Assembly (NCBI RefSeq): GCF_010500215.1
Contig: NZ_JAAGOY010000007.1
Coordinates: forward strand, 434,001-498,000
Source: Aliiroseovarius sp. PrR006
GTDB lineage: Bacteria; Pseudomonadota; Alphaproteobacteria; Rhodobacterales; Rhodobacteraceae
DNA: 64,000 nt
Direction: 5' to 3'
Position numbers and translations under genes: made by a program. Positions 1 to 64,000 of the stretch are shown here, piece after piece; positions within the stretch are counted from its first letter, which is position 1, and each line of letters opens with the position of its first letter. The notes beneath the pieces were generated by a model, which saw only the letters and a list, made by a program, of their open reading frames with translations, searched no databases and was not told the origin of the DNA.

Positions 1-539
1 GTGTGACCGCGTGTAAGAACGAGCATGAGGTGCCTTGGGGTATCAACCGCCGTCGTGTTGTGACCATCGAAGATGGTAAGCCCGGCGAACGGTCGATCTC
101 GGTCGCCTGTATGCATTGTTCGGATGCGCCCTGTATGGCCGTTTGCCCGGTCGACTGCTTCTACCAGACCGAAGACGGTGTGGTGCTGCACTCGAAAGAC
201 CTGTGCATCGGTTGCGGCTATTGCTTCTACGCGTGCCCCTTCGGCGCGCCGCAATACCCGCAGGCTGGCAACTTCGGAAGCCGTGGCAAGATGGACAAAT
301 GTACCTTCTGTGCCGGTGGCCCCGAGGAAAACCACTCGACCGAAGAGTTCGCCAAATACGGTCGCAACCGTCTGGCCGAGGGCAAGCTGCCCATCTGCGC
401 CGAGATGTGTTCGACCAAGGCGCTTCTGGCGGGGGATGGCGACGAAGTGTCGAACATCTACCGCGAGCGTGTGGTGGCCCGTGGCTTCGGCTCTGGCGCT
501 TGGGGCTGGGGTACAGCCTATCAACGCAAGGGCGGCTGA
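1..539 (+). CDS. fdh3B: Formate dehydrogenase FDH3-type beta subunit, 4Fe-4S protein (5' truncated by window edge)
   Basis: Electron-transfer subunit that carries electrons from the W/Mo catalytic subunit of formate dehydrogenase to the membrane cytochrome b. The reading frame is open from the first base. The apparent GTG at base 3 is an internal codon, because the family has a further Cys-rich stretch before the TACKNEHEVPWG segment. Visible ligands are the CMHCSDAPC...CPVDC cluster, the CIGCGYC...CPFGAPQYP cluster, and a CTFC...CAEMC pair near the C-terminus, the pattern of DMSO-reductase-family iron-sulfur subunits. It is followed by the gamma subunit gene in the same direction; the catalytic subunit is probably upstream, outside the window. 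The family call is secure. Which FDH class it belongs to rests on overall resemblance to FDH3 beta proteins. Confidence 0.93.
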   Translation, partial: VTACKNEHEVPWGINRRRVVTIEDGKPGERSISVACMHCSDAPCMAVCPVDCFYQTEDGVVLHSKDLCIGCGYCFYACPFGAPQYPQAGNFGSRGKMDKCTFCAGGPEENHSTEEFAKYGRNRLAEGKLPICAEMCSTKALLAGDGDEVSNIYRERVVARGFGSGAWGWGTAYQRKGG

Positions 540-556
540 TCGGTCTTGATCACCTT

Positions 557-583
557 GGGGCGGCCCTGCAATGGGGCCGCTCC
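557..583 (+). other. Intercistronic hairpin between FDH beta and gamma genes
   Basis: A 10-bp GC-rich inverted repeat (GGGGCGGCCC at 557-566 with GGGCCGCTCC at 574-583, one G-T pair) around a 7-nt loop lies between the beta and gamma subunit genes. No T-run follows, so it is more likely an mRNA stabiliser or processing site than a full terminator. Confidence 0.5.
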
Positions 584-615
584 ACTTCAAACACTTGTTT
601 CAAGGAGGAGCGACC

Positions 616-1824
616 ATGCTGCGCATGGCACTCGCACTTGTCCTGATGCTGACGCTGGCTCCAGCTGGGTTCGCACAGGAAGACACCCCGGCAGTCGACC
701 GTTCCGCCACTGGTGGCGCGCAGACGCTGGAAGATATTTTGGCCCGCCAGGCCGGACAGAAACTTGACGACAGCTTCCGGTCTGATGCCGTGGGCGATCC
801 GGGCAACGCAGCAAACATCGCTGCACAGCTTGGCACGCTGGGCGGGGTCTCGGATGCCGAGACGTGGCGCGCTCTGCGCTATGGATCAGCGAACGTAAAG
901 GTCTCGGCCGGTGGAGACGTCGCCACTGTTCTGGTGCAGGATGGTGGCATGCGCTGGCTTGAGTTCCGCGATACCACACTCAGGACCTATGGCGGCTGGC
1001 TGCTGGTCGGCACGTTGGTTGCGCTTCTGGCCTTCTATCTTCTGCATGGCCGGATCATGATTGACGATGGCCGCGCTGGGCGCACCGTCACCCGCTTCAA
1101 AGCGATCGAGCGGTTTGGCCACTGGCTTTTGGCCGGGTCTTTCATCCTTCTGGGTGTTACCGGACTGCTGGTTCTGTTTGGCCGCGTGTTCCTTGTGCCT
1201 CTCTTCGGCAAGGACGCCAATGCCTTCCTGTTGGAGTGGTCCAAATGGGTGCATAACAACGTCTCATGGGCCTTCATCCTCGGCCTTGTGATGATCTTTG
1301 TGATGTGGGTTGTTCACAACATCCCGAACCGCACTGACCTTCATTGGCTGAAGAAGGGTGGCGGCATTCTTTTCGGGCATGATCACCCACCTGCTAAGAA
1401 ATTCAACGCAGGTCAGAAAATGATCTTCTGGTCGGTGGTTCTGTTCGGCGGCTCAATCGCGCTAACTGGCGTGGCGCTGTTGTTCCCGTTCGATCTGCCG
1501 CTCTTTGCGAAGACGTTCCACCTGCTGAACGCCACAGGTCTGCCGCATATGGTAGGGCTTGGTGAACTACCTGTGCAGCTAGCCCCGCAAGAGGAAATGC
1601 AGCTGGCGCAGGCTTGGCACGCAATCCTTGCCTTCGTCCTGATGGCCATCGTGTTGGCGCATATCTATATCGGCTCGGTCGGTATGGAAGGTGCCTATGA
1701 CGCGATGGGGACTGGCGAAGTAGACGAAGCTTGGGCTGAACAGCACCACTCGATCTGGCTTGAGGAATACAAGGCGGCCGAGCAGGAACCGAAGGACAGT
1801 GGTGCCCCAACCCCTGCTGAGTAA
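616..1824 (+). CDS. Formate dehydrogenase gamma subunit (cytochrome b556)
   Basis: Membrane anchor of the formate dehydrogenase that takes electrons from the Fe-S beta subunit and reduces quinone. The ATG at 616 was chosen because AGGAGG lies at 604-609; the frame stays open upstream without a ribosome site. Residues 1-20 look like a signal peptide (hydrophobic, ending AGFAQE). A roughly 110-residue periplasmic segment follows, then a membrane domain with about four helices and conserved His in RFGHWLLAGSF, WVHNN, and AWHAILAF/LAHIYIGS, the expected heme b ligands of the FdnI/FdoI family. The protein is about 402 residues; the periplasmic N-terminal extension is usual for alphaproteobacterial FDH gamma chains and absent from short E. 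coli-type ones. The C-terminus is acidic and Pro-rich. Confidence 0.9.
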   Translation: MLRMALALVLMLTLAPAGFAQEDTPAVDRSATGGAQTLEDILARQAGQKLDDSFRSDAVGDPGNAANIAAQLGTLGGVSDAETWRALRYGSANVKVSAGGDVATVLVQDGGMRWLEFRDTTLRTYGGWLLVGTLVALLAFYLLHGRIMIDDGRAGRTVTRFKAIERFGHWLLAGSFILLGVTGLLVLFGRVFLVPLFGKDANAFLLEWSKWVHNNVSWAFILGLVMIFVMWVVHNIPNRTDLHWLKKGGGILFGHDHPPAKKFNAGQKMIFWSVVLFGGSIALTGVALLFPFDLPLFAKTFHLLNATGLPHMVGLGELPVQLAPQEEMQLAQAWHAILAFVLMAIVLAHIYIGSVGMEGAYDAMGTGEVDEAWAEQHHSIWLEEYKAAEQEPKDSGAPTPAE

Positions 1825-1834
1825 TCTAACCATC

Positions 1835-1860
1835 GCCGCGCCCACAACCTTGGGTGCGGC
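1835..1860 (+). terminator. Hairpin after FDH gamma gene
   Basis: A 10-bp stem (GCCGCGCCCA at 1835-1844 with TGGGTGCGGC at 1851-1860, one G-T pair) with a 6-nt loop begins 10 bases after the gamma stop codon. The T-run is poor, so it is either a weak terminator or an attenuating structure before the small downstream gene. Confidence 0.5.
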
Positions 1861-1919
1861 GGTGAGCTTCAGAGATTTTCGGCGACCCAAAGCTTGGTCG
1901 CCAAGACGGAGAAACAAAG

Positions 1920-2042
1920 ATGAAAGCAATGCTGTTGGGCTTTGTGGCAATCATCGTGATTGCCATTGGAGCCAGTAATATTCTTGGAACGCTGGGCTAT
2001 TCCTCGTCCGACCGCTATTCTGGTGCTGCAGTCAGAAACTAA
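1920..2042 (+). CDS. Small single-pass membrane protein (40 aa) in the formate dehydrogenase operon
   Basis: ATG at 1920 is preceded by a GGAGA site (about 1909-1913). The 40-residue product begins MKAMLLGFVAIIVIAIGA, one hydrophobic helix, and ends with a short polar tail rich in Ser (YSSSDRYSGAAVRN). It sits between the FDH gamma hairpin and the response-regulator gene, nine bases before the latter. I recall similar short proteins beside formate dehydrogenase genes in Rhodobacterales, but no function is known to me. It could be a small accessory subunit of the membrane complex or a modulator of the nearby kinase. Confidence 0.7.
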   Translation: MKAMLLGFVAIIVIAIGASNILGTLGYSSSDRYSGAAVRN

Positions 2043-2051
2043 GGTCCGATT

Positions 2052-3386
<1,335 letters not shown>

Positions 3387-3395
3387 CGGACGGCG

Positions 3396-5354
3396 TTATT
3401 GCGCCGCTTCGCGTGCCGCCGCGGGTAACCATACGGTAAAGACCGCCCCGCCTTCGGGACGGTTCGAGACCGAAATTGTCCCGCCTGCCTGTCGGATCAG
3501 AGTCTGACTGATCGACAACCCCAGCCCAGTTCCTTCGCCCAGCTTTGTTGTGTGAAATGGATCAAAGACGCGGTTCAGATTGTCCGCGTCGATGCCCGGG
3601 CCACTGTCGGCAACGGTCAGTTCGACCCCGTCCTGCGTACCATGCCGAGCAGGCCGGATGGACAGCGCCATCTCTCCGACGCCATTCATCGCCTGAACCG
3701 CGTTGACCATCAGGTTGACCACCACTTGCTGCATTTCACCCGCGCTGATCGCCACGTTCGGCACTTCGGCAAAATCGGTGGTGACGCGCACGTCTTCCTG
3801 AGGCTGAACGTGGGCGATCAGACCACGGCAATCCTCGACCAGTTGCGACAGTTCCACCCCTTCGCCTGTAGCGGAGTAGTCCGTAGGACGAGCAAACTGC
3901 AGCAGTTTGCCGACAATGCCGTCGATGCGCTGCACTTGTCGGTCGATCAAGTCCAGCTCGGTCTTCAGGTCTTCGGCCTCCGCCCCCAAGGTCTGGCGTA
4001 TCACGTCCACATTGCCTTGAATCACCGCCACGGGGTTATTGATCTCATGTGCCACGCCCGCCGTAATCTCGCCAATTGAGGCCAGTTTCTCGGAGGTCAC
4101 GAGTTGCTGGAAGGTCTCTTCCAATTTTTCCTTTGCCGTGCGCAATTCAGCGGTGCGCCGGTCAACTCGGTCGTTAAGCTCTTCGGCCCAACTGCGCAGC
4201 GCACGGTCCCGTTCCTGTACCTGATCCAAAAGCGTGTCCAAATGGGTGGCGACCTGCCCGATCTCGTCCTTTCGCCCCACATCTCCAATGCGCGCTGCAA
4301 GGTCGCCGCGTTCGACCTGTTTCATCGTTCTGGTCATTTTCTCGAGCGGCGAAAAGATGCCGCGCGCCATCCGTAGAAACAGCGGCGCCGTCAGGATCAA
4401 AACAGCTGCCATAGACGCCAGCATTGCAAAATAGGCGGCGCGTTTGGCGCTTGCGAACGGCGCTTCCAGAAATCCGACATAGAGCATGCCGACACGCTCG
4501 CCGTAGCTGTCGATCAACGGCAGATAGCCGGAGATATACCAATCATTCACCACAAAGGCACGGTCAAGCCAGGTTGCCCCTTCGGTCAGAACAGCGGCGC
4601 GCACTTCGGCCGAGACACGGGTTCCAAGGGCGCGCACATCTTCGAACAGGCGCACATTGGTCGACACGCGAACATCCTCAAGAAACAGCGTTGCCGTGCC
4701 CTGCCGGTCCCCGTTGGTCGCAGCGTTCAGATAGACCAGAGCGTTGATCGTATCGATGAAATCAAGGTTGCGGTTCAACAAGATCCCCCCGACAAGAACG
4801 CCACGGTGATCCGGCAACTTGACCGGGGCTGCGGTGTGCACGACCATGCCACGATCTTCGACCGTGCGCTCTGTCGGGACGGCAGCCTTGGTCTCGATCA
4901 GATCAATTCGGGCGCGGTTTTCAAGCGGGGGAAAACTTGCAAGATCATCCGCCGAAAAGATGTCGATTTGCGAAGACCGCTGACCTTGCAAAGCGGCTTG
5001 AATGACTGGCCAGCGACGGGCGTCTTCGGCATCGCCTTCGGGCAGGTAGTACAGAAAATCCAGCGCTTGATCGGTACGCATTTCTTCCAAAAAGGCAGCG
5101 CGCTTGTCATCTCCTTGAGCCAAAACCGTCTCGAACGCGCGCGAGTCCGCAATGGCCTCGACCCCTGCCCCGGTGCCCGCCAGAATGCGCCCAAGGTATT
5201 GCTCGGCGATACGAAGGTCGCTGTCCACTTTCGAGATCAGAAGCTCGTCATAATCCGTGGTCCAGCGGGCCATCGCCAGCAACATCAGCAAAGGCAAAAG
5301 CACCCCCAAGGGCGCCAAAGCGAGCACTAAGAGCTTCAGTCGGACTGAGTTCAA
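3396..5354 (-). CDS. Sensor histidine kinase (periplasmic Cache-like sensor, HAMP, HisKA, HATPase)
   Basis: Membrane sensor kinase of about 652 residues. I chose the TTG at 5354 because GGGAGGG lies just upstream at a good distance; the frame could also open at a TTG at 5384, ten codons earlier. An N-terminal membrane helix is followed by an extracytoplasmic sensor region of about 260 residues that resembles Cache domains (WYISGYLPLIDSYGERVGMLYVG). Then come a second helix, HAMP (SPLEKMTRTMKQVERGDL), a coiled linker, HisKA with the phosphorylated His in AGVAHEINNP (about residue 436) and a HATPase domain with DSGPGID and GTGLGLSI boxes. It is convergent with and almost touches the response-regulator gene, so the two are a likely pair. 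The ligand is unknown; position suggests formate, a metal oxyanion or redox state. Confidence 0.9.
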   Translation of the reverse strand: MNSVRLKLLVLALAPLGVLLPLLMLLAMARWTTDYDELLISKVDSDLRIAEQYLGRILAGTGAGVEAIADSRAFETVLAQGDDKRAAFLEEMRTDQALDFLYYLPEGDAEDARRWPVIQAALQGQRSSQIDIFSADDLASFPPLENRARIDLIETKAAVPTERTVEDRGMVVHTAAPVKLPDHRGVLVGGILLNRNLDFIDTINALVYLNAATNGDRQGTATLFLEDVRVSTNVRLFEDVRALGTRVSAEVRAAVLTEGATWLDRAFVVNDWYISGYLPLIDSYGERVGMLYVGFLEAPFASAKRAAYFAMLASMAAVLILTAPLFLRMARGIFSPLEKMTRTMKQVERGDLAARIGDVGRKDEIGQVATHLDTLLDQVQERDRALRSWAEELNDRVDRRTAELRTAKEKLEETFQQLVTSEKLASIGEITAGVAHEINNPVAVIQGNVDVIRQTLGAEAEDLKTELDLIDRQVQRIDGIVGKLLQFARPTDYSATGEGVELSQLVEDCRGLIAHVQPQEDVRVTTDFAEVPNVAISAGEMQQVVVNLMVNAVQAMNGVGEMALSIRPARHGTQDGVELTVADSGPGIDADNLNRVFDPFHTTKLGEGTGLGLSISQTLIRQAGGTISVSNRPEGGAVFTVWLPAAAREAAQ

Positions 5355-5590
5355 ATCGCTTCCCTCCCGGCGTGTGTCGAACAATTGTCACAAGCTTAGC
5401 AGACTCCATCCCGCGCGCCAGCACCACTGCGGCGGCGCGGTATGATGATTGGTCGAATTGGCATGCACCGGCACTAAGGGCCACTTCAAGACGGTCAAAT
5501 TGTCCAAGTTGCCGGTTATTTGACAGAATTCAGTTTTGTAATAGCCAAGGTTATGGTTGATCGGTCAACAGCAGGTCGGACATTCTGACC

Positions 5591-6325
5591 ATGCTTGTGC
5601 AATGTGCGTTTGGGGATGACATCTTGGAAATATGGTCCGGGATAACCGAGGCTTTTTGGCTGCTTGTCACGCTTGACGCGGACTTAGTCGAAATCACGCT
5701 AAGGTCTTTGTATGTCACGCTGACGGCGCTTGTGATCGCCTCGGCCATCGCGCTTCCGCTTGGTGCGCTTCTGGCGGTACGCAGATTCCGCGCGCGGCGG
5801 ATGACCATTGCCGTTCTGAACGCGCTTATGGGGCTGCCTCCGGTCGTCGTTGGTCTTATTGTCTATGTGATGCTCAGCCGATCAGGTCCCTTTGGGGTTC
5901 TGGGCCTTTTGTTCACGCCGACCGCGATGATCATTGCGCAGGTCATCATCATCGTACCTCTGATTGCCTCGATTGCCCATCAGGCCCTGCGCGAGCTTTG
6001 GTCCGATTATCACGACCTTCTGATCTCGATGAACACGACGCAGACGCAGCGGGTACAGGCACTTCTCTGGGACGGACGCCGTGCACTTTTGACGGCGTCA
6101 CTGGCAGGATTTGGCCGCGCCATCGGCGAGGTCGGCGCAATCATGGTGGTGGGTGGCAATATCGACCACCACACGCGCGTGCTGACCACCGCGATTGCGC
6201 TTGAAACCGGGAAGGGAGAGTTCGCGCTGGCTCTTGGCCTCGGCTTCGTGCTGATTGCCATGGCAATCGCCGTGAACCTTGCCATCCATGTGATCGGGCA
6301 GACCGAACGGGGAGGACGCTGGTGA
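5591..6325 (+). CDS. tupB: Tungstate ABC transporter permease TupB
   Basis: Inner-membrane subunit of an oxyanion importer. It is about 244 residues with five to six hydrophobic helices and the ABC permease cytoplasmic loop (RRALLTASLAGFGRAIGEVGAIMVVGGNI), which carries the EAA-type glycine motif typical of the Tup/Wtp/Mod permeases. The start is uncertain: ATG at 5591 or TTG at 5624, the latter after GGGGA. The gene overlaps tupC by four bases. Finding tungstate import directly beside formate dehydrogenase fits the W-dependence of many FDH enzymes. Confidence 0.88.
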   Translation: MLVQCAFGDDILEIWSGITEAFWLLVTLDADLVEITLRSLYVTLTALVIASAIALPLGALLAVRRFRARRMTIAVLNALMGLPPVVVGLIVYVMLSRSGPFGVLGLLFTPTAMIIAQVIIIVPLIASIAHQALRELWSDYHDLLISMNTTQTQRVQALLWDGRRALLTASLAGFGRAIGEVGAIMVVGGNIDHHTRVLTTAIALETGKGEFALALGLGFVLIAMAIAVNLAIHVIGQTERGGRW

Positions 6326-7035
6326 GCAATCTATTCCCCGTTACGCTAGAGGGCGCTTCAGTGCGCCGCGCGGGCAAAACTCTTGTTGGCCCCGTGGATC
6401 TTGAGCTGCAAGCCAAGGGCGTCACCATTGTCATTGGTCCAAACGGTGCAGGCAAGACATCGCTTCTACGTATGATGCATGGCATTGCGCGACTAGGTGG
6501 TGGTAGCATTCGCTGGGCCTGCCCGCCGGAAGAGGCCCGTGCCCATCAGGCATTCGTTTTTCAACAGCCGATCATGATGCGCCGGTCCGTACTGGGCAAT
6601 CTCACCTATCCTCTGAGGTTGGCCGGCCAAAGCCGGGCAGACGCCCGCGACCGTGCCATCCAAGCAGCAACAGAGGTGGGGCTGGGCGATATGCTGGACC
6701 GTCCCGCACCGTACCTGTCTGGCGGTGAACGGCAAAAACTGGCGCTTGCGCGCGCGCTTATTACTCGACCTGAACTTCTGTTCCTAGATGAACCCTGCGC
6801 CTCTCTTGACGGTCGCGCCACCCGTGAAATCGAAGAGATTCTGACCCGTGCGGCAGCGGCAGGCACCCGGCTTATCATGTCTACGCACGATATGGGTCAA
6901 GCCCGACGGTTGGCGAGCGAAGTCTTGTTCCTTTTGAACGGCAACATCCACGAACACAGCCCTGCCAAAGTGTTTTTCGACGGCACACCAAGCGCACAAG
7001 CGCAAGCATTCCTTAAAGGAGATATCGTAGAATGA
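6322..7035 (+). CDS. tupC: Tungstate ABC transporter ATP-binding protein TupC
   Basis: Energising ATPase of the importer, about 237 residues, starting with GTG inside the end of tupB. It has Walker A GPNGAGKTS (about residues 38-46), the Q-loop in AFVFQQPIMMRRSV, the ABC signature LSGGERQKLALARAL, Walker B LLFLDEPCASLD and the H-loop STHDMGQARRL. The length has no room for the C-terminal oligo-binding domain found in ModC, which supports a Tup-type rather than molybdate ATPase. It overlaps tupA by four bases, so the three genes should be translated together. Confidence 0.9.
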   Translation: MSNLFPVTLEGASVRRAGKTLVGPVDLELQAKGVTIVIGPNGAGKTSLLRMMHGIARLGGGSIRWACPPEEARAHQAFVFQQPIMMRRSVLGNLTYPLRLAGQSRADARDRAIQAATEVGLGDMLDRPAPYLSGGERQKLALARALITRPELLFLDEPCASLDGRATREIEEILTRAAAAGTRLIMSTHDMGQARRLASEVLFLLNGNIHEHSPAKVFFDGTPSAQAQAFLKGDIVE

Positions 7036-7826
7036 AACGGACCATTATCGCCGTGTGCGCTTCAGCCCTTCTGGCCACCGGCGCCTTCGCGGGCGAAATG
7101 AAGCTTGCGGTCACCACATCATTCCACAACTCGGGTCTGTCCGACATTCTGCTGCCCCGGATCAAAGAAGACACCGGGATCGAAGTTCAGCTTTTGGTCG
7201 TCGGCACAGGCCAGGCAATCAAACTGGGCGAGGCCGGAGACGTGGACGCCATTCTGGTGCATTCTCGCAAGGCCGAAGACAAGTTTCTGACGGGTGGATT
7301 TGGCACCCATCGCCGCGAGATTATGTATAATGATTTCGTTTTCATCGGCCCGTCTGCCGATGCCGCGATGATCGCAGACGCGGAAAATGCGGCTGACGCG
7401 CTGGGGCGGATCATGACCGCGCAAGCTCCCTTTGTCAGCCGCGGGGATGACAGCGGGACACACAAGAAAGAACTCAGCCTGTGGGCAGCGGCCGAAATCG
7501 TGCCAGAAGGGGCGTGGTATAGCGCGGTTGGCGCAGGTATGGGCGCGGCACTGAACACAGCTGCCGGAATGGACGCCTATATCATGGCGGACCGCGCAAG
7601 CTGGCTGAACTTTGGTAACAAAGGCAATCTGGCGCTGCTCTATGCGGGCGATCCGATCCTGTTCAACCAATACGCCTATCTGCCCGTGAACCCGGACAAG
7701 CACGCGCATGTAAAGACCGAACTTGCGGCAAAACTGGAAGCGTGGCTAGTGTCAGACACCGCGAAAGTGTTGATCAACAACTATAAAATCAACGGTAAAA
7801 CCTTGTTTGTTTTCAACGCCGAGTGA
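7032..7826 (+). CDS. tupA: Tungstate-binding periplasmic protein TupA
   Basis: High-affinity oxyanion-binding protein of about 264 residues. The first 20 residues form a cleavable signal peptide (ending AFAGEM). The mature N-terminus has TTSFHNSGLSDILLP, the Tup-family counterpart of the Thr/Ser-rich segment that binds tungstate, and an SRGDDSGTHKKE segment that is also conserved in the family. It is last in tupBCA, which is unusual in that the binding protein follows the membrane subunits. Tungstate rather than molybdate specificity is inferred from family resemblance and FDH context. Confidence 0.9.
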   Translation: MKRTIIAVCASALLATGAFAGEMKLAVTTSFHNSGLSDILLPRIKEDTGIEVQLLVVGTGQAIKLGEAGDVDAILVHSRKAEDKFLTGGFGTHRREIMYNDFVFIGPSADAAMIADAENAADALGRIMTAQAPFVSRGDDSGTHKKELSLWAAAEIVPEGAWYSAVGAGMGAALNTAAGMDAYIMADRASWLNFGNKGNLALLYAGDPILFNQYAYLPVNPDKHAHVKTELAAKLEAWLVSDTAKVLINNYKINGKTLFVFNAE

Positions 7827-7922
7827 TCAATTGGGAAGCGATCGAATTCGAACCTGTCTCAGCTAGGCCAGTCACACTGCCCTTTATGCCGCACAGAGCC
7901 CCTGCCACTCGGCAAGAGCGGC

Positions 7923-8142
7923 GAAGCTGTTGAACTCGTTTTCTTCGGATCTCTGATGCAAATACAGAGCCAAACCTGTTCCACCAGCAACGGATAGTTT
8001 CGTGGCTGACGTCTATCCTGCGCTCATGCAGAAGGTCTTCAACGTTGCGCAGCGAAAGTGGAAAACGGACATACAACATCACCGCAAGGCGGATGATCTT
8101 GGGGCTGGTTTTGAAATAGCGAAAAGGTGAGCGTTTGGACAT
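7923..8142 (-). pseudogene. IS6-family transposase, N-terminal remnant
   Basis: The first about 73 residues (MSKRSPFRYFKTSP... to EIRRKRVQQLR) match the start of IS6-family transposases, including the LYVRFPLSLRNVEDLLHERRIDVSHETIRCWWNRFG helix-turn-helix segment. After that the frame continues for about 35 unrelated residues and ends. The DDE catalytic domain is gone, so it is a dead fragment. It marks a past insertion between the tungstate operon and the betaine locus. Confidence 0.8.
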
Positions 8143-8443
8143 GGCAGGACGCTAGTTCAGCGCCCTACCCGCCTCAGGCAGGTTTCTTCTGACACCACCA
8201 AATACGCCAGCCCGGTTTGCGCCCAACCCGGAAGTGTCAAAATCGTGCTGCATGCGCTCGCAGCGCCAGACATTCTGCGCACGCACGAGCGTCCATGACG
8301 CAACGCAGCGGCGCTTCCTGCTTCGTGCGTCGTGCAGCAATTTTTCGGGTGGTCAACTCACGCAGTGCTGGACAAAAACAACCATTCACCTGTCGGGATA
8401 CCACTTCTGGTCACAGTTCAAAACGGTCCTATCAGAGATAGAG
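8143..8443. other. Gene-free stretch, probable insertion-sequence debris
   Basis: About 300 bases between the IS6 transposase remnant and the aminotransferase stop codon. Short open frames exist on both strands but none resembles a protein I know. No terminal inverted repeats could be identified by eye. It is best read as decayed mobile-element flank. Confidence 0.4.
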
Positions 8444-9721
8444 CTACTCGGCAGAAATGGATCGTACCGCCACCTGAACGGCATTTTTTGTTAGCTCAAG
8501 GTCCATCTCGGATATCGCCAGTGACGGATAGAGCTTGCCAGACGACTTGAAGATGCCATGGCGGCGCAGCGTCGCGTTGTAGGTCGCGTTGCGTTGGGGA
8601 TCATCATGCTTGGCAGTTCGGTAATCCCGGCAGGCACCGCTTGTGAAGAAGATGTCGAACAGGGTTTCATCCCCGCAGATCTGATGTGGGACATTCGCCG
8701 CGCTCAGCGCATTGCTTTGCATGTTTTGCAGCGCTTTCCCGATGACCCGCAGGCGGTCATAACTGCCCTCGCGCCGCAGGATCTCCATCGTTTTCAGCCC
8801 CGCGACCGAGGCGACGGGATTCCCCGACAGCGTACCCAGTTGCATCAGCCACTTGTCACCGCCCACGACGGACTTGTCGAAATGCTGCATGATCTCGGCA
8901 CTGGCGCCAAGCGCGGCCAGAGGGAAGCCGCCGCCGATGATTTTGCCCAAGGTGCAGATGTCGGGCGTCACGCCGTAACGCTCCTGCGCGCCGCCATAGG
9001 CCAGCCGGAAGCCCGTGACGATCTCGTCAAAGATCAAAAGGACGCTGTGCTTGTCACACAGATCACGCAGCCCTTGCAGATAGCCCGGGTCGGCGGGAAT
9101 GATCCGTTGCAGGGGCTCGACGATAATGGCAGCGACGTCATTGTGTTCGGTCAACAGCGCTTCGACCGCGGCCAGATCATTGAAGGGCGCGATCAGCATC
9201 TGGTCGGCGACCCCTTGCGGGATGCCCGCACTGTCCGGCACGGCTTGGGGGAAGTTCACACGCGCCTCGGGCGAAAGGCTCATCTGCGCCTCGGCGCTCA
9301 TCCCATGATAGCCGCCTTCGAATTTCAGGATCTTGTCACGCCCGGTATAGGCGCGCGCAAGGCGGATGGCGTACATATCGGCCTCGCCGCCCGAGGCGAC
9401 GAACCGGACCTGTTCGCAGCAGGGCACCGCATCGACGATCGCCTCGGCCAGTTCGATGCCTTTTGCGTTGTTCGCAAAGAAGGTCATGCCCTTGGGGAGC
9501 TGTTCCAGCACCGCCTCCATTACCTCGGGGTGACCATGGCCCAGAAGCATCGGGCCCGAGCCGATCAAATAGTCGATATATTCGTTGCCATCCTCGTCCC
9601 AGACATGGCTGCCTTCCCCACGCGCGATGACGATGCCGGGGTCGAAATTACCAAAGCCGCCAGCGGGTAAGACGGCACGAGCGCGGGCGATCCAATCAGC
9701 TTGAGAGGTCAGTTTTTGCAT
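8444..9721 (-). CDS. Class III PLP aminotransferase (glutamate-1-semialdehyde aminomutase-like)
   Basis: Fold-type I PLP enzyme of 425 residues. It has a cofactor-binding GGEADMYAIRLAR segment (about 111-123), FDEIVTGFR with the pyridine-binding Asp at 232, and the Schiff-base Lys at 260 in CTLGKIIGGGFPLAALG. The latter is the hallmark shared by HemL-like and omega-aminotransferases. It ends a leftward operon with the epimerase, cupin and FAD/GcvT genes, three bases after the epimerase stop. A heme-biosynthetic role is unlikely in this setting. More likely it transaminates an amine or amino-aldehyde intermediate from betaine or hydroxyproline catabolism. The substrate cannot be read from sequence. 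Confidence 0.82.
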   Translation of the reverse strand: MQKLTSQADWIARARAVLPAGGFGNFDPGIVIARGEGSHVWDEDGNEYIDYLIGSGPMLLGHGHPEVMEAVLEQLPKGMTFFANNAKGIELAEAIVDAVPCCEQVRFVASGGEADMYAIRLARAYTGRDKILKFEGGYHGMSAEAQMSLSPEARVNFPQAVPDSAGIPQGVADQMLIAPFNDLAAVEALLTEHNDVAAIIVEPLQRIIPADPGYLQGLRDLCDKHSVLLIFDEIVTGFRLAYGGAQERYGVTPDICTLGKIIGGGFPLAALGASAEIMQHFDKSVVGGDKWLMQLGTLSGNPVASVAGLKTMEILRREGSYDRLRVIGKALQNMQSNALSAANVPHQICGDETLFDIFFTSGACRDYRTAKHDDPQRNATYNATLRRHGIFKSSGKLYPSLAISEMDLELTKNAVQVAVRSISAE

Positions 9722-9724
9722 GGG

Positions 9725-10828
9725 TCACTCCAGTTCAAGAATGGGGGTTCCAAGGATGTCCGGGTCAGGCGTGATGCCAAGCCCTGGACCTTCTGGCGGT
9801 GCGATGCGTCCATCCTTGCGGGTTGGGCAATCAGGCGCAATGCGCGGGCCGACATAGGACGACAGATCACAGGTATTCAGCAGCGCGCCTTGCGGGGTCG
9901 AGGCCGCGAAATGCAGCGACGCGGCGGTGACAATGTCCGATCCCCAAGTGCATTCGGCGCAGATTTCCGCACCCAGATGCACGGTCAGATCGCGCGCGCG
10001 GCGCATGGCGGACAGCCCGCCAAATTTCGACAGTTTCAACGCCACCGCGTCCAGCACACCAAGCTCATGCGCGCGGATAAGCGACGCCTGATCATAGGCG
10101 CCTTCGTCGATTTTCATGGGCAGGCCGGTTGCCTGCCGGACAGCCGCGCAGTCCTCGAGCGTTTTGCAGGGCTGCTCTAGCATCACGTCCAGATGGGCCA
10201 CCGCGCGGCCCGTCCGCGTGGCCTGCAACTTGGTCGCCCCACAGTTCCAGTCGCCATAGACCAAGGGACCGTCCCCCACCGCCTCGCGCACTTTGATCAG
10301 ACGCTCGGCATCGGCCTGCCAGTCGGCGTCTGCACCCAACTTGACCTGAAACTGCCGGATGCCTGTTGCATACGCCTCGCGCGCGATCCGCGCCATGTCG
10401 TCCGGCGCGATACAGGTGATCGAGTGATAAAGCGGCATGTCTGCGCGGGTGCGCCCGCCAAGCAGTGCATAAAGCGGCTGCCCGGTTGCCTTCCCGAACA
10501 GATCCCACAGCGCCATATCGACGATGCTTTTCGCGTGAAAGTGCCCTTGCAGGAACGCATCCAGCTTGCGCATCGGGGCGTCGACCCCAAAGGGCGAGAT
10601 GCCAAGGATCTCGGGCGCCATTTCTTCGACCGCGCTGGGGACACCATCTGCAAATGCGGGCAGGTAATGCGGGATCGGGCAGACTTCGCCCCAGCCTTGC
10701 AGGCCGGTGTCCGTTTCCAGACACAGCACATGGCTTTTGACCGTATCGCAGGTTTTGCCCTCGGCCATGTAATAGGTTTCATGGCTGGTCAGATCGACGG
10801 ACCACAACGAAATGCGAGAGATCTTCAT
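9725..10828 (-). CDS. hpbD: Enolase-superfamily epimerase, probable 4-hydroxyproline betaine 2-epimerase (HpbD-like)
   Basis: Mandelate racemase/muconate lactonizing-type enzyme of 367 residues. The catalytic pair expected for HpbD falls at K163 (FQVKLGAD) and K265 (AVALKLSKFGG). The metal ligands fall at D193 (YGDWN), E218 (LEQP) and D241 (KIDEG), which are the positions I recall for the characterised Pelagibaca enzyme. HpbD interconverts trans-4-hydroxy-L-proline betaine and its D-cis epimer and also accepts proline betaine. Neighbouring demethylases (Rieske and FAD/GcvT) are what a betaine pathway needs. It overlaps the cupin gene by four bases. The alternative within this subgroup is a cis-3-hydroxyproline dehydratase. 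Confidence 0.78.
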   Translation of the reverse strand: MKISRISLWSVDLTSHETYYMAEGKTCDTVKSHVLCLETDTGLQGWGEVCPIPHYLPAFADGVPSAVEEMAPEILGISPFGVDAPMRKLDAFLQGHFHAKSIVDMALWDLFGKATGQPLYALLGGRTRADMPLYHSITCIAPDDMARIAREAYATGIRQFQVKLGADADWQADAERLIKVREAVGDGPLVYGDWNCGATKLQATRTGRAVAHLDVMLEQPCKTLEDCAAVRQATGLPMKIDEGAYDQASLIRAHELGVLDAVALKLSKFGGLSAMRRARDLTVHLGAEICAECTWGSDIVTAASLHFAASTPQGALLNTCDLSSYVGPRIAPDCPTRKDGRIAPPEGPGLGITPDPDILGTPILELE

Positions 10829-11427
10829 GACATGTCCTTTCTATCAGTCAGTTGCGGCCCGGTTTCAAACTGGTCGCGCCAGAAGACCAGACACAGAACC
10901 GGGTCTGCATCCGTGGTCATCGCGTGAGGCTGATTTGAGGCGTGAAACATCGTGTCGCCCGCGCTCAGCCTGCGCGTAGCTTCGCCGGCACGCAGGAACT
11001 CGGCCTGTCCGGCAAGTACAAGATAGAGTTCTTCCGCGGGATGGTGATGCCACGGATAGTGCAGATGTGGCGGCATATAGACTAGCCAAACCCGCAGCTG
11101 ATCCGAGGCAAAACCGCCCTGATCACCGATCAGACAGAAACAACCAAACCGGTCCATGAAGTCATCGCCAATCGCGCTGTCTCGGTAATGCTCAAGCCAA
11201 TGTGCATCCGGGGCAAGCGCGAGCACGGCGTCGCGCAAGGACGAGGCCGCCCCAGACCGCAGCGCTTGGTCGGTTGCCAGCAAATCACGCGGCGGCAAGG
11301 CCCGTGCCGTGACATGTTGTGGCGCAAGATCAGTCGGAAAGGGACTGAATTCCGCAAGGGATGGGGGGGCACCAAAGCAGCGTTCAAGCTCGGATGCTGC
11401 GTGCGCCCAGACCTGTGCTTGTGTCAC
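10825..11427 (-). CDS. dddQ: DddQ-family cupin (DMSP lyase family)
   Basis: Cupin metalloenzyme of 200 residues. The C-terminal cupin carries YPWHHHPAEELY (about 124-135) and FHASNQPHAM (161-170). The His, Glu and Tyr spaced as H129, E133 and Y135, plus H168, match the metal ligand set and catalytic Tyr of DddQ DMSP lyases. DddQ cleaves dimethylsulfoniopropionate to DMS and acrylate. The gene overlaps both neighbours (FAD/GcvT demethylase upstream, HpbD-like epimerase downstream), so it belongs to a betaine operon and not to a dedicated DMSP cluster. No acrylate genes are nearby. DddQ has been reported to have low in vitro activity, so a nitrogen betaine or other substrate is possible. Family call strong, reaction uncertain. 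Confidence 0.83.
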   Translation of the reverse strand: MTQAQVWAHAASELERCFGAPPSLAEFSPFPTDLAPQHVTARALPPRDLLATDQALRSGAASSLRDAVLALAPDAHWLEHYRDSAIGDDFMDRFGCFCLIGDQGGFASDQLRVWLVYMPPHLHYPWHHHPAEELYLVLAGQAEFLRAGEATRRLSAGDTMFHASNQPHAMTTDADPVLCLVFWRDQFETGPQLTDRKDMS

Positions 11428-13868
11428 GCGATCTCCTTTACATCTGCTCTGGGGTTTTCGGAGTTGGGGTCATAGGCGGGTTCGCCCAGCACGCGCGCCG
11501 CGCGGGGGGTGCCGTGGATCACGACCTCAAGCGCCGTGCCGGGGGTGGCGGCGTCGGGCTTGATATAGGCGAAGGCCAGGATCTTCCCGACCGTTGGCCC
11601 GAAAGCGACCGAGGCCGTTGAGCCAACCACCTGCCCGTCCAGCATCACCGCCTCGCCACCGTGGCCGTCTGCCTTGCCGTCCGGCTCGATTTCCAGATAG
11701 GCGCAGACCCACGGCAGGTCCGTGTTCAGCGTCTTGTCCCGACCCAGATAATCCTTATCCGTCCGGGCAAAACGCAGCGCGTCGGCCTCGGCCAGCGTGA
11801 CCTCGTTGGTCAATTCGCTCGCGCCCTTAAAGCCCTTCTCCATCCGCATCGCGTTCATCGCGAAGCTACCGTAATCGGCAATGCCATACGCCTCGCCCGC
11901 AGCCCAAAGCGCCGTGTAGACGTCCAGACAGGCCGCGTGCGGCATGTGGAATTCCCATCCAAGCTCGCCCGCATAGGACATGCGGAAGGCCCAGATCTTA
12001 TGGCCCGCAACGGTGATTTCCTGCGCGGACAGCCAGCGGAAGCCCGCGTTCGACAGATCCGCTTCGGTGCAGGCGGCCAGCACGTCCCGCGACTTTGGCC
12101 CGTTCAGCGACAGGGCGCTCCAATCAGAGGACAAGGCGGTGATCGTCACGTCTTCATCCGCACGCTGTTGGTTCAGATGGTCCAGCAGACGTTGTTCGAA
12201 GAACGCGGCGCAGACCAGATAGAAGCTGCCCTTGCCCATCCGCACAATCGTCGTTTCCAGCTCGATCCGTCCCGCGCGGTTCAGCACGTGGGTCAGCGTA
12301 ATCGAGCCGACCTTCTGCGGCATCCGGTTCGCGGTCAGTCGGTCCAGAAACGCATAGGCATCCGGCCCCTCGACCAGCACCTTGGTGAAGGCGGTCACAT
12401 CCATGATGCCGACGCTTTCGCGCACCGCTTTCACCTCGGCCGCGACCATGTCGTCGACGGGGGAGCGGTTAAAGGAATAGTGGTCGCGCTGCTCGATCCC
12501 CTTGGCGAAGAAGCGCGGGCGTTCAAATCCATAGACCTCTTCATGCACGGCACCCTTGGATTTCAGAAGGTCATACAAGGGCGACGGTTTGATCGGACGC
12601 CCGGCCAAGCGGTTGAAATGCGGGAAGGGGATTTCGTGGCGCAGGCAGTAATCCTCTTCTGCCTTCACCACCTGCCAGTCCTTCGTGGCATAGCTGCCGA
12701 AGCGACGCGGATCAAACTCGCGCATCGAAATATCGGCCGCCCCGTGCACCATCCAGCGCGCCAATTCGCGCGTCAGACCGGGGCCCCAGCCGATGCCGAT
12801 CTGCGTTCCGCAACAGCACCAGTAGTTGCGCACGCCGGGCGCGGGACCAATCAACGGGTTGCCATCTGGCGGGTGGCTGATCGCCCCGTGCACATCGCGC
12901 TGGATGCCCAGTTCAGCAAAGATTGGCATCCGGTTCAGGCTTTCTTCCAGATACGGCATGACGCGATCGTAGTCCGCGTCAAACAGCCAGTTTTCATATT
13001 CCCACGGGCATTCATCGTGCCAGACCGAGTTCGGGTTCTCTTTCTCGTAGATCCCGATCAGGCCCTTCTTCTGCTCCATGCGGATATAGCCCGAGACCTT
13101 TTTGTCGTCGCGAATGACCGGCAACTCGGTGTTGAGGTCTTGGAACTCTGGCACCTCGTCTGTCACGAAATAATGGTGCGTCATTGAGGTCATGGGCAGT
13201 TGCAGCCCTGACCATTCACCCATCTGACGCGCATAGGTGCCGCCTGCGTTGACGACATGCTCGCAGGTGATCGTGCCTTTCTCGGTCTCGACCACCCATT
13301 CGCCGCTGTCGGCCTGCGTGATGTTGGTGGCGCGGCATTGGCGAATGATCCGTACGCCCCTTTGACGAGCCCCCGCCGCCATTGCCATCGTGACGTTGGT
13401 GGGGTCCACGTGCCCGTCATCGGGCGTGTGCAGCGCGCCCAGAACGCCGTCGAGGTTATAGTAGGGATGCAGTTCGGCCACTTTCTCGGGGCCGACCAGT
13501 TCGATGTTGAACCCCAGCGAGCGGCCCACTGACAGCGTATGGCGCAGCCAGTCCATTTCGTCTTCGGTATAGGCCAGACGGAACGACCCGCAGCCGTGCC
13601 AGGTTACAGGCTGGCCTGTTTCGGCCTCCAACCCGCCGGAATAGAGACCGATATTATAGTCCACGCATTTCCCAAGCCCGAAGGACGAGGTCGAATGCGT
13701 GATTTGCCCGGCGGCATGCCATGTGCTGCCCGAGGTCAGCTCGGCCTTTTCGAGCAGCACCGTATCTTCACCCCAGCCTTCATGCCCAAGATGATAGGCC
13801 AGCCCGACGCCCATGACGCCTCCGCCGACGATGACCACGCGTGCGTGGGATGAAAACTCAACAGCCAC
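11424..13868 (-). CDS. FAD-dependent demethylase with GcvT-like folate domain (DMGDH/sarcosine dehydrogenase type)
   Basis: Two-part oxidative N-demethylase of 814 residues. The GTG at 13868 was chosen because AAAAGGA lies seven bases upstream; the open frame runs further but lacks a ribosome site. The N-terminal half is a DAO-type flavin domain with dinucleotide motif VVIVGGGVMGVG and a GSTWHAAGQ segment, which in dimethylglycine dehydrogenases carries the His that binds FAD covalently. The C-terminal half (from about residue 420) is an aminomethyltransferase/GcvT fold that passes the methylene to tetrahydrofolate. It is first in the leftward operon and overlaps the cupin gene by four bases. 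Likely role: demethylating N-methylproline-type intermediates after the Rieske enzyme removes the first methyl. Confidence 0.85.
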   Translation of the reverse strand: MAVEFSSHARVVIVGGGVMGVGLAYHLGHEGWGEDTVLLEKAELTSGSTWHAAGQITHSTSSFGLGKCVDYNIGLYSGGLEAETGQPVTWHGCGSFRLAYTEDEMDWLRHTLSVGRSLGFNIELVGPEKVAELHPYYNLDGVLGALHTPDDGHVDPTNVTMAMAAGARQRGVRIIRQCRATNITQADSGEWVVETEKGTITCEHVVNAGGTYARQMGEWSGLQLPMTSMTHHYFVTDEVPEFQDLNTELPVIRDDKKVSGYIRMEQKKGLIGIYEKENPNSVWHDECPWEYENWLFDADYDRVMPYLEESLNRMPIFAELGIQRDVHGAISHPPDGNPLIGPAPGVRNYWCCCGTQIGIGWGPGLTRELARWMVHGAADISMREFDPRRFGSYATKDWQVVKAEEDYCLRHEIPFPHFNRLAGRPIKPSPLYDLLKSKGAVHEEVYGFERPRFFAKGIEQRDHYSFNRSPVDDMVAAEVKAVRESVGIMDVTAFTKVLVEGPDAYAFLDRLTANRMPQKVGSITLTHVLNRAGRIELETTIVRMGKGSFYLVCAAFFEQRLLDHLNQQRADEDVTITALSSDWSALSLNGPKSRDVLAACTEADLSNAGFRWLSAQEITVAGHKIWAFRMSYAGELGWEFHMPHAACLDVYTALWAAGEAYGIADYGSFAMNAMRMEKGFKGASELTNEVTLAEADALRFARTDKDYLGRDKTLNTDLPWVCAYLEIEPDGKADGHGGEAVMLDGQVVGSTASVAFGPTVGKILAFAYIKPDAATPGTALEVVIHGTPRAARVLGEPAYDPNSENPRADVKEIA

Positions 13869-13935
13869 GACAACATCCTTTTCGAGTCGTTTTTCCTCTC
13901 GACAGGCTAAGCAAACAAAAATACCATCGTCAATC
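13869..13935. promoter_or_regulatory. Divergent promoter region of the betaine locus
   Basis: A 67-base AT-richer gap separates the leftward demethylase operon from the rightward RpiR regulator. A short inverted repeat, TCGAG at 13882-13886 and CTCGA at 13898-13902, could be part of an operator for the adjacent RpiR protein. Arms are only five bases, so this is tentative. Confidence 0.3.
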
Positions 13936-14823
13936 ATGAATGGGACAAATGTATCAAGCACGATTCTCGAGCGTCTGGCCGATGAGCTGACCGAGCTGAC
14001 GCCCGAGGCACGCAAGGCGGCCACGTATGTCTTGGAAAACCCCCGCGATGTGGGGGTGTCGACCGTGCGCGAAATCGCCGAGGCTGCGAATGTGAAACCC
14101 AACACTGTTGTGCGCATGGCGCGGCAAGTGGGATTTGAGGGCTACGAAGATTTCCGCGCGCCCTTCCGCGACGCGATCCGGCGCGGCGCCGCCGATTTCC
14201 CCGACCGCGCGCGCTGGCTTCAGGACATTCGCAAGTCTGACGATCTGGGTGGACTGTATGCCGACATGGTGCAGGACGTGCTGCGTAATGTGGAAGAGAC
14301 CTTTGCGGGCATCTCGACCGACGATCTGAAAGCAGCGGCCGAGGCAATCTGGGCCTCGCGCAACGTGTTCACCCTTGGCGTGGGCGTCAACAATTCGATC
14401 GCGCGCAACTTCACCTATCTTGCCTCGACCGGCATGAAGGAATTCCACGCCATCCCGCGTCCGGGCTCGACCCCTGTCGACGATCTGGCATGGGCAGATG
14501 AAAGCGACGTTTTGATCGCGATCACCTGCAAACCCTACCGGACCGAAGTGGTCAAAGCCGTCGAAATCGCGCGCGAGCAGGGCATGGTCATCGTGGCCCT
14601 ATCCGACAGCCCCGCCAGCCCGATCTTGCGTCTGGCCGATCATGGCTTCGTGGTCTCGGTCGACACGCCGCAATTCTTCCCGTCCTCGGTCAGCATCATC
14701 GCGCTGCTCGAGACGCTCTTGTCCTTCGTCATCGCCGTCGCCAGCGACGAGATCGTCGAGCGGGTCGAGAAATTCCACAACCGTCGCCACCAGTTGGGAC
14801 TGTATCACGAGGAGAAGACATGA
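13936..14823 (+). CDS. MurR/RpiR-family transcriptional regulator
   Basis: Regulator of 295 residues. The N-terminal HTH_6 domain (about 1-78) contains STVREIAEAANVKPNTVVRMARQVGFEGYEDFR. The C-terminal SIS domain (about 125-265) has FTLGVGVNNSIARNFTYLASTGM and a DVLIAITCKPYRTEVVKAVEIA segment, normally a phosphosugar-binding fold. ATG at 13936 has no clear Shine-Dalgarno. Its stop overlaps the Rieske gene start (ATGA at 14820), so regulator and demethylase are co-transcribed. In Rhodobacterales, RpiR proteins of this type often sit beside amino acid or betaine catabolic genes; it probably controls both divergent operons. Confidence 0.88.
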   Translation: MNGTNVSSTILERLADELTELTPEARKAATYVLENPRDVGVSTVREIAEAANVKPNTVVRMARQVGFEGYEDFRAPFRDAIRRGAADFPDRARWLQDIRKSDDLGGLYADMVQDVLRNVEETFAGISTDDLKAAAEAIWASRNVFTLGVGVNNSIARNFTYLASTGMKEFHAIPRPGSTPVDDLAWADESDVLIAITCKPYRTEVVKAVEIAREQGMVIVALSDSPASPILRLADHGFVVSVDTPQFFPSSVSIIALLETLLSFVIAVASDEIVERVEKFHNRRHQLGLYHEEKT

Positions 14824-15914
14824 CCGAACCCATCAGGTCTTTGGCCGCGCGCTATTACACCGACCCCCAGATCTATGCGCAGGAGATGTCCGGCCTGTTG
14901 GCGCGGACGTGGCAGTTCGCGGGCCATGCCAGCCAACTGCCCAATGTCGGCGACTATTTCACCTTCGAGATCGCAGGCCAAAGCCTGTTCTCGATCCGTG
15001 GTCGCGACGAGGTGATCCGCACCTTCTATAACGTCTGCCAACACCGCGCGCATGAGATGGTCACGGGCACCGGAAACACCCGCGTGGTGGTCTGCCCCTA
15101 TCACGCCTGGACCTACGAGCTGACCGGCCATCTGCGGGCGGGTCCGAACATCAAATCCGTTCCGGGCTTTGATCGGTCCGAGATCTGCCTGACCGAAGTC
15201 CGAACCGAGGATTTCCACGGCTTCCTCTTCGTCAATCTGGATGACGACGCCGCCCCGATGGACGAATGGTTCCCCGGCGTGCGCGAGGAAATCGCGGGTT
15301 TCGTGCCGAATGTCGACACGCTTGCCCCGCTGGAATGGGTCGAGGTGCCCGAGAACTGCAATTGGAAGGTTTCGGTCGAGAATTATTCCGAGTGCTACCA
15401 CTGCCCGATGAACCACGCGACCTTCGCCGAGGGCGTGATTAAGCCGGAAACCTATGACATCCAACCGGATGCAGGCGGTGGCTATGTTCTGCGCCACACG
15501 ACCGAATGCCAGTCGATGGAGAAGATGACTTATCCCGTCGATCTCTCGGTGCCTCATGCGGGCGATTATCAAAGCTGGTTCCTGTGGCCCATGTTCTCGT
15601 TCCAATGCTATCCGGGCAACGTGTTGAACACCTATCACTGGCGCGCCGATGGGCCCGAGAACTGCACCGTCTGGCGCGGCTGGTTCACGCCAGACGGCGT
15701 TGAAAGCGACGTGATCCGCGGGCTTGCCGTTCAAGATCGCGAAACCACGGTTGAAGAGGATATCCGGCTGGTGGAAAGTGTGCAGCGCGGGCTGAAGTCA
15801 CGCGGCTATCGCCCCGGCCCTCTGGTGCTGGATCCGGCTTGCGGTGTCAGCTCGGAACACTCGATTGCCGCGTTGCATCAGTGGATGCGCGAGGCCGTGG
15901 ATGGCCCGGAATAG
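14820..15914 (+). CDS. Rieske non-heme iron oxygenase, probable betaine N-demethylase (GbcA/HpbB type)
   Basis: Alpha-type ring-hydroxylating oxygenase of 364 residues that acts as an N-demethylase. The Rieske cluster motif is C73-x-H75 and C92-x2-H95 (CQHRAH and CPYHAW). The mononuclear iron site lies in ENYSECYHCPMNH with H194 and H199. The sequence resembles glycine betaine, stachydrine and hydroxyproline betaine demethylases more than aromatic dioxygenases. It overlaps the RpiR gene by four bases. No separate flavin/ferredoxin reductase gene is visible in the window, so the reductase must be encoded elsewhere. Expected reaction: oxidative removal of one N-methyl of a quaternary betaine, releasing formaldehyde. 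Confidence 0.87.
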   Translation: MTEPIRSLAARYYTDPQIYAQEMSGLLARTWQFAGHASQLPNVGDYFTFEIAGQSLFSIRGRDEVIRTFYNVCQHRAHEMVTGTGNTRVVVCPYHAWTYELTGHLRAGPNIKSVPGFDRSEICLTEVRTEDFHGFLFVNLDDDAAPMDEWFPGVREEIAGFVPNVDTLAPLEWVEVPENCNWKVSVENYSECYHCPMNHATFAEGVIKPETYDIQPDAGGGYVLRHTTECQSMEKMTYPVDLSVPHAGDYQSWFLWPMFSFQCYPGNVLNTYHWRADGPENCTVWRGWFTPDGVESDVIRGLAVQDRETTVEEDIRLVESVQRGLKSRGYRPGPLVLDPACGVSSEHSIAALHQWMREAVDGPE

Positions 15915-15950
15915 GAACGCGCGACGCGCCCAGACAGGACGAAACCCAAG

Positions 15951-17396
15951 ATGAAGACCTATTGGCAAAACTACATTGACGGCGCATGGGTCGACGGCGG
16001 CGCGGGGCGGATCGACGTGATCAACCCGGGCACCGGCGAAAAGCTGGCCGAGCAGGCGCTGGCCGATGCGGGCGACGTGGATCGCGCCGTCATGGCCGCA
16101 AAACGCGTGCATCTGTCGGGCGCCTTGTCCGATCTGCGCCCGGTCGAGCGTGGCCGCATGGTGCAGGCGATGGGCCGCTATCTACTGGAGTACATTGACG
16201 AGATCGCCGAGGTTCTGACGCTGGAACAGGGTAAGCCGCTGTGGGAAGCCCGGATCGAGGTCGAGGGCGCGGCACGCTATTTCGAATACTATGGCAATCA
16301 GGCCGAAACCGTCGAAGGCCGCTCGATTCCGCTGGGCAAAGACTATTTCGACTTCACGACCTACGAGCCCTTCGGTGTCTCGGCGCAGATCATCCCGTGG
16401 AACTATCCAGTGGAAATGACCGCGCGGTCTCTGTCGGCCGCATTGGCCACCGGCAACGCCTGCGTGATCAAGACACCGGAACTGACGCCGCTCAGCAACG
16501 CATGGTTCGCAACCGCTGCCGAGACTGTCGGCCTGCCCAAGGGCGCGGTAAATATCCTCTGCGGGCTGGGCCACGAAGCCGGCGCCGCCCTATCGGCGCA
16601 CCCCGAGGTGAACCAGATCGTTTTCACCGGCTCGGTGCCCACCGGCATCACCATTGCAACCGCCGCCGCGAAAAACGTCGTCCCCTGCGTGCTGGAGCTT
16701 GGCGGGAAATCCGCCGCGATCGTGCATAATGACGCCGATCTTGAAGCGTTCGAGAATGACGTCCGCTGGGGCATCTTTTTCAACGCCGGTCAGGTGTGCT
16801 CTGCCATGAGCCGCGTAATCGTGCATGACAGCATCCATGACGAACTGGTAGATCGCATGGTCGGTGTCGCCCAGTCGCTGACCATCAAACCCGGCATCGA
16901 ACAGCCAGAGTTTGGGGCGACGATGGGCGCGATGGTGTCCGACACCCAACGCGATCGCGCCGCGGGCATGATCCAAGCCGCAGAAGCGGAAGGGGCCACC
17001 GTCGCGACCGGTGGCCGCAAGATGAACATCCCCGGCGCGTTTCTGGAACCCTCCATCCTAACGGGCGTCACGCCCGACATGGCGATCGCCAATGTCGAAG
17101 TGTTCGGCCCGGTGCTGTCCGTCCTGAAATTCCGGGACGATAACGAGGCGATCCGCATTGCCAACGGCACGCCCTATGGGCTGGTCGGCGGCGTCTTCAC
17201 AAGCGACCTTGACCGTGCGACATCCGCCGCCCGCCAGTTGCGCGCGGGGCAAGTGTTCGTCAATGAATGGTATGCTGGCGGCGTCGAAACACCCTTCGGC
17301 GGCTACGGCAAATCCGGTTATGGTCGCGAAAAAGGGCGCGAGGCGCTGTGGAACTATGTGCAGACAAAGAATGTCGCAATCAAATTGAAGGACTAA
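15951..17396 (+). CDS. NAD(P)-dependent aldehyde dehydrogenase
   Basis: Classical ALDH-superfamily enzyme of 481 residues, with catalytic Glu at 249 (LELGGKSA) and nucleophile Cys at 283 (NAGQVCSAMSR). The nucleotide-binding FTGSVPTG segment and the PFGGYGKSGYGREKG C-terminal motif are present. It follows the Rieske gene by 36 bases and is followed at once by the carboxymuconolactone decarboxylase-like gene. The overall look is of the betaine/gamma-aminobutyraldehyde dehydrogenase group. In this operon it could oxidise the semialdehyde from opening of a proline-type ring. Substrate not determined. Confidence 0.88.
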   Translation: MKTYWQNYIDGAWVDGGAGRIDVINPGTGEKLAEQALADAGDVDRAVMAAKRVHLSGALSDLRPVERGRMVQAMGRYLLEYIDEIAEVLTLEQGKPLWEARIEVEGAARYFEYYGNQAETVEGRSIPLGKDYFDFTTYEPFGVSAQIIPWNYPVEMTARSLSAALATGNACVIKTPELTPLSNAWFATAAETVGLPKGAVNILCGLGHEAGAALSAHPEVNQIVFTGSVPTGITIATAAAKNVVPCVLELGGKSAAIVHNDADLEAFENDVRWGIFFNAGQVCSAMSRVIVHDSIHDELVDRMVGVAQSLTIKPGIEQPEFGATMGAMVSDTQRDRAAGMIQAAEAEGATVATGGRKMNIPGAFLEPSILTGVTPDMAIANVEVFGPVLSVLKFRDDNEAIRIANGTPYGLVGGVFTSDLDRATSAARQLRAGQVFVNEWYAGGVETPFGGYGKSGYGREKGREALWNYVQTKNVAIKLKD

Positions 17397-17399
17397 GTG

Positions 17400-17780
17400 A
17401 TGAGCACGTTTGACGAAGACCTGTTCCTGAAGGGACTTGAACAGCGCAAGGGCACTTTGGGTGCCGAGTACGTGGAAAAGAACCTTGCTGCGGCAGACGA
17501 TTTCACCCGCCCGTTTCAGGAAGCCATGACCGCATGGTGTTGGGGCTTTGGCTGGGGCGACGACGTGATCGACGCCAAGACCCGGTCGATGATGAACCTG
17601 TCGATGATCGGCGCTTTGGGCAAGATGCACGAATGGGAGCTGCACTGCCGCGGCGCCATCAACAACGGCGTCACCAAGGAAGAGATCCGCGCGATCATCC
17701 ATGTCATCGGGATTTATTGCGGCGTGCCACAGGCACTGGAGTGCTTCCGCATTGCGCGCAAGGTTCTTGAACAGAGGTAA
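17400..17780 (+). CDS. Carboxymuconolactone decarboxylase-family (AhpD-like) protein
   Basis: Small alpha-helical protein of 126 residues. The ATG at 17400 follows AAGGA inside the end of the aldehyde dehydrogenase gene. The core WCWGFGWGDDVIDAKTRSMMNLSMIGALGKMHEWELHCRGAINNGVTKEEIRAIIHVIGIYCGVP is characteristic of the CMD fold, with the conserved Glu and His of the family. It has only single cysteines where peroxidatic AhpD proteins have a CxxC pair, so a decarboxylase or lactonase-like role is more likely than peroxidase. It is last in the rightward betaine operon. Confidence 0.82.
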   Translation: MSTFDEDLFLKGLEQRKGTLGAEYVEKNLAAADDFTRPFQEAMTAWCWGFGWGDDVIDAKTRSMMNLSMIGALGKMHEWELHCRGAINNGVTKEEIRAIIHVIGIYCGVPQALECFRIARKVLEQR

Positions 17781-18150
17781 AGTGCACAAGCGCTGGACGT
17801 GCAAATCTGCGGAACTTTGGGCATGGTTTGGTGACTATGCTAAGAGACCACAACGAAGCTGAAACCTAGGCAGGGATGATTAACTCGGCCCGCCTTCAAT
17901 CTTCACCGGGCCCGCAATGCCGATCATTGCTGCCTTCCAAGGCGACCGCAGTATTCGGTGTTTTGGGCTCGAAGCCGACCTTCTCTGCAATCGGTCACAA
18001 GGTCAGCCAAGCGGGACGGAGCTGACTTTCGTCACTTTGCAAGAAAATATCTTTCTGTGCGGCATAACCAATATTCGTAGGTGCCCTCGACATTTGGTAA
18101 ATTTTGGTACCGCTGTTAACGTATGATTGGTCAAATTGAGGATTTTCGGT
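17781..18150. other. Intergenic region upstream of SDR gene
   Basis: About 370 bases with no convincing coding sequence, tRNA or terminator. The last third is AT-rich (TTTGGTAAATTTTGGTACC region near 18094-18112) and probably holds the promoter of the SDR gene. Confidence 0.4.
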
Positions 18151-18900
18151 TTGAAACGGTTTTCTGGGAAATCAGTTCTGATCACCGGCGCAAGTGGCGG
18201 GCTCGGCCAGCAATTGGCTCAGGACTTTGCGAAAGAAGGTGCGAAAGTCGCACTCAACTACGCATCATCGAGAGACAGGGCCGAAGAAACTGCTGCGCGC
18301 ATCGTCGAAGCGGGCGGCGAAGCTATAACCTGCCGAGCTAACATCGCGCGATCCAAAGAAGTTGATGCAATGGTCCATCGCATTGTCGAGCTGTTTGGCC
18401 GCATAGATATTCTCGTCAATAACGCAGGCTTGAGCATCGACGCTGCTTTCCTGGATATGCGCGAACAAGACTGGGATCGGGTTATCGACGTTAATCTGAA
18501 GGGGCCGTTCCTTGTATCGCAAGCGGTCGGTCGCCGCATGGTTGCCGCACAAAGTGGCCGGATCGTCAACATTTCAGCCACATCAGCCGTCGTCGCGCGC
18601 GCGGGAAATGCCAACTATGCCGCGTCCAAGGCAGGGCTAAATATGTTGACGCAATCCATGGCACTGGAGCTGGGCCCGAGCGTCAACGTAAATACTGTCG
18701 CTTTAGGTTTCGTGGACAGCGATTTGGTCCGCGAGTTGTTCTCGCCAGCCGAGATCGCACAGGCCAGTGACAGCGTGCCTTTAAAGCGGCTGACAACTTA
18801 CGAAGAAACATCAGAATTCGTATTGATGCTAGCGTCAGATGCAGCAGCCTTCGTTACCGGACAGACGATCCCCTTCGATGGCGGAAGAGTCATGCGATAG
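18151..18900 (+). CDS. Short-chain dehydrogenase/reductase (FabG-like)
   Basis: NAD(P)-dependent oxidoreductase of about 249 residues. TTG at 18151 was chosen because GAGGA (18138-18142) lies eight bases upstream; an in-frame TTG at 18127 would add eight residues. Motifs: TGASGGLGQQLA nucleotide site, ILVNNAGLS, catalytic Ser in VNISATSA, YAASK (Tyr/Lys) and a C-terminal GQTIPFDGG. The family call is certain. The substrate is unknown. It stands alone between the CMD-like gene and a convergent DMGDH-like gene. A role in betaine or hydroxyproline metabolism is guessed from position only. Confidence 0.85.
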   Translation: MKRFSGKSVLITGASGGLGQQLAQDFAKEGAKVALNYASSRDRAEETAARIVEAGGEAITCRANIARSKEVDAMVHRIVELFGRIDILVNNAGLSIDAAFLDMREQDWDRVIDVNLKGPFLVSQAVGRRMVAAQSGRIVNISATSAVVARAGNANYAASKAGLNMLTQSMALELGPSVNVNTVALGFVDSDLVRELFSPAEIAQASDSVPLKRLTTYEETSEFVLMLASDAAAFVTGQTIPFDGGRVMR

Positions 18901-19236
18901 GTCTTTGCGGCACCCAACGAATGCCCGCCGTCGTATTCGCATAGGCTCTCGCGCAACTCGCAGCATTTTGCACTTTGGATTGATCCAGACCTTAGCTGCG
19001 CGACGTACCAATGACCGCTGAGCGGGAGAAGCGGCCGTTCGCTGCGCTAGGTACGAATGTCAGCTATTTATCCACATTGGAATTATCACACACCTGCCCT
19101 TGAATACGACGAAGTACACGGTTTGCATTAGCTCTCAGCTGGTTGAGCTTGAGGAGACGCAAGATATTCATCAGTTGGATAGCTATGCTGAAACATAGGA
19201 ATCCCGCGCTCCTATCTTAAACACTTGCAGTCCCGT
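18901..19236. other. Convergent intergenic region
   Basis: About 336 bases between the convergent SDR and demethylase genes. No gene, tRNA or clear terminator hairpin was recognised; the 19060-19130 part is AT-rich. Confidence 0.4.
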
Positions 19237-21696
19237 TTATGATTTCACTTTCAGCATTTCCGGATCGAACAATGGCTTCAGAGATGCTTTGGCATTAACG
19301 CGTTCTCCCGCCACTTCGACGTCCCAATTTCCATCGTTCACAATGGCAGCCGTCAGCGGCTCTTCTAGCTCGACAAACCCGATACCGACTGCACCACCAA
19401 GGCTGTGGCCATACCCACCGACTTGCAAATGTCCGACTTCGACACCGTTCAAATAGATGCACTCATTTCCATAAAGAAGTGGCTCTGGCTCTTTGAGAAG
19501 GAACTGCAGCATTCGGGTCTTCGGAACGCCCCGCGCTTTAATTTCAGCAAGCGCATCACGCCCTATGAACCCACCGGGTTTGTCCAGCTTGACCGCAAAT
19601 CCAAGCCCTGCCTCAATCGGATTGTCGGTATTGTCCACGTCCAACCCAAAATCACGATAGGCCTTTTCCAGTCGCAACGAATTGAGGGTCTGCATCCCCG
19701 CATCACGAAGGCCGAACTCTTGCCCTGCCTCCTTCAGCAGATCATAGATCTGCACAGCGGCGTAGGAAGGAACCTGAAGTTCCCAACCAAGCTCTCCGAC
19801 GAATGTAACCCGGAAGGCTTTGACGACCCAGTACCCGACATCGATGTCCTGCCACGTCATGAAGGGAAAGGCTTCGTTCGACATATCTGCCGATGTCACC
19901 TTCTCCATCAGCATGCGCGCTTTCGGACCGTGAATGTTGATCTGGGTGATTGCAGGCGTGAGATCGGTTATCACAACAACCTCACCCTCCTGAATGTGGC
20001 GCTTCATCCGCATCAGAGTATGGCCGTGACTGTTTTCACCTACGACAACCATGAAGCGGTCTTCGGCCAGCCGGGTGACGGTCAGATCGGCCTCGAACCC
20101 ACCTTTCTCGTTGACCCAGGCGGTGTAGACCAGCCGTCCCGGTGCGACATCGACTTCATTGCACGACAGACGGCTCATCAGTGCAAGCGCATCCGGTCCT
20201 TCGACTTGGAACTTGGACATGGTCGACATATCCATGATGATCACATCCTCACGGGCGGCGCGGTGTTCCTCAGCATGCCAATCGAACCAGTTCTGGCGAG
20301 ACCAGCTGTATTCTTCAATCTTCGCCTGCTCAGGAGTCGGCGCGAACCAGTCAGGCATTTCCCAACCATGACCTTCGGTGAAAAAGGCACCATTTGCGGC
20401 AAGTCGATCATGAAGAACAGAACGTTTGAGATCGCGGGCGGTGTGATAGCTTTCATTGTGGAAATGCTGACCGAACATCTTGCCCAGCAATTCAGGCCCG
20501 CGATCGCGGCGGAAAGCACGGGTCGCTTCGTGACGGGTAAAGCGATTGACATTAATGCCGGTCACGTCGATCTGCGGGTGACCGCTGACAATCCATTCTG
20601 CCAGCACTTTCCCAGTACCAGCACCATTCAAAATGCCGAGAGAATTCATTCCGCAGGCCACAAAACAGTTCCGCAACTCGGGCGTTTCACCCACCAGTGG
20701 AGCAAGATCAGGGGTGAAGCTTTCCGGACCACAGAACAGTTTTCGCACGCCTACGTTCAGCGCATCGGGCACACGTGAATAAGCCTTCTCCAGATGCGGT
20801 CCCACGCGATCCCAATCTGGTTCGATCTCGCCAAATGCAAAGTTGTCAGGGATCCCGTCCAGTTTCCACGGTGCCGCCCCCGGCTCGAACAAGCCAAGCA
20901 TCAGCCCCCCGACCTCTTCTCGGTAATAGGTATAGGTCGACGGATCCTCTAGCACCGGCAGGTCGCGGCTAAGACCTTCAATGTTTTCGGTGATCAGATA
21001 GTAATGCTCGGCGGCTTGAAGCGGCAGATTGATCCCCGCCTTAGCCCCCAGCTGGCGTGACCACATGCCTCCGCAGATGACTACATTTTCGGCCGTTAGG
21101 GTCTGCCCGTCAGCAGTGCGCACCCCGGTTGCTGTGCCATTCTTTGCCAAGATTTCCGAGACCGTGACACCTTCGAAAATCTTCGCGCCGCCCATTTTCG
21201 CTCCCTTGGCCAACGACATGGTGACATCAACCGGATTGGCCCGCCCGTCCTCGGGAATATAGAAGCCCGCCAACACATCGCTAAGGTCCCCGATGGGGAA
21301 CAGGTCCGCCGTTTCCTTGGGGGAGATCTCATAGATGTTAATGCCGTGTCTGCGCATGAAAGGCGCAAGTCGGCGCATTTCGTGCATACGTTCTTCGTTG
21401 TTGGCAATTTGCAGGTAACCTACGTCGCGAAATCCTGTCGGCACACCCGTTTCCTGCTCCAGATTGGCATACAGATCACGCCCATGGGTATAAATCTCGC
21501 ATTCGGCTTCCGATGGCAGAAGACCTGCCACGATAAGACCCGCCGCATGCCAGGTCGTGCCCGACGTCAACTGATCACGCTCCAGCACAACAACATCCGT
21601 CATGCCAAGTTTGGTCAGATGGTAGGCCGTGTTGCAGCCAATAGACCCACCCCCAATGATCACAGTCTGCGCGTGTGTGGGAAGCGTCTTGGCCAT
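19237..21696 (-). CDS. FAD-dependent demethylase with GcvT domain (dimethylglycine/sarcosine dehydrogenase-like)
   Basis: Second two-part oxidative demethylase, 819 residues. The ATG at 21696 follows GGAGAA; the frame opens earlier without a ribosome site. The flavin domain starts with TVIIGGGSIGCNTAYHL and has TSGTTWHAAGL, the family's covalent FAD site. The GcvT-like half carries MSRLSCNEVD and the LEKAYRDFGLDVDNTDNPIEAGLGF folate-domain signature. It is a paralogue of the demethylase at 11424-13868, not a recent duplicate, since many motif residues differ. It diverges from a BetI-like TetR gene whose predicted operator lies in the 102-base gap, so induction by a choline- or betaine-derived compound is likely. 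Confidence 0.86.
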   Translation of the reverse strand: MAKTLPTHAQTVIIGGGSIGCNTAYHLTKLGMTDVVVLERDQLTSGTTWHAAGLIVAGLLPSEAECEIYTHGRDLYANLEQETGVPTGFRDVGYLQIANNEERMHEMRRLAPFMRRHGINIYEISPKETADLFPIGDLSDVLAGFYIPEDGRANPVDVTMSLAKGAKMGGAKIFEGVTVSEILAKNGTATGVRTADGQTLTAENVVICGGMWSRQLGAKAGINLPLQAAEHYYLITENIEGLSRDLPVLEDPSTYTYYREEVGGLMLGLFEPGAAPWKLDGIPDNFAFGEIEPDWDRVGPHLEKAYSRVPDALNVGVRKLFCGPESFTPDLAPLVGETPELRNCFVACGMNSLGILNGAGTGKVLAEWIVSGHPQIDVTGINVNRFTRHEATRAFRRDRGPELLGKMFGQHFHNESYHTARDLKRSVLHDRLAANGAFFTEGHGWEMPDWFAPTPEQAKIEEYSWSRQNWFDWHAEEHRAAREDVIIMDMSTMSKFQVEGPDALALMSRLSCNEVDVAPGRLVYTAWVNEKGGFEADLTVTRLAEDRFMVVVGENSHGHTLMRMKRHIQEGEVVVITDLTPAITQINIHGPKARMLMEKVTSADMSNEAFPFMTWQDIDVGYWVVKAFRVTFVGELGWELQVPSYAAVQIYDLLKEAGQEFGLRDAGMQTLNSLRLEKAYRDFGLDVDNTDNPIEAGLGFAVKLDKPGGFIGRDALAEIKARGVPKTRMLQFLLKEPEPLLYGNECIYLNGVEVGHLQVGGYGHSLGGAVGIGFVELEEPLTAAIVNDGNWDVEVAGERVNAKASLKPLFDPEMLKVKS

Positions 21697-21771
21697 CGGG
21701 TTCTCCTTCCAATGCGAATCGCGATTTTGATCAAATTCTACAATTGACCGCCTCCACAAATCAACTTATTG

Positions 21772-21789
21772 ATTGAATAACCATTCAAT
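21772..21789. promoter_or_regulatory. BetI-like operator palindrome
   Basis: A perfect inverted repeat, ATTGAAT (21772-21778) and ATTCAAT (21783-21789) around the 4-base spacer AACC, lies 10 bases before the TetR start and about 75 bases before the demethylase start. BetI operators in enterobacteria use related ATTGAA/TTCAAT half-sites, matching the BetI-like protein next door. Confidence 0.7.
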
Positions 21790-21798
21790 AGGCTACTC

Positions 21799-22437
21799 AT
21801 GAGTCCGACCAAGAGTTCCAAGAAACCGCGCACAGCACCGCCAGAGGTCCGGCGCAATCAGCTAATCAATGCGACCATCACCTGCATTGCCAACAAGGGC
21901 ATTTCAGGGACAACCCTAAGCGCCATTGCGAAAGAGGCGGGGCTGTCTTTGGGGCTGGCCAATTTCCACTTCAAAAGCAAAGATGCTCTGCTCTCGGAAA
22001 CACTGAAACACCTGGCAGCCGAGCATCGCGACTTGTGGCAGCGTGATGCAAAGCGCGAGGATCTTTCGGACAGCGACAAACTTCGCTCAATCGTGTCCGC
22101 ACAATTTCATTCCCGCATCTGCAGTCGTAAGAAACTAGCCGTATGGTTCGCCTTCTTTGGCGAGGCCAGCCATCGAAAAACTTATCGATCGATCTCTTCC
22201 CAGATCGACTTGGAACGACAAGAGCTGTGCGCAGAGCTGATCCAAGGTATCGCCGCAGAAGATGGGCATGACGAGATAGATGCCGAACAGATCGCCCTGA
22301 CTCTGGAAGGGATGTTTGACGGAGCTTGGCTGAACATGCTGATGTACCCAGCCAAGTTCACGCGTAACCAAGCCGAGCGTCAGGTTCTGGATTACCTCGA
22401 TCTGGTTTTTGCCAAGAACGTTAGTAGACGGACCTGA
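21799..22437 (+). CDS. betI: TetR-family repressor, BetI-like
   Basis: Repressor of 212 residues. The HTH (about residues 18-62) reads LINATITCIANKGISGTTLSAIAKEAGLSLGLANFHFKSKDALLSETL, a BetI-like recognition helix (LSLGLANFHFKSKDAL). The C-terminal ligand domain includes WFAFFGEASHRKTYRSISS and the LEGMFDGAWLNMLM segment typical of BetI. In the usual family, choline relieves repression of betaine synthesis genes. Here the regulated gene appears to be a demethylase, so the ligand might be a downstream methylamine or betaine. Divergent from 19237-21696 with a palindrome between them. The symbol is by similarity only. Confidence 0.82.
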   Translation: MSPTKSSKKPRTAPPEVRRNQLINATITCIANKGISGTTLSAIAKEAGLSLGLANFHFKSKDALLSETLKHLAAEHRDLWQRDAKREDLSDSDKLRSIVSAQFHSRICSRKKLAVWFAFFGEASHRKTYRSISSQIDLERQELCAELIQGIAAEDGHDEIDAEQIALTLEGMFDGAWLNMLMYPAKFTRNQAERQVLDYLDLVFAKNVSRRT

Positions 22438-22915
22438 TTTTTCGGAAACGGCATGAGCCCAGAGAAGCCATTCACCGATGCTCGCAGCAATGAGCGCGAT
22501 GGGTGGAGAACTGCCAGTTCAACTGCCTATCCTTGATTTAAGATCTGGTGCCTTAAGGGGTTATCCTCACATTCCCCACCCAACCCGGGTGACACAGGGT
22601 CGTGGAAGCGAGCGAGGGGAAGTGTAGGAGAACAAACCTCTATGAAGGTTTCCGAAACGCTCGTCGATCAGGGCGAAAGGACCAGCTTGGCTGAGCTCGG
22701 TTTAAATTGGAGGAGCTTATTGGTGGCGATTACACCTGTGAATTAAAGTCAGCGAGCGGCCCAGCGCCGCCATTTAGATTGCTCGCCAAGCCCGAAACGC
22801 GCACAATTATTCTTGTGATTTCACCAACCATAAAGAGCGACCTTGTAGCCACCCTTCAAAGTGAAACTTCTTGCGCTCGCCTTACTCAACATCAAACCCA
22901 CGAACACTCAACTGT
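22438..22915. other. Intergenic region, no recognised gene
   Basis: About 480 bases. A 34-codon frame from ATG at 22642 (MKVSETLVDQGER...) and a longer frame from 22707 have no recognisable relatives. The region may be the decayed edge of a mobile element but I see no terminal repeats. Confidence 0.35.
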
Positions 22916-24415
22916 TTACCCTGTCATAACCGGTAATTTGATCCTTTGTATCTTACCTGAAGGCCCTTTGGGCAGGTCATCAAGTAAATACACTTTATCA
23001 GGGGACTTGAAGGCGCCCAGCCGCTTGATGCAAACCTCGATCAGTTGCTCAGCTGAAACGCTTGACCCGCTTCGCAGCTTCACGGCAGCTTCGACGCGTT
23101 CGCCATAGACCTGACATGGGCGCGCAAACGCTGCGGCTTCGATCACGTCGGGATGCGAATAAAGCGCTTCGTCGATTTCGCGCGGGGCGATGTTTTCGCC
23201 GCCCTTGATGATCAGCTCTTTCAGACGGCCCGTTACGAAGAAATAGCCGTCTTCATCCACGTGTCCGAGGTCACCGGTACGCAGCCATCCGTCGGGCGTG
23301 AACGTGTCGCGCGTGGCCTCGGGGTTCTTCAGGTATTCGCGCATCACATTGGGGCCGCGCACTGCGATCTCGCCTTTGGTGTTGGGCGGCAGGGGCTTTA
23401 GGTCGGCTGACAGAATGCAGGCCTCGTTCCCATAGGCCTTCCCCGGCGACCCGATCTTGCGGACGCCCGGAGGCAAAGGGTTCGACAGGATCTGGGCAGC
23501 GGTTTCCGTCAGTCCCATCGTTTCAACGATCGGCACGTCAAACCGAGTCTCGAATGCGGTCTGAACATCCGGCGCAAGCGCGGATGACGCCGAGCGGCCG
23601 AACCGCAGCCGGGTCCGGGTGTCGCGGGACGGCGTGATGTCGGAATGCAGCAAATGCGAGATGATGGTCGGCACGACCGAGAACCACGTCACCCTTGCCT
23701 CTTCACACTGGTCCCAGAATTTTCGGGCCGAGAACTTCTCGGCCACTGCAAGCGACCCGCCCGAGACCAGCGTGCTGAGAACAGTCACGCACAGCCCGTT
23801 GATGTGATAGATCGGCAGCACGCACAGGCCGCGGTCATGTGATGTCAGCTTGTGGGCCACGGTGGGCGTCCAGCCGCCCGCAAGCAAGCTGGAGTGACTG
23901 TGCACAACCCCCTTCGGCCGACCGGTTGTCCCCGAGGTGTACATGAGCAACGCATCGTCTTCGGGGCCAAGCGGATGCAGCGGTACGGCCTCGTCAGTGC
24001 AGGCGGCTTGGAACCGCGACATGCCTTTGGGGCGCACTCGATCAAACAGCGCGGTTTGCGCGTCGCCAACAAGGGCGATGCGCGCCTCGCAGTGATCCAG
24101 CGCATATCCGATCGCCTCGTCCCCGGCGACCAGGTTGATCACTGTCGCGCGGAACCCGCCGTAAAGCACGCCATACAGGCTTTCAACGGCCGCGCGCCCA
24201 TTTGGCAGCAGGATCGCGACGCTGGCCCCTTTTTCCAACCCCAACGCCGTCAATTGTCCGGCCAACTGTCGCGCCTTGCCCTGCAGGCCCAACCACGTCA
24301 GAGCAGGCCCCCCATCGAAGAACAGATAGGCGTCGCGGTCACCAACACTGGCTGCCCGGTCGTCCAGCCAGTCGCGAACGGTGCCATCAGGGGCGGTATG
24401 ATCGCCCGCCATCAT
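22916..24415 (-). CDS. sauT: AMP-forming acyl-CoA ligase, probable sulfoacetate-CoA ligase (SauT-like)
   Basis: ANL-superfamily enzyme of 499 residues. It has the P-loop LLMYTSGTTGRPKGVVHSH (about residues 154-172), the A5-type GLTETA motif, the hinge motif WLRTGDLGHVDEDGYFFVTGRLKELIIKGGENIAP and the C-terminal Lys region GPSGKIQRIKLP. It overlaps by four bases a gene for a CoA-acylating aldehyde dehydrogenase of the sulfoacetaldehyde type. This is the SauS/SauT pairing known from Cupriavidus necator, in which sulfoacetate is activated to sulfoacetyl-CoA and reduced to sulfoacetaldehyde. No xsc or pta gene is in the window, so substrate assignment is by context only. Confidence 0.7.
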   Translation of the reverse strand: MMAGDHTAPDGTVRDWLDDRAASVGDRDAYLFFDGGPALTWLGLQGKARQLAGQLTALGLEKGASVAILLPNGRAAVESLYGVLYGGFRATVINLVAGDEAIGYALDHCEARIALVGDAQTALFDRVRPKGMSRFQAACTDEAVPLHPLGPEDDALLMYTSGTTGRPKGVVHSHSSLLAGGWTPTVAHKLTSHDRGLCVLPIYHINGLCVTVLSTLVSGGSLAVAEKFSARKFWDQCEEARVTWFSVVPTIISHLLHSDITPSRDTRTRLRFGRSASSALAPDVQTAFETRFDVPIVETMGLTETAAQILSNPLPPGVRKIGSPGKAYGNEACILSADLKPLPPNTKGEIAVRGPNVMREYLKNPEATRDTFTPDGWLRTGDLGHVDEDGYFFVTGRLKELIIKGGENIAPREIDEALYSHPDVIEAAAFARPCQVYGERVEAAVKLRSGSSVSAEQLIEVCIKRLGAFKSPDKVYLLDDLPKGPSGKIQRIKLPVMTG

Positions 24416-25818
24416 TTTGCTGTGTCAGCCCAGTAATCCGCGAAAATTTCCTCGACGGCGGGTTCGACGGGTGGAATTTCGCGGACGATTTTGGTGCTTT
24501 GTATGAAGTGCTTCCAGTGCAGGTTTTCATCAATCGCGTTGCCGCCCCAACTGCCGCACCCCATCGACAGCGAGAACGGCATGCCGTTGTTGAAAGATCC
24601 GCCGGTGGCAAAGGTATGCGCCTGATTGACGATGACCCGGCAGGTCGGCATCGACGCGCCCAGTGCCACGGCGCGCGCATCATCTGCGGTGTGAATACCG
24701 ATAGAGTGCCCTGCCCCTTGATAGTCCAGAATACGCGTTGCGATGGCTTGCGCGTCCTCATAGTCCGTCGCGCGATACAGCGCCGCCACACGGCTGAGTT
24801 TCTCGCCCGAAAGCGGATGATCCGGGCCGATCCCTCGCGTCTCGACGGCAAGGAACTTGGTGTCATCCGGCACCTGACCCGAAAGGCCCAGCGCCTCGAT
24901 CATCTTGTCAGCATCTTGGGCGATGACCTCACGGTTCAGATGACCATCGGGCCAGAGCTTCGCGACAATCTGCGCTTCGTCTTTCACCAACGCCCCACCT
25001 TCGTCGGCGAGTGCCGCAATGAAGTCATCATAGACCGCATCCACAACGATCATCGAGTTTTCGGACGAACAAGAGGTCGCGTTGTCGAACGTCTTGGACG
25101 CGGTAATTTTTTGGGCTGCAGCCTTCAGGTCCGCAGTCTCGTCCACGATCACGGTGACATTGCCCGCGCCAACGGCCACGGCAGGTGTGCCGCAAGTTTG
25201 CGCACGATGGACGTTGTTTTGGCTGCCGGTGCAGATCACGCGGTCGCTCAGTTCCATCATCGCCTGCGTCTTGGCCTTGGAGCCTGGCGCAGGGATCATC
25301 TGAACCAGATCGTGATCCAGTCCCAGCTTGTCGAACTCGGCGTGAATATAGGACAAAAGCAGCTCGCAGCTCGCCACACCTTTGGGTGACGGGGCAACAA
25401 CCACGGCGTTGCCACACTTCAATGCGTTGATGATGTTGTTGGCGGGCGTCGCCGCCGGATTGGTCGAGGGCACCACGGCACCAATCACCCCGATGGGGCG
25501 GGCGATCTCGGTGATGCCGGTGGTTGGATCATCGCTGATGATCCCATGCGTGTTCACGCCTTTGATATCGCGCATCAGGCCAAGAGTCTTGCGGTGGTTC
25601 TTGATGATCTTGTCAGGCACATTGCCAAGTCCGGTCGTTTCGACCGCAAGCTCGGCCAAGGCCTTGTTGCGTGACGGCTCCATGATCGCCCAAGCGGCAG
25701 CTTCGGCCGCGCGGTCATAGCGCGTCTGGTCGGCGCCGGTTTCGTAATCTTTCTGAGCGGCACGCGCACGGGCCACGATCCCGCTTACTTGGGCAATGTC
25801 ATCATGTGCATTCATCAC
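24412..25818 (-). CDS. sauS: CoA-acylating sulfoacetaldehyde dehydrogenase (SauS-like)
   Basis: ALDH-superfamily enzyme of 468 residues of the acylating branch. It has VGAGNVTVIVD, the catalytic Cys within NATSCSSENSMIV (about residue 254), and a C-terminal NQAHTFATGGSFNNGMPFSLSMGCGSWGGNAIDENLHW segment that is common to AdhE-type and sulfoacetaldehyde dehydrogenases. It would reduce sulfoacetyl-CoA to sulfoacetaldehyde and CoA (or the reverse). It is upstream of and overlapping sauT and follows a Tct-type importer whose binding-protein gene ends 60 bases before it, with a strong hairpin in between. Acetaldehyde or succinic semialdehyde as substrate are alternatives. Confidence 0.75.
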   Translation of the reverse strand: MMNAHDDIAQVSGIVARARAAQKDYETGADQTRYDRAAEAAAWAIMEPSRNKALAELAVETTGLGNVPDKIIKNHRKTLGLMRDIKGVNTHGIISDDPTTGITEIARPIGVIGAVVPSTNPAATPANNIINALKCGNAVVVAPSPKGVASCELLLSYIHAEFDKLGLDHDLVQMIPAPGSKAKTQAMMELSDRVICTGSQNNVHRAQTCGTPAVAVGAGNVTVIVDETADLKAAAQKITASKTFDNATSCSSENSMIVVDAVYDDFIAALADEGGALVKDEAQIVAKLWPDGHLNREVIAQDADKMIEALGLSGQVPDDTKFLAVETRGIGPDHPLSGEKLSRVAALYRATDYEDAQAIATRILDYQGAGHSIGIHTADDARAVALGASMPTCRVIVNQAHTFATGGSFNNGMPFSLSMGCGSWGGNAIDENLHWKHFIQSTKIVREIPPVEPAVEEIFADYWADTAK

Positions 25819-25834
25819 GGTAATCCTATTGAAG

Positions 25835-25861
25835 CGGATAGGGCGCCAACCGCCCTATCCG
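25835..25861 (-). other. Intercistronic hairpin between binding-protein and dehydrogenase genes
   Basis: A perfect 11-bp inverted repeat (CGGATAGGGCG at 25835-25845, CGCCCTATCCG at 25851-25861) with a 5-base loop sits between the TctC-like gene and sauS. No T-run follows in the direction of transcription. It probably protects the upstream binding-protein mRNA or attenuates downstream expression. Confidence 0.65.
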
Positions 25862-25878
25862 TTGGTGCTGCTCGGGTC

Positions 25879-26841
25879 TCAAAGACCTGCCAGAAGCTCT
25901 TGCAGAGTTTCCTGACGGGCTGCCCACATCGCCTGAACCTCTTCACGGGTCATGATGTGCATGGGTGATCCACCGGCTTTCATTTTTCCGGCCACGCGTG
26001 AGTTTTTGAACATCTCGGGCACGGATGCGGCCAGTTTGTCGATCACCTCTTGCGGGGTGCCTTTGGGAACCATCACACCGCGGAAATTCACGCTGGCGTT
26101 GTCAATGTCATATCCCTGTTCCTTCAACGTCGGGACATCTGGCAGGAACTCGTTGCGTTCCAGATCGAACACGCCAAGGATTTTGACGTTGCCAGCTTCC
26201 TGCGCGCGGAAAGCATCGGACAAGTTGTTCACACCGCCCATAACGTCACCCGCAATCACAGCTTTCATGGCTGCCGCACCGCCTCCTTTGGTCGGGATGT
26301 AGGCCATTTTCACGCCTGCGGCTTTCTCAAGCTGAAGGGCTGCAATGTGGTGCCCCACGAACAGGCCAGCACCCGAGAAGGTCAGCTTGCCCGGATTTTC
26401 CTTGGCGTAGTTCACAACGTCTTCCATCGAGTTCATCGGGCTGTCTTTGCCTACAACGAAGACCGCGGGGTCTGCGCCCCAGTTGGCGATGGGTTCAAAG
26501 CTGTCTGCCGAATACTCGACGCCGCCCTTGATTGACTGCGCGATGAAGTGCGGAATGTTATAGGCACCCAGAGTATAGCCATCGGCCTCGGCTTGGGTTG
26601 CAAGCCAGTTCCAACCGACGCGGCCACCCGCACCCGGTTTGTTGATGATTGCGATGGGCATCCCCAGCGCGTCTTCGTTGCCCGCTGTCATTGTGACGAT
26701 GCGCGCTTGGAAATCGGTGGCACCGCCCGCGCCATAGCTTACCATCATCATGATGGGACGTTCAGGATAGTCCTCGGCGGTGGCTGCGCCTCCGGTCAGG
26801 GACATCAGCGCCAGCGCGGCGCCTGCCAATAGGTGTTTCAT
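25879..26841 (-). CDS. Tripartite tricarboxylate transporter substrate-binding protein (TctC family)
   Basis: Periplasmic solute-binding protein of 320 residues. ATG at 26841 is preceded by GGGAGGA; the longer open frame is not needed. Signal peptide MKHLLAGAALALMSLTGGAATA. The mature protein starts EDYPERPIMMMVSYGAGGATD, the classical TctC/Bug N-terminus, and continues with INKPGAGGRVG and a GLFVGHHIAALQLEKAAG ligand-loop region. It is in an operon with TctA- and TctB-type membrane subunits upstream and sauS/sauT downstream. The likely ligand is therefore sulfoacetate or a related C2 sulfonate, in place of the SauU permease of Cupriavidus. Confidence 0.87.
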   Translation of the reverse strand: MKHLLAGAALALMSLTGGAATAEDYPERPIMMMVSYGAGGATDFQARIVTMTAGNEDALGMPIAIINKPGAGGRVGWNWLATQAEADGYTLGAYNIPHFIAQSIKGGVEYSADSFEPIANWGADPAVFVVGKDSPMNSMEDVVNYAKENPGKLTFSGAGLFVGHHIAALQLEKAAGVKMAYIPTKGGGAAAMKAVIAGDVMGGVNNLSDAFRAQEAGNVKILGVFDLERNEFLPDVPTLKEQGYDIDNASVNFRGVMVPKGTPQEVIDKLAASVPEMFKNSRVAGKMKAGGSPMHIMTREEVQAMWAARQETLQELLAGL

Positions 26842-26888
26842 TTCATATCCTCCCTTGGATGTGCATTTGCCGCTTTGCACGGTCTCAT

Positions 26889-27359
26889 TCAGAAAAAGAT
26901 CTCTCGTGGTGTGTAAACCTTGAGCAACATGGCGAAGAGCCCGTACATCACGGCTAGAAACCCGGCGGTGATGATCACGCGCTTGATCCAGGTTTTGGCT
27001 TCGCCATGTGGTGCAGGGTCGTAGAAGCTGAGCAGCAAGAAGAAAGCGATTGTGCCGGCTGTGTAAAAGCCCAGCGCCTTTGCTGCCCAGAAGATGTAGA
27101 TAAGCGCAACGATCAGACCTGGCAGCAGCCAGACGAAATCCCTGCGTGAAACGCCGTGCCCGACCTTTGTCCAGCCAAGTATCGCTTTGACAAACGTCCA
27201 CACGGCCAGCACGACAAAGACGGTCGAGATAAGGCGGGGAAACAAGAATGCCTCGGCGGGCTGTTGAGTATAGCTGACCCACGCCACCCACATCCCGACG
27301 GCTGCGATAAAGCCGGACGCCACGATGTGCTGAACGCGCGGAAGACTGACGTAGTTCAT
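26889..27359 (-). CDS. Tripartite tricarboxylate transporter small membrane subunit (TctB family)
   Basis: Membrane protein of 156 residues with about four hydrophobic helices (IVASGFIAAVGMWVAWVSY; LISTVFVVLAVWTFVKAIL; FVWLLPGLIVALIYIFWAAKALGFYTAGTIAFFLLLSFY; VIITAGFLAVMYGLFAMLL). ATG at 27359 overlaps the TctA stop codon (ATGA). This is the small, poorly conserved subunit that pairs with TctA. Position and topology carry the call as much as sequence. Confidence 0.83.
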   Translation of the reverse strand: MNYVSLPRVQHIVASGFIAAVGMWVAWVSYTQQPAEAFLFPRLISTVFVVLAVWTFVKAILGWTKVGHGVSRRDFVWLLPGLIVALIYIFWAAKALGFYTAGTIAFFLLLSFYDPAPHGEAKTWIKRVIITAGFLAVMYGLFAMLLKVYTPREIFF

Positions 27360-28900
27360 GCCATGATCTCCTCTTTTGATGTGTAACGGCGGCTGCGAAG
27401 TTCCATCCAAACCGAGTAGGCGATCGAGGCGATCACGATGGCGATCAGGACGATGTTCAGCGCACCAGTCAGGAAATAGCTGGCCATCCCATCGGTGGCC
27501 CCTGCGATCATTGATCCTTGGATGAAGTTCGCCTCGGCGATCGGGCCAAGGATCAGGCCAAGCACCAGAGGCGCGGCCGAGAAGCCGAAACGCTCGAGGA
27601 AATACATCATGACGCCGAGCGTTGCCATGACATAGACGTCACCCATGCTGGACTGAACCGAGTAACTGCCGAAGACAGCGAGCCCCAGAACAACGGCGGC
27701 CATCACGCTTTGCGGCACCTGTGCCACACGGGCGGCAAGGCCCGCGACGTAAAGGCCAAAGATGCACATCAGGATCTGCCCGATCAGCATCGAATTGATG
27801 AAGGTCCACGCCACGTCCGGGTGGTTGTCAAACAGGTCGGTGCCCGGGAAAATCCCGTGGATCAGAAGGCCGCCCAACAGTACCGCCGCCGTGGGGGAGC
27901 CCGGGATCGATAGCGTCAGAAGCGGCACAAGGCTGGGCCCAACCATAGCGTTATTCGCGCTTTCCGCAGCGATCACCCCTTCGCTGTGCCCCTTCCCAAA
28001 TTTCTCACGTTCCGAGCTGAATTTCTTGGTCTGGTCATAGGCGACAAGACCCGCAATTTGCCCACCGACACCCGGAATAAGGCCAATGACCGACCCGGTG
28101 ATGGTGCCGATGCTCAGCGCCTTCGGACGGCGCAAAATCTCGCGCACAGCATCCATGATCGAATGCTTCTCGACCTCAATCACCTCTGCATTCGTCGCGT
28201 TGCGCCCTTTGGCGAACATGGTCAGAACCTGCGGAATTGCAAAGAGCCCGATCAACGCGGCGATGATGTTGATGCCGCCGCCCAGCGCCGGGTGGAAGAT
28301 GAACCGCTGCGCGCCCATGATGTCGTCAAACCCAATGGTCGCCAGCCATAGGCCAATGCAACCTGACAGAAGACCTTTCACCACCGAGGCGCTGTCAAGA
28401 GACCCAATGACGGTGACGCCGAGGATCGCGAGCCAGAACAGGTGGCTGGGGCCAAAGGCCAGCGCCCATTGCGCCAAAACGGGTGTCAGGAAGATCAACA
28501 GAAGCACGCCGATCACGCCACCAACAGCCGAGGCAAGGAAACTCAGCTGAAGCGCCTGCGCGCCCTTGCCTTGCTTGGCCATGGTGTGGCCGTCCAACGT
28601 AGTTGCGATGTTTGCGGGTGCGCCTGGGATCTTCAAAAGGATCGCACTGACCGCGCCACCCGCCACCGTGGATGTATAGGCCGCACCCAGTAGGATCAGC
28701 CCCTGAACGGGAGCCAAATGGAACGTAAATGGGATCAGCAAGGCCACGGCCATGGTCGGCGACAAGCCGGGCGTTGCACCCAGAATTAGCCCTCCGATTG
28801 TTCCCAAAAGCAGTAAGCCGAATGAGACCGGGGTAAAGACATCTCCGAAGTAGTACAGAAATTCCACGGTGTAATCCTGTGTTTGATCGCGTGTTGACAT
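27356..28900 (-). CDS. Tripartite tricarboxylate transporter large permease (TctA family)
   Basis: Main membrane subunit, 514 residues, about 11-12 helices. It contains the family signatures LILGATPGLSPTMAVALLIPFTF near the N-terminus, SAILLKIPGAPANIATTLDGHTMAKQGKGAQAL (about 86-118) and the second Gly/Pro repeat GLIPGVGGQIAGLVAYDQTKKFS. It is first in the operon tctA-tctB-tctC-sauS-sauT, and diverges from a LacI-type regulator across a 66-base gap that contains an operator-like palindrome. Confidence 0.9.
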   Translation of the reverse strand: MSTRDQTQDYTVEFLYYFGDVFTPVSFGLLLLGTIGGLILGATPGLSPTMAVALLIPFTFHLAPVQGLILLGAAYTSTVAGGAVSAILLKIPGAPANIATTLDGHTMAKQGKGAQALQLSFLASAVGGVIGVLLLIFLTPVLAQWALAFGPSHLFWLAILGVTVIGSLDSASVVKGLLSGCIGLWLATIGFDDIMGAQRFIFHPALGGGINIIAALIGLFAIPQVLTMFAKGRNATNAEVIEVEKHSIMDAVREILRRPKALSIGTITGSVIGLIPGVGGQIAGLVAYDQTKKFSSEREKFGKGHSEGVIAAESANNAMVGPSLVPLLTLSIPGSPTAAVLLGGLLIHGIFPGTDLFDNHPDVAWTFINSMLIGQILMCIFGLYVAGLAARVAQVPQSVMAAVVLGLAVFGSYSVQSSMGDVYVMATLGVMMYFLERFGFSAAPLVLGLILGPIAEANFIQGSMIAGATDGMASYFLTGALNIVLIAIVIASIAYSVWMELRSRRYTSKEEIMA

Positions 28901-28913
28901 TGTAGGCTAAGAG

Positions 28914-28941
28914 ATGAAAATAGTTTTGCAAATGTTTTCAT
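28914..28941. promoter_or_regulatory. LacI-type operator-like palindrome
   Basis: In the divergent gap between tctA and the LacI-family gene, ATGAAAA (28914-28920) pairs with TTTTCAT (28935-28941). TTTGCAAA (28925-28932), a small palindrome with the CG-poor centre often seen in LacI sites, lies inside. A TTGACA box at 28894-28899 could be the -35 of the regulator gene. Confidence 0.5.
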
Positions 28942-28966
28942 TTTTGACCCAACACAGGCCAAATTT

Positions 28967-30007
28967 ATGTCTCATAAACAAAAGGGTAAGCCTGATATTG
29001 TCGATGTCGCAAAGGCTGCAGGCGTTTCCATCTCAACGGTTTCCAGAAGCTTCAATCATCCGGATTTGCTGAAACCGGCGACTCGCAAAAAGATCGACAG
29101 GGCGGTGCAAAGGCTGGGCTACATTCGCAATCGCGCGGCCCAGGTCATGCATGGGCGGCGTAGCGGCACTATCGGGCTTGTGGTGCCAACCATCGACAAC
29201 GCGATCTTCGCCGAATTGATCCAGTCATTCTCGGACGGGTTGGATCAACACGGCTTTACGATGCTGATCGCGTCTCACGGATTCGATCTGGAGCGCGAAT
29301 ACAAAATGTTGCGCAAACTGATGGAGCATCGTGTCGACGGATTGGCGCTTATCGGGTTGGAGCATTCTGAAGCCACGTACCAACTGGTCGAGCAACAGGG
29401 CGTTCCGACCGTCGCCATCTGGAACTACGCCGATGATGCGCGGCTGCCTTGCGTTGGCGTTCAGAACTCCGAGGCTGGCCGTCTGGCGGCGCGCCATTTG
29501 CTGGATCTGGGTCACCGCGACATCGGGTTGATCTTCCCTGACCCGGCGGGCAACGACCGCGCACATGACAGATTGCATGGTGCTGTTGAAGAATTGCGAC
29601 ATGAGCAGATTGAAGTTCCCGCACAATGGCGCCTCGAAGCGCCGTATAGCATTTCAGAAGCCAAGCGCGCTTGCACGGACCTGCTGGCCCACATGCCGCG
29701 ACCAACAGCTATTTTGTGCGGCAATGATATCATCGCCCAAGGCGTAATTTACGCTGCCAGACACATTGGCGTGCGGGTGCCAGAAGAGTTGTCAATTGTG
29801 GGAATTGGTGACTTCAAAGGGTCAGGTGAGATCGAGCCTTCGCTTTCGACTATCCGAATTCCGGCCAAGCGAATTGGCGCATTGGCTGCAGACCTGATCA
29901 CAGAAGTCGTAGCTGGGCATTCTGACAAACAAACAGCGACTAACTGTGGCCTGAAAGTTCTTGCGAGAGCGTCTACCGCGGCCCCTTCCAGCACAATACC
30001 CGATTAG
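28967..30007 (+). CDS. LacI-family transcriptional regulator
   Basis: Regulator of 346 residues. The N-terminal HTH reads DIVDVAKAAGVSISTVSRSFNHPDLLKPATRKKIDRAVQRLGYIRNRAA, the full LacI signature including the hinge helix. The effector domain (about 65-335) is of periplasmic-binding-protein type, with GTIGLVVPTIDNAIFAELIQ and a DGLALIGLEHSEATYQLVEQQGVPTVAIWN segment. It diverges from the tct-sau operon and is the obvious controller of it. A LacI-type regulator (SauR) is also what I recall beside sauST in Cupriavidus. Ligand presumably sulfoacetate or its CoA derivative. Confidence 0.88.
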   Translation: MSHKQKGKPDIVDVAKAAGVSISTVSRSFNHPDLLKPATRKKIDRAVQRLGYIRNRAAQVMHGRRSGTIGLVVPTIDNAIFAELIQSFSDGLDQHGFTMLIASHGFDLEREYKMLRKLMEHRVDGLALIGLEHSEATYQLVEQQGVPTVAIWNYADDARLPCVGVQNSEAGRLAARHLLDLGHRDIGLIFPDPAGNDRAHDRLHGAVEELRHEQIEVPAQWRLEAPYSISEAKRACTDLLAHMPRPTAILCGNDIIAQGVIYAARHIGVRVPEELSIVGIGDFKGSGEIEPSLSTIRIPAKRIGALAADLITEVVAGHSDKQTATNCGLKVLARASTAAPSSTIPD

Positions 30008-30508
30008 ATTCCAAAACTGTACAACGCGACCATATCCCAGCGTATACCCGCTCTACTCACGTTATCGACAGCTTGCATTAATACTTGCGGCTCCAAGCCG
30101 CCCTGCGTTTGACAACTTTGGCTTCACACAGGACTGCATGCAAATTGGTGACACAATGCGCGAATGGTAGACGGTTATCGCGTAACCGGTTCAAACCATT
30201 ATCAAGTCTGGGAAAGAGATTTGGTGGTGGTGACAAGAAAGTGACAAAGGGGCGACCTCACTCGATAACTAAGATCTGCCCCCGGCCCCTTGCAGCCGTT
30301 CGAGGAACTTTCACTGAATGACTGCTTTAAAGAAACTGACGGCGCTTGCCTCTTCCCCAACTCATTTATCATCGTGCCGGAGCAGCAACGCTTTCCGCGA
30401 AGCCTGCGTGAGCCAGAACAAAGGCTCTGCGTAATGATTGAGAAAATAGTGATCGAAGGCGTGGGCCTAAAGTTGTTTAGGCCAACGCTGCAGCTTGGAC
30501 CTGTTAAC
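30008..30508. other. Intergenic island boundary region
   Basis: About 500 bases without a recognisable gene between the LacI gene and the terminator of the autotransporter. The notable content is the direct repeat at 30126-30227. A frame on the minus strand (30202-30654) has no known relative and is not called. Confidence 0.45.
30126..30227 (+). repeat. Left copy of a 102-bp direct repeat (island boundary)
   Basis: Starts at ACACAGGACTGCATGCAA and ends at GATTTGGTGG. It aligns without gaps to 44172-44273, with about 10 mismatches counted by eye (roughly 90% identity). Both copies contain CGCGTAACCGGTTCAAACCA. The right copy runs straight into tRNA-Ala 3' sequence; this left copy does not continue beyond TGGTGG. 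Confidence 0.85.
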
Positions 30509-30534
30509 GGTGGCCCGAGATAAGTCGGGCCACC
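30509..30534 (-). terminator. Hairpin downstream of the autotransporter gene
   Basis: A perfect 10-bp inverted repeat (GGTGGCCCGA at 30509-30518, TCGGGCCACC at 30525-30534) with a 6-base loop lies 35 bases past the autotransporter stop codon. The T-run in the minus direction is weak. Confidence 0.6.
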
Positions 30535-30568
30535 TCTAGGTATTAAGTTGGCAGCTATAGGAGCGAGA

Positions 30569-33112
30569 TCAGAACTGCCGCGAGTATCCAATGTTGAGCG
30601 AGAGCGCTTCATAGTCGCTGTCGCCAATCCCGTCATATCTGACCCCGTACTCAATGGTCCCTTGATCAGAAACCATCACCATGCCGCCAAAGCCTATGCG
30701 TCCACGAACGCCGCTTTGTACCGTGGAGGTGCTTGCGATCTGATCGCCGGCCTCGAAGGTGTAGACACCTTCAAACTCTAGATAGTTGCTGAAATCGCCC
30801 ATTGGATCACTCCAGGTGAAGCGCGACCCAAGTTCGATATCTCCAAGCCTGGTTGTCCTTGCTGCGATCGGTATGGCCAGCGAGTCGACATAGGCTTCGG
30901 AGGTTTCTTCGAAGTAGTTGATCGAGACGTTGGGCTGAATGTTCAGATTGCCCTGATTGATGCTGCCAAAGAGGCTGATAGATCCAAGCCAGCGTTCGGA
31001 GTCGAACTCATCTGAGAACGTACCAAGTGGCGACACTTCGTTGCTGGCGCGCCCGTAACTTAGGCTGGCATCAAAATAGAGGCCTTCGTCGATCTGGGCC
31101 GTGTAGTAGGGCCCGACCATCCAACCAACGCCCTTGGTTGTTGCGGTCGAGCCGAGAACATCTTCCTTCACAGAGTCGACCTGGGCGCCAAAGCCCAAGA
31201 TGGCATTCTGCCCAATTCGGTAGTCCGCCCCAACATGCAGAACGCCGAACCGACCTTCGCTAAAGCTGGTTTCATACCGCGTGAAGCTGAGTTCTGCCCA
31301 GACATCCCAGTCTGATCTGGCCGACAGCGGATCTTCACTTGCGCTGGTCGACGCAAAGGAAAGATCGACGCGATCTCGCGTCACATCCACTCCAACAAGC
31401 GACGATCCGCGCGTCACGTCATTACCAAACAACGACACCCTGTTGGGGCTTGCATTGCCATCGACGCGCGCGATGCGGCGATCTTGCCCGGGACGGTTGC
31501 CCATGATCTGGCGGCCACGATTGTCCATGAAATTTTGGATCTGTGTGGCAGTCGGCGTCGCGATATCAAATGATTCCAACGTGCAGGTATAGGTCTCACC
31601 TCGGGCAAAGTTCAGGGCCAAGGACTGCGCCCCGACATTGACCGTTCCGCTGCCCGAACTACAACTGGCCGAGGTCACTACGAAGCCCGCCGGCAATGCA
31701 TAGGTGGCGGCGTAAGTTCCCGGCTCGACCTGCAAGGGGCCAGAGCTGCCCGTTCCGCCGCTGACCACAACAGGGGTGTTGAAGGCAGGGGTGGCGGAAG
31801 AGAAGGTGATAGTTCCGTCATCAGGTGAGTTCACAATGAAGGTGACCGTGCCCGGTGGGATCAAAGAAACCGTGACGTTGAATTGCAGTGTTGTTGTCAA
31901 TCCGGCTGGATCCGTCGCCGTGAACTCGACCAGCGTTGTGCCTACCGGGAAAGCGCTGCCCGAGGTCGGCCCCTGCGTCTGCGTCACCGTCACTGTTCCC
32001 GAGTTGTCCGAAGCAGTCGGCGTCGGGAAATTAACGACGGCGCTGGTAAGGTTGAAGCTGATTTCGACATTGATATCAGCCTGACTGGATGTGAAGACAG
32101 GTGCTTCGCCATCATTCACCGTCACCGTGAAGGTTTTGGTATCGGTATTGCCAGCGGCATCCGTAGCGGTGACCGAAACCGTCGTGGTGCCGACCGGGAA
32201 CACGGAACCCGAGGCCGGCGTCGAGACAAGGCTTGTCACGCCGACATTGTCGGTGGCTATTGGCGTGAAGTTGACAACAGCCGTCGCCTGCCCGGGGTCG
32301 GTATTCACCGTGATATCGGCAGGCACAGTAACGACAGGTGCTTCGTTGTCATTCACCGTTACTGAAAAGCTCTCCGACGTAGTGTTTCCGGCCGCGTCAG
32401 ATGCACTACAGGTCACAGTCGTTGTGCCAAGACTAAAGGTCGAACCCGACGACGGAAAGCAACCCGAGGACGTCACTCCGACATTGTCGCTATAGGTTGG
32501 CGCGGTCCAGCTGACCACCGCAGCGGCAACACCAGGGTCGGTCGACTGCGTGATGTTTGCGGGCATATTTGTGATCGTCGGTGGGGTCGTGTCGCTTGGT
32601 GGGGAAGGCGCGACATAGGTTGCTGACATCGTCGGGTTGCCGCCACCTATCAGCATCTGGGTTAGGCCGCCACGATTGGTGACCGTAGCATTTTCATACA
32701 CGCCCGCACCCGTTGTGGCATCGCCAGCCTGCGTTGTGTAAGTGCCCGAACAGGTGAAGTTTGAGTTCGTTCCACCCGAGGTTGGAGAGCACGTGTACGA
32801 GACACCAATGCTCGAGGAGACGGCAGGTGAGGAGAGCACTTCGTTTCCGGTATTCGCATTGATAGTGAACGTCAGCGTTTCTCCGGAGCCGGAATAAGTT
32901 GTCGGGGAGACAGAGGCGCTGGTTACTTCTTGCGCCTGTGCTGCACCAACAAAACCCAACGTGCATGCCGCAATCGCGAATGCTTTGGTCCAACTTCCGA
33001 CAATAAATTTCGGGCGACGGGCCGATTGTCCTCGTTTGGATTTATGGCAGAGATTATTTCGCTGACAGATCTCTTCCGACCTCCTCTCGGATAGCGGCTT
33101 ATTCGTCACCAT
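30569..33112 (-). CDS. HYR-domain autotransporter/outer membrane beta-barrel protein
   Basis: Predicted surface protein of about 847 residues if ATG 33112 is used; the frame is open to 33337 and no start has a good ribosome site. A long basic N-terminus of about 35 residues precedes a hydrophobic signal core (AFAIAACTLGFVGAAQAQE), like the extended signal peptides of autotransporters. A Ser/Thr-rich domain with a CSPTSGGTNSNFTCSGT disulfide pair follows, then three tandem HYR (hyalin) repeats (about residues 175-420), each with DNVGVTS or similar and a VGTTTVxVTATDAAGN motif. A short linker and a C-terminal beta-barrel of about 260 residues end in the aromatic GYSRQF. HYR domains are associated with adhesion. 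It lies just inside the left direct repeat, suggesting acquisition with the island. Confidence 0.82.
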   Translation of the reverse strand: MVTNKPLSERRSEEICQRNNLCHKSKRGQSARRPKFIVGSWTKAFAIAACTLGFVGAAQAQEVTSASVSPTTYSGSGETLTFTINANTGNEVLSSPAVSSSIGVSYTCSPTSGGTNSNFTCSGTYTTQAGDATTGAGVYENATVTNRGGLTQMLIGGGNPTMSATYVAPSPPSDTTPPTITNMPANITQSTDPGVAAAVVSWTAPTYSDNVGVTSSGCFPSSGSTFSLGTTTVTCSASDAAGNTTSESFSVTVNDNEAPVVTVPADITVNTDPGQATAVVNFTPIATDNVGVTSLVSTPASGSVFPVGTTTVSVTATDAAGNTDTKTFTVTVNDGEAPVFTSSQADINVEISFNLTSAVVNFPTPTASDNSGTVTVTQTQGPTSGSAFPVGTTLVEFTATDPAGLTTTLQFNVTVSLIPPGTVTFIVNSPDDGTITFSSATPAFNTPVVVSGGTGSSGPLQVEPGTYAATYALPAGFVVTSASCSSGSGTVNVGAQSLALNFARGETYTCTLESFDIATPTATQIQNFMDNRGRQIMGNRPGQDRRIARVDGNASPNRVSLFGNDVTRGSSLVGVDVTRDRVDLSFASTSASEDPLSARSDWDVWAELSFTRYETSFSEGRFGVLHVGADYRIGQNAILGFGAQVDSVKEDVLGSTATTKGVGWMVGPYYTAQIDEGLYFDASLSYGRASNEVSPLGTFSDEFDSERWLGSISLFGSINQGNLNIQPNVSINYFEETSEAYVDSLAIPIAARTTRLGDIELGSRFTWSDPMGDFSNYLEFEGVYTFEAGDQIASTSTVQSGVRGRIGFGGMVMVSDQGTIEYGVRYDGIGDSDYEALSLNIGYSRQF

Positions 33113-33860
33113 TCTTCGGCCAAACAAACGGGTGAAAAATGAGTGTAGATCGTCAATAAAATATGGCTCTGCACTAGTGGAATTTCGTTTAACTGAAGTA
33201 TGGCGCACAATCATCCCCTCAATAATTTTTGAATAAAGCCCCCTGAAACATGACCAACATGCCTGTTGGTGGCCAATCAGGCTACGGTAAACGGCGCGTG
33301 CCAATTGCCTAAACTTATTTTCATAATTGTTGGCCATTGGTGCAAATCAAACACAGGCTCAAGAACTGAGGCATCTTTCTTCCCGCTGGCATTGACTGTC
33401 CTGGCGCCGCGTCTGACAGCCTTCCAAATACAAACCTCTTGCTTGGCGTCTCTGAAGCTCGGATTGGCTCTCATGAAATCAGCAACCGCCTTCCAATATT
33501 CTAAAAGGATTTCGAAAGCCATTTTCGAGGTAGACGACTACCTCTTGAGGGCATTGTCACTCGACGAACATGAAATCCTTGGTCATTTGGGTGTCACCCC
33601 TCGGAGCCACCACTAGATAGTGGGGCGGACAACTCACCACCCACAAGGTAATGTGGCATTCTGACCACTAAAGTGAAGTCACGGACATAGGAAGCACTAA
33701 GGGTTCCGACCGGAGCATCCCAAATGGTGATGAGCCCACCTGAATTCAGGTCATGTAAGTGGCGAACCTAAAGGCCGGCCAGTTTCCGGTAACTGGTTAC
33801 GTCCCAGAGGCACACCCCTCGCTGGCTGGCATCTCGTTTCCCAGAATACGAAAGAACGAG
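33113..33860. other. Spacer with mobile-element debris
   Basis: About 750 bases between the autotransporter and a small HTH gene. It holds the upstream region of the autotransporter, and a 66-bp segment (33436-33501) that recurs at 49874-49939. Frames exist on both strands (33266-33616 plus, 33277-33522 minus). The minus one contains the repeated segment, reading AVADFMRANPSFRDAKQEV, and may be the tail of a lost element gene. Confidence 0.45.
33436..33501 (-). repeat. First copy of a 66-bp element-associated repeat
   Basis: Aligns without gaps to 49874-49939 at roughly 75% identity. On the minus strand both encode similar peptides (AVADFMRANPSFRDAKQEV here; AVADFRGAIRSFIDAKQEL there). The pattern of changes suggests a shared protein-coding origin. 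Each copy lies a few hundred bases or less upstream of a broken primase-type gene. Confidence 0.6.
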
Positions 33861-34073
33861 ATGACGAAAGATCATTCTATTGTTTGTGAGGGCTTCCTCA
33901 CCATCCCCAAAGCCGCCGGCCTGTTGGGTATCCCTGCGACAACCCAGCACCGTGCGGTGAAAACCGGCCTCGTGCCAAGCTATCGCCCGTTGTGCCAGCG
34001 TGTCCGCGTGCGCCTTTCCGAAATCACTGCCGTCATTGAAGCCCAGAAATCTGGAGGGCAACAAGATGGCTAA
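33861..34073 (+). CDS. Small helix-turn-helix DNA-binding protein (excisionase-like)
   Basis: Product of 70 residues from ATG 33861. FLTIPKAAGLLGIPATTQHRAVKTGLVPSYR resembles the MerR/Xis-type winged helix seen in excisionases and plasmid/phage regulators. The rest (VRLSEITAVIEAQKSGG) matches the typical tail, with residue-substituting wing. Its stop overlaps the start of the prim-pol gene by a few bases, the order seen in small integrative elements (regulator then replication protein). Ribosome site weak. Confidence 0.65.
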   Translation: MTKDHSIVCEGFLTIPKAAGLLGIPATTQHRAVKTGLVPSYRPLCQRVRVRLSEITAVIEAQKSGGQQDG

Positions 34074-34491
34074 AGGAGCTTTCGCAGCTGAAGCGCCAAA
34101 ATTCTGGGCGGTCGGTTTGTCAGCCTTGCCCGAAAAACCTCAAGAAAAGAAACCGGCAATTACGAATTGGGTGTCCTATCAAGCCAATCTCCCCAGCGAG
34201 GATCGTCGGGCGGAATGGTTGACCAAGTATGCTGACTGCGGGATCGGCATCAATCTTGGCACCCAAGTGGCCGACGGAGAGCAAATTGCTGCCATTGATG
34301 CGGACCACGATATCTGGGTTCGCCCCTTATACGGATTATTCGGCAACGAGGTCTGTGCCAAGCATGGAAAGAAGGGTGCCACCTTCTTCGTCCGCGTGCG
34401 CAAATCGGAAAAGTGGAGTCCACGGTCCTTAAGCCGTTCGATCGCCTGTCGTAGTGAAACGGCGCACGTCGTAGGGTCGGCCTCGATCTAG
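34066..34491 (+). pseudogene. Bifunctional primase/polymerase (prim-pol), truncated
   Basis: ATG at 34066 follows GGAGGGC. The first about 122 of 141 residues look like the N-terminus of a mobile-element prim-pol protein: KPAITNWVSYQ, then GIGINLGTQVADGEQIAAIDADH with the acidic DxD of the catalytic site, and GKKGATFFVRVRKSEKW. Full-length relatives are several times longer with a helicase domain, so this is a truncated, probably dead replication gene. The last 19 residues look foreign and reach a stop before the next gene. It marks a degraded phage- or plasmid-like element. Confidence 0.72.
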
Positions 34492-34512
34492 GAAAACGCC
34501 CTTTTTAGTGCC

Positions 34513-34881
34513 TTAGCTCGAAAACGCTCCGACAACGTCTTTGGCTTTTACCAGACTGCGCCCTTCGCAGATCACGGTGCCATCAGGCGCAGTGCAGCTG
34601 GCCCAAAGATCCACCAGATGTTTGTCCGGGCGCAGGCGGGTGATTTCGACTTTGGCTTCCAACGCGGTATTCATCGGCGGCGGGGCTTTGAACGCCAGAT
34701 CCTGCTTGAGGTAATTGGTTCCCGACCCCGGCAATTCGACCCCTAACAAATAGGAAAAGAGCGCCGCGATCAGAGGCTCCGGAACGTTGTCGCCCACTGC
34801 TCCACTCAGGGCTTGATAGGCTGTCAGGTCTTCTGATGTGTAAATGCGCGTGATTTGCGCCGTTTGCCCAACGCTCAGCAT
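34513..34881 (-). CDS. MaoC-like hotdog-fold protein, subunit 2
   Basis: Small hotdog-fold protein of 122 residues; ATG at 34881 overlaps the stop of the upstream hotdog gene. The sequence has the general MaoC/thioesterase shape (LAFKAPPPMNTALEAKVEITRLRPDKHLVDLWASC...GTVICEGRSLVKA) but no clear catalytic Asp-x4-His pair. It is therefore likely the non-catalytic half of a two-chain double-hotdog hydratase with 34875-35231. It is the last gene in the leftward acyl-CoA/transport operon. Confidence 0.7.
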   Translation of the reverse strand: MLSVGQTAQITRIYTSEDLTAYQALSGAVGDNVPEPLIAALFSYLLGVELPGSGTNYLKQDLAFKAPPPMNTALEAKVEITRLRPDKHLVDLWASCTAPDGTVICEGRSLVKAKDVVGAFSS

Positions 34882-35231
34882 GTGATCTCTGCCTCCCCTA
34901 CCAAACATTCTGCCCCATCCACGACCCGGACAACACGCATCTGAACGTGACCGGGCGTATCTTCAAGAATCTGCAAGCTTAGCTCTTCACCAGTATAAGC
35001 TGGATTTGGGAACATCATACTTTGGCTAGTCTGCGTAATCATCGCGTTGTGGCGCTTCAGCATTCCCCACAACTTGGAGTAAATCAGCATGCCGTGGCTG
35101 ACCGTGCGGCCAAAGGCAGATGTTGCACAAAAGGATGGGTCAACGTGGATCGCGTTGTCATCACCCGAGACCTTAGCGAAGGCATCGAACTCAGCCTGCG
35201 TGGGTGTCCAGTATTCTTTCAAGTCAAGCAT
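34875..35231 (-). CDS. MaoC-like enoyl-CoA hydratase-type hotdog protein, subunit 1
   Basis: Hotdog-fold protein of 118 residues with the MaoC hydratase core FAKVSGDDNAIHVDPSFCATSAFGRTVSHGML. The Asp and His of the D-x4-H catalytic dyad are visible, followed by the usual Gly-rich turn. Likely adds water to an enoyl-CoA (R-specific hydratase type). It overlaps the CoA-ligase gene by eight bases and the second hotdog gene by seven. Confidence 0.78.
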   Translation of the reverse strand: MLDLKEYWTPTQAEFDAFAKVSGDDNAIHVDPSFCATSAFGRTVSHGMLIYSKLWGMLKRHNAMITQTSQSMMFPNPAYTGEELSLQILEDTPGHVQMRVVRVVDGAECLVGEAEITC

Positions 35232-36726
35232 TTACAAACATCTCTAGCAGGTCAGGTTTGCGGATTTTCCCGGCGGCCGTGCGAGGAAAATCATCAATGA
35301 AACGAATGTGAGCTGGTACTTTGTACCCGGCCAGTCGGTCACGGCACCAAGGACGCAGATCCTCAGGTGCCAGCGCCTCGTCGGGCCTCAACATGACGAA
35401 AGCTGCACCGACCTCGCCCCATTTTGCATCGGAGACACCCACCACTGCGCTTTCCAAAATCGCAGGGTGGTTATTCAAAATACGTTCGACCTCGGCGGGA
35501 TAGACGTTCTCACCTCCCGAAATGAACATGTCCTTGATACGATCGACGATATAGTAGTAGCCGTCGGCGTCACGACGTGCGACGTCACCGGACGCCAACC
35601 ACCCGTCATCAGTAAATGTTTTGGCCGTGGCTTCGGGATTTTCGAAGTATCCTGGCGTGACCCCCGGGCCACGCAATTGAAGCTCTCCTGTCCCTTCGGC
35701 TCCATCCGCAACGCCCGCAAGGCGCACCTCGGCAAGGCTTTGTGGTTTTCCAACCGACCCAATCTTTTCGCCCGCATGGCCAGGATCCATCAAAAAAACC
35801 GTCGGCCCCGTCTCGGTCATTCCCATACCGTTAAGCACATTGACCCCTTTGTCGGCGAAAAACCGGATCAAAGGTTCAGGCAACGGCGCCCCGCCGCAAC
35901 CGCAACGGATGTTGGACCAGTTGATCTGTCCGACCTCACGCATCAGGGACAACGCCTGATAGACAGCAGGCACGCCAAAGAACTGACTGATCTGCTGCGA
36001 TGCAAGCAGTCCATGCACCACGTCTGGATCAAACTTTGGCAAGATCGTCGAGCTGCCCCCGGCCAAGAACACCGGCAGGGTGTAAAGATTGATGCCAGCG
36101 GTGTGAAACAGCGGCAGGAAGCAAACCGCCCGGTCGGTCGAAACAAGATCAATCGCCTGCCCAATACTCACCGCGTTAGCCCAAGCCATACGCGCAGTTT
36201 GCACCACAGCTTTGGGCAGCCCTGTCGTTCCAGAAGTAAACAGCAAATACCAAGGCCGTTCCGCAGGAACAGGTGCGCTCAGAACGGGTCCACCCGCATC
36301 TATCCACGCGGCCAGATCCTGTTCGATTGTCGCGACTTGCACTCCCGCTTCACGGGCCACCTCGCGCGCTGTCACCTCGAACACCGCATCGCTCAGCATT
36401 AGGTCGATCCCAACTTGCGTGACGGTTTCGGCAAGTTCCAAAGCCGGCTGACGCCAGTTTAGCGGGCAAAGAATTACACCGATTTTCTGGCAAGCAAACA
36501 ATGTGATGAAAAACTCAGCCCGGTTCTCGCATATAATTGCAACTCGGTCGCCTTCACCCAAATTCTGCGTCCTCAGCAGCCCAGCAGCGACCGCATTGGC
36601 AGCATCATTGACCTGAGCAAAGCTCCAGTCACGACCCGAGACCGTATCGTGAAACGCCAAAGCATCAGGCGTCATTTCCGCCCGCTTTGCTGCCATATCC
36701 GGGATCATGTCAAACATCTCATTCAT
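35224..36726 (-). CDS. AMP-forming acyl-CoA synthetase
   Basis: ANL-superfamily ligase of 500 residues with P-loop LLFTSGTTGLPKAVVQTA, adenine motif NGMGMTETG, hinge WLASGDVARRDADGYYYIVDRIKDMFISGGENVYPAEVE and the C-terminal catalytic Lys in RTAAGKIRKPDLLE. It activates a carboxylic acid to its CoA thioester for the downstream crotonase and MaoC enzymes. It overlaps the crotonase gene by four bases. The substrate is probably the acid delivered by the Liv-type importer, perhaps an aromatic or branched acid, but sequence alone does not say. Confidence 0.87.
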   Translation of the reverse strand: MNEMFDMIPDMAAKRAEMTPDALAFHDTVSGRDWSFAQVNDAANAVAAGLLRTQNLGEGDRVAIICENRAEFFITLFACQKIGVILCPLNWRQPALELAETVTQVGIDLMLSDAVFEVTAREVAREAGVQVATIEQDLAAWIDAGGPVLSAPVPAERPWYLLFTSGTTGLPKAVVQTARMAWANAVSIGQAIDLVSTDRAVCFLPLFHTAGINLYTLPVFLAGGSSTILPKFDPDVVHGLLASQQISQFFGVPAVYQALSLMREVGQINWSNIRCGCGGAPLPEPLIRFFADKGVNVLNGMGMTETGPTVFLMDPGHAGEKIGSVGKPQSLAEVRLAGVADGAEGTGELQLRGPGVTPGYFENPEATAKTFTDDGWLASGDVARRDADGYYYIVDRIKDMFISGGENVYPAEVERILNNHPAILESAVVGVSDAKWGEVGAAFVMLRPDEALAPEDLRPWCRDRLAGYKVPAHIRFIDDFPRTAAGKIRKPDLLEMFVNA

Positions 36727-37490
36727 CCGGTTGATTGTAAAAACTGTGTCATGCGCGACAGAACTTCTTGCCGCCCGATCAAAGTGCGGAAAGCAGAAGT
36801 CTCTGCATCAAGCGCTGCGCGAACTGCGCTCCGCCGAGTGTCATTCCAGAGCATGGATTTCGTGGCCAAGGCAAAGCCCGTTTCGACCTCATCCAGCAAC
36901 GCCAAAGCCCGCGCTTCTGGATCGGCGTCTACAGCATGAACCAAGCCCAACTGCGCGAGCGCGTCTGTAGCATGTCGATGGTTGGCCAAAAGCCACCCCT
37001 GCACGGGTCCCACGCCAATCAGCTCGGGCAATGTTGCGGTCCAGCCACCATCCGGCGCATACCCCATCACACCATAATAAGGTTGGACAAAGGCGTCTGG
37101 TGCTGCCACCACCAGATCAGAAGCGAAAACGATACCAGCTGACCCACCGGTTACCGCGCCGCGTATCTCCGAAGCAAACACCACGGGCAACTCGATCATC
37201 CGCATCACAAGATCTTGCAACACCGGAACCACCTGGTCGGCATAGGCCTCGGCATTATTTCTTTTCGCGGCTTCAAAGAACTTCCCGACGTCACCACCAG
37301 ACGAAAAGTTCCGCCCTCCGGTGAAAAGCGCTTTCTGCGCGCCTGACGCTTCCAGCTCATCAAGACAACGATGGAGGTCCGCAAGAAAGCCCGGTTCAAG
37401 CGCATTGGCACGCGGTGCCTGCATGGCGATCCGGAAGCAGCTGCCGCCACTGGCCAGATCAACCTGATCTGTCGAAACCCGGTCACTCAT
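36723..37490 (-). CDS. Enoyl-CoA hydratase/isomerase (crotonase) family protein
   Basis: Crotonase-fold protein of 255 residues. The oxyanion-hole segments are FTGGRNFSSGGDVGKF and RGAVTGGSAGIVFASDLVVA. In the second catalytic position the usual Glu-containing loop reads PDGGWTATLPELIG, so an Asp or another residue may stand in for Glu. The exact reaction (hydratase, isomerase or hydrolase) is therefore open. It overlaps both neighbours (TetR gene and ligase) by four bases, so it is translationally coupled within the operon. Confidence 0.83.
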   Translation of the reverse strand: MSDRVSTDQVDLASGGSCFRIAMQAPRANALEPGFLADLHRCLDELEASGAQKALFTGGRNFSSGGDVGKFFEAAKRNNAEAYADQVVPVLQDLVMRMIELPVVFASEIRGAVTGGSAGIVFASDLVVAAPDAFVQPYYGVMGYAPDGGWTATLPELIGVGPVQGWLLANHRHATDALAQLGLVHAVDADPEARALALLDEVETGFALATKSMLWNDTRRSAVRAALDAETSAFRTLIGRQEVLSRMTQFLQSTG

Positions 37491-38077
37491 GGCGCCAACC
37501 CATTGCAGATGAAATCATGGGCCTCGTCGACGACACGGTCGATATCAACATCGTCTTCCCATAGCACGAAACGCTCACCCAAAGTCTTAGCAATCCCCAT
37601 CAAAGCCCATGCACGGATTTCAGCGTCCCCGTCAGAAATCTCGCCCTTATTAGCAGCCTGATCCAACTGATCTGCATAGGCCTTGCCAAATTCAGAGTAG
37701 TATTCGCGATAGGCTTCGGGATCGACAAAGCGGGCCTCTTCCACAATCCGGTATTGCATTGGCCGTTCTCTCACGACTGTCAAATATGCCTTAAGGCCTG
37801 CCCGTTCGGCCTCAAGCCGATTGGTTGCGCCCGCAATATGTGCCGTTGCCTGAGACCGGGTCGCATGGCCCATATCCTGCACCAGTTCGCGGAACACTTC
37901 GTCTTTACCAGAGAAATAGATGTAGAATGTTCCAAGCGCGGTATCCGCGGCGCGGGTGATGTCGGCAATCGACGCTGCGGTAAAGCCTTTCTCGCCAATC
38001 ACCTGCTCGGCCGCAGCCAAGATCTTAGCCCGGCGTTCCATTCCACGTTTGGTTTTGGGTTTCGCGTTGGTTGGCAT
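37487..38077 (-). CDS. TetR-family regulator inside the acyl-CoA operon
   Basis: Repressor of 196 residues with HTH RRAKILAAAEQVIGEKGFTAASIADITRAADTALGTFYIYFSGKDEVFRELV (about residues 16-66) and a divergent ligand domain. It is embedded between the crotonase and hydrolase genes with four-base and short spacing, hence co-transcribed with the genes it probably controls. The 27-bp palindrome upstream of the operon's first gene (43707-43733) is the best operator candidate, implying autoregulation. Confidence 0.87.
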   Translation of the reverse strand: MPTNAKPKTKRGMERRAKILAAAEQVIGEKGFTAASIADITRAADTALGTFYIYFSGKDEVFRELVQDMGHATRSQATAHIAGATNRLEAERAGLKAYLTVVRERPMQYRIVEEARFVDPEAYREYYSEFGKAYADQLDQAANKGEISDGDAEIRAWALMGIAKTLGERFVLWEDDVDIDRVVDEAHDFICNGLAP

Positions 38078-38082
38078 GGGCG

Positions 38083-38865
38083 TCAGGTCCTTTCGGGCTC
38101 AAAGCGTGAAGTTTCCAGCCCTTGTGCCGCAACAAAGCTCCGAATGGCATCGCAAAACGAATCTGGCTCTTCCAAATGCGGCGAATGCCCCGAGTGCTCA
38201 AAGCACTGCAGCTGCGCATTCCCTGCCTGAGCTGCGATCCAGTCGGCCACGCGATGTGTATACAGCTGACTTTGCGCCCCGAAACACACCAGATATGGAA
38301 TGTCGATTTTGGCAATCGTCTCGCGTTCGTCCATTGCAACCAGATCATCCCAGAGCGGCCGGAGAATCGCCGGATCCTGCGCCGAAAGGAACCCACGGAC
38401 CGCCGATCGGCTTAAGGTCGGATCGCTGCCCTGCGCAAACATGTTACGCGAGATGCTTTCAGACACACGCGGCCAATACGGTTCGATTTTGCCTGAGGCC
38501 GCCAAGATGGCCTCGGCATTCTGTCCTGCCAATCCCAGATCCCAGTCAGTATCTGGCAACATGCGCGGGCTCATATCGATGGTGACCAACCCTCGAAGGC
38601 CCGATGTGCCATGGGTCGAGATATACCGCCAGGCAGCCCCGGCCCCCATCGACCACCCCACCAATATGGGCTGATCCAAGCGGTCCACACAGCGTCCGAC
38701 AAGTGCAGCGCACGCGTCAAGGCTCAGGTCGCCCTCTCGCTGTTCACCATGTCCTGGAAGATCTGGCGCGAGGCAGGTGAAGTCCGCCCCCAGCCTTTGC
38801 GCGACATCGTCAAACACGGCCCCCCGCATTGTCCAACCGTGTAAGAGAAGAACGGGAATAGTCAC
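38083..38865 (-). CDS. Alpha/beta hydrolase
   Basis: Alpha/beta hydrolase of 260 residues. The HGW oxyanion motif is in VLLLHGWTMRG. The nucleophile elbow is GWSMGAG with Ser at about 93, and the catalytic His is near the C-terminus in CFEHSGHSPHLEEPD. The fold resembles BioH/3-oxoadipate enol-lactonase-type enzymes. It overlaps the LivM-type gene by four bases. It could release the acid that the CoA ligase uses, from an ester substrate. Exact substrate unknown. Confidence 0.83.
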   Translation of the reverse strand: MTIPVLLLHGWTMRGAVFDDVAQRLGADFTCLAPDLPGHGEQREGDLSLDACAALVGRCVDRLDQPILVGWSMGAGAAWRYISTHGTSGLRGLVTIDMSPRMLPDTDWDLGLAGQNAEAILAASGKIEPYWPRVSESISRNMFAQGSDPTLSRSAVRGFLSAQDPAILRPLWDDLVAMDERETIAKIDIPYLVCFGAQSQLYTHRVADWIAAQAGNAQLQCFEHSGHSPHLEEPDSFCDAIRSFVAAQGLETSRFEPERT

Positions 38866-39920
38866 GAGCTACGCCCCTGCCGCAGACGGCCAACAATGCC
38901 GGTTGGGAAGAAATAGACGCTAAGAATGAACAGAATGCCCAACCACATCAGCCAACGATCAGGGTCAAGAAGATCGGGGATCAGCGGCAGGGCCGCCGTC
39001 GCTTCGGATGCGCTGCCCATAAAATTCTGCAGATAAGTCTGCGCCAGAACAAACAGAGTTGCGCCAATCACTGCGCCATACATCGTCCCCATGCCGCCAA
39101 TCACAACCATCAAAAGAATGTCCAACATGATCTCGAAGCTAAGTGTGGTATCGGGTCCGACGTAACGCAACCAGATTGCAAATAGGCTACCGGCAACAGC
39201 CGCGGTGGCAGCCGACAGACAGGTGGCCACGGTGCGATACCAAACAACGCGATAACCAATCGCTTCGGCTCGGAAGTCGTTTTCACGGATGGCCTGCAAC
39301 ACGCGACCGAAGGGTGAATTCACGATACGAAGCAGCAGCAAGAACAGGATCAACGAAGCAGTGAACACCAGATAGTAATTCAGGATCTTGCCACTGATCC
39401 GCGTGCCCAAAAACTCGCCCATCCGATTGGCCGACGTGAGCACGCGTGGGATCTTATAGGTCAGCCCGTCTTCACCACCGGTAATTCCGGAAAATTGCGA
39501 CACCAAGACCGCCACTGCAGATGCCACTGCCAATGTGATCATTGCAAAGAAAATGGCTCTGACCCGCAAGCTGAACAGCCCAATCAGTAGGGCCAGTACA
39601 ACCGCGGCAATCGCACCGGAAATGGTGCCGACCAGAAGGGCATCGAAGCCCCGCCCCATATGAGTTGAGGCCAGTGCAACGCCATAGGCGCCGAGACCGA
39701 AGAACATCGTATGAGCAAAACTGACAATACCGCCATACCCAAGCAGAAGATCATAGCTCGCCACCAGAACGATAAAGATGCAGATCCGCGCCGCGGTATC
39801 CAACGGTCGCACCCCGTCAAAGATGAACGGTGCCCCGGCAAGACAAATCAGGATCAATAGCAACAGGGTTGTCAGCACTTTCGAGCGTGGTTGATCCCCA
39901 GAGAGAAGCTTTACGATCAT
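38862..39920 (-). CDS. Liv-type ABC transporter permease (LivM-like)
   Basis: Membrane permease of 352 residues with about nine hydrophobic segments. It has the LivM-type N-terminal CLAGAPFIFDG region and the coupling-loop segment NSPFGRVLQAIRENDFRAEAIGYRVVWYRTVA that contacts the ATPases. It follows LivH by two bases and overlaps the hydrolase gene. In operons that also encode CoA ligases, such HAAT-family importers often carry aromatic or other organic acids rather than branched amino acids. Confidence 0.88.
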   Translation of the reverse strand: MIVKLLSGDQPRSKVLTTLLLLILICLAGAPFIFDGVRPLDTAARICIFIVLVASYDLLLGYGGIVSFAHTMFFGLGAYGVALASTHMGRGFDALLVGTISGAIAAVVLALLIGLFSLRVRAIFFAMITLAVASAVAVLVSQFSGITGGEDGLTYKIPRVLTSANRMGEFLGTRISGKILNYYLVFTASLILFLLLLRIVNSPFGRVLQAIRENDFRAEAIGYRVVWYRTVATCLSAATAAVAGSLFAIWLRYVGPDTTLSFEIMLDILLMVVIGGMGTMYGAVIGATLFVLAQTYLQNFMGSASEATAALPLIPDLLDPDRWLMWLGILFILSVYFFPTGIVGRLRQGRSS

Positions 39921-39921
39921 C

Positions 39922-40953
39922 TTATTTCGCCTTCACAACAGGCAGCATGCCCTGAGGCCGCCACATCAGGATTGCGGTCATCAGTGCAATGTTGGACACC
40001 AATGCCAGTTTTGGCTCAAGAAACGCGACATAGTTCTGCATCAGCCCCACCAAGAGCGCGCCGATGAAGGCCCCCTCGACCGAGCCCAACCCTCCGATAA
40101 TGGCGACGATGAACACCAAAACCATCATCTTTTCACCCATGCCAGCAGTGATCACCTCTTGATAGAGCCCCCACATGACACCCCCAAGTCCGGCAAGTGC
40201 CGAGCCAGCCACGAAGACACCGATGAAAACCATACGCAGACGATAGCCCAGCGCCTCGACCATCGGGCCGTTCTCGACACCGGCGCGGACAATCAAGCCA
40301 ATTTTGGTACGGCGCAAAACCATACGCATGGCAAGGAATAGAACCAGACCGACACCCACCGCCAGCAGGCGGTATTTCTCGACAGCCGCCCCGGCGAAGG
40401 TGATTGCACCTTTCAAGGTTTCAGGACGGCTGATGAAGATCTCATCAGGTCCCCAGACCACATGAATCAGCTGCTCGACAACAATTAGGCCACCAACCGT
40501 GACAAGGATCTGCTTCAAATGCGCGCCATATACCGGCTTGACGATGACCCGTTCAAAACCCCATCCCATCACACCGGTCACAGCCATTGCCGCAACAACC
40601 GCCAGGAACACGGCCGAGATATTCAACAGGAGGGACGCCGTGCCGGTCCATTCCCCCAACGCGATCAGAACAGAAATCCCCACAAAGGCGCCAACCGAAA
40701 CAAAGGCGCCGTGTCCAAAGTTGATCACATCCATCAGCCCAAACACCAACGTTAGACCCGACGCCATGATGAAGATCATCATCCCCATGGCCAATCCCGA
40801 AACGGTCAGAGTCAACCAAGACGATGGCGCGCCAATAGCAAGAAATCCAAGCACCACCAGAATGGGCACCAAGAGTATTGGCAGCGCTTTGTCCAACTGC
40901 TCGATCAGGCTGATCTGGGCGAAGGTGGGTTTGTGATCGGGGGCTGCGGTCAT
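39922..40953 (-). CDS. Liv-type ABC transporter permease (LivH-like)
   Basis: Permease of 343 residues with about eight hydrophobic helices, including the LivH signatures MDVINFGHGAFVSVGAF and RTKIGLIVRAGVENGPMVEALGYRLRMV (ATPase-coupling loop). The N-terminus has an extra 30-residue polar extension (TAAPDHKPTFAQ...). The gene lies two bases from LivM-like and two bases from the LivF-like gene. Confidence 0.88.
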   Translation of the reverse strand: MTAAPDHKPTFAQISLIEQLDKALPILLVPILVVLGFLAIGAPSSWLTLTVSGLAMGMMIFIMASGLTLVFGLMDVINFGHGAFVSVGAFVGISVLIALGEWTGTASLLLNISAVFLAVVAAMAVTGVMGWGFERVIVKPVYGAHLKQILVTVGGLIVVEQLIHVVWGPDEIFISRPETLKGAITFAGAAVEKYRLLAVGVGLVLFLAMRMVLRRTKIGLIVRAGVENGPMVEALGYRLRMVFIGVFVAGSALAGLGGVMWGLYQEVITAGMGEKMMVLVFIVAIIGGLGSVEGAFIGALLVGLMQNYVAFLEPKLALVSNIALMTAILMWRPQGMLPVVKAK

Positions 40954-40954
40954 G

Positions 40955-41677
40955 TCAATGCGCCTCCATGCTGAGACCCATCAGGCGTTCCTGCAGGTCA
41001 TTATTTTCGGCCAATTCGGCCATGGCGCCGCTCCAGATCACGCGCCCGTCATCCATGACTGCGGCAGTGTCCCCCAAAGCTTTGGCAACCGAGAAATTCT
41101 GTTCCACAAGCAGGATCGATGCACCCTGAGCCTTCAGCTCTCTCAGCGCCTGCGCCATGGTCGAGACGATAGCAGGGGCAAGCCCCTTAGTGGGTTCATC
41201 AATCAGATATAATTCCCGGTCCTCTGCCATAGCACGGGCAATGGACAGCATTTGCTTCTGCCCACCAGACAGGTTGCCCGCCTCGCTGTGCCAAAAGGTG
41301 CCCAGCGCTGGAAACGCGCCCAGAAGCCACGCTTTGCGATTGGGATCAAGCGGACCTGACGCGCACCCGAGCATCATGTTTTCTTCCACGGTCAAGTCGT
41401 GAAAGATACCCATATCCTCGGGGACGAACCCAATCCCGGCCCGGGCGCGTGCTGACACCGGCATCCGGGTTATATCCTGCCCGTCAAACAAGATTTCGCC
41501 GGACTTTGCGGTCCATTGCCCCATGATGGTTTTCAGGGTTGTGGTCTTGCCTACACCATTGCGCCCCAGCAGCATGGTCACCTGACCACGCGGCACCGCC
41601 AGATCGACGCCCTGAAGAATGTGGTATTGCGCGATATCCGTATGCACCGCGTTCAGTGACAGGATCGGGTCAGACAT
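40955..41677 (-). CDS. Liv-type ABC transporter ATP-binding protein (LivF-like)
   Basis: ATPase of 240 residues. Walker A GRNGVGKTTTLKT, Q-loop FVPEDMGIF, signature LSGGQKQMLSIARAM, Walker B LYLIDEPTKGLAP and the H-loop-equivalent ILLVEQNFSVAKAL are all present; the VEQN variant is normal for LivF. It overlaps the LivG-like gene by eight bases. Confidence 0.9.
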   Translation of the reverse strand: MSDPILSLNAVHTDIAQYHILQGVDLAVPRGQVTMLLGRNGVGKTTTLKTIMGQWTAKSGEILFDGQDITRMPVSARARAGIGFVPEDMGIFHDLTVEENMMLGCASGPLDPNRKAWLLGAFPALGTFWHSEAGNLSGGQKQMLSIARAMAEDRELYLIDEPTKGLAPAIVSTMAQALRELKAQGASILLVEQNFSVAKALGDTAAVMDDGRVIWSGAMAELAENNDLQERLMGLSMEAH

Positions 41678-42434
41678 GATCCAGCTCCTTGCCCATATAG
41701 GCTTCTTGCACCACAGCCGAGGCCATCACCTCGGCGGGTAACCCGTCGGCAGCCAATGCACCATTATGCAAAACAATAATTCGGTCTGCGAGGCTGCGGA
41801 TAACATCCAGCTTGTGTTCGACCAGCAAAACGGTCCGTTCACGGTCAGCTTTGATTTCAGCAATCAGGTCAAGGATCACCGGAGCTTCATCGACGCTCAT
41901 CCCAGCGGTCGGTTCGTCGAACATATAGACCATCGGATCAAGACCGATCAGAAGCGCGACTTCCAGCTTTCGCTGGTCCCCATGCGAAAGCTCTGACACG
42001 GTTTGATATTTCTGATTGTCCAGACGCACGCGTTCCAGAATGGCCATTGCCGCTACGGTCAACTCCGAGTGGCTATCGGCCATTGAGAGGAAGCCAAAAC
42101 CTTTGTGTTGGCGGGACTGGATCACCAGTCGCACATTTTCCAGAACGGTAAGGCTGGGAAACAGATTGGTCAGCTGAAACGCACGACCCAACCCGCGGCG
42201 GCAACGGTCCGCCACACCCAGGCGCGTGATGTCCTCGCCCATCAGCTTTACCTTGCCAGAGCTGACCGGGACCTGCCCCGAAATCAGGTTGAAGTAGGTC
42301 GTCTTGCCTGCCCCGTTAGGACCAACGATTGCCGTCAATTCGCCCGCATGAAAGCTGCAGGAAACCGCATCAACTGCCACATGGCCACCAAAACGCACAG
42401 TCAGCGCATCTGTTTCTAGAAGTGTCTGGGTCAT
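41670..42434 (-). CDS. Liv-type ABC transporter ATP-binding protein (LivG-like)
   Basis: ATPase of 254 residues. ATG at 42434 follows AAAGAG; a longer frame to 42476 would read through the intercistronic hairpin and is rejected. Walker A GPNGAGKTTYFN, LivG-type GLGRAFQLTNLFPSLTVLENV, signature LSHGDQRKLEVALL (SHG rather than SGG, common in LivG), Walker B VYMFDEPTAGMS and VLLVEHKLDVIRSL. Confidence 0.9.
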   Translation of the reverse strand: MTQTLLETDALTVRFGGHVAVDAVSCSFHAGELTAIVGPNGAGKTTYFNLISGQVPVSSGKVKLMGEDITRLGVADRCRRGLGRAFQLTNLFPSLTVLENVRLVIQSRQHKGFGFLSMADSHSELTVAAMAILERVRLDNQKYQTVSELSHGDQRKLEVALLIGLDPMVYMFDEPTAGMSVDEAPVILDLIAEIKADRERTVLLVEHKLDVIRSLADRIIVLHNGALAADGLPAEVMASAVVQEAYMGKELDHV

Positions 42435-42456
42435 AAAGCTCTTTCCCTGCCAGATT

Positions 42457-42479
42457 GGGGTGACCCGAAAGGTCACCCC
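42457..42479 (-). other. Intercistronic hairpin after the Liv-type binding-protein gene
   Basis: A perfect 9-bp inverted repeat (GGGGTGACC at 42457-42465, GGTCACCCC at 42471-42479) with loop CGAAA lies between the binding-protein gene and the LivG-like gene. It is well placed to protect the binding-protein transcript and keep it more abundant than the rest. Confidence 0.65.
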
Positions 42480-42505
42480 GAGGACAGGTTCAGAAAATTC
42501 CGGGC

Positions 42506-43678
42506 TTAGTTGCGCACCGGGATTTTCATTTCATCCATACCGATCTCACGCACGAGAACCGGCACACCATAGTCCTTGCCATCCTGAATTTCGGTGCGGA
42601 AGTGATACATGGCCTGCATTGCCTGATGGTCTTCAGCGCGGAACATCATCGTGCCTTTGGGGGTCTCCCATGACATGCCTTCCATTGCCTTGATCAAGGC
42701 CTCGGTGTCTTCAGCGCCACCAGCCTTTTTGATCGCCTCAACGATCGCAAGACCCGAAGCCATGCCGCCCGCAGTGAAGAAATCAGGCGGGCTGTCAAAA
42801 CGCTCGAAGTGAGTTTTGACCAGCCACTCGTTCACGGGGTTCTGTGGGATCTCATAATAGTAATAAGTTGCGCCTTCCATACCGGGCAGCTCTTTGTAGG
42901 CTTTCAAAGCAGCAAGAATGTTGCCGCCGGTGGCAATCTCAACACCAAAGCGCTCGGGCTCCATCGCATTGATCTTGCTCATGGGGTTGCCACCACCGGC
43001 CCAGATGATGAACAGCTTCTTGTCGCCTTCAATGTCACCCATTGCGTTGAAGATCCGTTCGGCGGCGGCGGTGAAATCGGTGGTATCCGTCGGCACGTAT
43101 TCTTCATGCGCAATAGAAGCACCGGTGGCCCCCAATGCCTCTTTGAATGCGGCCACACCGTCGCGACCAAAGGCATAATCCTGCGCCAAGGTCGCAATGG
43201 TCACGCCTTCACCACCCAAGGCCACTGCGTTCGCGATTGCATCCTGCGAAGAGTTGCGACCAGTGCGGAAGATATAGGGGTTCCAGTTGGCGCCGGTGAT
43301 CGAATCCGCCACAGCAGGTTCGACGATCAGCACACGCTCATATTCCTCGGCGACCGGCAGCATTGCCAGCGCCACCCCCGAACTTACGGGACCGACGGCA
43401 ATATGTGCATCGTCATCACCATAGGCTTCTTCCAACTGGGCTCGACCGATGTCTGGCTTAAGCTGAGTGTCTTTCTCGATCAGGACGATCTTTTCGCCAT
43501 TGATCTCCATAGTTCCACCGGTGGCATATTCCAGCCCCAGCTTCAGACCATTGTGTGATTGCGCCGCATAAGCCTCGAACGGGCCCGTTTTGCCATAAAC
43601 GTGGGCAATGCGGATTTCGGCATTGGCTGCGGATGTCGTCAAAACCCCTGCAGCGGCCAACGCAAAAATGCGTAACAT
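42506..43678 (-). CDS. Liv-type ABC transporter substrate-binding protein
   Basis: Periplasmic binding protein of 390 residues; ATG at 43678 follows a clear GGGAGGA site. Signal peptide MLRIFALAAAGVLTTSAANA. The mature protein starts EIRIAHVYGKTGPFEAYAAQSHNGLKLGLEYATGG, the typical Peripla_BP_6 fold with an ATLAQDYAFGRDGVAAFKEAL segment. It is first in the ten-gene leftward operon ending at 34513 and sits below the 27-bp palindrome. Members of this group beside CoA ligases usually bind aromatic or other organic acids. Confidence 0.88.
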   Translation of the reverse strand: MLRIFALAAAGVLTTSAANAEIRIAHVYGKTGPFEAYAAQSHNGLKLGLEYATGGTMEINGEKIVLIEKDTQLKPDIGRAQLEEAYGDDDAHIAVGPVSSGVALAMLPVAEEYERVLIVEPAVADSITGANWNPYIFRTGRNSSQDAIANAVALGGEGVTIATLAQDYAFGRDGVAAFKEALGATGASIAHEEYVPTDTTDFTAAAERIFNAMGDIEGDKKLFIIWAGGGNPMSKINAMEPERFGVEIATGGNILAALKAYKELPGMEGATYYYYEIPQNPVNEWLVKTHFERFDSPPDFFTAGGMASGLAIVEAIKKAGGAEDTEALIKAMEGMSWETPKGTMMFRAEDHQAMQAMYHFRTEIQDGKDYGVPVLVREIGMDEMKIPVRN

Positions 43679-43706
43679 TGAAAGTCCTCCCTAGATTTTC
43701 TCCTCA

Positions 43707-43733
43707 ACATGAAACATGATTCATATTTCATGT
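43707..43733. promoter_or_regulatory. 27-bp near-perfect palindrome, probable TetR operator
   Basis: Outer arms ACATGAAA (43707-43714) and TTTCATGT (43726-43733) match perfectly. The inner ATGA...TCAT also pairs around a central T at 43720, giving 12 of 13 paired positions. It lies about 30 bases upstream of the binding-protein start, in the promoter of the acyl-CoA/Liv operon that encodes its own TetR regulator. Confidence 0.75.
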
Positions 43734-44171
43734 CAACTTGCATGACCTGCCCAAACACAATCTACTCCTCAGCATGGAAGACGTGACGGCGCCAACCGAA
43801 GGGCGGGATGCAACGCTCTGGCGATGCGATTGCAATGACGTCAGTCCACGCCTAATGCGTGCACCCAAATAGAAACCAACGAGCGTTAAACCCAGCTTCG
43901 CAGGCGATTGTCATGCACTCGTGAACATCGGGTAGTCGCTCAGAGGTGAGACCGAGAGTCTGCAGCACCCTAAGAAATGAGGATTTCAAACGGACCAAGC
44001 TACGATCACTCCAAATGCCTGCCGTGAAGTTTCCCCCCTCAGCCACCCAAATCGAGCACCCCTAGGGTATGAGCCGGAAGCAGCCAGCCCACGAGCTCTT
44101 CCCGCATAAAGATCTAAAAGTTTTGGATTCAAACCAGCTCGCCTGTAACCCAAACGAGTGACACAGAGGTG

Positions 44172-44273
44172 ACACAGGACTGCATGCAAACTGGTGACAC
44201 AATGCACGAACGGTAGACGGATACCGCGTAACCGGTTCAAACCATTATCAAATCTAGGAAGAGGATTTGGTGG
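44172..44273 (+). repeat. Right copy of the 102-bp direct repeat
   Basis: Same orientation and length as 30126-30227, about 10 mismatches. Its last six bases are also the CCA end of the tRNA-Ala fragment on the opposite strand. Such sequence directly abutting a tRNA 3' end is usually the integrase-proximal flank of an integrated element. Confidence 0.85.
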
Positions 44274-44312
44274 AGCCTAGCGGGGTCGAACCGCTGACCT
44301 CTTGCATGCCAT
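44268..44312 (-). pseudogene. tRNA-Ala(GGC) 3' fragment, probable attachment site
   Basis: Read on the minus strand, the sequence runs from the anticodon loop (ATGGCAT, anticodon GGC) through the 3' anticodon stem, variable loop, TPsiC arm (GGTTCGACCCC) and acceptor stem to CCA. The 5' half of a tRNA is missing: bases upstream of the loop do not pair with the GCAAG stem. This 45-base span, anticodon loop to CCA, is the classical core of tRNA-targeted att sites, so it is read as attL/attR rather than a functional tRNA. Confidence 0.8.
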
Positions 44313-44849
44313 GGGCGAGATTGGGTTGTCAGGTTAGTTAATGCAATTCAAGTAAAGTGAATTGGAATGAACCAAATTGTAGATCCCCAGAAGACGTAGC
44401 GGTCAGGGGGAAAGGTGCAATTTCGCACAATTACGTGGGATTTCGTCGAGTTTGGTGATGGTGACCGTGGAGTGACAAAGTGCGGGATTCACCCATACAT
44501 CATTGCTAGAAAACGGCTTATGGTTGCTATTAGGAATGATGCTCAAATTTGCGCTCGCGACATGTTTGTCGAGCATTTGTTGATTAGGGATTTTGGGATA
44601 TTCGAAATCACGCTTGCAGGGACCTTCGCACCTTCATGTGACAAACTTCGCCCCACTATCAACAGACTCTAGCATTCATCCTCAGACAACCATTTAAGAG
44701 ATCCCACCCCGCCCAGAGCTCTCCTGCCCTAAGCACGATTGCCGCCGATCAACGTCATTGCAAAAAGCATCAAGCTAATTGATAGTTTCAACATAGTTTT
44801 TTCAATTAGTGCCAATGCTATATCGAAAAGTTAAAGGCAATTTAGTGAT

Positions 44850-45959
44850 ATGAGAAGGAATTTAAACGCGAGAAAGGGTGATGGATCCAGCCATCGGCTT
44901 GCAGGTCCGAAGGTGTCAAGTGGTACGTTGATTTCCAATGGGCTGTTCCTTGCAGTCTTTGTTGGGATTTCCTTCGTTATGGACAGCTTTTTTATCCTTT
45001 ACGCCGCCCTTGCAATCATCGCCGTCGCCGCATTATTTCGGCTGATCCGTGGTCAACCTCTGGTGCCGCTTGCGGCGATTGGCACTGACTACTCCGACGA
45101 ATATCGCATCGAAGGTGATATGGTCACCGTTGAGAGAGAGGGTGAAGTCCTAACAGCACCTCTTGCCAGTTTCTCTGCGGTGCGATGGTGTGAAAAGACC
45201 GTCCAACGCGGCGCGTTGTCTGCGCATCGGCGCCGTCGACAAGATGTATTTCAGATACTGGAACTGGTTCATGAAACTGACAGCAACCGCAACGTAAACC
45301 TCTATACATCGCAAGAGGTTACGGGCATGCGCGGACGCTGGCAGGAGGCGGCGAAAACGTGCAATCTGCCGGCCATTCGGGATCTGGGAGATGGAAGAAC
45401 TGTGCGCCGCGAACCCGAAGATCTGGGAAAACCACTCCGGGATCTCGTCCTTCAAGGTGTGGTGAAAACAAACTTTAATCCCGATGCATCGCCTCCTCCA
45501 GGGACTCACTGGACGCTTGACGATGACGTTCTGTACACACACCTGCGACAAGCAGGCGCTCCCATTGTTGTGATCGCTGCGCCGATCCTGTTGTCTGCAG
45601 TCATTGTTGGGGTCATGGTCCCGGCTAACCCAATCAACACAGTGTTGGCATTGTCCATTCTGGTGGGCGTCCTTTCTCTATGGCTGTTGATCTCATTCTG
45701 GGTACGAGTCACGCCCGAAAGGCTAACTGTCGGTTGGGGTATCGGGCCGCTGCCACTATGGAGGCGTTCCATCGAACTAGCCAAAATCGAAGATGTCCTG
45801 ATTGGGACGGGGCTGTTGTCGTGGGCGAGTGTCATAATTGAAGGTGAGACCACCATGTTGCGGCTTGGACCTCTTTCCGATGAAAATGCCATTTGGCTAT
45901 CGGATTTTCTGATAGCCGCTGTTGCAACCGTGCCAGACACGGCTTCGAGAGATCGATAA
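44850..45959 (+). CDS. Unrecognised membrane protein with duplicated 2TM + beta-domain architecture
   Basis: Product of 369 residues from ATG 44850 (AAAGG upstream, spacing long). Two hydrophobic pairs, about 25-66 and 230-285, are each followed by a soluble stretch that looks beta-rich (YRIEGDMVTVEREGEVLTAPLASFSAVRW; VRVTPERLTVGWGIGPLPLWRRSIELAKIEDVLIG). The second type resembles the membrane-bound PH-like domains of bacteria, but I cannot confirm it. The middle has a Pro/Asp linker. The next gene encodes a protein with the same plan. I do not recognise a named family or function. Confidence 0.7.
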   Translation: MRRNLNARKGDGSSHRLAGPKVSSGTLISNGLFLAVFVGISFVMDSFFILYAALAIIAVAALFRLIRGQPLVPLAAIGTDYSDEYRIEGDMVTVEREGEVLTAPLASFSAVRWCEKTVQRGALSAHRRRRQDVFQILELVHETDSNRNVNLYTSQEVTGMRGRWQEAAKTCNLPAIRDLGDGRTVRREPEDLGKPLRDLVLQGVVKTNFNPDASPPPGTHWTLDDDVLYTHLRQAGAPIVVIAAPILLSAVIVGVMVPANPINTVLALSILVGVLSLWLLISFWVRVTPERLTVGWGIGPLPLWRRSIELAKIEDVLIGTGLLSWASVIIEGETTMLRLGPLSDENAIWLSDFLIAAVATVPDTASRDR

Positions 45960-46066
45960 ACAAAACGCCTATCTATCTTGGCCAACATCACATTAGGCAG
46001 TTGCAGACAAGCAAACATAGATATGCGGAACACGCATTAAGGCGCAGAATGCTGCCCTAGGAGGGG

Positions 46067-47107
46067 ATGGTGAAACACTCAGATTTCAGCAAGTTGCCAA
46101 TTACGATTTCATCCTCTGACCGGGTCGGATGCTTTCGAGTTCTGCATTTGTTGATCGGCACACCCGTAGCCCTGTTGGGTGTTTGGTCCCTCTATTGGGG
46201 GGACATGTCCGCAATTGTTGTTTTGGCTGGGGTGGTTGCGTTTTCGGGCACTTGCGAATTGCTCGGGTATTTCATCAATCGGCACACCGTTGTGGGCGAG
46301 TACACGATAACCCGCGACGGCGTGGCGGCCACCCGGGGACAAGAAATTTGGTTTGAACCTCTTGCTGCCTATTCAGGCATTGAATGGCGCGAGCGAGATC
46401 CCATTGGAGAAGGGATGACCGATTGGCGGGTTGACCTTCAACATGGCGCCCAAAGCAGCCGCTCTGTTTGCCTTTTGGAACCTGGACGACTTTCGCGCAA
46501 TCTGGATGCAGATCTACGAGCCTGGAACCAACTAAAAGATGTGCTGGATTTGGGTGGAACGCGCAGCAAGGTCTCTTCGTGGGACGATCCCGCGCAAGAA
46601 GTTGTCCCTGAAGACAAGACCAACGCGGCAGCAGAACAATCAATCAAAACGGAAAGTGAGAACCTCCCATGGATCAAAGCACGGCGCAGCATCGGGATCT
46701 GGGGGACATTGCCGATTTATTTTTTCGGATTGGTTCTGTCAATGAACTGGCGCCTAACCAATGGCGCAACAGAGGCGAGTCCGGCAACCGAAGACGGTTT
46801 GATCTTGGCGGCAAGCATCGGGTTCATCTTGATTGCAGCTTGGTCTCTGACCACCATAACTCTGCGACAGGATGGTCAGTGCCTTACAATGACCATATCT
46901 CTTTGGCGTGCCAAGTTCACTCAACACTCATTTGAACGGGATGAACTGAGTGATGTGTCGACCAGTTTCAGTGGGTTTGGGGTGGGGGTGATCACGTTGC
47001 ACTTTTCTGACAGCCCACCCGTGTCTGCATATATGGTTCGAAGCTCCGATGTCCGGCGAATGGCAAAGTGGCTAGACCCGATCCGCGTGAAAAACCAGAA
47101 GCGCTGA
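46067..47107 (+). CDS. Unrecognised membrane protein, architectural paralogue of 44850-45959
   Basis: Product of 346 residues. A strong GGAGGGG almost touches ATG 46067, so the next codon (GTG 46070) may be the real start. Two membrane pairs (about 25-70 and 210-265) each precede a beta-rich stretch (YTITRDGVAATRGQEIWFEPLAAYSGIEWRERD and LTMTISLWRAKFTQHSFERDELSDVSTSFSG). The first stretch aligns in pattern with the first of the upstream neighbour (R/T-D-G, E/L-A, S-x-x-W), suggesting old duplication. A Glu/Asn-rich linker divides the halves. No known family recognised. Confidence 0.7.
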   Translation: MVKHSDFSKLPITISSSDRVGCFRVLHLLIGTPVALLGVWSLYWGDMSAIVVLAGVVAFSGTCELLGYFINRHTVVGEYTITRDGVAATRGQEIWFEPLAAYSGIEWRERDPIGEGMTDWRVDLQHGAQSSRSVCLLEPGRLSRNLDADLRAWNQLKDVLDLGGTRSKVSSWDDPAQEVVPEDKTNAAAEQSIKTESENLPWIKARRSIGIWGTLPIYFFGLVLSMNWRLTNGATEASPATEDGLILAASIGFILIAAWSLTTITLRQDGQCLTMTISLWRAKFTQHSFERDELSDVSTSFSGFGVGVITLHFSDSPPVSAYMVRSSDVRRMAKWLDPIRVKNQKR

Positions 47108-47202
47108 CAAAGTGGTGATATTCATGCAACCAGTTAACTCGAGGAATAAATAGGACATTGAAGGTAACGGAAACGCACCTACCAGAACAAAGACAAGGGA
47201 TA

Positions 47203-47520
47203 ATGTCGCGGCATTGTCTTGAAAAATTCTTGCCTTGGTATCTGTTCTCCTGCGGGCTGCCATTTCTTCCCTATGTACTGAGTTTGATCATTCCCCATAG
47301 AAATTGGAATGACATCTGGTTTTGGGCCTCTTTACTGGTACTGGCGGGCTTGGCGGTCGCCTTTAACTTATTGATGGGAGGATTGCTGTTGTGGAATCTG
47401 CGCGGACCCAAAAGAGTGTATGTGGCGCTGGCATTTGCCTTCGGAGCTGTGTTCCCACTCATCGTCATCATTGCATCTTATAATTATGCTCCAATCCCGC
47501 CGGTAGAGGCGTTGGGATGA
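47203..47520 (+). CDS. Small three-helix membrane protein, unknown
   Basis: Product of 105 residues from ATG 47203 after AAGGGA; a TTG at 47158 would add 15 residues. Three hydrophobic helices with few charged residues (LPWYLFSCGLPFLPYVLSLI, WFWASLLVLAGLAVAFNLLM, VYVALAFAFGAVFPLIVIIA). It follows the two paralogues in the same direction with about 95 bases spacing. No function assigned. Confidence 0.6.
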   Translation: MSRHCLEKFLPWYLFSCGLPFLPYVLSLIIPHRNWNDIWFWASLLVLAGLAVAFNLLMGGLLLWNLRGPKRVYVALAFAFGAVFPLIVIIASYNYAPIPPVEALG

Positions 47521-47619
47521 AACTGCGGAACAAGCTTCTAATCTGCAACAAAGGATTCAGCTTTGCTCAAGTCGTGAGGGCAGAATGAGGAATATGCTGT
47601 GCCGAAAGGAAGTCCACAT

Positions 47620-48210
47620 ATGCCAATAAACGGGACAAAGTTAGTTCAGGGAATGGCCCTGGCTGCCCTGTCATGTTGTGCAACTGTTGGTATCGGAGGG
47701 TTCGCAGGAGCAATCAAGGCCGTCATCGGTTCCTACATGATTGATATCAGCCTCTTGGCTGTCTGGGTGCTGGCATCGGTCTCAGGGTATTTCTCCGGTC
47801 AAATACTGGATCGGATGGGGGCGACGCGGCCTGTGGCTTTTCGTGTGCTTGGCTTCGGCACCGGGGTAGTATTTCTGATCTCGATGTGGATGTGGTTCGG
47901 TCTCATGTTGCAGATACATCCCGCCGTCGAAGAACTGATCGGTACGGAAAACTTCTATTTTCCATGGGAAAACCCGATTGAGACATTTGAGGTGATAAGA
48001 GCCTATGTTGGTGCCGATGGTCTGCGCATGCAGTTGGTTCTTCTAACCTTTACCACCGCAGTTTTGACGAAGGTCTTTTATGTGGTCGCCGAATTTCCCG
48101 GCCTGTCCGGCGCGTGGCTTGTTGCCTTTTGGGTGATTGAATCTTTGGGAGCGTTTGCCTTGGCCTATCTAAACTGCACGGAGCAGAACAAGGATGAGGC
48201 TGTAATTTGA
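47620..48210 (+). CDS. Integral membrane protein, unknown
   Basis: Product of about 196 residues from ATG 47620 after AAAGGAAG; GTG 47599 is an alternative. Four to five hydrophobic helices, with a soluble loop in the middle (LIGTENFYFPWENPIETFEVIRAYVGADG). No family recognised. It continues the rightward run of membrane proteins. Confidence 0.6.
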   Translation: MPINGTKLVQGMALAALSCCATVGIGGFAGAIKAVIGSYMIDISLLAVWVLASVSGYFSGQILDRMGATRPVAFRVLGFGTGVVFLISMWMWFGLMLQIHPAVEELIGTENFYFPWENPIETFEVIRAYVGADGLRMQLVLLTFTTAVLTKVFYVVAEFPGLSGAWLVAFWVIESLGAFALAYLNCTEQNKDEAVI

Positions 48211-48285
48211 GATCTGCCCTGTACGATAAGGTGTTTTGCGATAATATTTGCGAACCCTTTCAATAGAATAGCAAAAGGAAATGGC

Positions 48286-48648
48286 GTGAAACATATTTCA
48301 AAATTGATATTACTCTGGGCTTTGATGATTGCGGCAACTGCATCGGCTGAAGCGCCATATGATGGAATTTACTACCCTGCCGGAGCGCAAGATTGGAGCT
48401 GCAACATTGCAGAACTTGGCGGCGATATTGGGGCTTTGGGCGTCGTTGACAGCGTTCTATATGGGCTTGAAAACACTTGCGACCTGGACAATCCGACGCA
48501 GATCCGCGACATGGAGGCAACCTTATATGACGCACATTGTTCCGGGGAAGGCTTTACTGACACCCACCGGCTGATGCTGATGACATCTGACAATGGGATA
48601 TACGTTATCCAAAACGGCTATGTTGTTGAATGGGAACTTTGCCGCTGA
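48286..48648 (+). CDS. Small secreted Cys-containing protein, unknown
   Basis: Product of 120 residues from GTG 48286 after AAAGGAAA. Signal peptide MKHISKLILLWALMIAATASA, then a compact acidic domain with four cysteines (CNIAELGG, ENTCDLDN, DAHCSGEG, ELCR), enough for two disulfides in the periplasm. It ends the rightward membrane-protein run. No family recognised. Confidence 0.65.
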   Translation: MKHISKLILLWALMIAATASAEAPYDGIYYPAGAQDWSCNIAELGGDIGALGVVDSVLYGLENTCDLDNPTQIRDMEATLYDAHCSGEGFTDTHRLMLMTSDNGIYVIQNGYVVEWELCR

Positions 48649-48689
48649 AGCCCTGAGCCATATTCAGGTGACTGGCAAGGTGGTCTACT

Positions 48690-49364
48690 TCAAATAATGA
48701 CCTGTCGCGGGCGTACCAAGGATGCCGGGGCCGTATCCGACCTTGTTGAAATGGCAAGCTGAGTATCTTCATCACTCCATTCCACATAAGGGATCCTGCC
48801 GGAAGACGTACGGGTTCCCGAGCATAATGTCCCACCGATCACATCAAGCTGTTCGCCGGATTGTTTGAAGCGCAGCAGACCCAAAAGCAGCCGCTCCATC
48901 AGCGTGATGGTCGGTACTTGATTGTGCTCGAGTTCCCTTTCCGCTTCGCAGCCTTCACGCACCCATATTGTATATGACCCGTGGTCAAAACGTCGATTTT
49001 GCAGATCCATTCCATCCAGTTCATCTCGTATTTCCGGATGCACCCAAACATCCATATTGCGTTTCAGAAGCGTGATTACTTGATGCAGGGTGATCTGTTC
49101 CGGAACGATGATCAAACGTTCAAACCCATCCACAAAGTCAGGGACAGCAAGATGTAATGGTTCACAGGGAATGCTAACGCTGCGACACAAGGCATCCCAT
49201 GCCTCAATTTGATCCGTAAGTGTACCCGGCGGGGCAGTCGCGGAAGAACTGAAACGTAAGAATACTGCGGCCTCTGCCGCGTTTATGATCCCATGGACAA
49301 GTTTGTTGCGCAGAAGTTGCACCTCGGCGGGCGTTGGTTTGAGACCATCATGAAAAAAGTGCAA
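48690..49364 (-). CDS. Hypothetical cytoplasmic protein (224 aa)
   Basis: Product of 224 residues, no signal or membrane helix, with mixed charge. It runs opposite to the membrane-protein cluster and converges with it. Sequence features (PEQITLHQVITLLKRNMDVWVHPE, GIINAAEAAVFLRFSSSA) match nothing I can name. The base composition is like the neighbouring accessory genes. Confidence 0.55.
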   Translation of the reverse strand: MHFFHDGLKPTPAEVQLLRNKLVHGIINAAEAAVFLRFSSSATAPPGTLTDQIEAWDALCRSVSIPCEPLHLAVPDFVDGFERLIIVPEQITLHQVITLLKRNMDVWVHPEIRDELDGMDLQNRRFDHGSYTIWVREGCEAERELEHNQVPTITLMERLLLGLLRFKQSGEQLDVIGGTLCSGTRTSSGRIPYVEWSDEDTQLAISTRSDTAPASLVRPRQVII

Positions 49365-49585
49365 TCTGAATCTCCAATAGCTGGCTGAATAAGACCAATA
49401 GGCAGGCAGTTCACCTCAATGATACCGGCTGCTGAGAACCAAGCAAGTAACGTGAAGTGTTCCGAACTAGAGGAGTGTTCACTCTGGATGCTTTAGTTGC
49501 GTTGATCGATGATGCGTTTCCTGAGAAACCCAAGGGCCCCAATCCGCCTTGCTATCCGACACGGCTACTACAAAGTTGATCTGGA

Positions 49586-49819
49586 TTGAATTATATCGGC
49601 CATCCCTTTCCCATACCAATCACTATCGAAGACCAGACACCAGTCACGGATGACGAACGCATCCGCGTGGAGTTTCTCTCCGGAACCACGCGCCCAGACC
49701 GGGATGAACTGGACGAACGGTTAGGTGTTTATTCGTGGACAAGAACACTGAAACCCGGCGCAACCGAGGAGGTGACTTTCGGATTTCGTGTCACATGGCC
49801 AAAAGGGATTTCCAGATAG
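49586..49819 (+). pseudogene. DUF4139-family protein, C-terminal fragment
   Basis: The 77 residues contain ITIEDQTPVTDDERIRVEFL, DELDERLGVYSWTRTLKPG and TEEVTFGFRVTWPKG, the C-terminal end of DUF4139 (mucoidy inhibitor-like) proteins, which are normally over 450 residues. No N-terminal part is found upstream. It ends at its natural C-terminal region. It is a leftover of a deleted gene. Confidence 0.7.
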
Positions 49820-49873
49820 CCGCCGAATGGAAATCTGAAAACGATAACGCATTAATTCCTTCCGAAGGTTGAG

Positions 49874-49939
49874 CTCTTGCTTGGCGTCTATGAAGCTCCG
49901 GATAGCTCCCCTGAAGTCAGCGACCGCCCAGAAACACTC
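49874..49939 (-). repeat. Second copy of the 66-bp element-associated repeat
   Basis: Matches 33436-33501 in the same orientation at roughly 75% identity. Here it lies just before the primase fragment. See the first copy. Confidence 0.6.
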
Positions 49940-49971
49940 ACAGAGATTTCAGCGTCAATACACTCAAACCA

Positions 49972-50700
49972 GAGTGCCGCGACCGGAAGGCCAAAAAGGC
50001 AGATGTCGCAAAAGTTGCCATGTTCCACGTCGACGTGGATGCTCCCAGTGACTTTGCATTGGCAAGACTGAAAGACTTCACGCCGAGGCCTTCGGTAATC
50101 GTCTTTTCAGGTGGCGGGTACCAAGCTTTCTGGCTCTTGGATGAGCCAATGAGTGATCTCAAGAAAGCTGAAGAAATCAACAAGGGTCTCGCGGAACGAC
50201 TTGGTGGAGACAACTGCCACAACGTTGACCGCATTATGCGCGTTCCCGGCTCCATTAATTGGCCGAATACAAAGAAACGGAGGGCCGGCCGCAAACCTGT
50301 TTTGGCCCATGTTCTCTGATTTTTCACGCAAGTATCCGCCCGCAGACTTCGCCAAGTTTCGAATTCCGACGGTACTGGAACCAATGGATACTGGAGGCCC
50401 GTCCAAGCCAATCACTCCAACGACCGTGGAGGATGTTGGCCTGCAGGTTGATGATCCTCTATATTCATTGATTATCAATGGCGATGAACTTGAAAGGTCA
50501 ATTGGTACCAAAGGCGCGGCATATCCATCTCGAAGCGAGGTTGTGTTCAAAGTCTCAATTGAACTTGTACGCCAAGGGTTTCCTCCAGAAATTGTTGCGG
50601 GGCTTCTGATAAACCCAGCCTACAAGATCTCTTCGTCGATAATAGAAACCCGTGATCCAAATGCATATGCCCGGCGACAGGCCATCCGGGCCTCTCAACG
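49972..50700 (+). pseudogene. RepB-type/phage primase domain, broken by frameshift
   Basis: From about 49972 one frame reads ECRDRKAKKADVAKVAMFHVDVDAP, then PSVIVFSGGGYQAFWLLDEP and NVDRIMRVPGSINWPN, the conserved core of RepB-like primases in small integrative elements. At about 50315 the reading shifts into another frame and continues SDFSRKYPPADF with the linker region through RDPNAYARRQAIRASQ. The N-terminus and helicase part are missing. The fragment ends exactly where ABC ATPase sequence begins on the other strand (about 50697), so a recombination joined the two. Confidence 0.72.
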
Positions 50701-50845
50701 TCGACTTTCCGCAACCGGACGGGCCGACGACAGCAACAAAGCCGCCTTCTTCCAGCGACATCTCTAACCCGTCGAGCACCGGCAATGGCCCCGTCGGGGT
50801 CTGATAGGCGTGGCGCACGCCTTCGATCTTAATCATCGGATACAT
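50697..50845 (-). pseudogene. ABC transporter ATPase (nitrate/taurine type), cut at Walker A
   Basis: The first about 50 residues (IKIEGVRHAYQTPTGPLPVLDGLEMSL, then GGFVAVVGPSGCGKST) are the start of an SsuB/TauB-type ATPase. Right after the Walker A Thr the sequence changes to the antisense of the primase fragment. The rest of the ATPase and any permease gene are gone. It lies downstream of the NMT1-type binding protein, so this transporter was destroyed by the insertion/deletion that made the junction. Confidence 0.75.
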
Positions 50846-50863
50846 GGATATGCTTTCAATGGT

Positions 50864-50892
50864 GGACCGCGCGAGGTGTCCCCGCGCGGTCC
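50864..50892 (-). other. Hairpin after the NMT1-type binding-protein gene
   Basis: A perfect 10-bp inverted repeat (GGACCGCGCG at 50864-50873, CGCGCGGTCC at 50883-50892) with a 9-base loop starts seven bases after the binding-protein stop codon. Now it probably acts as the effective transcript end for this gene. Confidence 0.6.
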
Positions 50893-50899
50893 GCTCCAG

Positions 50900-51904
50900 T
50901 CATTGCAGCGGAAAACCACCCTCTGGCAGGTATGCATCGGTGTAATACATTGCCGCGTCGGGGGCAGACTGGAATTCATAGGTCGTGGCGATCTGATCCA
51001 ACGCGCTTGCAAACCGCGCGCTATCCACGCCGCCCATGCCATTGGCCACCGTATAGTCGGTCACAACATTCGCATCGATCGTCAGCTGCAGGCGGCGTTG
51101 TTCCAACGCCGGATCGGCGGCGGGGTTGCGTTCCATCAGGCTGGTGATCGCCCCAGCTGGATCCGCGATGGCGTCCGTCCACCCTTTGGCAATCGCGCCC
51201 AGAAATCCTTTGATTTCCTCGGAATGTGCGGCGGCGTATTCTGTGTTCACGATGACCGCATTGCCATAAAGATCCACGCCGTAATCCGCCATCAGGATGG
51301 TCGAGATGTCGTCCTCGGGCACGTCCAGACGGACAAGGTTCAGGAAAGACGAGAAACTGAATCCGGTGATCGCGGCCACGTTGCCTTCTGCCAGCATGGG
51401 TTCGCGGGTCGGAAAGCCCACGGGCTCGACCGTGATCGAGGCCATGTCCAGACCGTTTTCAGCCGCAAAGATCGGGAATTGCGCCCAAGCGCCATCGGGG
51501 GGCGGTGCGCCAAGCACTTTGCCCGCAAGGTCAGCGGGCGCCTCAACCCCCAGAGATTTCCGGCCAATCACGGCAAAGGGCGGCTTGTCATAGATCATCA
51601 TCACAGCGGTCACCGGCGCGCCGGGGTTCTGATCCAGAAACTTGATCAAGCTATTGATGTCTGCAAAGCCGACCGGAAAAGCACCGGTAGCCACCTTTGG
51701 GATCGCATCCAGCGATCCGGATCCGGCAGAGATTTCCACCGACAGGTCAACCTCGGCGAAATAGCCTTTGTCGATCGCGACGAAATAGGGGGCAGCAGGG
51801 CCTTCGAATTTCCAATCCAACGCAAACGGAAGGGGCGTCTCGGCTTGAGCAGTGGCGCTTAAGACTAAGCTTGCGCCGATGGCAGCAACAGTTCTTAGAA
51901 ACAC
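50900..51904 (-). CDS. NMT1/THI5-like ABC transporter substrate-binding protein (orphaned)
   Basis: Periplasmic binding protein of 334 residues. GTG at 51904 was chosen for the AGGAGATC site just upstream. Signal peptide MFLRTVAAIGASLVLSATAQA. Mature sequence ETPLPFALDWKFEGPAAPYFVAIDKGYFAEVDLSVEISAGSGS is the NMT1/SsuA-like fold (nitrate, taurine, pyrimidine precursors). The neighbouring ATPase is truncated, so the importer cannot work unless another ATPase/permease serves it. It lies 151 bases downstream of urtE in the same direction, perhaps once a nitrogen-related transporter. Confidence 0.85.
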   Translation of the reverse strand: MFLRTVAAIGASLVLSATAQAETPLPFALDWKFEGPAAPYFVAIDKGYFAEVDLSVEISAGSGSLDAIPKVATGAFPVGFADINSLIKFLDQNPGAPVTAVMMIYDKPPFAVIGRKSLGVEAPADLAGKVLGAPPPDGAWAQFPIFAAENGLDMASITVEPVGFPTREPMLAEGNVAAITGFSFSSFLNLVRLDVPEDDISTILMADYGVDLYGNAVIVNTEYAAAHSEEIKGFLGAIAKGWTDAIADPAGAITSLMERNPAADPALEQRRLQLTIDANVVTDYTVANGMGGVDSARFASALDQIATTYEFQSAPDAAMYYTDAYLPEGGFPLQ

Positions 51905-52055
51905 ATTGATCTCCTGTGATTTCACAAAGGGTTTTGCCCATTGTTGGACATCCAAGATCAGGGTCCAGACGCGCCCCATTGTTTTTGGACCGATTGGTAA
52001 AAAAACATTGTAAACGACGCATTTGCAACGGGTTTGCCTGTTGATTGAGCAGAGC

Positions 52056-52751
52056 TTAGACGGACACTTGCGGCAACAGTTCCTCGCGCGTTGTGTCGGA
52101 TTTACGGCCCGAGAACACGACCTCTCCGCGACGTAAGACAACGATGCTGTCAGCAAGGTCGTAGGCAAAGTCGAAATACTGTTCGACAAGCACGATCGCC
52201 ATGTCCCCTTTGCCCCGCAACAGGCGAATGACCTCGCCGATCTGCTGGATGATATTGGGCTGGATGCCTTCGGTCGGTTCATCCAGCAACAGAAGCTTCG
52301 GACGGGTGATGATTGCCCGCGCGATGGCCAGTTGCTGCTGTTGCCCGCCGGACAGATCGCCGCCGCGCCGGTCCAAAAAATCCTTGAGGATCGGGAACAA
52401 GTCGAACACCTCGTCCGGGATGCGATGATCAGCGGCGGGCAGGCACGAAAACCCAGTTTCCAGGTTTTCGCGAACTGTCAGAAGCGGAAAGATCTCGCGC
52501 CCCTGAGGCACCACGGCGACGCCTTTCTTGGCCAACGCATGGGCGGGCATCGGCGGCAGGTTTTCCCCATCCAGAACCATGCGGCCGCCAGACCGGGCAT
52601 GCATCCCGCAAATCGCGCGGATAAGGCTGGTTTTACCCACACCGTTGGTGCCCATGACGCAGGTGACAGCCCCAGCCTGCGCGTCCAAGGACACGCCGTG
52701 CAGGATTTGCGAGTGGCCATAATGCAGCGTGAAATCTTCGATATTCAACAT
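52056..52751 (-). CDS. urtE: Urea ABC transporter ATP-binding protein UrtE
   Basis: ATPase of 231 residues: Walker A GTNGVGKTSLIRA, signature LSGGQQQQLAIARAI, Walker B LLLLDEPTEGIQPNIIQQIGEVI, the last being the usual UrtE wording. It is the last gene of the leftward urea importer operon, four bases after urtD. With UrtD it powers high-affinity urea uptake. Confidence 0.93.
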   Translation of the reverse strand: MLNIEDFTLHYGHSQILHGVSLDAQAGAVTCVMGTNGVGKTSLIRAICGMHARSGGRMVLDGENLPPMPAHALAKKGVAVVPQGREIFPLLTVRENLETGFSCLPAADHRIPDEVFDLFPILKDFLDRRGGDLSGGQQQQLAIARAIITRPKLLLLDEPTEGIQPNIIQQIGEVIRLLRGKGDMAIVLVEQYFDFAYDLADSIVVLRRGEVVFSGRKSDTTREELLPQVSV

Positions 52752-52754
52752 AGT

Positions 52755-53495
52755 TTAGCGCCCTAGATATACGTCGATGACCTGTTGGTTCGCGGTCACG
52801 TGATCCAAACTGCCTTCGGCCAGCACCGACCCTTCATGCAACACGGTGACGCGGCAATTCAGGCGGCGCACGAACTCCATGTCATGCTCCACCACGACAA
52901 CAGCGCGGGTCTTGGCCGCTTCAACCAGAATTTCCGTCGTGTGCTCGCGTTCTGCAGGCGTCATGCCCGCTGCCGGCTCATCAACCAGCAACAAGCGCGG
53001 TTCCTGCGCAAGCAACATCCCGATTTCCAGCCATTGCTTTTGCCCGTGGCTCAGCTCTCCCGATTTTCGGCTCAACGCATCCGAAAGGCCGATCTCCTCG
53101 GCCAATTCATCGACACGAGTCAGATCCTGAGCGCTGGCACGATAGAACATCACGGCGAAAGGGCTGCGATTGGCCTGAAGCGCCATCAGCAGGTTTTCCT
53201 TCACAGTCTGATCCTCGAACACTGTCGGTTTCTGAAACTTGCGCCCCACCCCTTCGCGGGCAATCCGGGCTTCGGACATCCCCAGAAGCGAGATATTGCG
53301 CTCGCCCCAGGTCACACGCCCTTCGTCCGGTCGTGTCTTGCCGGTGACGATGTCCATGAAGGTGGTCTTGCCCGCACCGTTCGGCCCGATGATGGCGCGC
53401 ATTTCCGCGTCGCCGATGGCAAAGCTAAGGTTGTTGATCGCTTTGAACCCATCAAAGCTGACCGACACGCCCGAGACTTCCAGAAGACGGCTCAT
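52755..53495 (-). CDS. urtD: Urea ABC transporter ATP-binding protein UrtD
   Basis: ATPase of 246 residues with Walker A GPNGAGKTTFMD, the UrtD-typical GVGRKFQKPTVFEDQTVKENLLMAL, signature LSHGQKQWLEIGMLL and Walker B LLLVDEPAAGMTPAE. It overlaps urtC by four bases. Confidence 0.93.
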   Translation of the reverse strand: MSRLLEVSGVSVSFDGFKAINNLSFAIGDAEMRAIIGPNGAGKTTFMDIVTGKTRPDEGRVTWGERNISLLGMSEARIAREGVGRKFQKPTVFEDQTVKENLLMALQANRSPFAVMFYRASAQDLTRVDELAEEIGLSDALSRKSGELSHGQKQWLEIGMLLAQEPRLLLVDEPAAGMTPAEREHTTEILVEAAKTRAVVVVEHDMEFVRRLNCRVTVLHEGSVLAEGSLDHVTANQQVIDVYLGR

Positions 53496-54724
53496 TGGCT
53501 GGCCTCCTGTTCACGAAGGGCGCCTGCATCGGGGCCCAGATCGGCCCCGTGGCGGTCGGGGCTTTTGCGATACGTCCACAGATCGACCAGCCCACCGATG
53601 CCCTTTGGCGCAAAGAGCGTCACAAGCACGAAGCTGAAGCCAAGCACGATCAGCCACCAATCAACCCATTTCAGCGTATAGAATCCAAGGTTCAGATCGG
53701 GGGCCTGCCCGCCCGTAAACCACGAGGACACAAGGCTGACAAACACCGCGCCGATGGCGGCTCCATAAAGCCGCCCGCGCCCGCCAATGGCGACCCAAAC
53801 GGCCAGATAGATGGAAGCGATGGGGGCGATTTCGGCGGGATTGATGATGCCAGCCTGCGGATAGTACAGCGCGCCAGCGACACCCGCGATCATCGCGGTC
53901 GCCGTGAAAACGAACAGTTTATAGCCCTCGACCGAGTAGCCCAAGAAACGCACCCGCGCTTCGTTGTCCCGGATGCCGCGCATGACCGATCCAAACTTGC
54001 CCGACACCAGCCACGCCGCGAATAGATAGCCCAGTGCAAGTGCCACAGCCGACGCCCAGAAGAACCAGATCGAGATCTGTGCCTGCGGGACGTGGTCCAG
54101 CCCCGGCAGGTTCTGCAGCCCGGACAAGCCGTTATTACCCCGCAGCCCGCTGTCGTTCTGGAACAGATACAGCGCCAGCGCCAGTGTCATCGCTTGCGTC
54201 AGGATCGACAGATAGACACCTGTCACACGCGACCGGAAGGCCAGCCACCCGAATACAAGCGCCAATAGCCCCGGCACGGCAACCACCAGAATAAGCTGGA
54301 TCGCGAAACTGTCAGAAAAAGCCCAGACCAACGGAAACTCGCTGGAGCCGACCACACCAAAGATCTGGTTTCCAATCGCGTCGACGATCTCGCTCTCGGT
54401 CGGGGGGATCGGTGCCTCTGCCATCGAGGTGACAACGATCCCATGCGTGCGAGCATACATCAGCCACATGCCGATCATATAGCCCCCCAGCCCGAAGAAG
54501 GCGAAGTGCCCCAGAGACAGGATGCCGGTATAGCCCCAGACCAGATCCATCGCCACGGCGACAAGCGCAAGGCACAGTGTCTTGCCGAGTGTTTTCACGA
54601 AACTGGTCGAGATGAATCCGATACCCGAGCCCTCGGCCAGAACGGTCACGCCCAGCGCGAACACGGCAAGCACGATCAGAAAGATGACGTTTGAGGGGGT
54701 GCGTGTCAGAAAGGTATTCGGCAT
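53492..54724 (-). CDS. urtC: Urea ABC transporter permease UrtC
   Basis: Membrane permease of 410 residues, about nine to ten helices. It has the UrtC-typical GYTGILSLGHFAFFGLGGYMIGMWLM segment, FPLVWAFSDSF, and coupling loop FGSVMRGIRDNEARVRFLGYSVEGYKLFVFTATAMIAG. Starts three bases after the urtB stop codon. Part of urtABCDE. Confidence 0.93.
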   Translation of the reverse strand: MPNTFLTRTPSNVIFLIVLAVFALGVTVLAEGSGIGFISTSFVKTLGKTLCLALVAVAMDLVWGYTGILSLGHFAFFGLGGYMIGMWLMYARTHGIVVTSMAEAPIPPTESEIVDAIGNQIFGVVGSSEFPLVWAFSDSFAIQLILVVAVPGLLALVFGWLAFRSRVTGVYLSILTQAMTLALALYLFQNDSGLRGNNGLSGLQNLPGLDHVPQAQISIWFFWASAVALALGYLFAAWLVSGKFGSVMRGIRDNEARVRFLGYSVEGYKLFVFTATAMIAGVAGALYYPQAGIINPAEIAPIASIYLAVWVAIGGRGRLYGAAIGAVFVSLVSSWFTGGQAPDLNLGFYTLKWVDWWLIVLGFSFVLVTLFAPKGIGGLVDLWTYRKSPDRHGADLGPDAGALREQEASQ

Positions 54725-54727
54725 GGT

Positions 54728-56692
54728 TTAGTCCCCCGCCGCGCGGCCCTTGAGGGCGATGATGCCCCGTGGGCGGAACTGGATGAAGATGATGATAAAG
54801 ACGATCATGTAGGTCTGAGCGGCCAGCGTATTCGAGGGGTTCAACCACTCGACCCCTTTCTGGAAGAAGCCGATCATCGTGGCCCCGGCCAGCGTGCCCC
54901 AGATGTTGCCGACCCCGCCGACAACAACGGTCATGAAGCTTTGCACGATGTAATCGCTGCCCAGTTCTGATGTGACCTTGGCAAACAGGCCGATGGCCAC
55001 ACCGGCGATGCCCGCGATACCCGATCCAAGGCCGAAGGTCAGCATGTTCACGCGTTCCGGGTTGATCCCCATCGAGGCGGCCATCGATCGGTTCTGCGTC
55101 ACGGCGCGGGTTTCCAGGCCCAAGCGCGTGCGGCGCATGATGAACAGGAAGACGCCAAGGAAGATCAGGGCCAGCACGAAGATCGCGATGCGGATATAGC
55201 TGATCGATACCACGTCGTTCAGCACCCATGCCCCATCCAGCCACCCCGGCGCGGTCAGGGGCCGGGCCTGCGTGCCAAAGATGTTCTTGGCCAGCTGTTG
55301 CAGAGCGATCGAGATGCCGAACGTGGCCAGCAGCGTTTCCAACGGGCGGTTGTAAAGCCAGCGAATGACCAGACGCTCCATCGCGACGCCAGCGACAAAG
55401 GTCACGGCAAATGCCAAGGGCACGGCCAGCAAGATCGACACGGTGTGGTTCGGAACCATTTGCTGCACCACGTAGCCGGTGTAGGCGCCCATCATGATGA
55501 ACTCGCCATGGGCCATGTTGATGACTCCCATCACACCAAAGGTGATCGCAAGGCCGATGGCAGCAAGGAAATAGATCGACGCAAGCGACAGCGCATCAAG
55601 CGTCAAATCGATGGTCTGTCCTGCGGCGACCCGTGTGGTGATGCGATCCAGAGCGTCCTGAGCCGCGGTGGTGATGGCGGCCGAGGGTTCGTTGTAAATC
55701 TCGGCAAAACGATGTGCCGCAAGGCTTGTCGCGACGTCCGCATCACTGACCAAGGGCTGAGCAAGGCCCGCATCCACCAGAGCCGCATAGGCACGGGAAC
55801 GGGCGGCATCGGCGTCCAGCTGCGCGACCGGCACGCCTGCGACGCTGGTGCCATCACTATGTTCCAATAGCGCAAGGCGCATGTCATCCCGCGTAACCTG
55901 CGCAGGTGCCATGCCTTGTGCGACCAGCACCCCATAGGCGGCTTCGGACGACAAGGTATCCTGACCGGGCTCTAATACGCGCGCGACGTTCACAGTATCC
56001 GGGATATCCCCGGCAAAGGCGGTCAGCTTTGTAGTGACCAGCGGGTTCAGGGTCGCGCGCACATCAAGGCCAAGGTCGCCTGACACTTCGTTGATGGCGG
56101 CAATCCGGGTCGGTTCATCTTGGTCATAGGCAATCGTCAGAAGTCTTTCGATCCTGATCTTTCGGGCTTGCAAGACCATATCTCTCTCGCGGTCGATCGA
56201 GGCACGCAAGGGCTCCAGAAGCTTTCCGTCTGGCGCGCGTTCGATGGCCAACAACGCCTCGGTGCGCAGAACGGGATCCGGGTCCATCAGCTGAAACTGA
56301 ACCAACGCGGTCGCGATCATGGCGCGGATCCCACTATTGGGTTTGATCTGCTTTAGATCCGACTTTGGACTGTCTCCGACCACGGCTCCGGTGTCGAAAT
56401 CGAACAGACGATATGTCTTTGCATCCAGCTTATCTGCGCGAAAGAACAGCCCGTCAGAGGTGCGTATCCACATCTTCTTTGTCTGCCAGGCCCGCATCAC
56501 TTCTTGTGCTTGCGGAAGGCCACTGGCGGCAACGCCACGGATCGCGGGTTCAATCGTCTTGCGCGAGCTTTGCACGATCAGATCGCTGTGCTCTTGCAGG
56601 ATATCCTGCATCGGTGTGCTCTGTGCCCAGGCGCTCAGAGTGGTCAGCAGGACCAAAAGCGCGGCGAGGAGGGGACGTTTCATAATGCTCAT
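54728..56692 (-). CDS. urtB: Urea ABC transporter permease UrtB with long N-terminal extension
   Basis: Permease of 654 residues. A signal-like N-terminus (MKRPLLAALLVLLTTLSAWAQ) leads a soluble, probably helical-repeat region of about 340 residues (LVIQSSRKTIEPAIRGVAASGLPQAQEVMRAW...). Then comes the LivH/UrtB membrane domain with GVINMAHGEFIMMGAYTGYVVQQ and the coupling loop RTRLGLETRAVTQNRSMAASMGINPERVNM. Such an extension is known in proteobacterial UrtB proteins and is absent from LivH. ATG 56692 and ATG 56683 (three codons later) are both possible starts. Confidence 0.92.
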   Translation of the reverse strand: MSIMKRPLLAALLVLLTTLSAWAQSTPMQDILQEHSDLIVQSSRKTIEPAIRGVAASGLPQAQEVMRAWQTKKMWIRTSDGLFFRADKLDAKTYRLFDFDTGAVVGDSPKSDLKQIKPNSGIRAMIATALVQFQLMDPDPVLRTEALLAIERAPDGKLLEPLRASIDRERDMVLQARKIRIERLLTIAYDQDEPTRIAAINEVSGDLGLDVRATLNPLVTTKLTAFAGDIPDTVNVARVLEPGQDTLSSEAAYGVLVAQGMAPAQVTRDDMRLALLEHSDGTSVAGVPVAQLDADAARSRAYAALVDAGLAQPLVSDADVATSLAAHRFAEIYNEPSAAITTAAQDALDRITTRVAAGQTIDLTLDALSLASIYFLAAIGLAITFGVMGVINMAHGEFIMMGAYTGYVVQQMVPNHTVSILLAVPLAFAVTFVAGVAMERLVIRWLYNRPLETLLATFGISIALQQLAKNIFGTQARPLTAPGWLDGAWVLNDVVSISYIRIAIFVLALIFLGVFLFIMRRTRLGLETRAVTQNRSMAASMGINPERVNMLTFGLGSGIAGIAGVAIGLFAKVTSELGSDYIVQSFMTVVVGGVGNIWGTLAGATMIGFFQKGVEWLNPSNTLAAQTYMIVFIIIFIQFRPRGIIALKGRAAGD

Positions 56693-56702
56693 GCCTCAAG
56701 GC

Positions 56703-56726
56703 CCCGGAGGAGAGAACCCCTCCGGG
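56703..56726 (-). other. Intercistronic hairpin between urtA and urtB
   Basis: A perfect 8-bp inverted repeat (CCCGGAGG at 56703-56710, CCTCCGGG at 56719-56726) with an 8-base loop directly follows urtA. Likely keeps urtA mRNA more abundant than the membrane-subunit mRNA. Confidence 0.6.
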
Positions 56727-56736
56727 ACAGTTGCGA

Positions 56737-58017
56737 TCAATAGTTCGAATTCATCTGAACGCAGCTTGCGGTCTCGGTGTTGTACATACCGCAGCCCAGA
56801 TCTTTCCAATCGGACTTCAGCACGGCCGATTCAGGCAGGAAGTCGGTCCAGGCATCGCCCGGCACTTCTTCGGTCTGGCTGATGATGTCAAACTGACCAT
56901 CTTCCAGAATTTCGCCAATCAGAACCGGTTTCGCCAAGTGGTGGTTGGGCAGCATGACAGCCGTACCACCGGTCAGGTTCGGGAACTCTTGCCCGTACAT
57001 AGCGGTGCGAACCGCATCGACATCGGTGGAACCCGCTGCTTCGGCAGCATTAACCCACATGTTGAAGCCAATGTAATGCGCTTCCATCGGGTCGTTGGTC
57101 ACGCGCTCTTCCCCCATGCGGGCCTTCCATGCGGCGACCCATTCGGTGTTGGCGTCACTTTCAGCGGATTGGAAATAGTTCCACGCAGCCAGATGGCCAA
57201 TCAGGTTCGAGGTATCCAGACCCGACAGCTCTTCCTCGCCAACCGAGAACGCGACGACCGGGATGTCATCCGCCGAAATGCCTGCGGCGGCCAGCTCTTT
57301 ATAGAAGCCAATGTTGGCGTCGCCATTGATGGTGCTGATTACGCCGACTTTCTTCCCGTCCGCGCCCAATGCAACCACGTCGGCCACGATCTTGGACCAG
57401 TCCGAATGGCCAAACGGGGTGTAGTTGACGAAGATATCGTCAGCGGCAATGCCCTTATCCTGCAGATAGCTTTCCAGGATGTTGTTGGTGGTCCTGGGGT
57501 AGACATAGTCTGTGCCAAGCAGAGCGAATTTCTCGACCCCCAGTTCCTCCAGGAAATAGTCGGTGGCAGGAATAGCCTGCTGGTTCGGGGCTGCACCGGT
57601 GTAGAAAACGTTCTTCGAGCTTTCCTCGCCCTCGTATTGAACCGGATAAAACAGCAGGCCGTTCAGTTCTTCGATCACTGGCAGCACGGATTTGCGCGAC
57701 ACCGAGGTCCAGTTGCCAAAGATCACGTCGACATCATGCACGGTCAGTAGCTCGCGCGCTTTTTCAGCGAACAGAGGCCAGTCCGAGGCAGGGTCGACGA
57801 CGACCGGCTCGATCTCGCAGCCCAGCACGCCACCCTTGGCGTTCTGCTGCTCGATCAGCATCAGCATTGTGTCTTTCAGCGTCGTTTCCGAAATCGCCAT
57901 CGTGCCCGACAGCGAATGCAAAACACCGACCTTGACCGGGCAATCGGCGGCTTGGGCCGCAACGGTCATCGCGGCAACTGCGGCAGTGGTCGTCAGTGTA
58001 GTTTTCAAAATAGTCAT
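56737..58017 (-). CDS. urtA: Urea ABC transporter substrate-binding protein UrtA
   Basis: Periplasmic urea-binding protein of 426 residues; ATG at 58017 follows GGAGAAAC. The frame continues upstream to 58158 without a ribosome site. Signal peptide MTILKTTLTTTAAVAAMTVAAQAADC. Family hallmarks: CPVKVGVLHSLSGTMAISET, VFGNWTSVSRKSVLPV-type segment (VIFGNWTSVSRKSVLP), GLLFYPVQYEGEESSKNVFYTGAAPNQQ and MEAHYIGFNMW. First gene of the leftward operon, diverging from the urease operon over 376 bases. Confidence 0.94.
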   Translation of the reverse strand: MTILKTTLTTTAAVAAMTVAAQAADCPVKVGVLHSLSGTMAISETTLKDTMLMLIEQQNAKGGVLGCEIEPVVVDPASDWPLFAEKARELLTVHDVDVIFGNWTSVSRKSVLPVIEELNGLLFYPVQYEGEESSKNVFYTGAAPNQQAIPATDYFLEELGVEKFALLGTDYVYPRTTNNILESYLQDKGIAADDIFVNYTPFGHSDWSKIVADVVALGADGKKVGVISTINGDANIGFYKELAAAGISADDIPVVAFSVGEEELSGLDTSNLIGHLAAWNYFQSAESDANTEWVAAWKARMGEERVTNDPMEAHYIGFNMWVNAAEAAGSTDVDAVRTAMYGQEFPNLTGGTAVMLPNHHLAKPVLIGEILEDGQFDIISQTEEVPGDAWTDFLPESAVLKSDWKDLGCGMYNTETASCVQMNSNY

Positions 58018-58393
58018 GTGTTTCTCCAGGCGGAGGGGGTCGGGGGTGCTTGCGTTGAAACGCATCTTTCCGTACCCAGTCCCCGCAACTTCTGTTGCAC
58101 CCGTGTGGCGACCTTTCCGAGCTGCAATTCGTCTGGTCGTCACACACCCGTTTCCCAAGATCTCTCCCGGTGGGCATGAACAGCGATTCTGCGGCGCGGC
58201 GCAAAACGCAATCCCTAGGCCATGATTTTTGCCCGCCCTGCATGCGACTGCTTAATTTTTTGGCTGAGCACGGCAGAGAACATTAAAAACCGGGCAATTG
58301 TAGTTTTGCAGTGCAGCGTCAGCGGATTTTTGTGGAATCGCGCGCGCACCCTTCGGAAGAAAGTGGGGAAGCGCCAATACCGGCGCCAGCCAC
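58018..58393. promoter_or_regulatory. Divergent urtA/ureD promoter region
   Basis: 376 bases with no gene, holding promoters for both urea import and urease. A small palindrome TGCAGTGCA lies near 58305-58313 in an AT-rich part (58250-58340). Control by nitrogen status via NtrC is expected from physiology. I could not locate a convincing NtrC or sigma-54 site by eye. Confidence 0.45.
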
Positions 58394-59245
58394 ATGAGGC
58401 CCGCTATAACCCTGTCCACACCAATATCCGCCCCGACGGCCAAGCCGGTTCAACCGCGCGCAATTGGCCGTGTGTCCCTGTCGGTCAAGCCGGGGCCGCG
58501 CGGCTCTGTGCTGGACAGCCTGCGCCAGTCGGGGTCGCTGCGCTGCCTATTCCCGCGCCCGAAATCCGATGGGCTAGAGGCGGTCCTCGTAAATACGGCG
58601 GGCGGGATTACCGGCGGTGACCGCTTCCAGGTCTCGGCCAACGTGGCACGGGGATGCAGCCTGACGCTAACCACTCAAGCCTCGGAACGGGCCTATCGCG
58701 CCCAGCCGTCAGAATTTGGGCAAATGCGGACGGATCTGCAGGTCGCGCCCGGCGCCTGTCTGAATTGGGTGCCGCAGGAAACCATCCTATTTGACCGCAG
58801 CGCTCTGGACCGCAGGTTAACCGTAAATCTGGCCCACAGCGCGAAGGCACTGGTCGTCGAGCCTATTGTATTCGGTCGCCAAGCCATGGGCGAAGAACTG
58901 GTGGACCTGCGCCTGCGCGATCGCATCAAGATCCGGCGCGAGGGCCAGTCCCTGTTTCTGGATGCCACCCGATTTGATGGTCACATGGCCGCGCATCTGG
59001 ACCGCCCCCATATCGCAGATGGCGCACGCGCGATGGCCTTCCTGGCTTATATCGCGCCCGACGCTCAGGGGCAGATCGACCATCTGCGCGCGCTCCTACC
59101 TGAAACAGCCGGCGCAACCGTGATCGGAGACGACCTTCTGGTTTTGCGCATCCTTGCCGCCGACAGTCACACGCTGCGGCAAAGCCTGATCCCGATCTTG
59201 AACCGCCTGACACAACACCAACTGCCCAGATGCTGGATGATCTAA
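58394..59245 (+). CDS. ureD: Urease accessory protein UreD
   Basis: Accessory protein of 283 residues that scaffolds apo-urease for nickel insertion with UreF and UreG. Family marks: [43 protein letters not shown] and [13 protein letters not shown] at 58394 lacks a strong ribosome site. It is the first gene of ureD-A-x-B-y-C-E-F-G, one base before ureA. Confidence 0.94.
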
Positions 59246-59246
59246 G

Positions 59247-59549
59247 ATGAACCTGACCCCCCGAGAAAAAGACAAGCTTTTGGTCGCATTGGCGGCCGAG
59301 ATCGCCCGCAAACGATTGGCCCGCGGCGTCAAGCTGAACCACCCCGAGGCAATCGCCCTGATTACCGACGCCGTGGTCGAAGGGGCCCGCGATGGCCGCT
59401 CGGTCGCTGACATGATGGAAGCAGGCGCCCAAGTGGTCACCCGCGATCAATGCATGGAAGGCATCCCTGAGATGATCCACGACGTTCAGGTCGAGGCGAC
59501 CTTTCCCGACGGCACCAAGCTGGTGACCGTCCACAACCCCATTCGCTGA
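59247..59549 (+). CDS. ureA: Urease gamma subunit UreA
   Basis: Structural subunit of 100 residues, near-identical in pattern to the family: [47 protein letters not shown] and [20 protein letters not shown]. Separate from ureB, with a small membrane-peptide gene between. Confidence 0.95.
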
Positions 59550-59558
59550 AAGGAACAC

Positions 59559-59702
59559 ATGATGAAATATGGTCTTCCTCTAAGTCTCGTTGCGACGCCG
59601 GCCCTCGCCCACGGCGATGAGTTTCTTCACTTCCACGCCTCGGACATGCTGGGTCTGGCGTTGTCGGTCCTGCTGATCACAGTCGTCTGGAAACTGTCAT
59701 GA
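59559..59702 (+). CDS. Small His-rich membrane peptide between ureA and ureB (47 aa)
   Basis: ATG at 59559 with AAAGGA eight bases upstream; stop overlaps the ureB start (ATGA at 59699). Product of 47 residues: a signal-like first helix [17 protein letters not shown], then [12 protein letters not shown] with three His and acidic residues, then one hydrophobic helix ending in WKLS. The His/Asp/Glu cluster just outside the membrane could bind nickel, and the position inside a nickel-enzyme operon supports this, but it is inference. Tight coupling on both sides says it is a real gene. Confidence 0.75.
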
Positions 59703-60004
59703 TCCCCGGCGAGCTTTTCCCCGCCGAGGGCGCATTGACCCTGAATGCCAATCGATCGGCGATCACCCTGATGGTGGCCAACACAGGCGACCGCCCGGTG
59801 CAGGTCGGCTCACATTATCATTTCGCCGAGGCGAACCCCGCGCTGGACTTTGATCGAAAGGCGGCGCGCGGCCATCGCTTGGATATCGCGGCCGGCACCG
59901 CAGTTCGCTTCGAGCCGGGTCAACGGCGCGAAGTCCAGCTTGTTCCAATGGCCGGAGACCGCCGCGTCTTTGGCTTCAACCAACAGATCATGGGAGATCT
60001 GTAA
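59699..60004 (+). CDS. ureB: Urease beta subunit UreB
   Basis: Structural subunit of 101 residues: [47 protein letters not shown] and [29 protein letters not shown] are the family core. Starts in the stop codon of the 47-residue peptide gene. Confidence 0.95.
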
Positions 60005-60030
60005 CCACCAATTGATCAACGGAGACCACA

Positions 60031-60366
60031 ATGAATATCGCAGCAATTTCAGTAGGTGCCACGTTTGAGGCCCTCTATTTCACGCAGTCGGTTCTGGCCC
60101 GCCAAGAAAAGGCGTTGAAGGCCGCTTACTACACAATGCTGAATGCCAACCCGATGATCCGTTTATTGGCGCCCGAAGCAAATGGAACCTTTCCTCAAGC
60201 CAAACCTGTACCGCCAAAGGCAAAGTCCAGCGCGGCACCTGCCAAACGGAAACCGGCCGCGAAAGCTGCCACCGGCGACGGCAAACCAACCGCGTCCCGC
60301 CGTTCGCGCGCGCCGTCCAAACCCAAGGTGCCCGAATTCGCCTCGAAAGCCAAATCCAAGGACTAA
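60031..60366 (+). CDS. Unassigned Lys/Pro/Ala-rich protein between ureB and ureC (111 aa)
   Basis: ATG at 60031, preceded by GGAGA. Product of 111 residues: the first half is a mixed segment (MNIAAISVGATFEALYFTQSVLARQEKALKAAYYTMLNANPMIRLL) that may form two helices. The second half is a basic, low-complexity tail of Lys, Pro and Ala (KRKPAAKAATGDGKP...SKAKSKD). It lies directly before ureC with six bases between, so it belongs to the urease operon. No Cys or His for metal binding. It could be a small assembly or localisation factor; function unknown. Confidence 0.75.
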   Translation: MNIAAISVGATFEALYFTQSVLARQEKALKAAYYTMLNANPMIRLLAPEANGTFPQAKPVPPKAKSSAAPAKRKPAAKAATGDGKPTASRRSRAPSKPKVPEFASKAKSKD

Positions 60367-60372
60367 CCCACC

Positions 60373-62082
60373 ATGCCCGCCACCATTTCCCGCCAAGACT
60401 ATGCCGCGATGTTCGGTCCCACCACGGGTGACCGGATTCGGCTGGCTGACACCGACCTTGTGATCGAGGTCGAACGCGACCTGACCAGCTATGGCGAAGA
60501 GGTGAAATTCGGTGGCGGCAAGGTGATCCGCGACGGGATGGGACAGTCTCAGACCACCCGGACGGATGGTGCCGTGGACACCGTCATCACCAATGCACTG
60601 ATCGTGGACCATTCGGGCATCTACAAGGCGGATGTAGGATTGAAGGACGGGCGCATCCACAAGATTGGCAAGGCGGGCAACCCGGACACGCAGCCCGGCG
60701 TCGACATCATCATCGGCCCGGGCACCGAGGCCATCGCAGGTGAAGGCCGTATCCTGACCGCCGGTGGGTTCGACAGCCATATCCACTATATCTGCCCGCA
60801 ACAGATCGAAGACGCGCTGCACTCGGGCCTGACCACGATGCTGGGCGGAGGGACAGGCCCGGCCCACGGCACGCTGGCCACCACATGCACGCCCGGCCCG
60901 TGGCATATCGGGCGGATGTTGCAGGCCGCCGATGCGTTCCCCATGAACTTGGCCTTCGCGGGCAAGGGCAATGCCTCCCTGCCCGCAGCACTTGAAGAAC
61001 AGGTGCTGGGTGGCGCCTGCGCGTTGAAGCTGCACGAAGACTGGGGCACCACGCCGGCCGCCATCGATTGTTGCCTGTCTGTGGCCGATGCGATGGATGT
61101 ACAGGTGATGATCCACACCGACACGCTGAATGAAAGCGGGTTTGTCGAACACACCGTAAAGGCCATGAAAGGCCGCACCATCCATGCGTTCCACACCGAA
61201 GGCGCGGGCGGTGGCCATGCGCCGGACATCATCAAGATTTGCGGCGAAGACCACGTGCTTCCCAGCTCGACCAACCCCACCCGCCCCTTCACGGTGAACA
61301 CGCTGGAAGAGCATTTGGACATGCTGATGGTCTGTCACCATCTGGACAAATCTATCCCCGAGGACGTCGCCTTCGCCGAAAGCCGCATTCGGCGCGAGAC
61401 CATCGCCGCCGAGGACATTCTGCACGATATGGGCGCCTTTTCGATCATTGCGAGCGACAGCCAAGCGATGGGCCGTGTGGGAGAGGTTCTGATCCGCACT
61501 TGGCAGACCGCCGACAAGATGAAAAAGCAACGCGGGCGGCTGGCCGAGGAAACCGGCGAGAATGATAACTTCCGTGTCCGCCGCTATATCGCCAAATACA
61601 CCATCAACCCGGCCATCGCGCACGGGATCAGCCACGAAATCGGGTCGATCACCGAAGGCAAACGCGCCGATCTGGTGCTGTGGGATCCCGCGTTCTTTGG
61701 CGTGAAACCGGAAATGGTTCTGATGGCAGGGACGATTGTGATGGCGCAGATGGGTGACCCGAATGCCTCGATCCCGACGCCGCAACCAGTGTATTCGCGC
61801 CCGATGTTCGGCGCCTTTGGCCGCGCGGTCGAGCATTCGGCTGTAACCTTCGTCAGCGAAGCCGCACAAAGCGCGGATATTCGATCCAAACTGGGTTTGG
61901 CCAAGCAGACCGTCGCCGTCACCAACACACGCGACATCGGCAAGCAGGACTTGCTTCTGAACGACGCCACCCCGGTGATGGAGGTGAACCCCGAAACCTA
62001 CGAGGTGCGCGCAGATGGTGAATTGCTAACCTGCCAGCCCGCCGACGTACTGCCCATGGCCCAGCGCTATTTCATGTTCTGA
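60373..62082 (+). CDS. ureC: Urease alpha subunit UreC (catalytic)
   Basis: Catalytic subunit of 569 residues that hydrolyses urea to ammonia and carbamate. Nickel-site residues are visible: the His pair in [13 protein letters not shown], carbamylated Lys in [13 protein letters not shown], His in [13 protein letters not shown] and [13 protein letters not shown], and Asp in [13 protein letters not shown]. The mobile-flap His is in [24 protein letters not shown]. Length is typical. A few bases separate it from the Lys-rich gene upstream and ureE downstream. Confidence 0.96.
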
Positions 62083-62089
62083 GGAGCGA

Positions 62090-62530
62090 ATGATGCACCT
62101 TCCCACCACACACAAAGTGACCCAAAGCCATCATGGCGACGACCATGTGACACTGGACTATGACGCCCGGTTCCTGCGCCGCAAAGTGCTGACCAGCAAT
62201 GGCGGTATCCAGTTTCTTGTCGATCTGGACCAGACGGCCTCTTTGAACCGTGGTGATGCGTTCCAACTGGATGACGGTCGCCTGATCGAGATTGTCCCGG
62301 CCAGCGAAGCACTGATGGAAGTCACGGGCGATCTGACCCGGTTGGCGTGGCATATCGGCAATCGCCATACCCCTTGCCAGATCGAAGACGGTCGGCTTCT
62401 GATCCAACATGATCACGTCCTGCGCGACATGCTGGAGCAGCTCGGCGCGACCCTGCGCGATGTCGTCGAGCCTTTCACGCCCGAAGGCGGCGCCTATGGC
62501 CACGGACGGACCCATGGCCACGCCCACTGA
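62090..62530 (+). CDS. ureE: Urease accessory nickel metallochaperone UreE
   Basis: Metallochaperone of 146 residues; ATG 62090 (or 62093) follows GAGGAG. The N-terminal and middle domains match UreE (TLDYDARFLRRKVLTSNGGIQFLVDLDQ; WHIGNRHTPCQIEDGRLLIQHDHVLRDML). The C-terminal tail [10 protein letters not shown] has four His for nickel binding, shorter than in enterobacteria. It overlaps the ureF start. Confidence 0.93.
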   Translation: MMHLPTTHKVTQSHHGDDHVTLDYDARFLRRKVLTSNGGIQFLVDLDQTASLNRGDAFQLDDGRLIEIVPASEALMEVTGDLTRLAWHIGNRHTPCQIEDGRLLIQHDHVLRDMLEQLGATLRDVVEPFTPEGGAYGHGRTHGHAH

Positions 62531-63167
62531 CGCCCAGATCCTGACCCTGACCCAATGGCTGTCACCTGCTTATCCCGTGGGGGCGTTTGCCTATTCGCAC
62601 GGGTTGGAAGCCGCCGCCAATCAAGGCTGGGTTACGGACGCGCCCAGCCTTGAGGCGTGGTTGGAAGACGTGATCTGGCACGGTGCTGGACGGTCCGACG
62701 CCCTTCTTCTGGCAGCTGCGTGGCGGGCAGAATGCGCCCATGAGATCGCCCAGATCGATACAACCGCCCGCGCCTTTGCAGCCTCCAAGGAACGTCTTTT
62801 GGAGACGACCCAGCAAGGTGCAAGCTTTGCCTTGGTCACAAGCGACATCTGGGGAGGTGATCTGTCTGGATTGACCTATCCGGTTGCGCTTGGCGTGGCT
62901 GCGTCCTGCCACGGCTTGCCGTTAGGACTGACCCAAACGATGTATCTGCAGGCCTTTCTGTCCAATCTGGTCGCTGCGGGTCAGCGGCTGTTACCGGTCG
63001 GTCAAACCGCAGGCCAAGCTATGCTGCAGCGCTTGTCCCAATCCTTGCCCGACCTCGCCAAAGAGACCGCGCATGGCGACTTGGATCACCTCGGCGCCAC
63101 CGCCTTCCTGTCCGACATCGCGTCGATGAAACACGAAACCCAATACTCAAGGATCTTTCGCTCATGA
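62514..63167 (+). CDS. ureF: Urease accessory protein UreF
   Basis: Accessory protein of 217 residues from ATG 62514, which lies inside ureE; ATG 62496 is also in frame. Family core: [42 protein letters not shown], and the C-terminal [18 protein letters not shown]. It forms the UreD-F-G activation complex. It overlaps ureG by four bases. Confidence 0.93.
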
Positions 63168-63775
63168 CCAGCCCAAACGGCCCCCTTCGCATCGGTATCG
63201 GCGGCCCGGTGGGCGCCGGGAAGACCACCCTGACCGCTGCACTGTCCGAATTGTTGCGCGACACCCATTCGATTGGTGTCGTCACCAATGACATCTACAC
63301 GCAGGAAGACGCCGAGGCCCTGGTGCGAATGCAGGTCCTGCCCTCGGACAGGATCATCGGGGTCGAAACCGGTGGCTGTCCACACACGGCCATCCGCGAG
63401 GATGCCTCGATCAACATTGCGGCCGTGGCAGAAATGGTCGATCGACATCCAGATGTGGAAATCGTGTTGATTGAAAGTGGCGGCGACAACCTGTCCGCCA
63501 CCTTCAGTCCTGAACTTGCCGATCTTACCATCTATGTGATCGACGTGGCCGCTGGCGAGGAAATCCCCCGGAAAGGCGGGCCAGCCATCACCCGATCGGA
63601 TATTCTGGTGATCAACAAGACCGACCTAGCCCCTCACGTCGGCGCAAGTCTTGAAGTGATGAAGCGCGACGCGGCAAGGATGCGTCCAAACCTGCCAAAC
63701 CTGTTCACCAACTTGAAGAACCGCAGTGGGGTCGAAGATGTATGGAAGCACATTCGAGCTGTTGGCGGTGTGTAG
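63164..63775 (+). CDS. ureG: Urease accessory GTPase UreG
   Basis: GTPase of 203 residues that drives nickel delivery to urease. P-loop [15 protein letters not shown], metal site [14 protein letters not shown], and GTPase motif INKTDLAP are present; the C-terminus ends [17 protein letters not shown]. Last gene of the urease operon in the window. Confidence 0.95.
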
Positions 63776-64000
63776 GATGCACCATTTCCACCAGGCTTGT
63801 ACCACTCCCCCTAATCGTATGTCGTTGAGGCTATTGAAACGCTGCCGTAGACCTCGTCCTCTCCAATCGTAAAACAGACGCGATCATAGTTAAGATCAGC
63901 GATTTCGGCACCAGCTTACTCGACGGTAATCCCCCCGGGCAGGCGACGGACTGAGCGCGAACTTGCCCGTGAGCTGGATCAGATTAAGCCGAAGTTCCTT
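63776..64000. other. Post-operon region to window end
   Basis: About 225 bases. No terminator hairpin with T-run was seen after ureG. The final about 60 bases could encode the beginning of a rightward frame rich in Arg and Glu (GRRRTERELARELDQIKPKF) that leaves the window, too short to identify. Confidence 0.3.

Follow-up and report, generated by a model that had tools for sequence, protein, structure and literature searches.

A DddQ-type cupin in a putative nitrogen-betaine cluster of Roseobacters: DMSP cleavage or an accessory beta-lyase?

In ocean surveys, DddQ counts as a source of dimethyl sulfide (DMS), a climate-active gas. The locus described here raises the question of whether a DddQ-type gene that lies inside an operon of betaine-demethylation type serves the cleavage of DMSP or the use of a nitrogen betaine. 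Should the native substrate be a nitrogen betaine, dddQ gene counts would give too high a figure for DMSP cleavage, and a marine pathway for nitrogen osmolytes would emerge of which no description has been met so far. The sequence analysed, hereafter the window, is a stretch of 64,000 nucleotides from Aliiroseovarius sp. PrR006. Its relevant features are listed in Table 1.

Table 1. Genes at the DddQ-type locus, with positions in the window.
Feature	Position	Strand	Remarks
Class III aminotransferase, glutamate-1-semialdehyde-aminomutase-like	8444..9721	-	378 bits against an NCBIfam cut-off of 398
Core MLE-subgroup enolase-superfamily enzyme (MLE), Lys268/Cys320 type	9725..10828	-	367 aa; closest PDB structure 4mgg
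DddQ-type cupin	10825..11427	-	200 aa; GTG start; DLL family; same clade as R. pomeroyi DddQ
FAD/GcvT demethylase, dimethylglycine-dehydrogenase-like	11424..13868	-	Start placed at 13868 on the basis of an AAGGA-like ribosome-binding site and the N-termini of orthologues
RpiR-family regulator, divergent	13936..14823	+	Start inferred; cluster anchor
Rieske oxygenase	14820..15914	+	Best PDB match carnitine monooxygenase 6y8j, 210 bits; 3vca, 118 bits
Aldehyde dehydrogenase (ALDH), betaine-aldehyde-dehydrogenase-like	15951..17396	+	418 bits against a cut-off of 668.6
Carboxymuconolactone-decarboxylase-family protein (CMD)	17397..17780	+	

The cupin and its operon

The open reading frames on the minus strand follow the order FAD/GcvT, cupin, MLE and class III aminotransferase, and the RpiR, Rieske, ALDH and CMD genes are divergent from this operon. 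Reading of the junctions bore out the four-base overlaps reported in the initial annotation, with GTGA shared by the FAD/GcvT and cupin genes (11427-11424) and ATGA by the cupin and MLE genes (10828-10825). A gap of 3 nt separates the MLE stop from the ATG of the aminotransferase. The genes are separate open reading frames that share these 4 bp only, so that the word "fused", which that annotation had used, was merely a manner of speaking. Its description of an operon of betaine-demethylation type was upheld by the best PDB matches of the two putative demethylases, which were carnitine monooxygenase (CntA, 6Y8J) for the Rieske protein and dimethylglycine dehydrogenase (5L46, 488 bits) for the FAD/GcvT protein. 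Among the matches listed, neither protein reached an NCBIfam cut-off, and the profile for the glycine-betaine monooxygenase GbcA (NF058607) gave 159 bits on the window against a cut-off of 670.

The cupin scored 77.6 bits against the Pfam profile PF16867 (DMSP_lyase; gathering score 27), which places it in the DLL family. Against the PDB it matched 5cu1 (180 bits, 46.5% identity), 4b29 (123 bits, 42.5%) and 4la2 (116 bits, 41.0%), and we take 5CU1 and 4B29 to be the DddQs of R. pomeroyi and R. nubinhibens, respectively. The equivalents of Tyr120, His123, His125, Glu129, Tyr131, His163 and Trp178 of RlDddQ are all kept, and correspond to Tyr124, His127, His129, Glu133, Tyr135, His168 and Trp183 of the window cupin when counted from alignment positions. 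The Tyr/His/His/Glu/Tyr/His active-site set by which DLL members are recognised is therefore complete, and the metal set that had been noted initially is confirmed. A tree was built from 111 distinct relatives and three DddQ references, after removal of duplicates and of rows scoring below 60 bits or shorter than 120 residues. Tyr120, His123, Glu129, Tyr131 and His163 (RlDddQ numbering) were invariant in all 111 cupin rows, His125 was found in 110 and Trp178 in 108. The window cupin falls into a clade of 37 rows together with R. pomeroyi DddQ (support 98/90), nested within a group of 56 rows named Q1; the DddQs of R. nubinhibens and R. lacuscaerulensis fall into groups of 14 and 24 rows. Family and catalytic residues are thus common to the window cupin and all three of these DddQs, and the clade to the window cupin and that of R. 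pomeroyi. Several tandem DddQ pairs (e.g. L158, L171, L023, L073) consist of a Q1 copy and a copy from another group, which argues that these pairs are old paralogues. A cupin search of the window's own genome (3.22 Mb; the window lies on contig C7) returned a single match, the window cupin itself, and plasmid records contained two distant DddQ relatives (E 1e-5). The window cupin is hence a member of the DddQ family, and may cleave DMSP to DMS and acrylate.

The neighbouring MLE had initially been labelled an HpbD-like betaine epimerase on the strength of K163, D193, E218, D241 and K265. These residues occur at exactly those numbers. They are, however, common to all 164 related MLE rows examined (matches covering fewer than 250 query residues and identical rows having been dropped) and so are not diagnostic of HpbD. 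Residues 268 and 320 divide the rows into types, with Lys/Cys, the type of the window, in 71 of the 164, Arg/Trp in 52 (also in 3EEZ, 2QDD and 4E8G), Asn/Thr in 28 (also in 2RDX), Lys/Leu in nine (also in 2PCE) and other types in four. We take 4E8G to be HpbD of P. denitrificans, the Trp320 of which presumably holds the quaternary ammonium, and 2PMQ to be an HpbD/proline-betaine racemase. The window MLE has the MLE subgroup and the K/D/E/D/K catalytic set in common with both, but carries Lys268/Cys320 in place of the Arg/Trp of 4E8G. Moreover, it is less similar to 4E8G (196 bits, 34.3% identity) and 2PMQ (184 bits) than to 4MGG (278 bits, 41.2% identity), presumably the Labrenzia cis-3-hydroxyproline dehydratase, with which it has Lys268 and Asp321 in common and the Thr320 of which is replaced by Cys. 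On the NCBIfam profile NF043002 it scored 327 bits, below the cut-off of 500. The HpbD label was therefore rejected on residues 268/320 and on similarity. A cis-3-hydroxyproline dehydratase of the MLE subclass is described from Labrenzia in the available part of PMC5144071. Arg268/Trp320 paralogues were found in larger clusters; the cluster of the window holds none.

Further genes of note lie elsewhere in the window. A second FAD/GcvT dimethylglycine-dehydrogenase-like gene is found at 19237-21759, and 22916-30007 holds genes for an AMP-dependent ligase, an aldehyde dehydrogenase, a tripartite-tricarboxylate-type transporter and a LacI protein. In genome G001, relatives of the latter genes (52-83% identity) come directly after the MLE gene of the RpiR-marked cluster (L122 9835-16900). 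Urea ABC transporter-like genes, followed by urease-like genes, were recognised by eye from translations at 50900-63775.

Distribution of the cluster and of DddQ-type genes

The context of the cupin was surveyed in 394 genomes of the family (393 genera, one genome per genus except one). With the cupin as query, 95 of the 394 genomes gave a match at E 1e-10 or better. Matches of at least 85 bits by tblastn were classed as DddQ-grade; 49 stretches were picked from the better matches, of which 48 (from 46 genomes) passed. L103, below the 85-bit limit, G136, at a contig end, and second copies per stretch were dropped from this count. L001 and L028-L056, which merely duplicate parts of other stretches in short form, entered none of the neighbourhood counts. 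An MLE gene lay within 10 kb of the cupin in 22 of the 48 stretches and within 1.5 kb in 21. The circumstance named in the initial annotation as speaking against its reading, that dddQ would rarely lie beside hpbD-type genes elsewhere, thus does not hold in its broad form. At least one cluster gene was present in 31 stretches, and 17 had none. Oxidoreductase X, a medium-chain oxidoreductase of 360 aa (closest PDB structure 4j6f), was present in 23 stretches, and the other cluster genes in 20 (FAD/GcvT), 19 (aminotransferase), 18 (Rieske), 18 (RpiR), 17 (CMD) and 10 (ALDH); these counts are low because some stretches end at contig ends.

An RpiR orthologue of at least 64% identity, taken as the marker of the cluster, was found in 58 of the 394 genomes, the window's own included, and a DddQ-family gene in 19 of the 58 RpiR-marked stretches. 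The cluster was complete from FAD/GcvT to aminotransferase in 43 cases, a set unenriched for DddQ (a separate set of 63 clusters is enriched by the way in which it was fetched). DddQ was present in 18 of the 43, L128 being scored by hand, and absent from 25, which shows it to be dispensable for the core pathway. Where present, the first DddQ gene lay between FAD/GcvT and the first MLE in all 17 complete clusters checked. L128, set aside here, is the exception, with a DddQ copy between MLEs, and L068 has a second copy further down. On the RpiR tree, the best estimate for changes in DddQ presence was 12, with at least five on well-supported branches. Shuffled labels are hardly more scattered (mean of shuffles 14.1; a value as low in 77 of 500), so that DddQ has the character of an optional cassette with repeated gain or loss. 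The closest relative of the window in this tree, L117 of genome G086 (RpiR 93% identical), has a cluster without DddQ, and G373, the second genome from the genus of the window, lacks the cupin as well as the RpiR gene. Two tandem DddQ genes were observed in G086 some 115 kb from its DddQ-free cluster on the same contig (L065 9134-10248).

A tie between DddQ and extra MLE types was also considered. It appeared significant in plain counts (p 0.006 and 0.001), which was not borne out by the five supported independent pairs, too few for the purpose. As a separate observation, a gene pair encoding an arylmalonate-decarboxylase-like protein (PF17645) and a Sulfotransfer_5 protein occurs near the Rieske gene in 15 of the 63 clusters of the enriched set (e.g. 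L012 2701-4150).

DddQ genes also have recurrent neighbours outside the full cluster. X adjoins the cupin in five stretches without an MLE gene (L060, L078, L094, L099, L101), and in some other stretches without MLE there is only a CMD or ALDH gene beside the cupin. In one genome, G141, the part with Rieske, RpiR, FAD and MLE genes (L133) lies far from X and DddQ, which are accompanied by a CMD gene (L060).

Two of the stretches concern DddQs that have been crystallised. L157 encodes a protein 100% identical to a fragment of R. lacuscaerulensis DddQ (166 aa) and L158 one 100% identical to a fragment of R. nubinhibens DddQ (167 aa). Both lie in the cluster, with Rieske, RpiR, FAD/GcvT, X, one or two DddQ, two or four MLE and aminotransferase genes, in contrast to the cluster of the window, which has one MLE and no X. 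Of the extra MLEs of L158, two are 100% identical to PDB 2RDX and 2QDD and a third matches 2PCE over all 376 residues; we know of no function assigned to these three structures. A single R. nubinhibens locus therefore joins the solved DddQ 4B29 with three solved MLEs, and their being neighbours makes substrate screening directly feasible. Among 20 stretches picked by hand, a non-random sample that includes L157 and L158, 15 had an MLE match, and in 14 of these a full-length MLE frame lay no more than 5 kb from the cupin. A search of the genera around G394, G086 and G073 did not turn up the DddQ locus of R. pomeroyi.

Some of this is already known. Going by the title of Lei et al. (2018), the cupin family holds other enzymes of unknown function. 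Close linkage of an MDR028 gene to dddQ has been described for R. pomeroyi (SPO1593) and for R. nubinhibens (ISM_14095), and in the latter the gene lies beside adjacent dddQ1 and dddQ2, as in L158; ISM_14095 is most likely oxidoreductase X. The available part of that source (PMC3338564) leaves Rieske, FAD/GcvT, MLE and aminotransferase genes unmentioned. In the open-licence literature, no description of the fuller cluster around dddQ was found among the matches listed, nor anything on dddQ together with mandelate racemase. A search for dddQ with proline betaine met dddQ only within a reference of a review, in the text accessible, and the accessible portions of papers with R. pomeroyi dddQ locus tags held nothing on its neighbourhood among the matches listed.

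Candidate roles of the cupin

The betaine-type context suggests that the main job of DddQ may be other than DMSP cleavage. With a probability of roughly 0.5, we consider the cupin to be a metal-dependent beta-lyase of the DddQ type and an optional accessory to a Roseobacter cluster that is conserved and handles nitrogen betaines; on this view the cleavage of DMSP takes second place or proceeds in parallel. What is observed is the gene content and order, the catalytic residues, the repeated presence and absence of the gene at a position that is mostly constant, and the occurrence of two crystallised DddQs in this context. The observation made in the initial annotation is confirmed, and its interpretation partly supported. 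In such a pathway the Rieske oxygenase and the dimethylglycine-dehydrogenase-like enzyme would strip N-methyl groups, the MLE enzymes would act on the alpha-carbon of an amino acid or betaine, as epimerase or dehydratase, and the aminotransferase, ALDH and CMD would act downstream. The metal of the cupin would hold the substrate carboxylate, abstraction of the alpha-proton would fall to Tyr135, the counterpart of Tyr131, and the beta leaving group would be expelled. With DMSP this would be dimethyl sulfide; in the suspected native reaction an amine or hydroxyl would leave from a betaine or from a demethylation intermediate.

The main competitor, which is possible although we lean away from it, is that the cupin is a true DMSP lyase that has come to be regulated with a general osmolyte operon, with sulfonium and ammonium zwitterions handled side by side. 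DddQ is associated with the RpiR marker at an odds ratio of 11.6, and of 7.3 in dmdA-positive and 6.9 (p 0.06) in dmdA-negative genomes, kinship being ignored throughout, which favours nitrogen betaines. The CMD, ALDH and X genes that accompany DddQ in several stretches outside the full cluster also speak against this reading, as to our knowledge none of them has a place in acrylate use. Published data, in the parts of the sources available, point the same way. Linkage of dddQ to acuI-like genes was absent in all seven strains then known, and ISM_14095, unlike AcuI, gave no rescue of acrylate sensitivity (PMC3338564). Moreover, RlDddQ has a high Km of 22 mM (PMC5395565), and induction in R. 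pomeroyi was modest, with dddP and dddQ up 1-4 fold versus 40-fold for dddW (PMC4437653).

On the other side, dmdA is present in 40 of 48 DddQ-grade genomes, the window's own included (odds ratio 8.4, kinship ignored). The DddQ active site is identical in cluster, partial-cluster and non-cluster contexts, and the optional nature of DddQ within the cluster is what would be expected of an added substrate. Furthermore, mutation of dddQ lowers DMS production, by 97% in R. pomeroyi and by 20% in R. nubinhibens, and the gene is described as induced by DMSP, in the available text of PMC5395565. The complete clusters without DddQ, the DddQ stretches without any cluster gene and the lack of both genes in G373 likewise count against an accessory of the nitrogen-betaine cluster. 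Taken together, the nitrogen-betaine reading is slightly ahead of the DMSP reading, and the two are not mutually exclusive.

It appears unlikely that the primary activity of the DddQ enzymes in general is that of a quaternary-ammonium beta-lyase releasing trimethylamine or another amine from a betaine, with DMSP lyase activity a by-product of a sulfonium analogue fitting the same site. DddQ genes beside Tmm, TMAO demethylase or GmaS-type genes would be a direct trace of such a role. By the thresholds used, a gene of the GcvT/dimethylglycine-dehydrogenase-like, Rieske or Tmm kind lies within 5 kb in seven of the 30 non-cluster DddQ-grade rows (L026 being a weak case). L013 makes an eighth, with GmaS-type genes and truncated Tmm genes next to DddQ (L013 1-3181), and the remaining 22 have neither kind of neighbour. 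In L015 and L067, which are from one genome, and in L062 the cupin adjoins a trimethylamine monooxygenase gene, with a TMAO demethylase gene within 1 kb; in L015 the names of both were confirmed above the NCBIfam cut-off. Co-occurrence of DddQ and Tmm is nevertheless weak (16 of 48 DddQ genomes, odds ratio 2.2, p 0.02 uncorrected) and the window's own genome gave no match to Tmm. Tmm is also given as a DMS-oxidising enzyme in a table of PMC8520302, as far as the available part goes. As an observation in its own right, DddQ-type genes thus occur in trimethylamine-degradation loci (Tmm with Tdm and/or a GmaS-type gene) of three genomes, at L015 8650-13721/L067, L062 6239-11330 and L013 1-3181.

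The title of the initial annotation implied a pathway for proline betaine or hydroxyproline betaine with an HpbD-type epimerase beside DddQ, which now seems very unlikely. The MLE subgroup with its catalytic residues, the presence of Rieske and FAD/GcvT demethylases and the many sister clusters with Arg268/Trp320 MLEs would all suit such a pathway. However, the sole MLE of the window lacks this residue pair and is nearer 4mgg than 4e8g. The Rieske protein, moreover, is nearer carnitine monooxygenase than 3vca, which we take to be stachydrine demethylase, and among the ten window proteins scanned no proline-specific downstream gene was recognised. Finally, a chance insertion of the cupin into an operon with which it shares no function would fit its absence from the cluster of L117 and the 17 stretches without cluster genes, but is hardly credible given the near-constant placement of the first DddQ gene, the repeated state changes on the RpiR tree, and the association of DddQ with CMD, ALDH or X genes where the full cluster is lacking.
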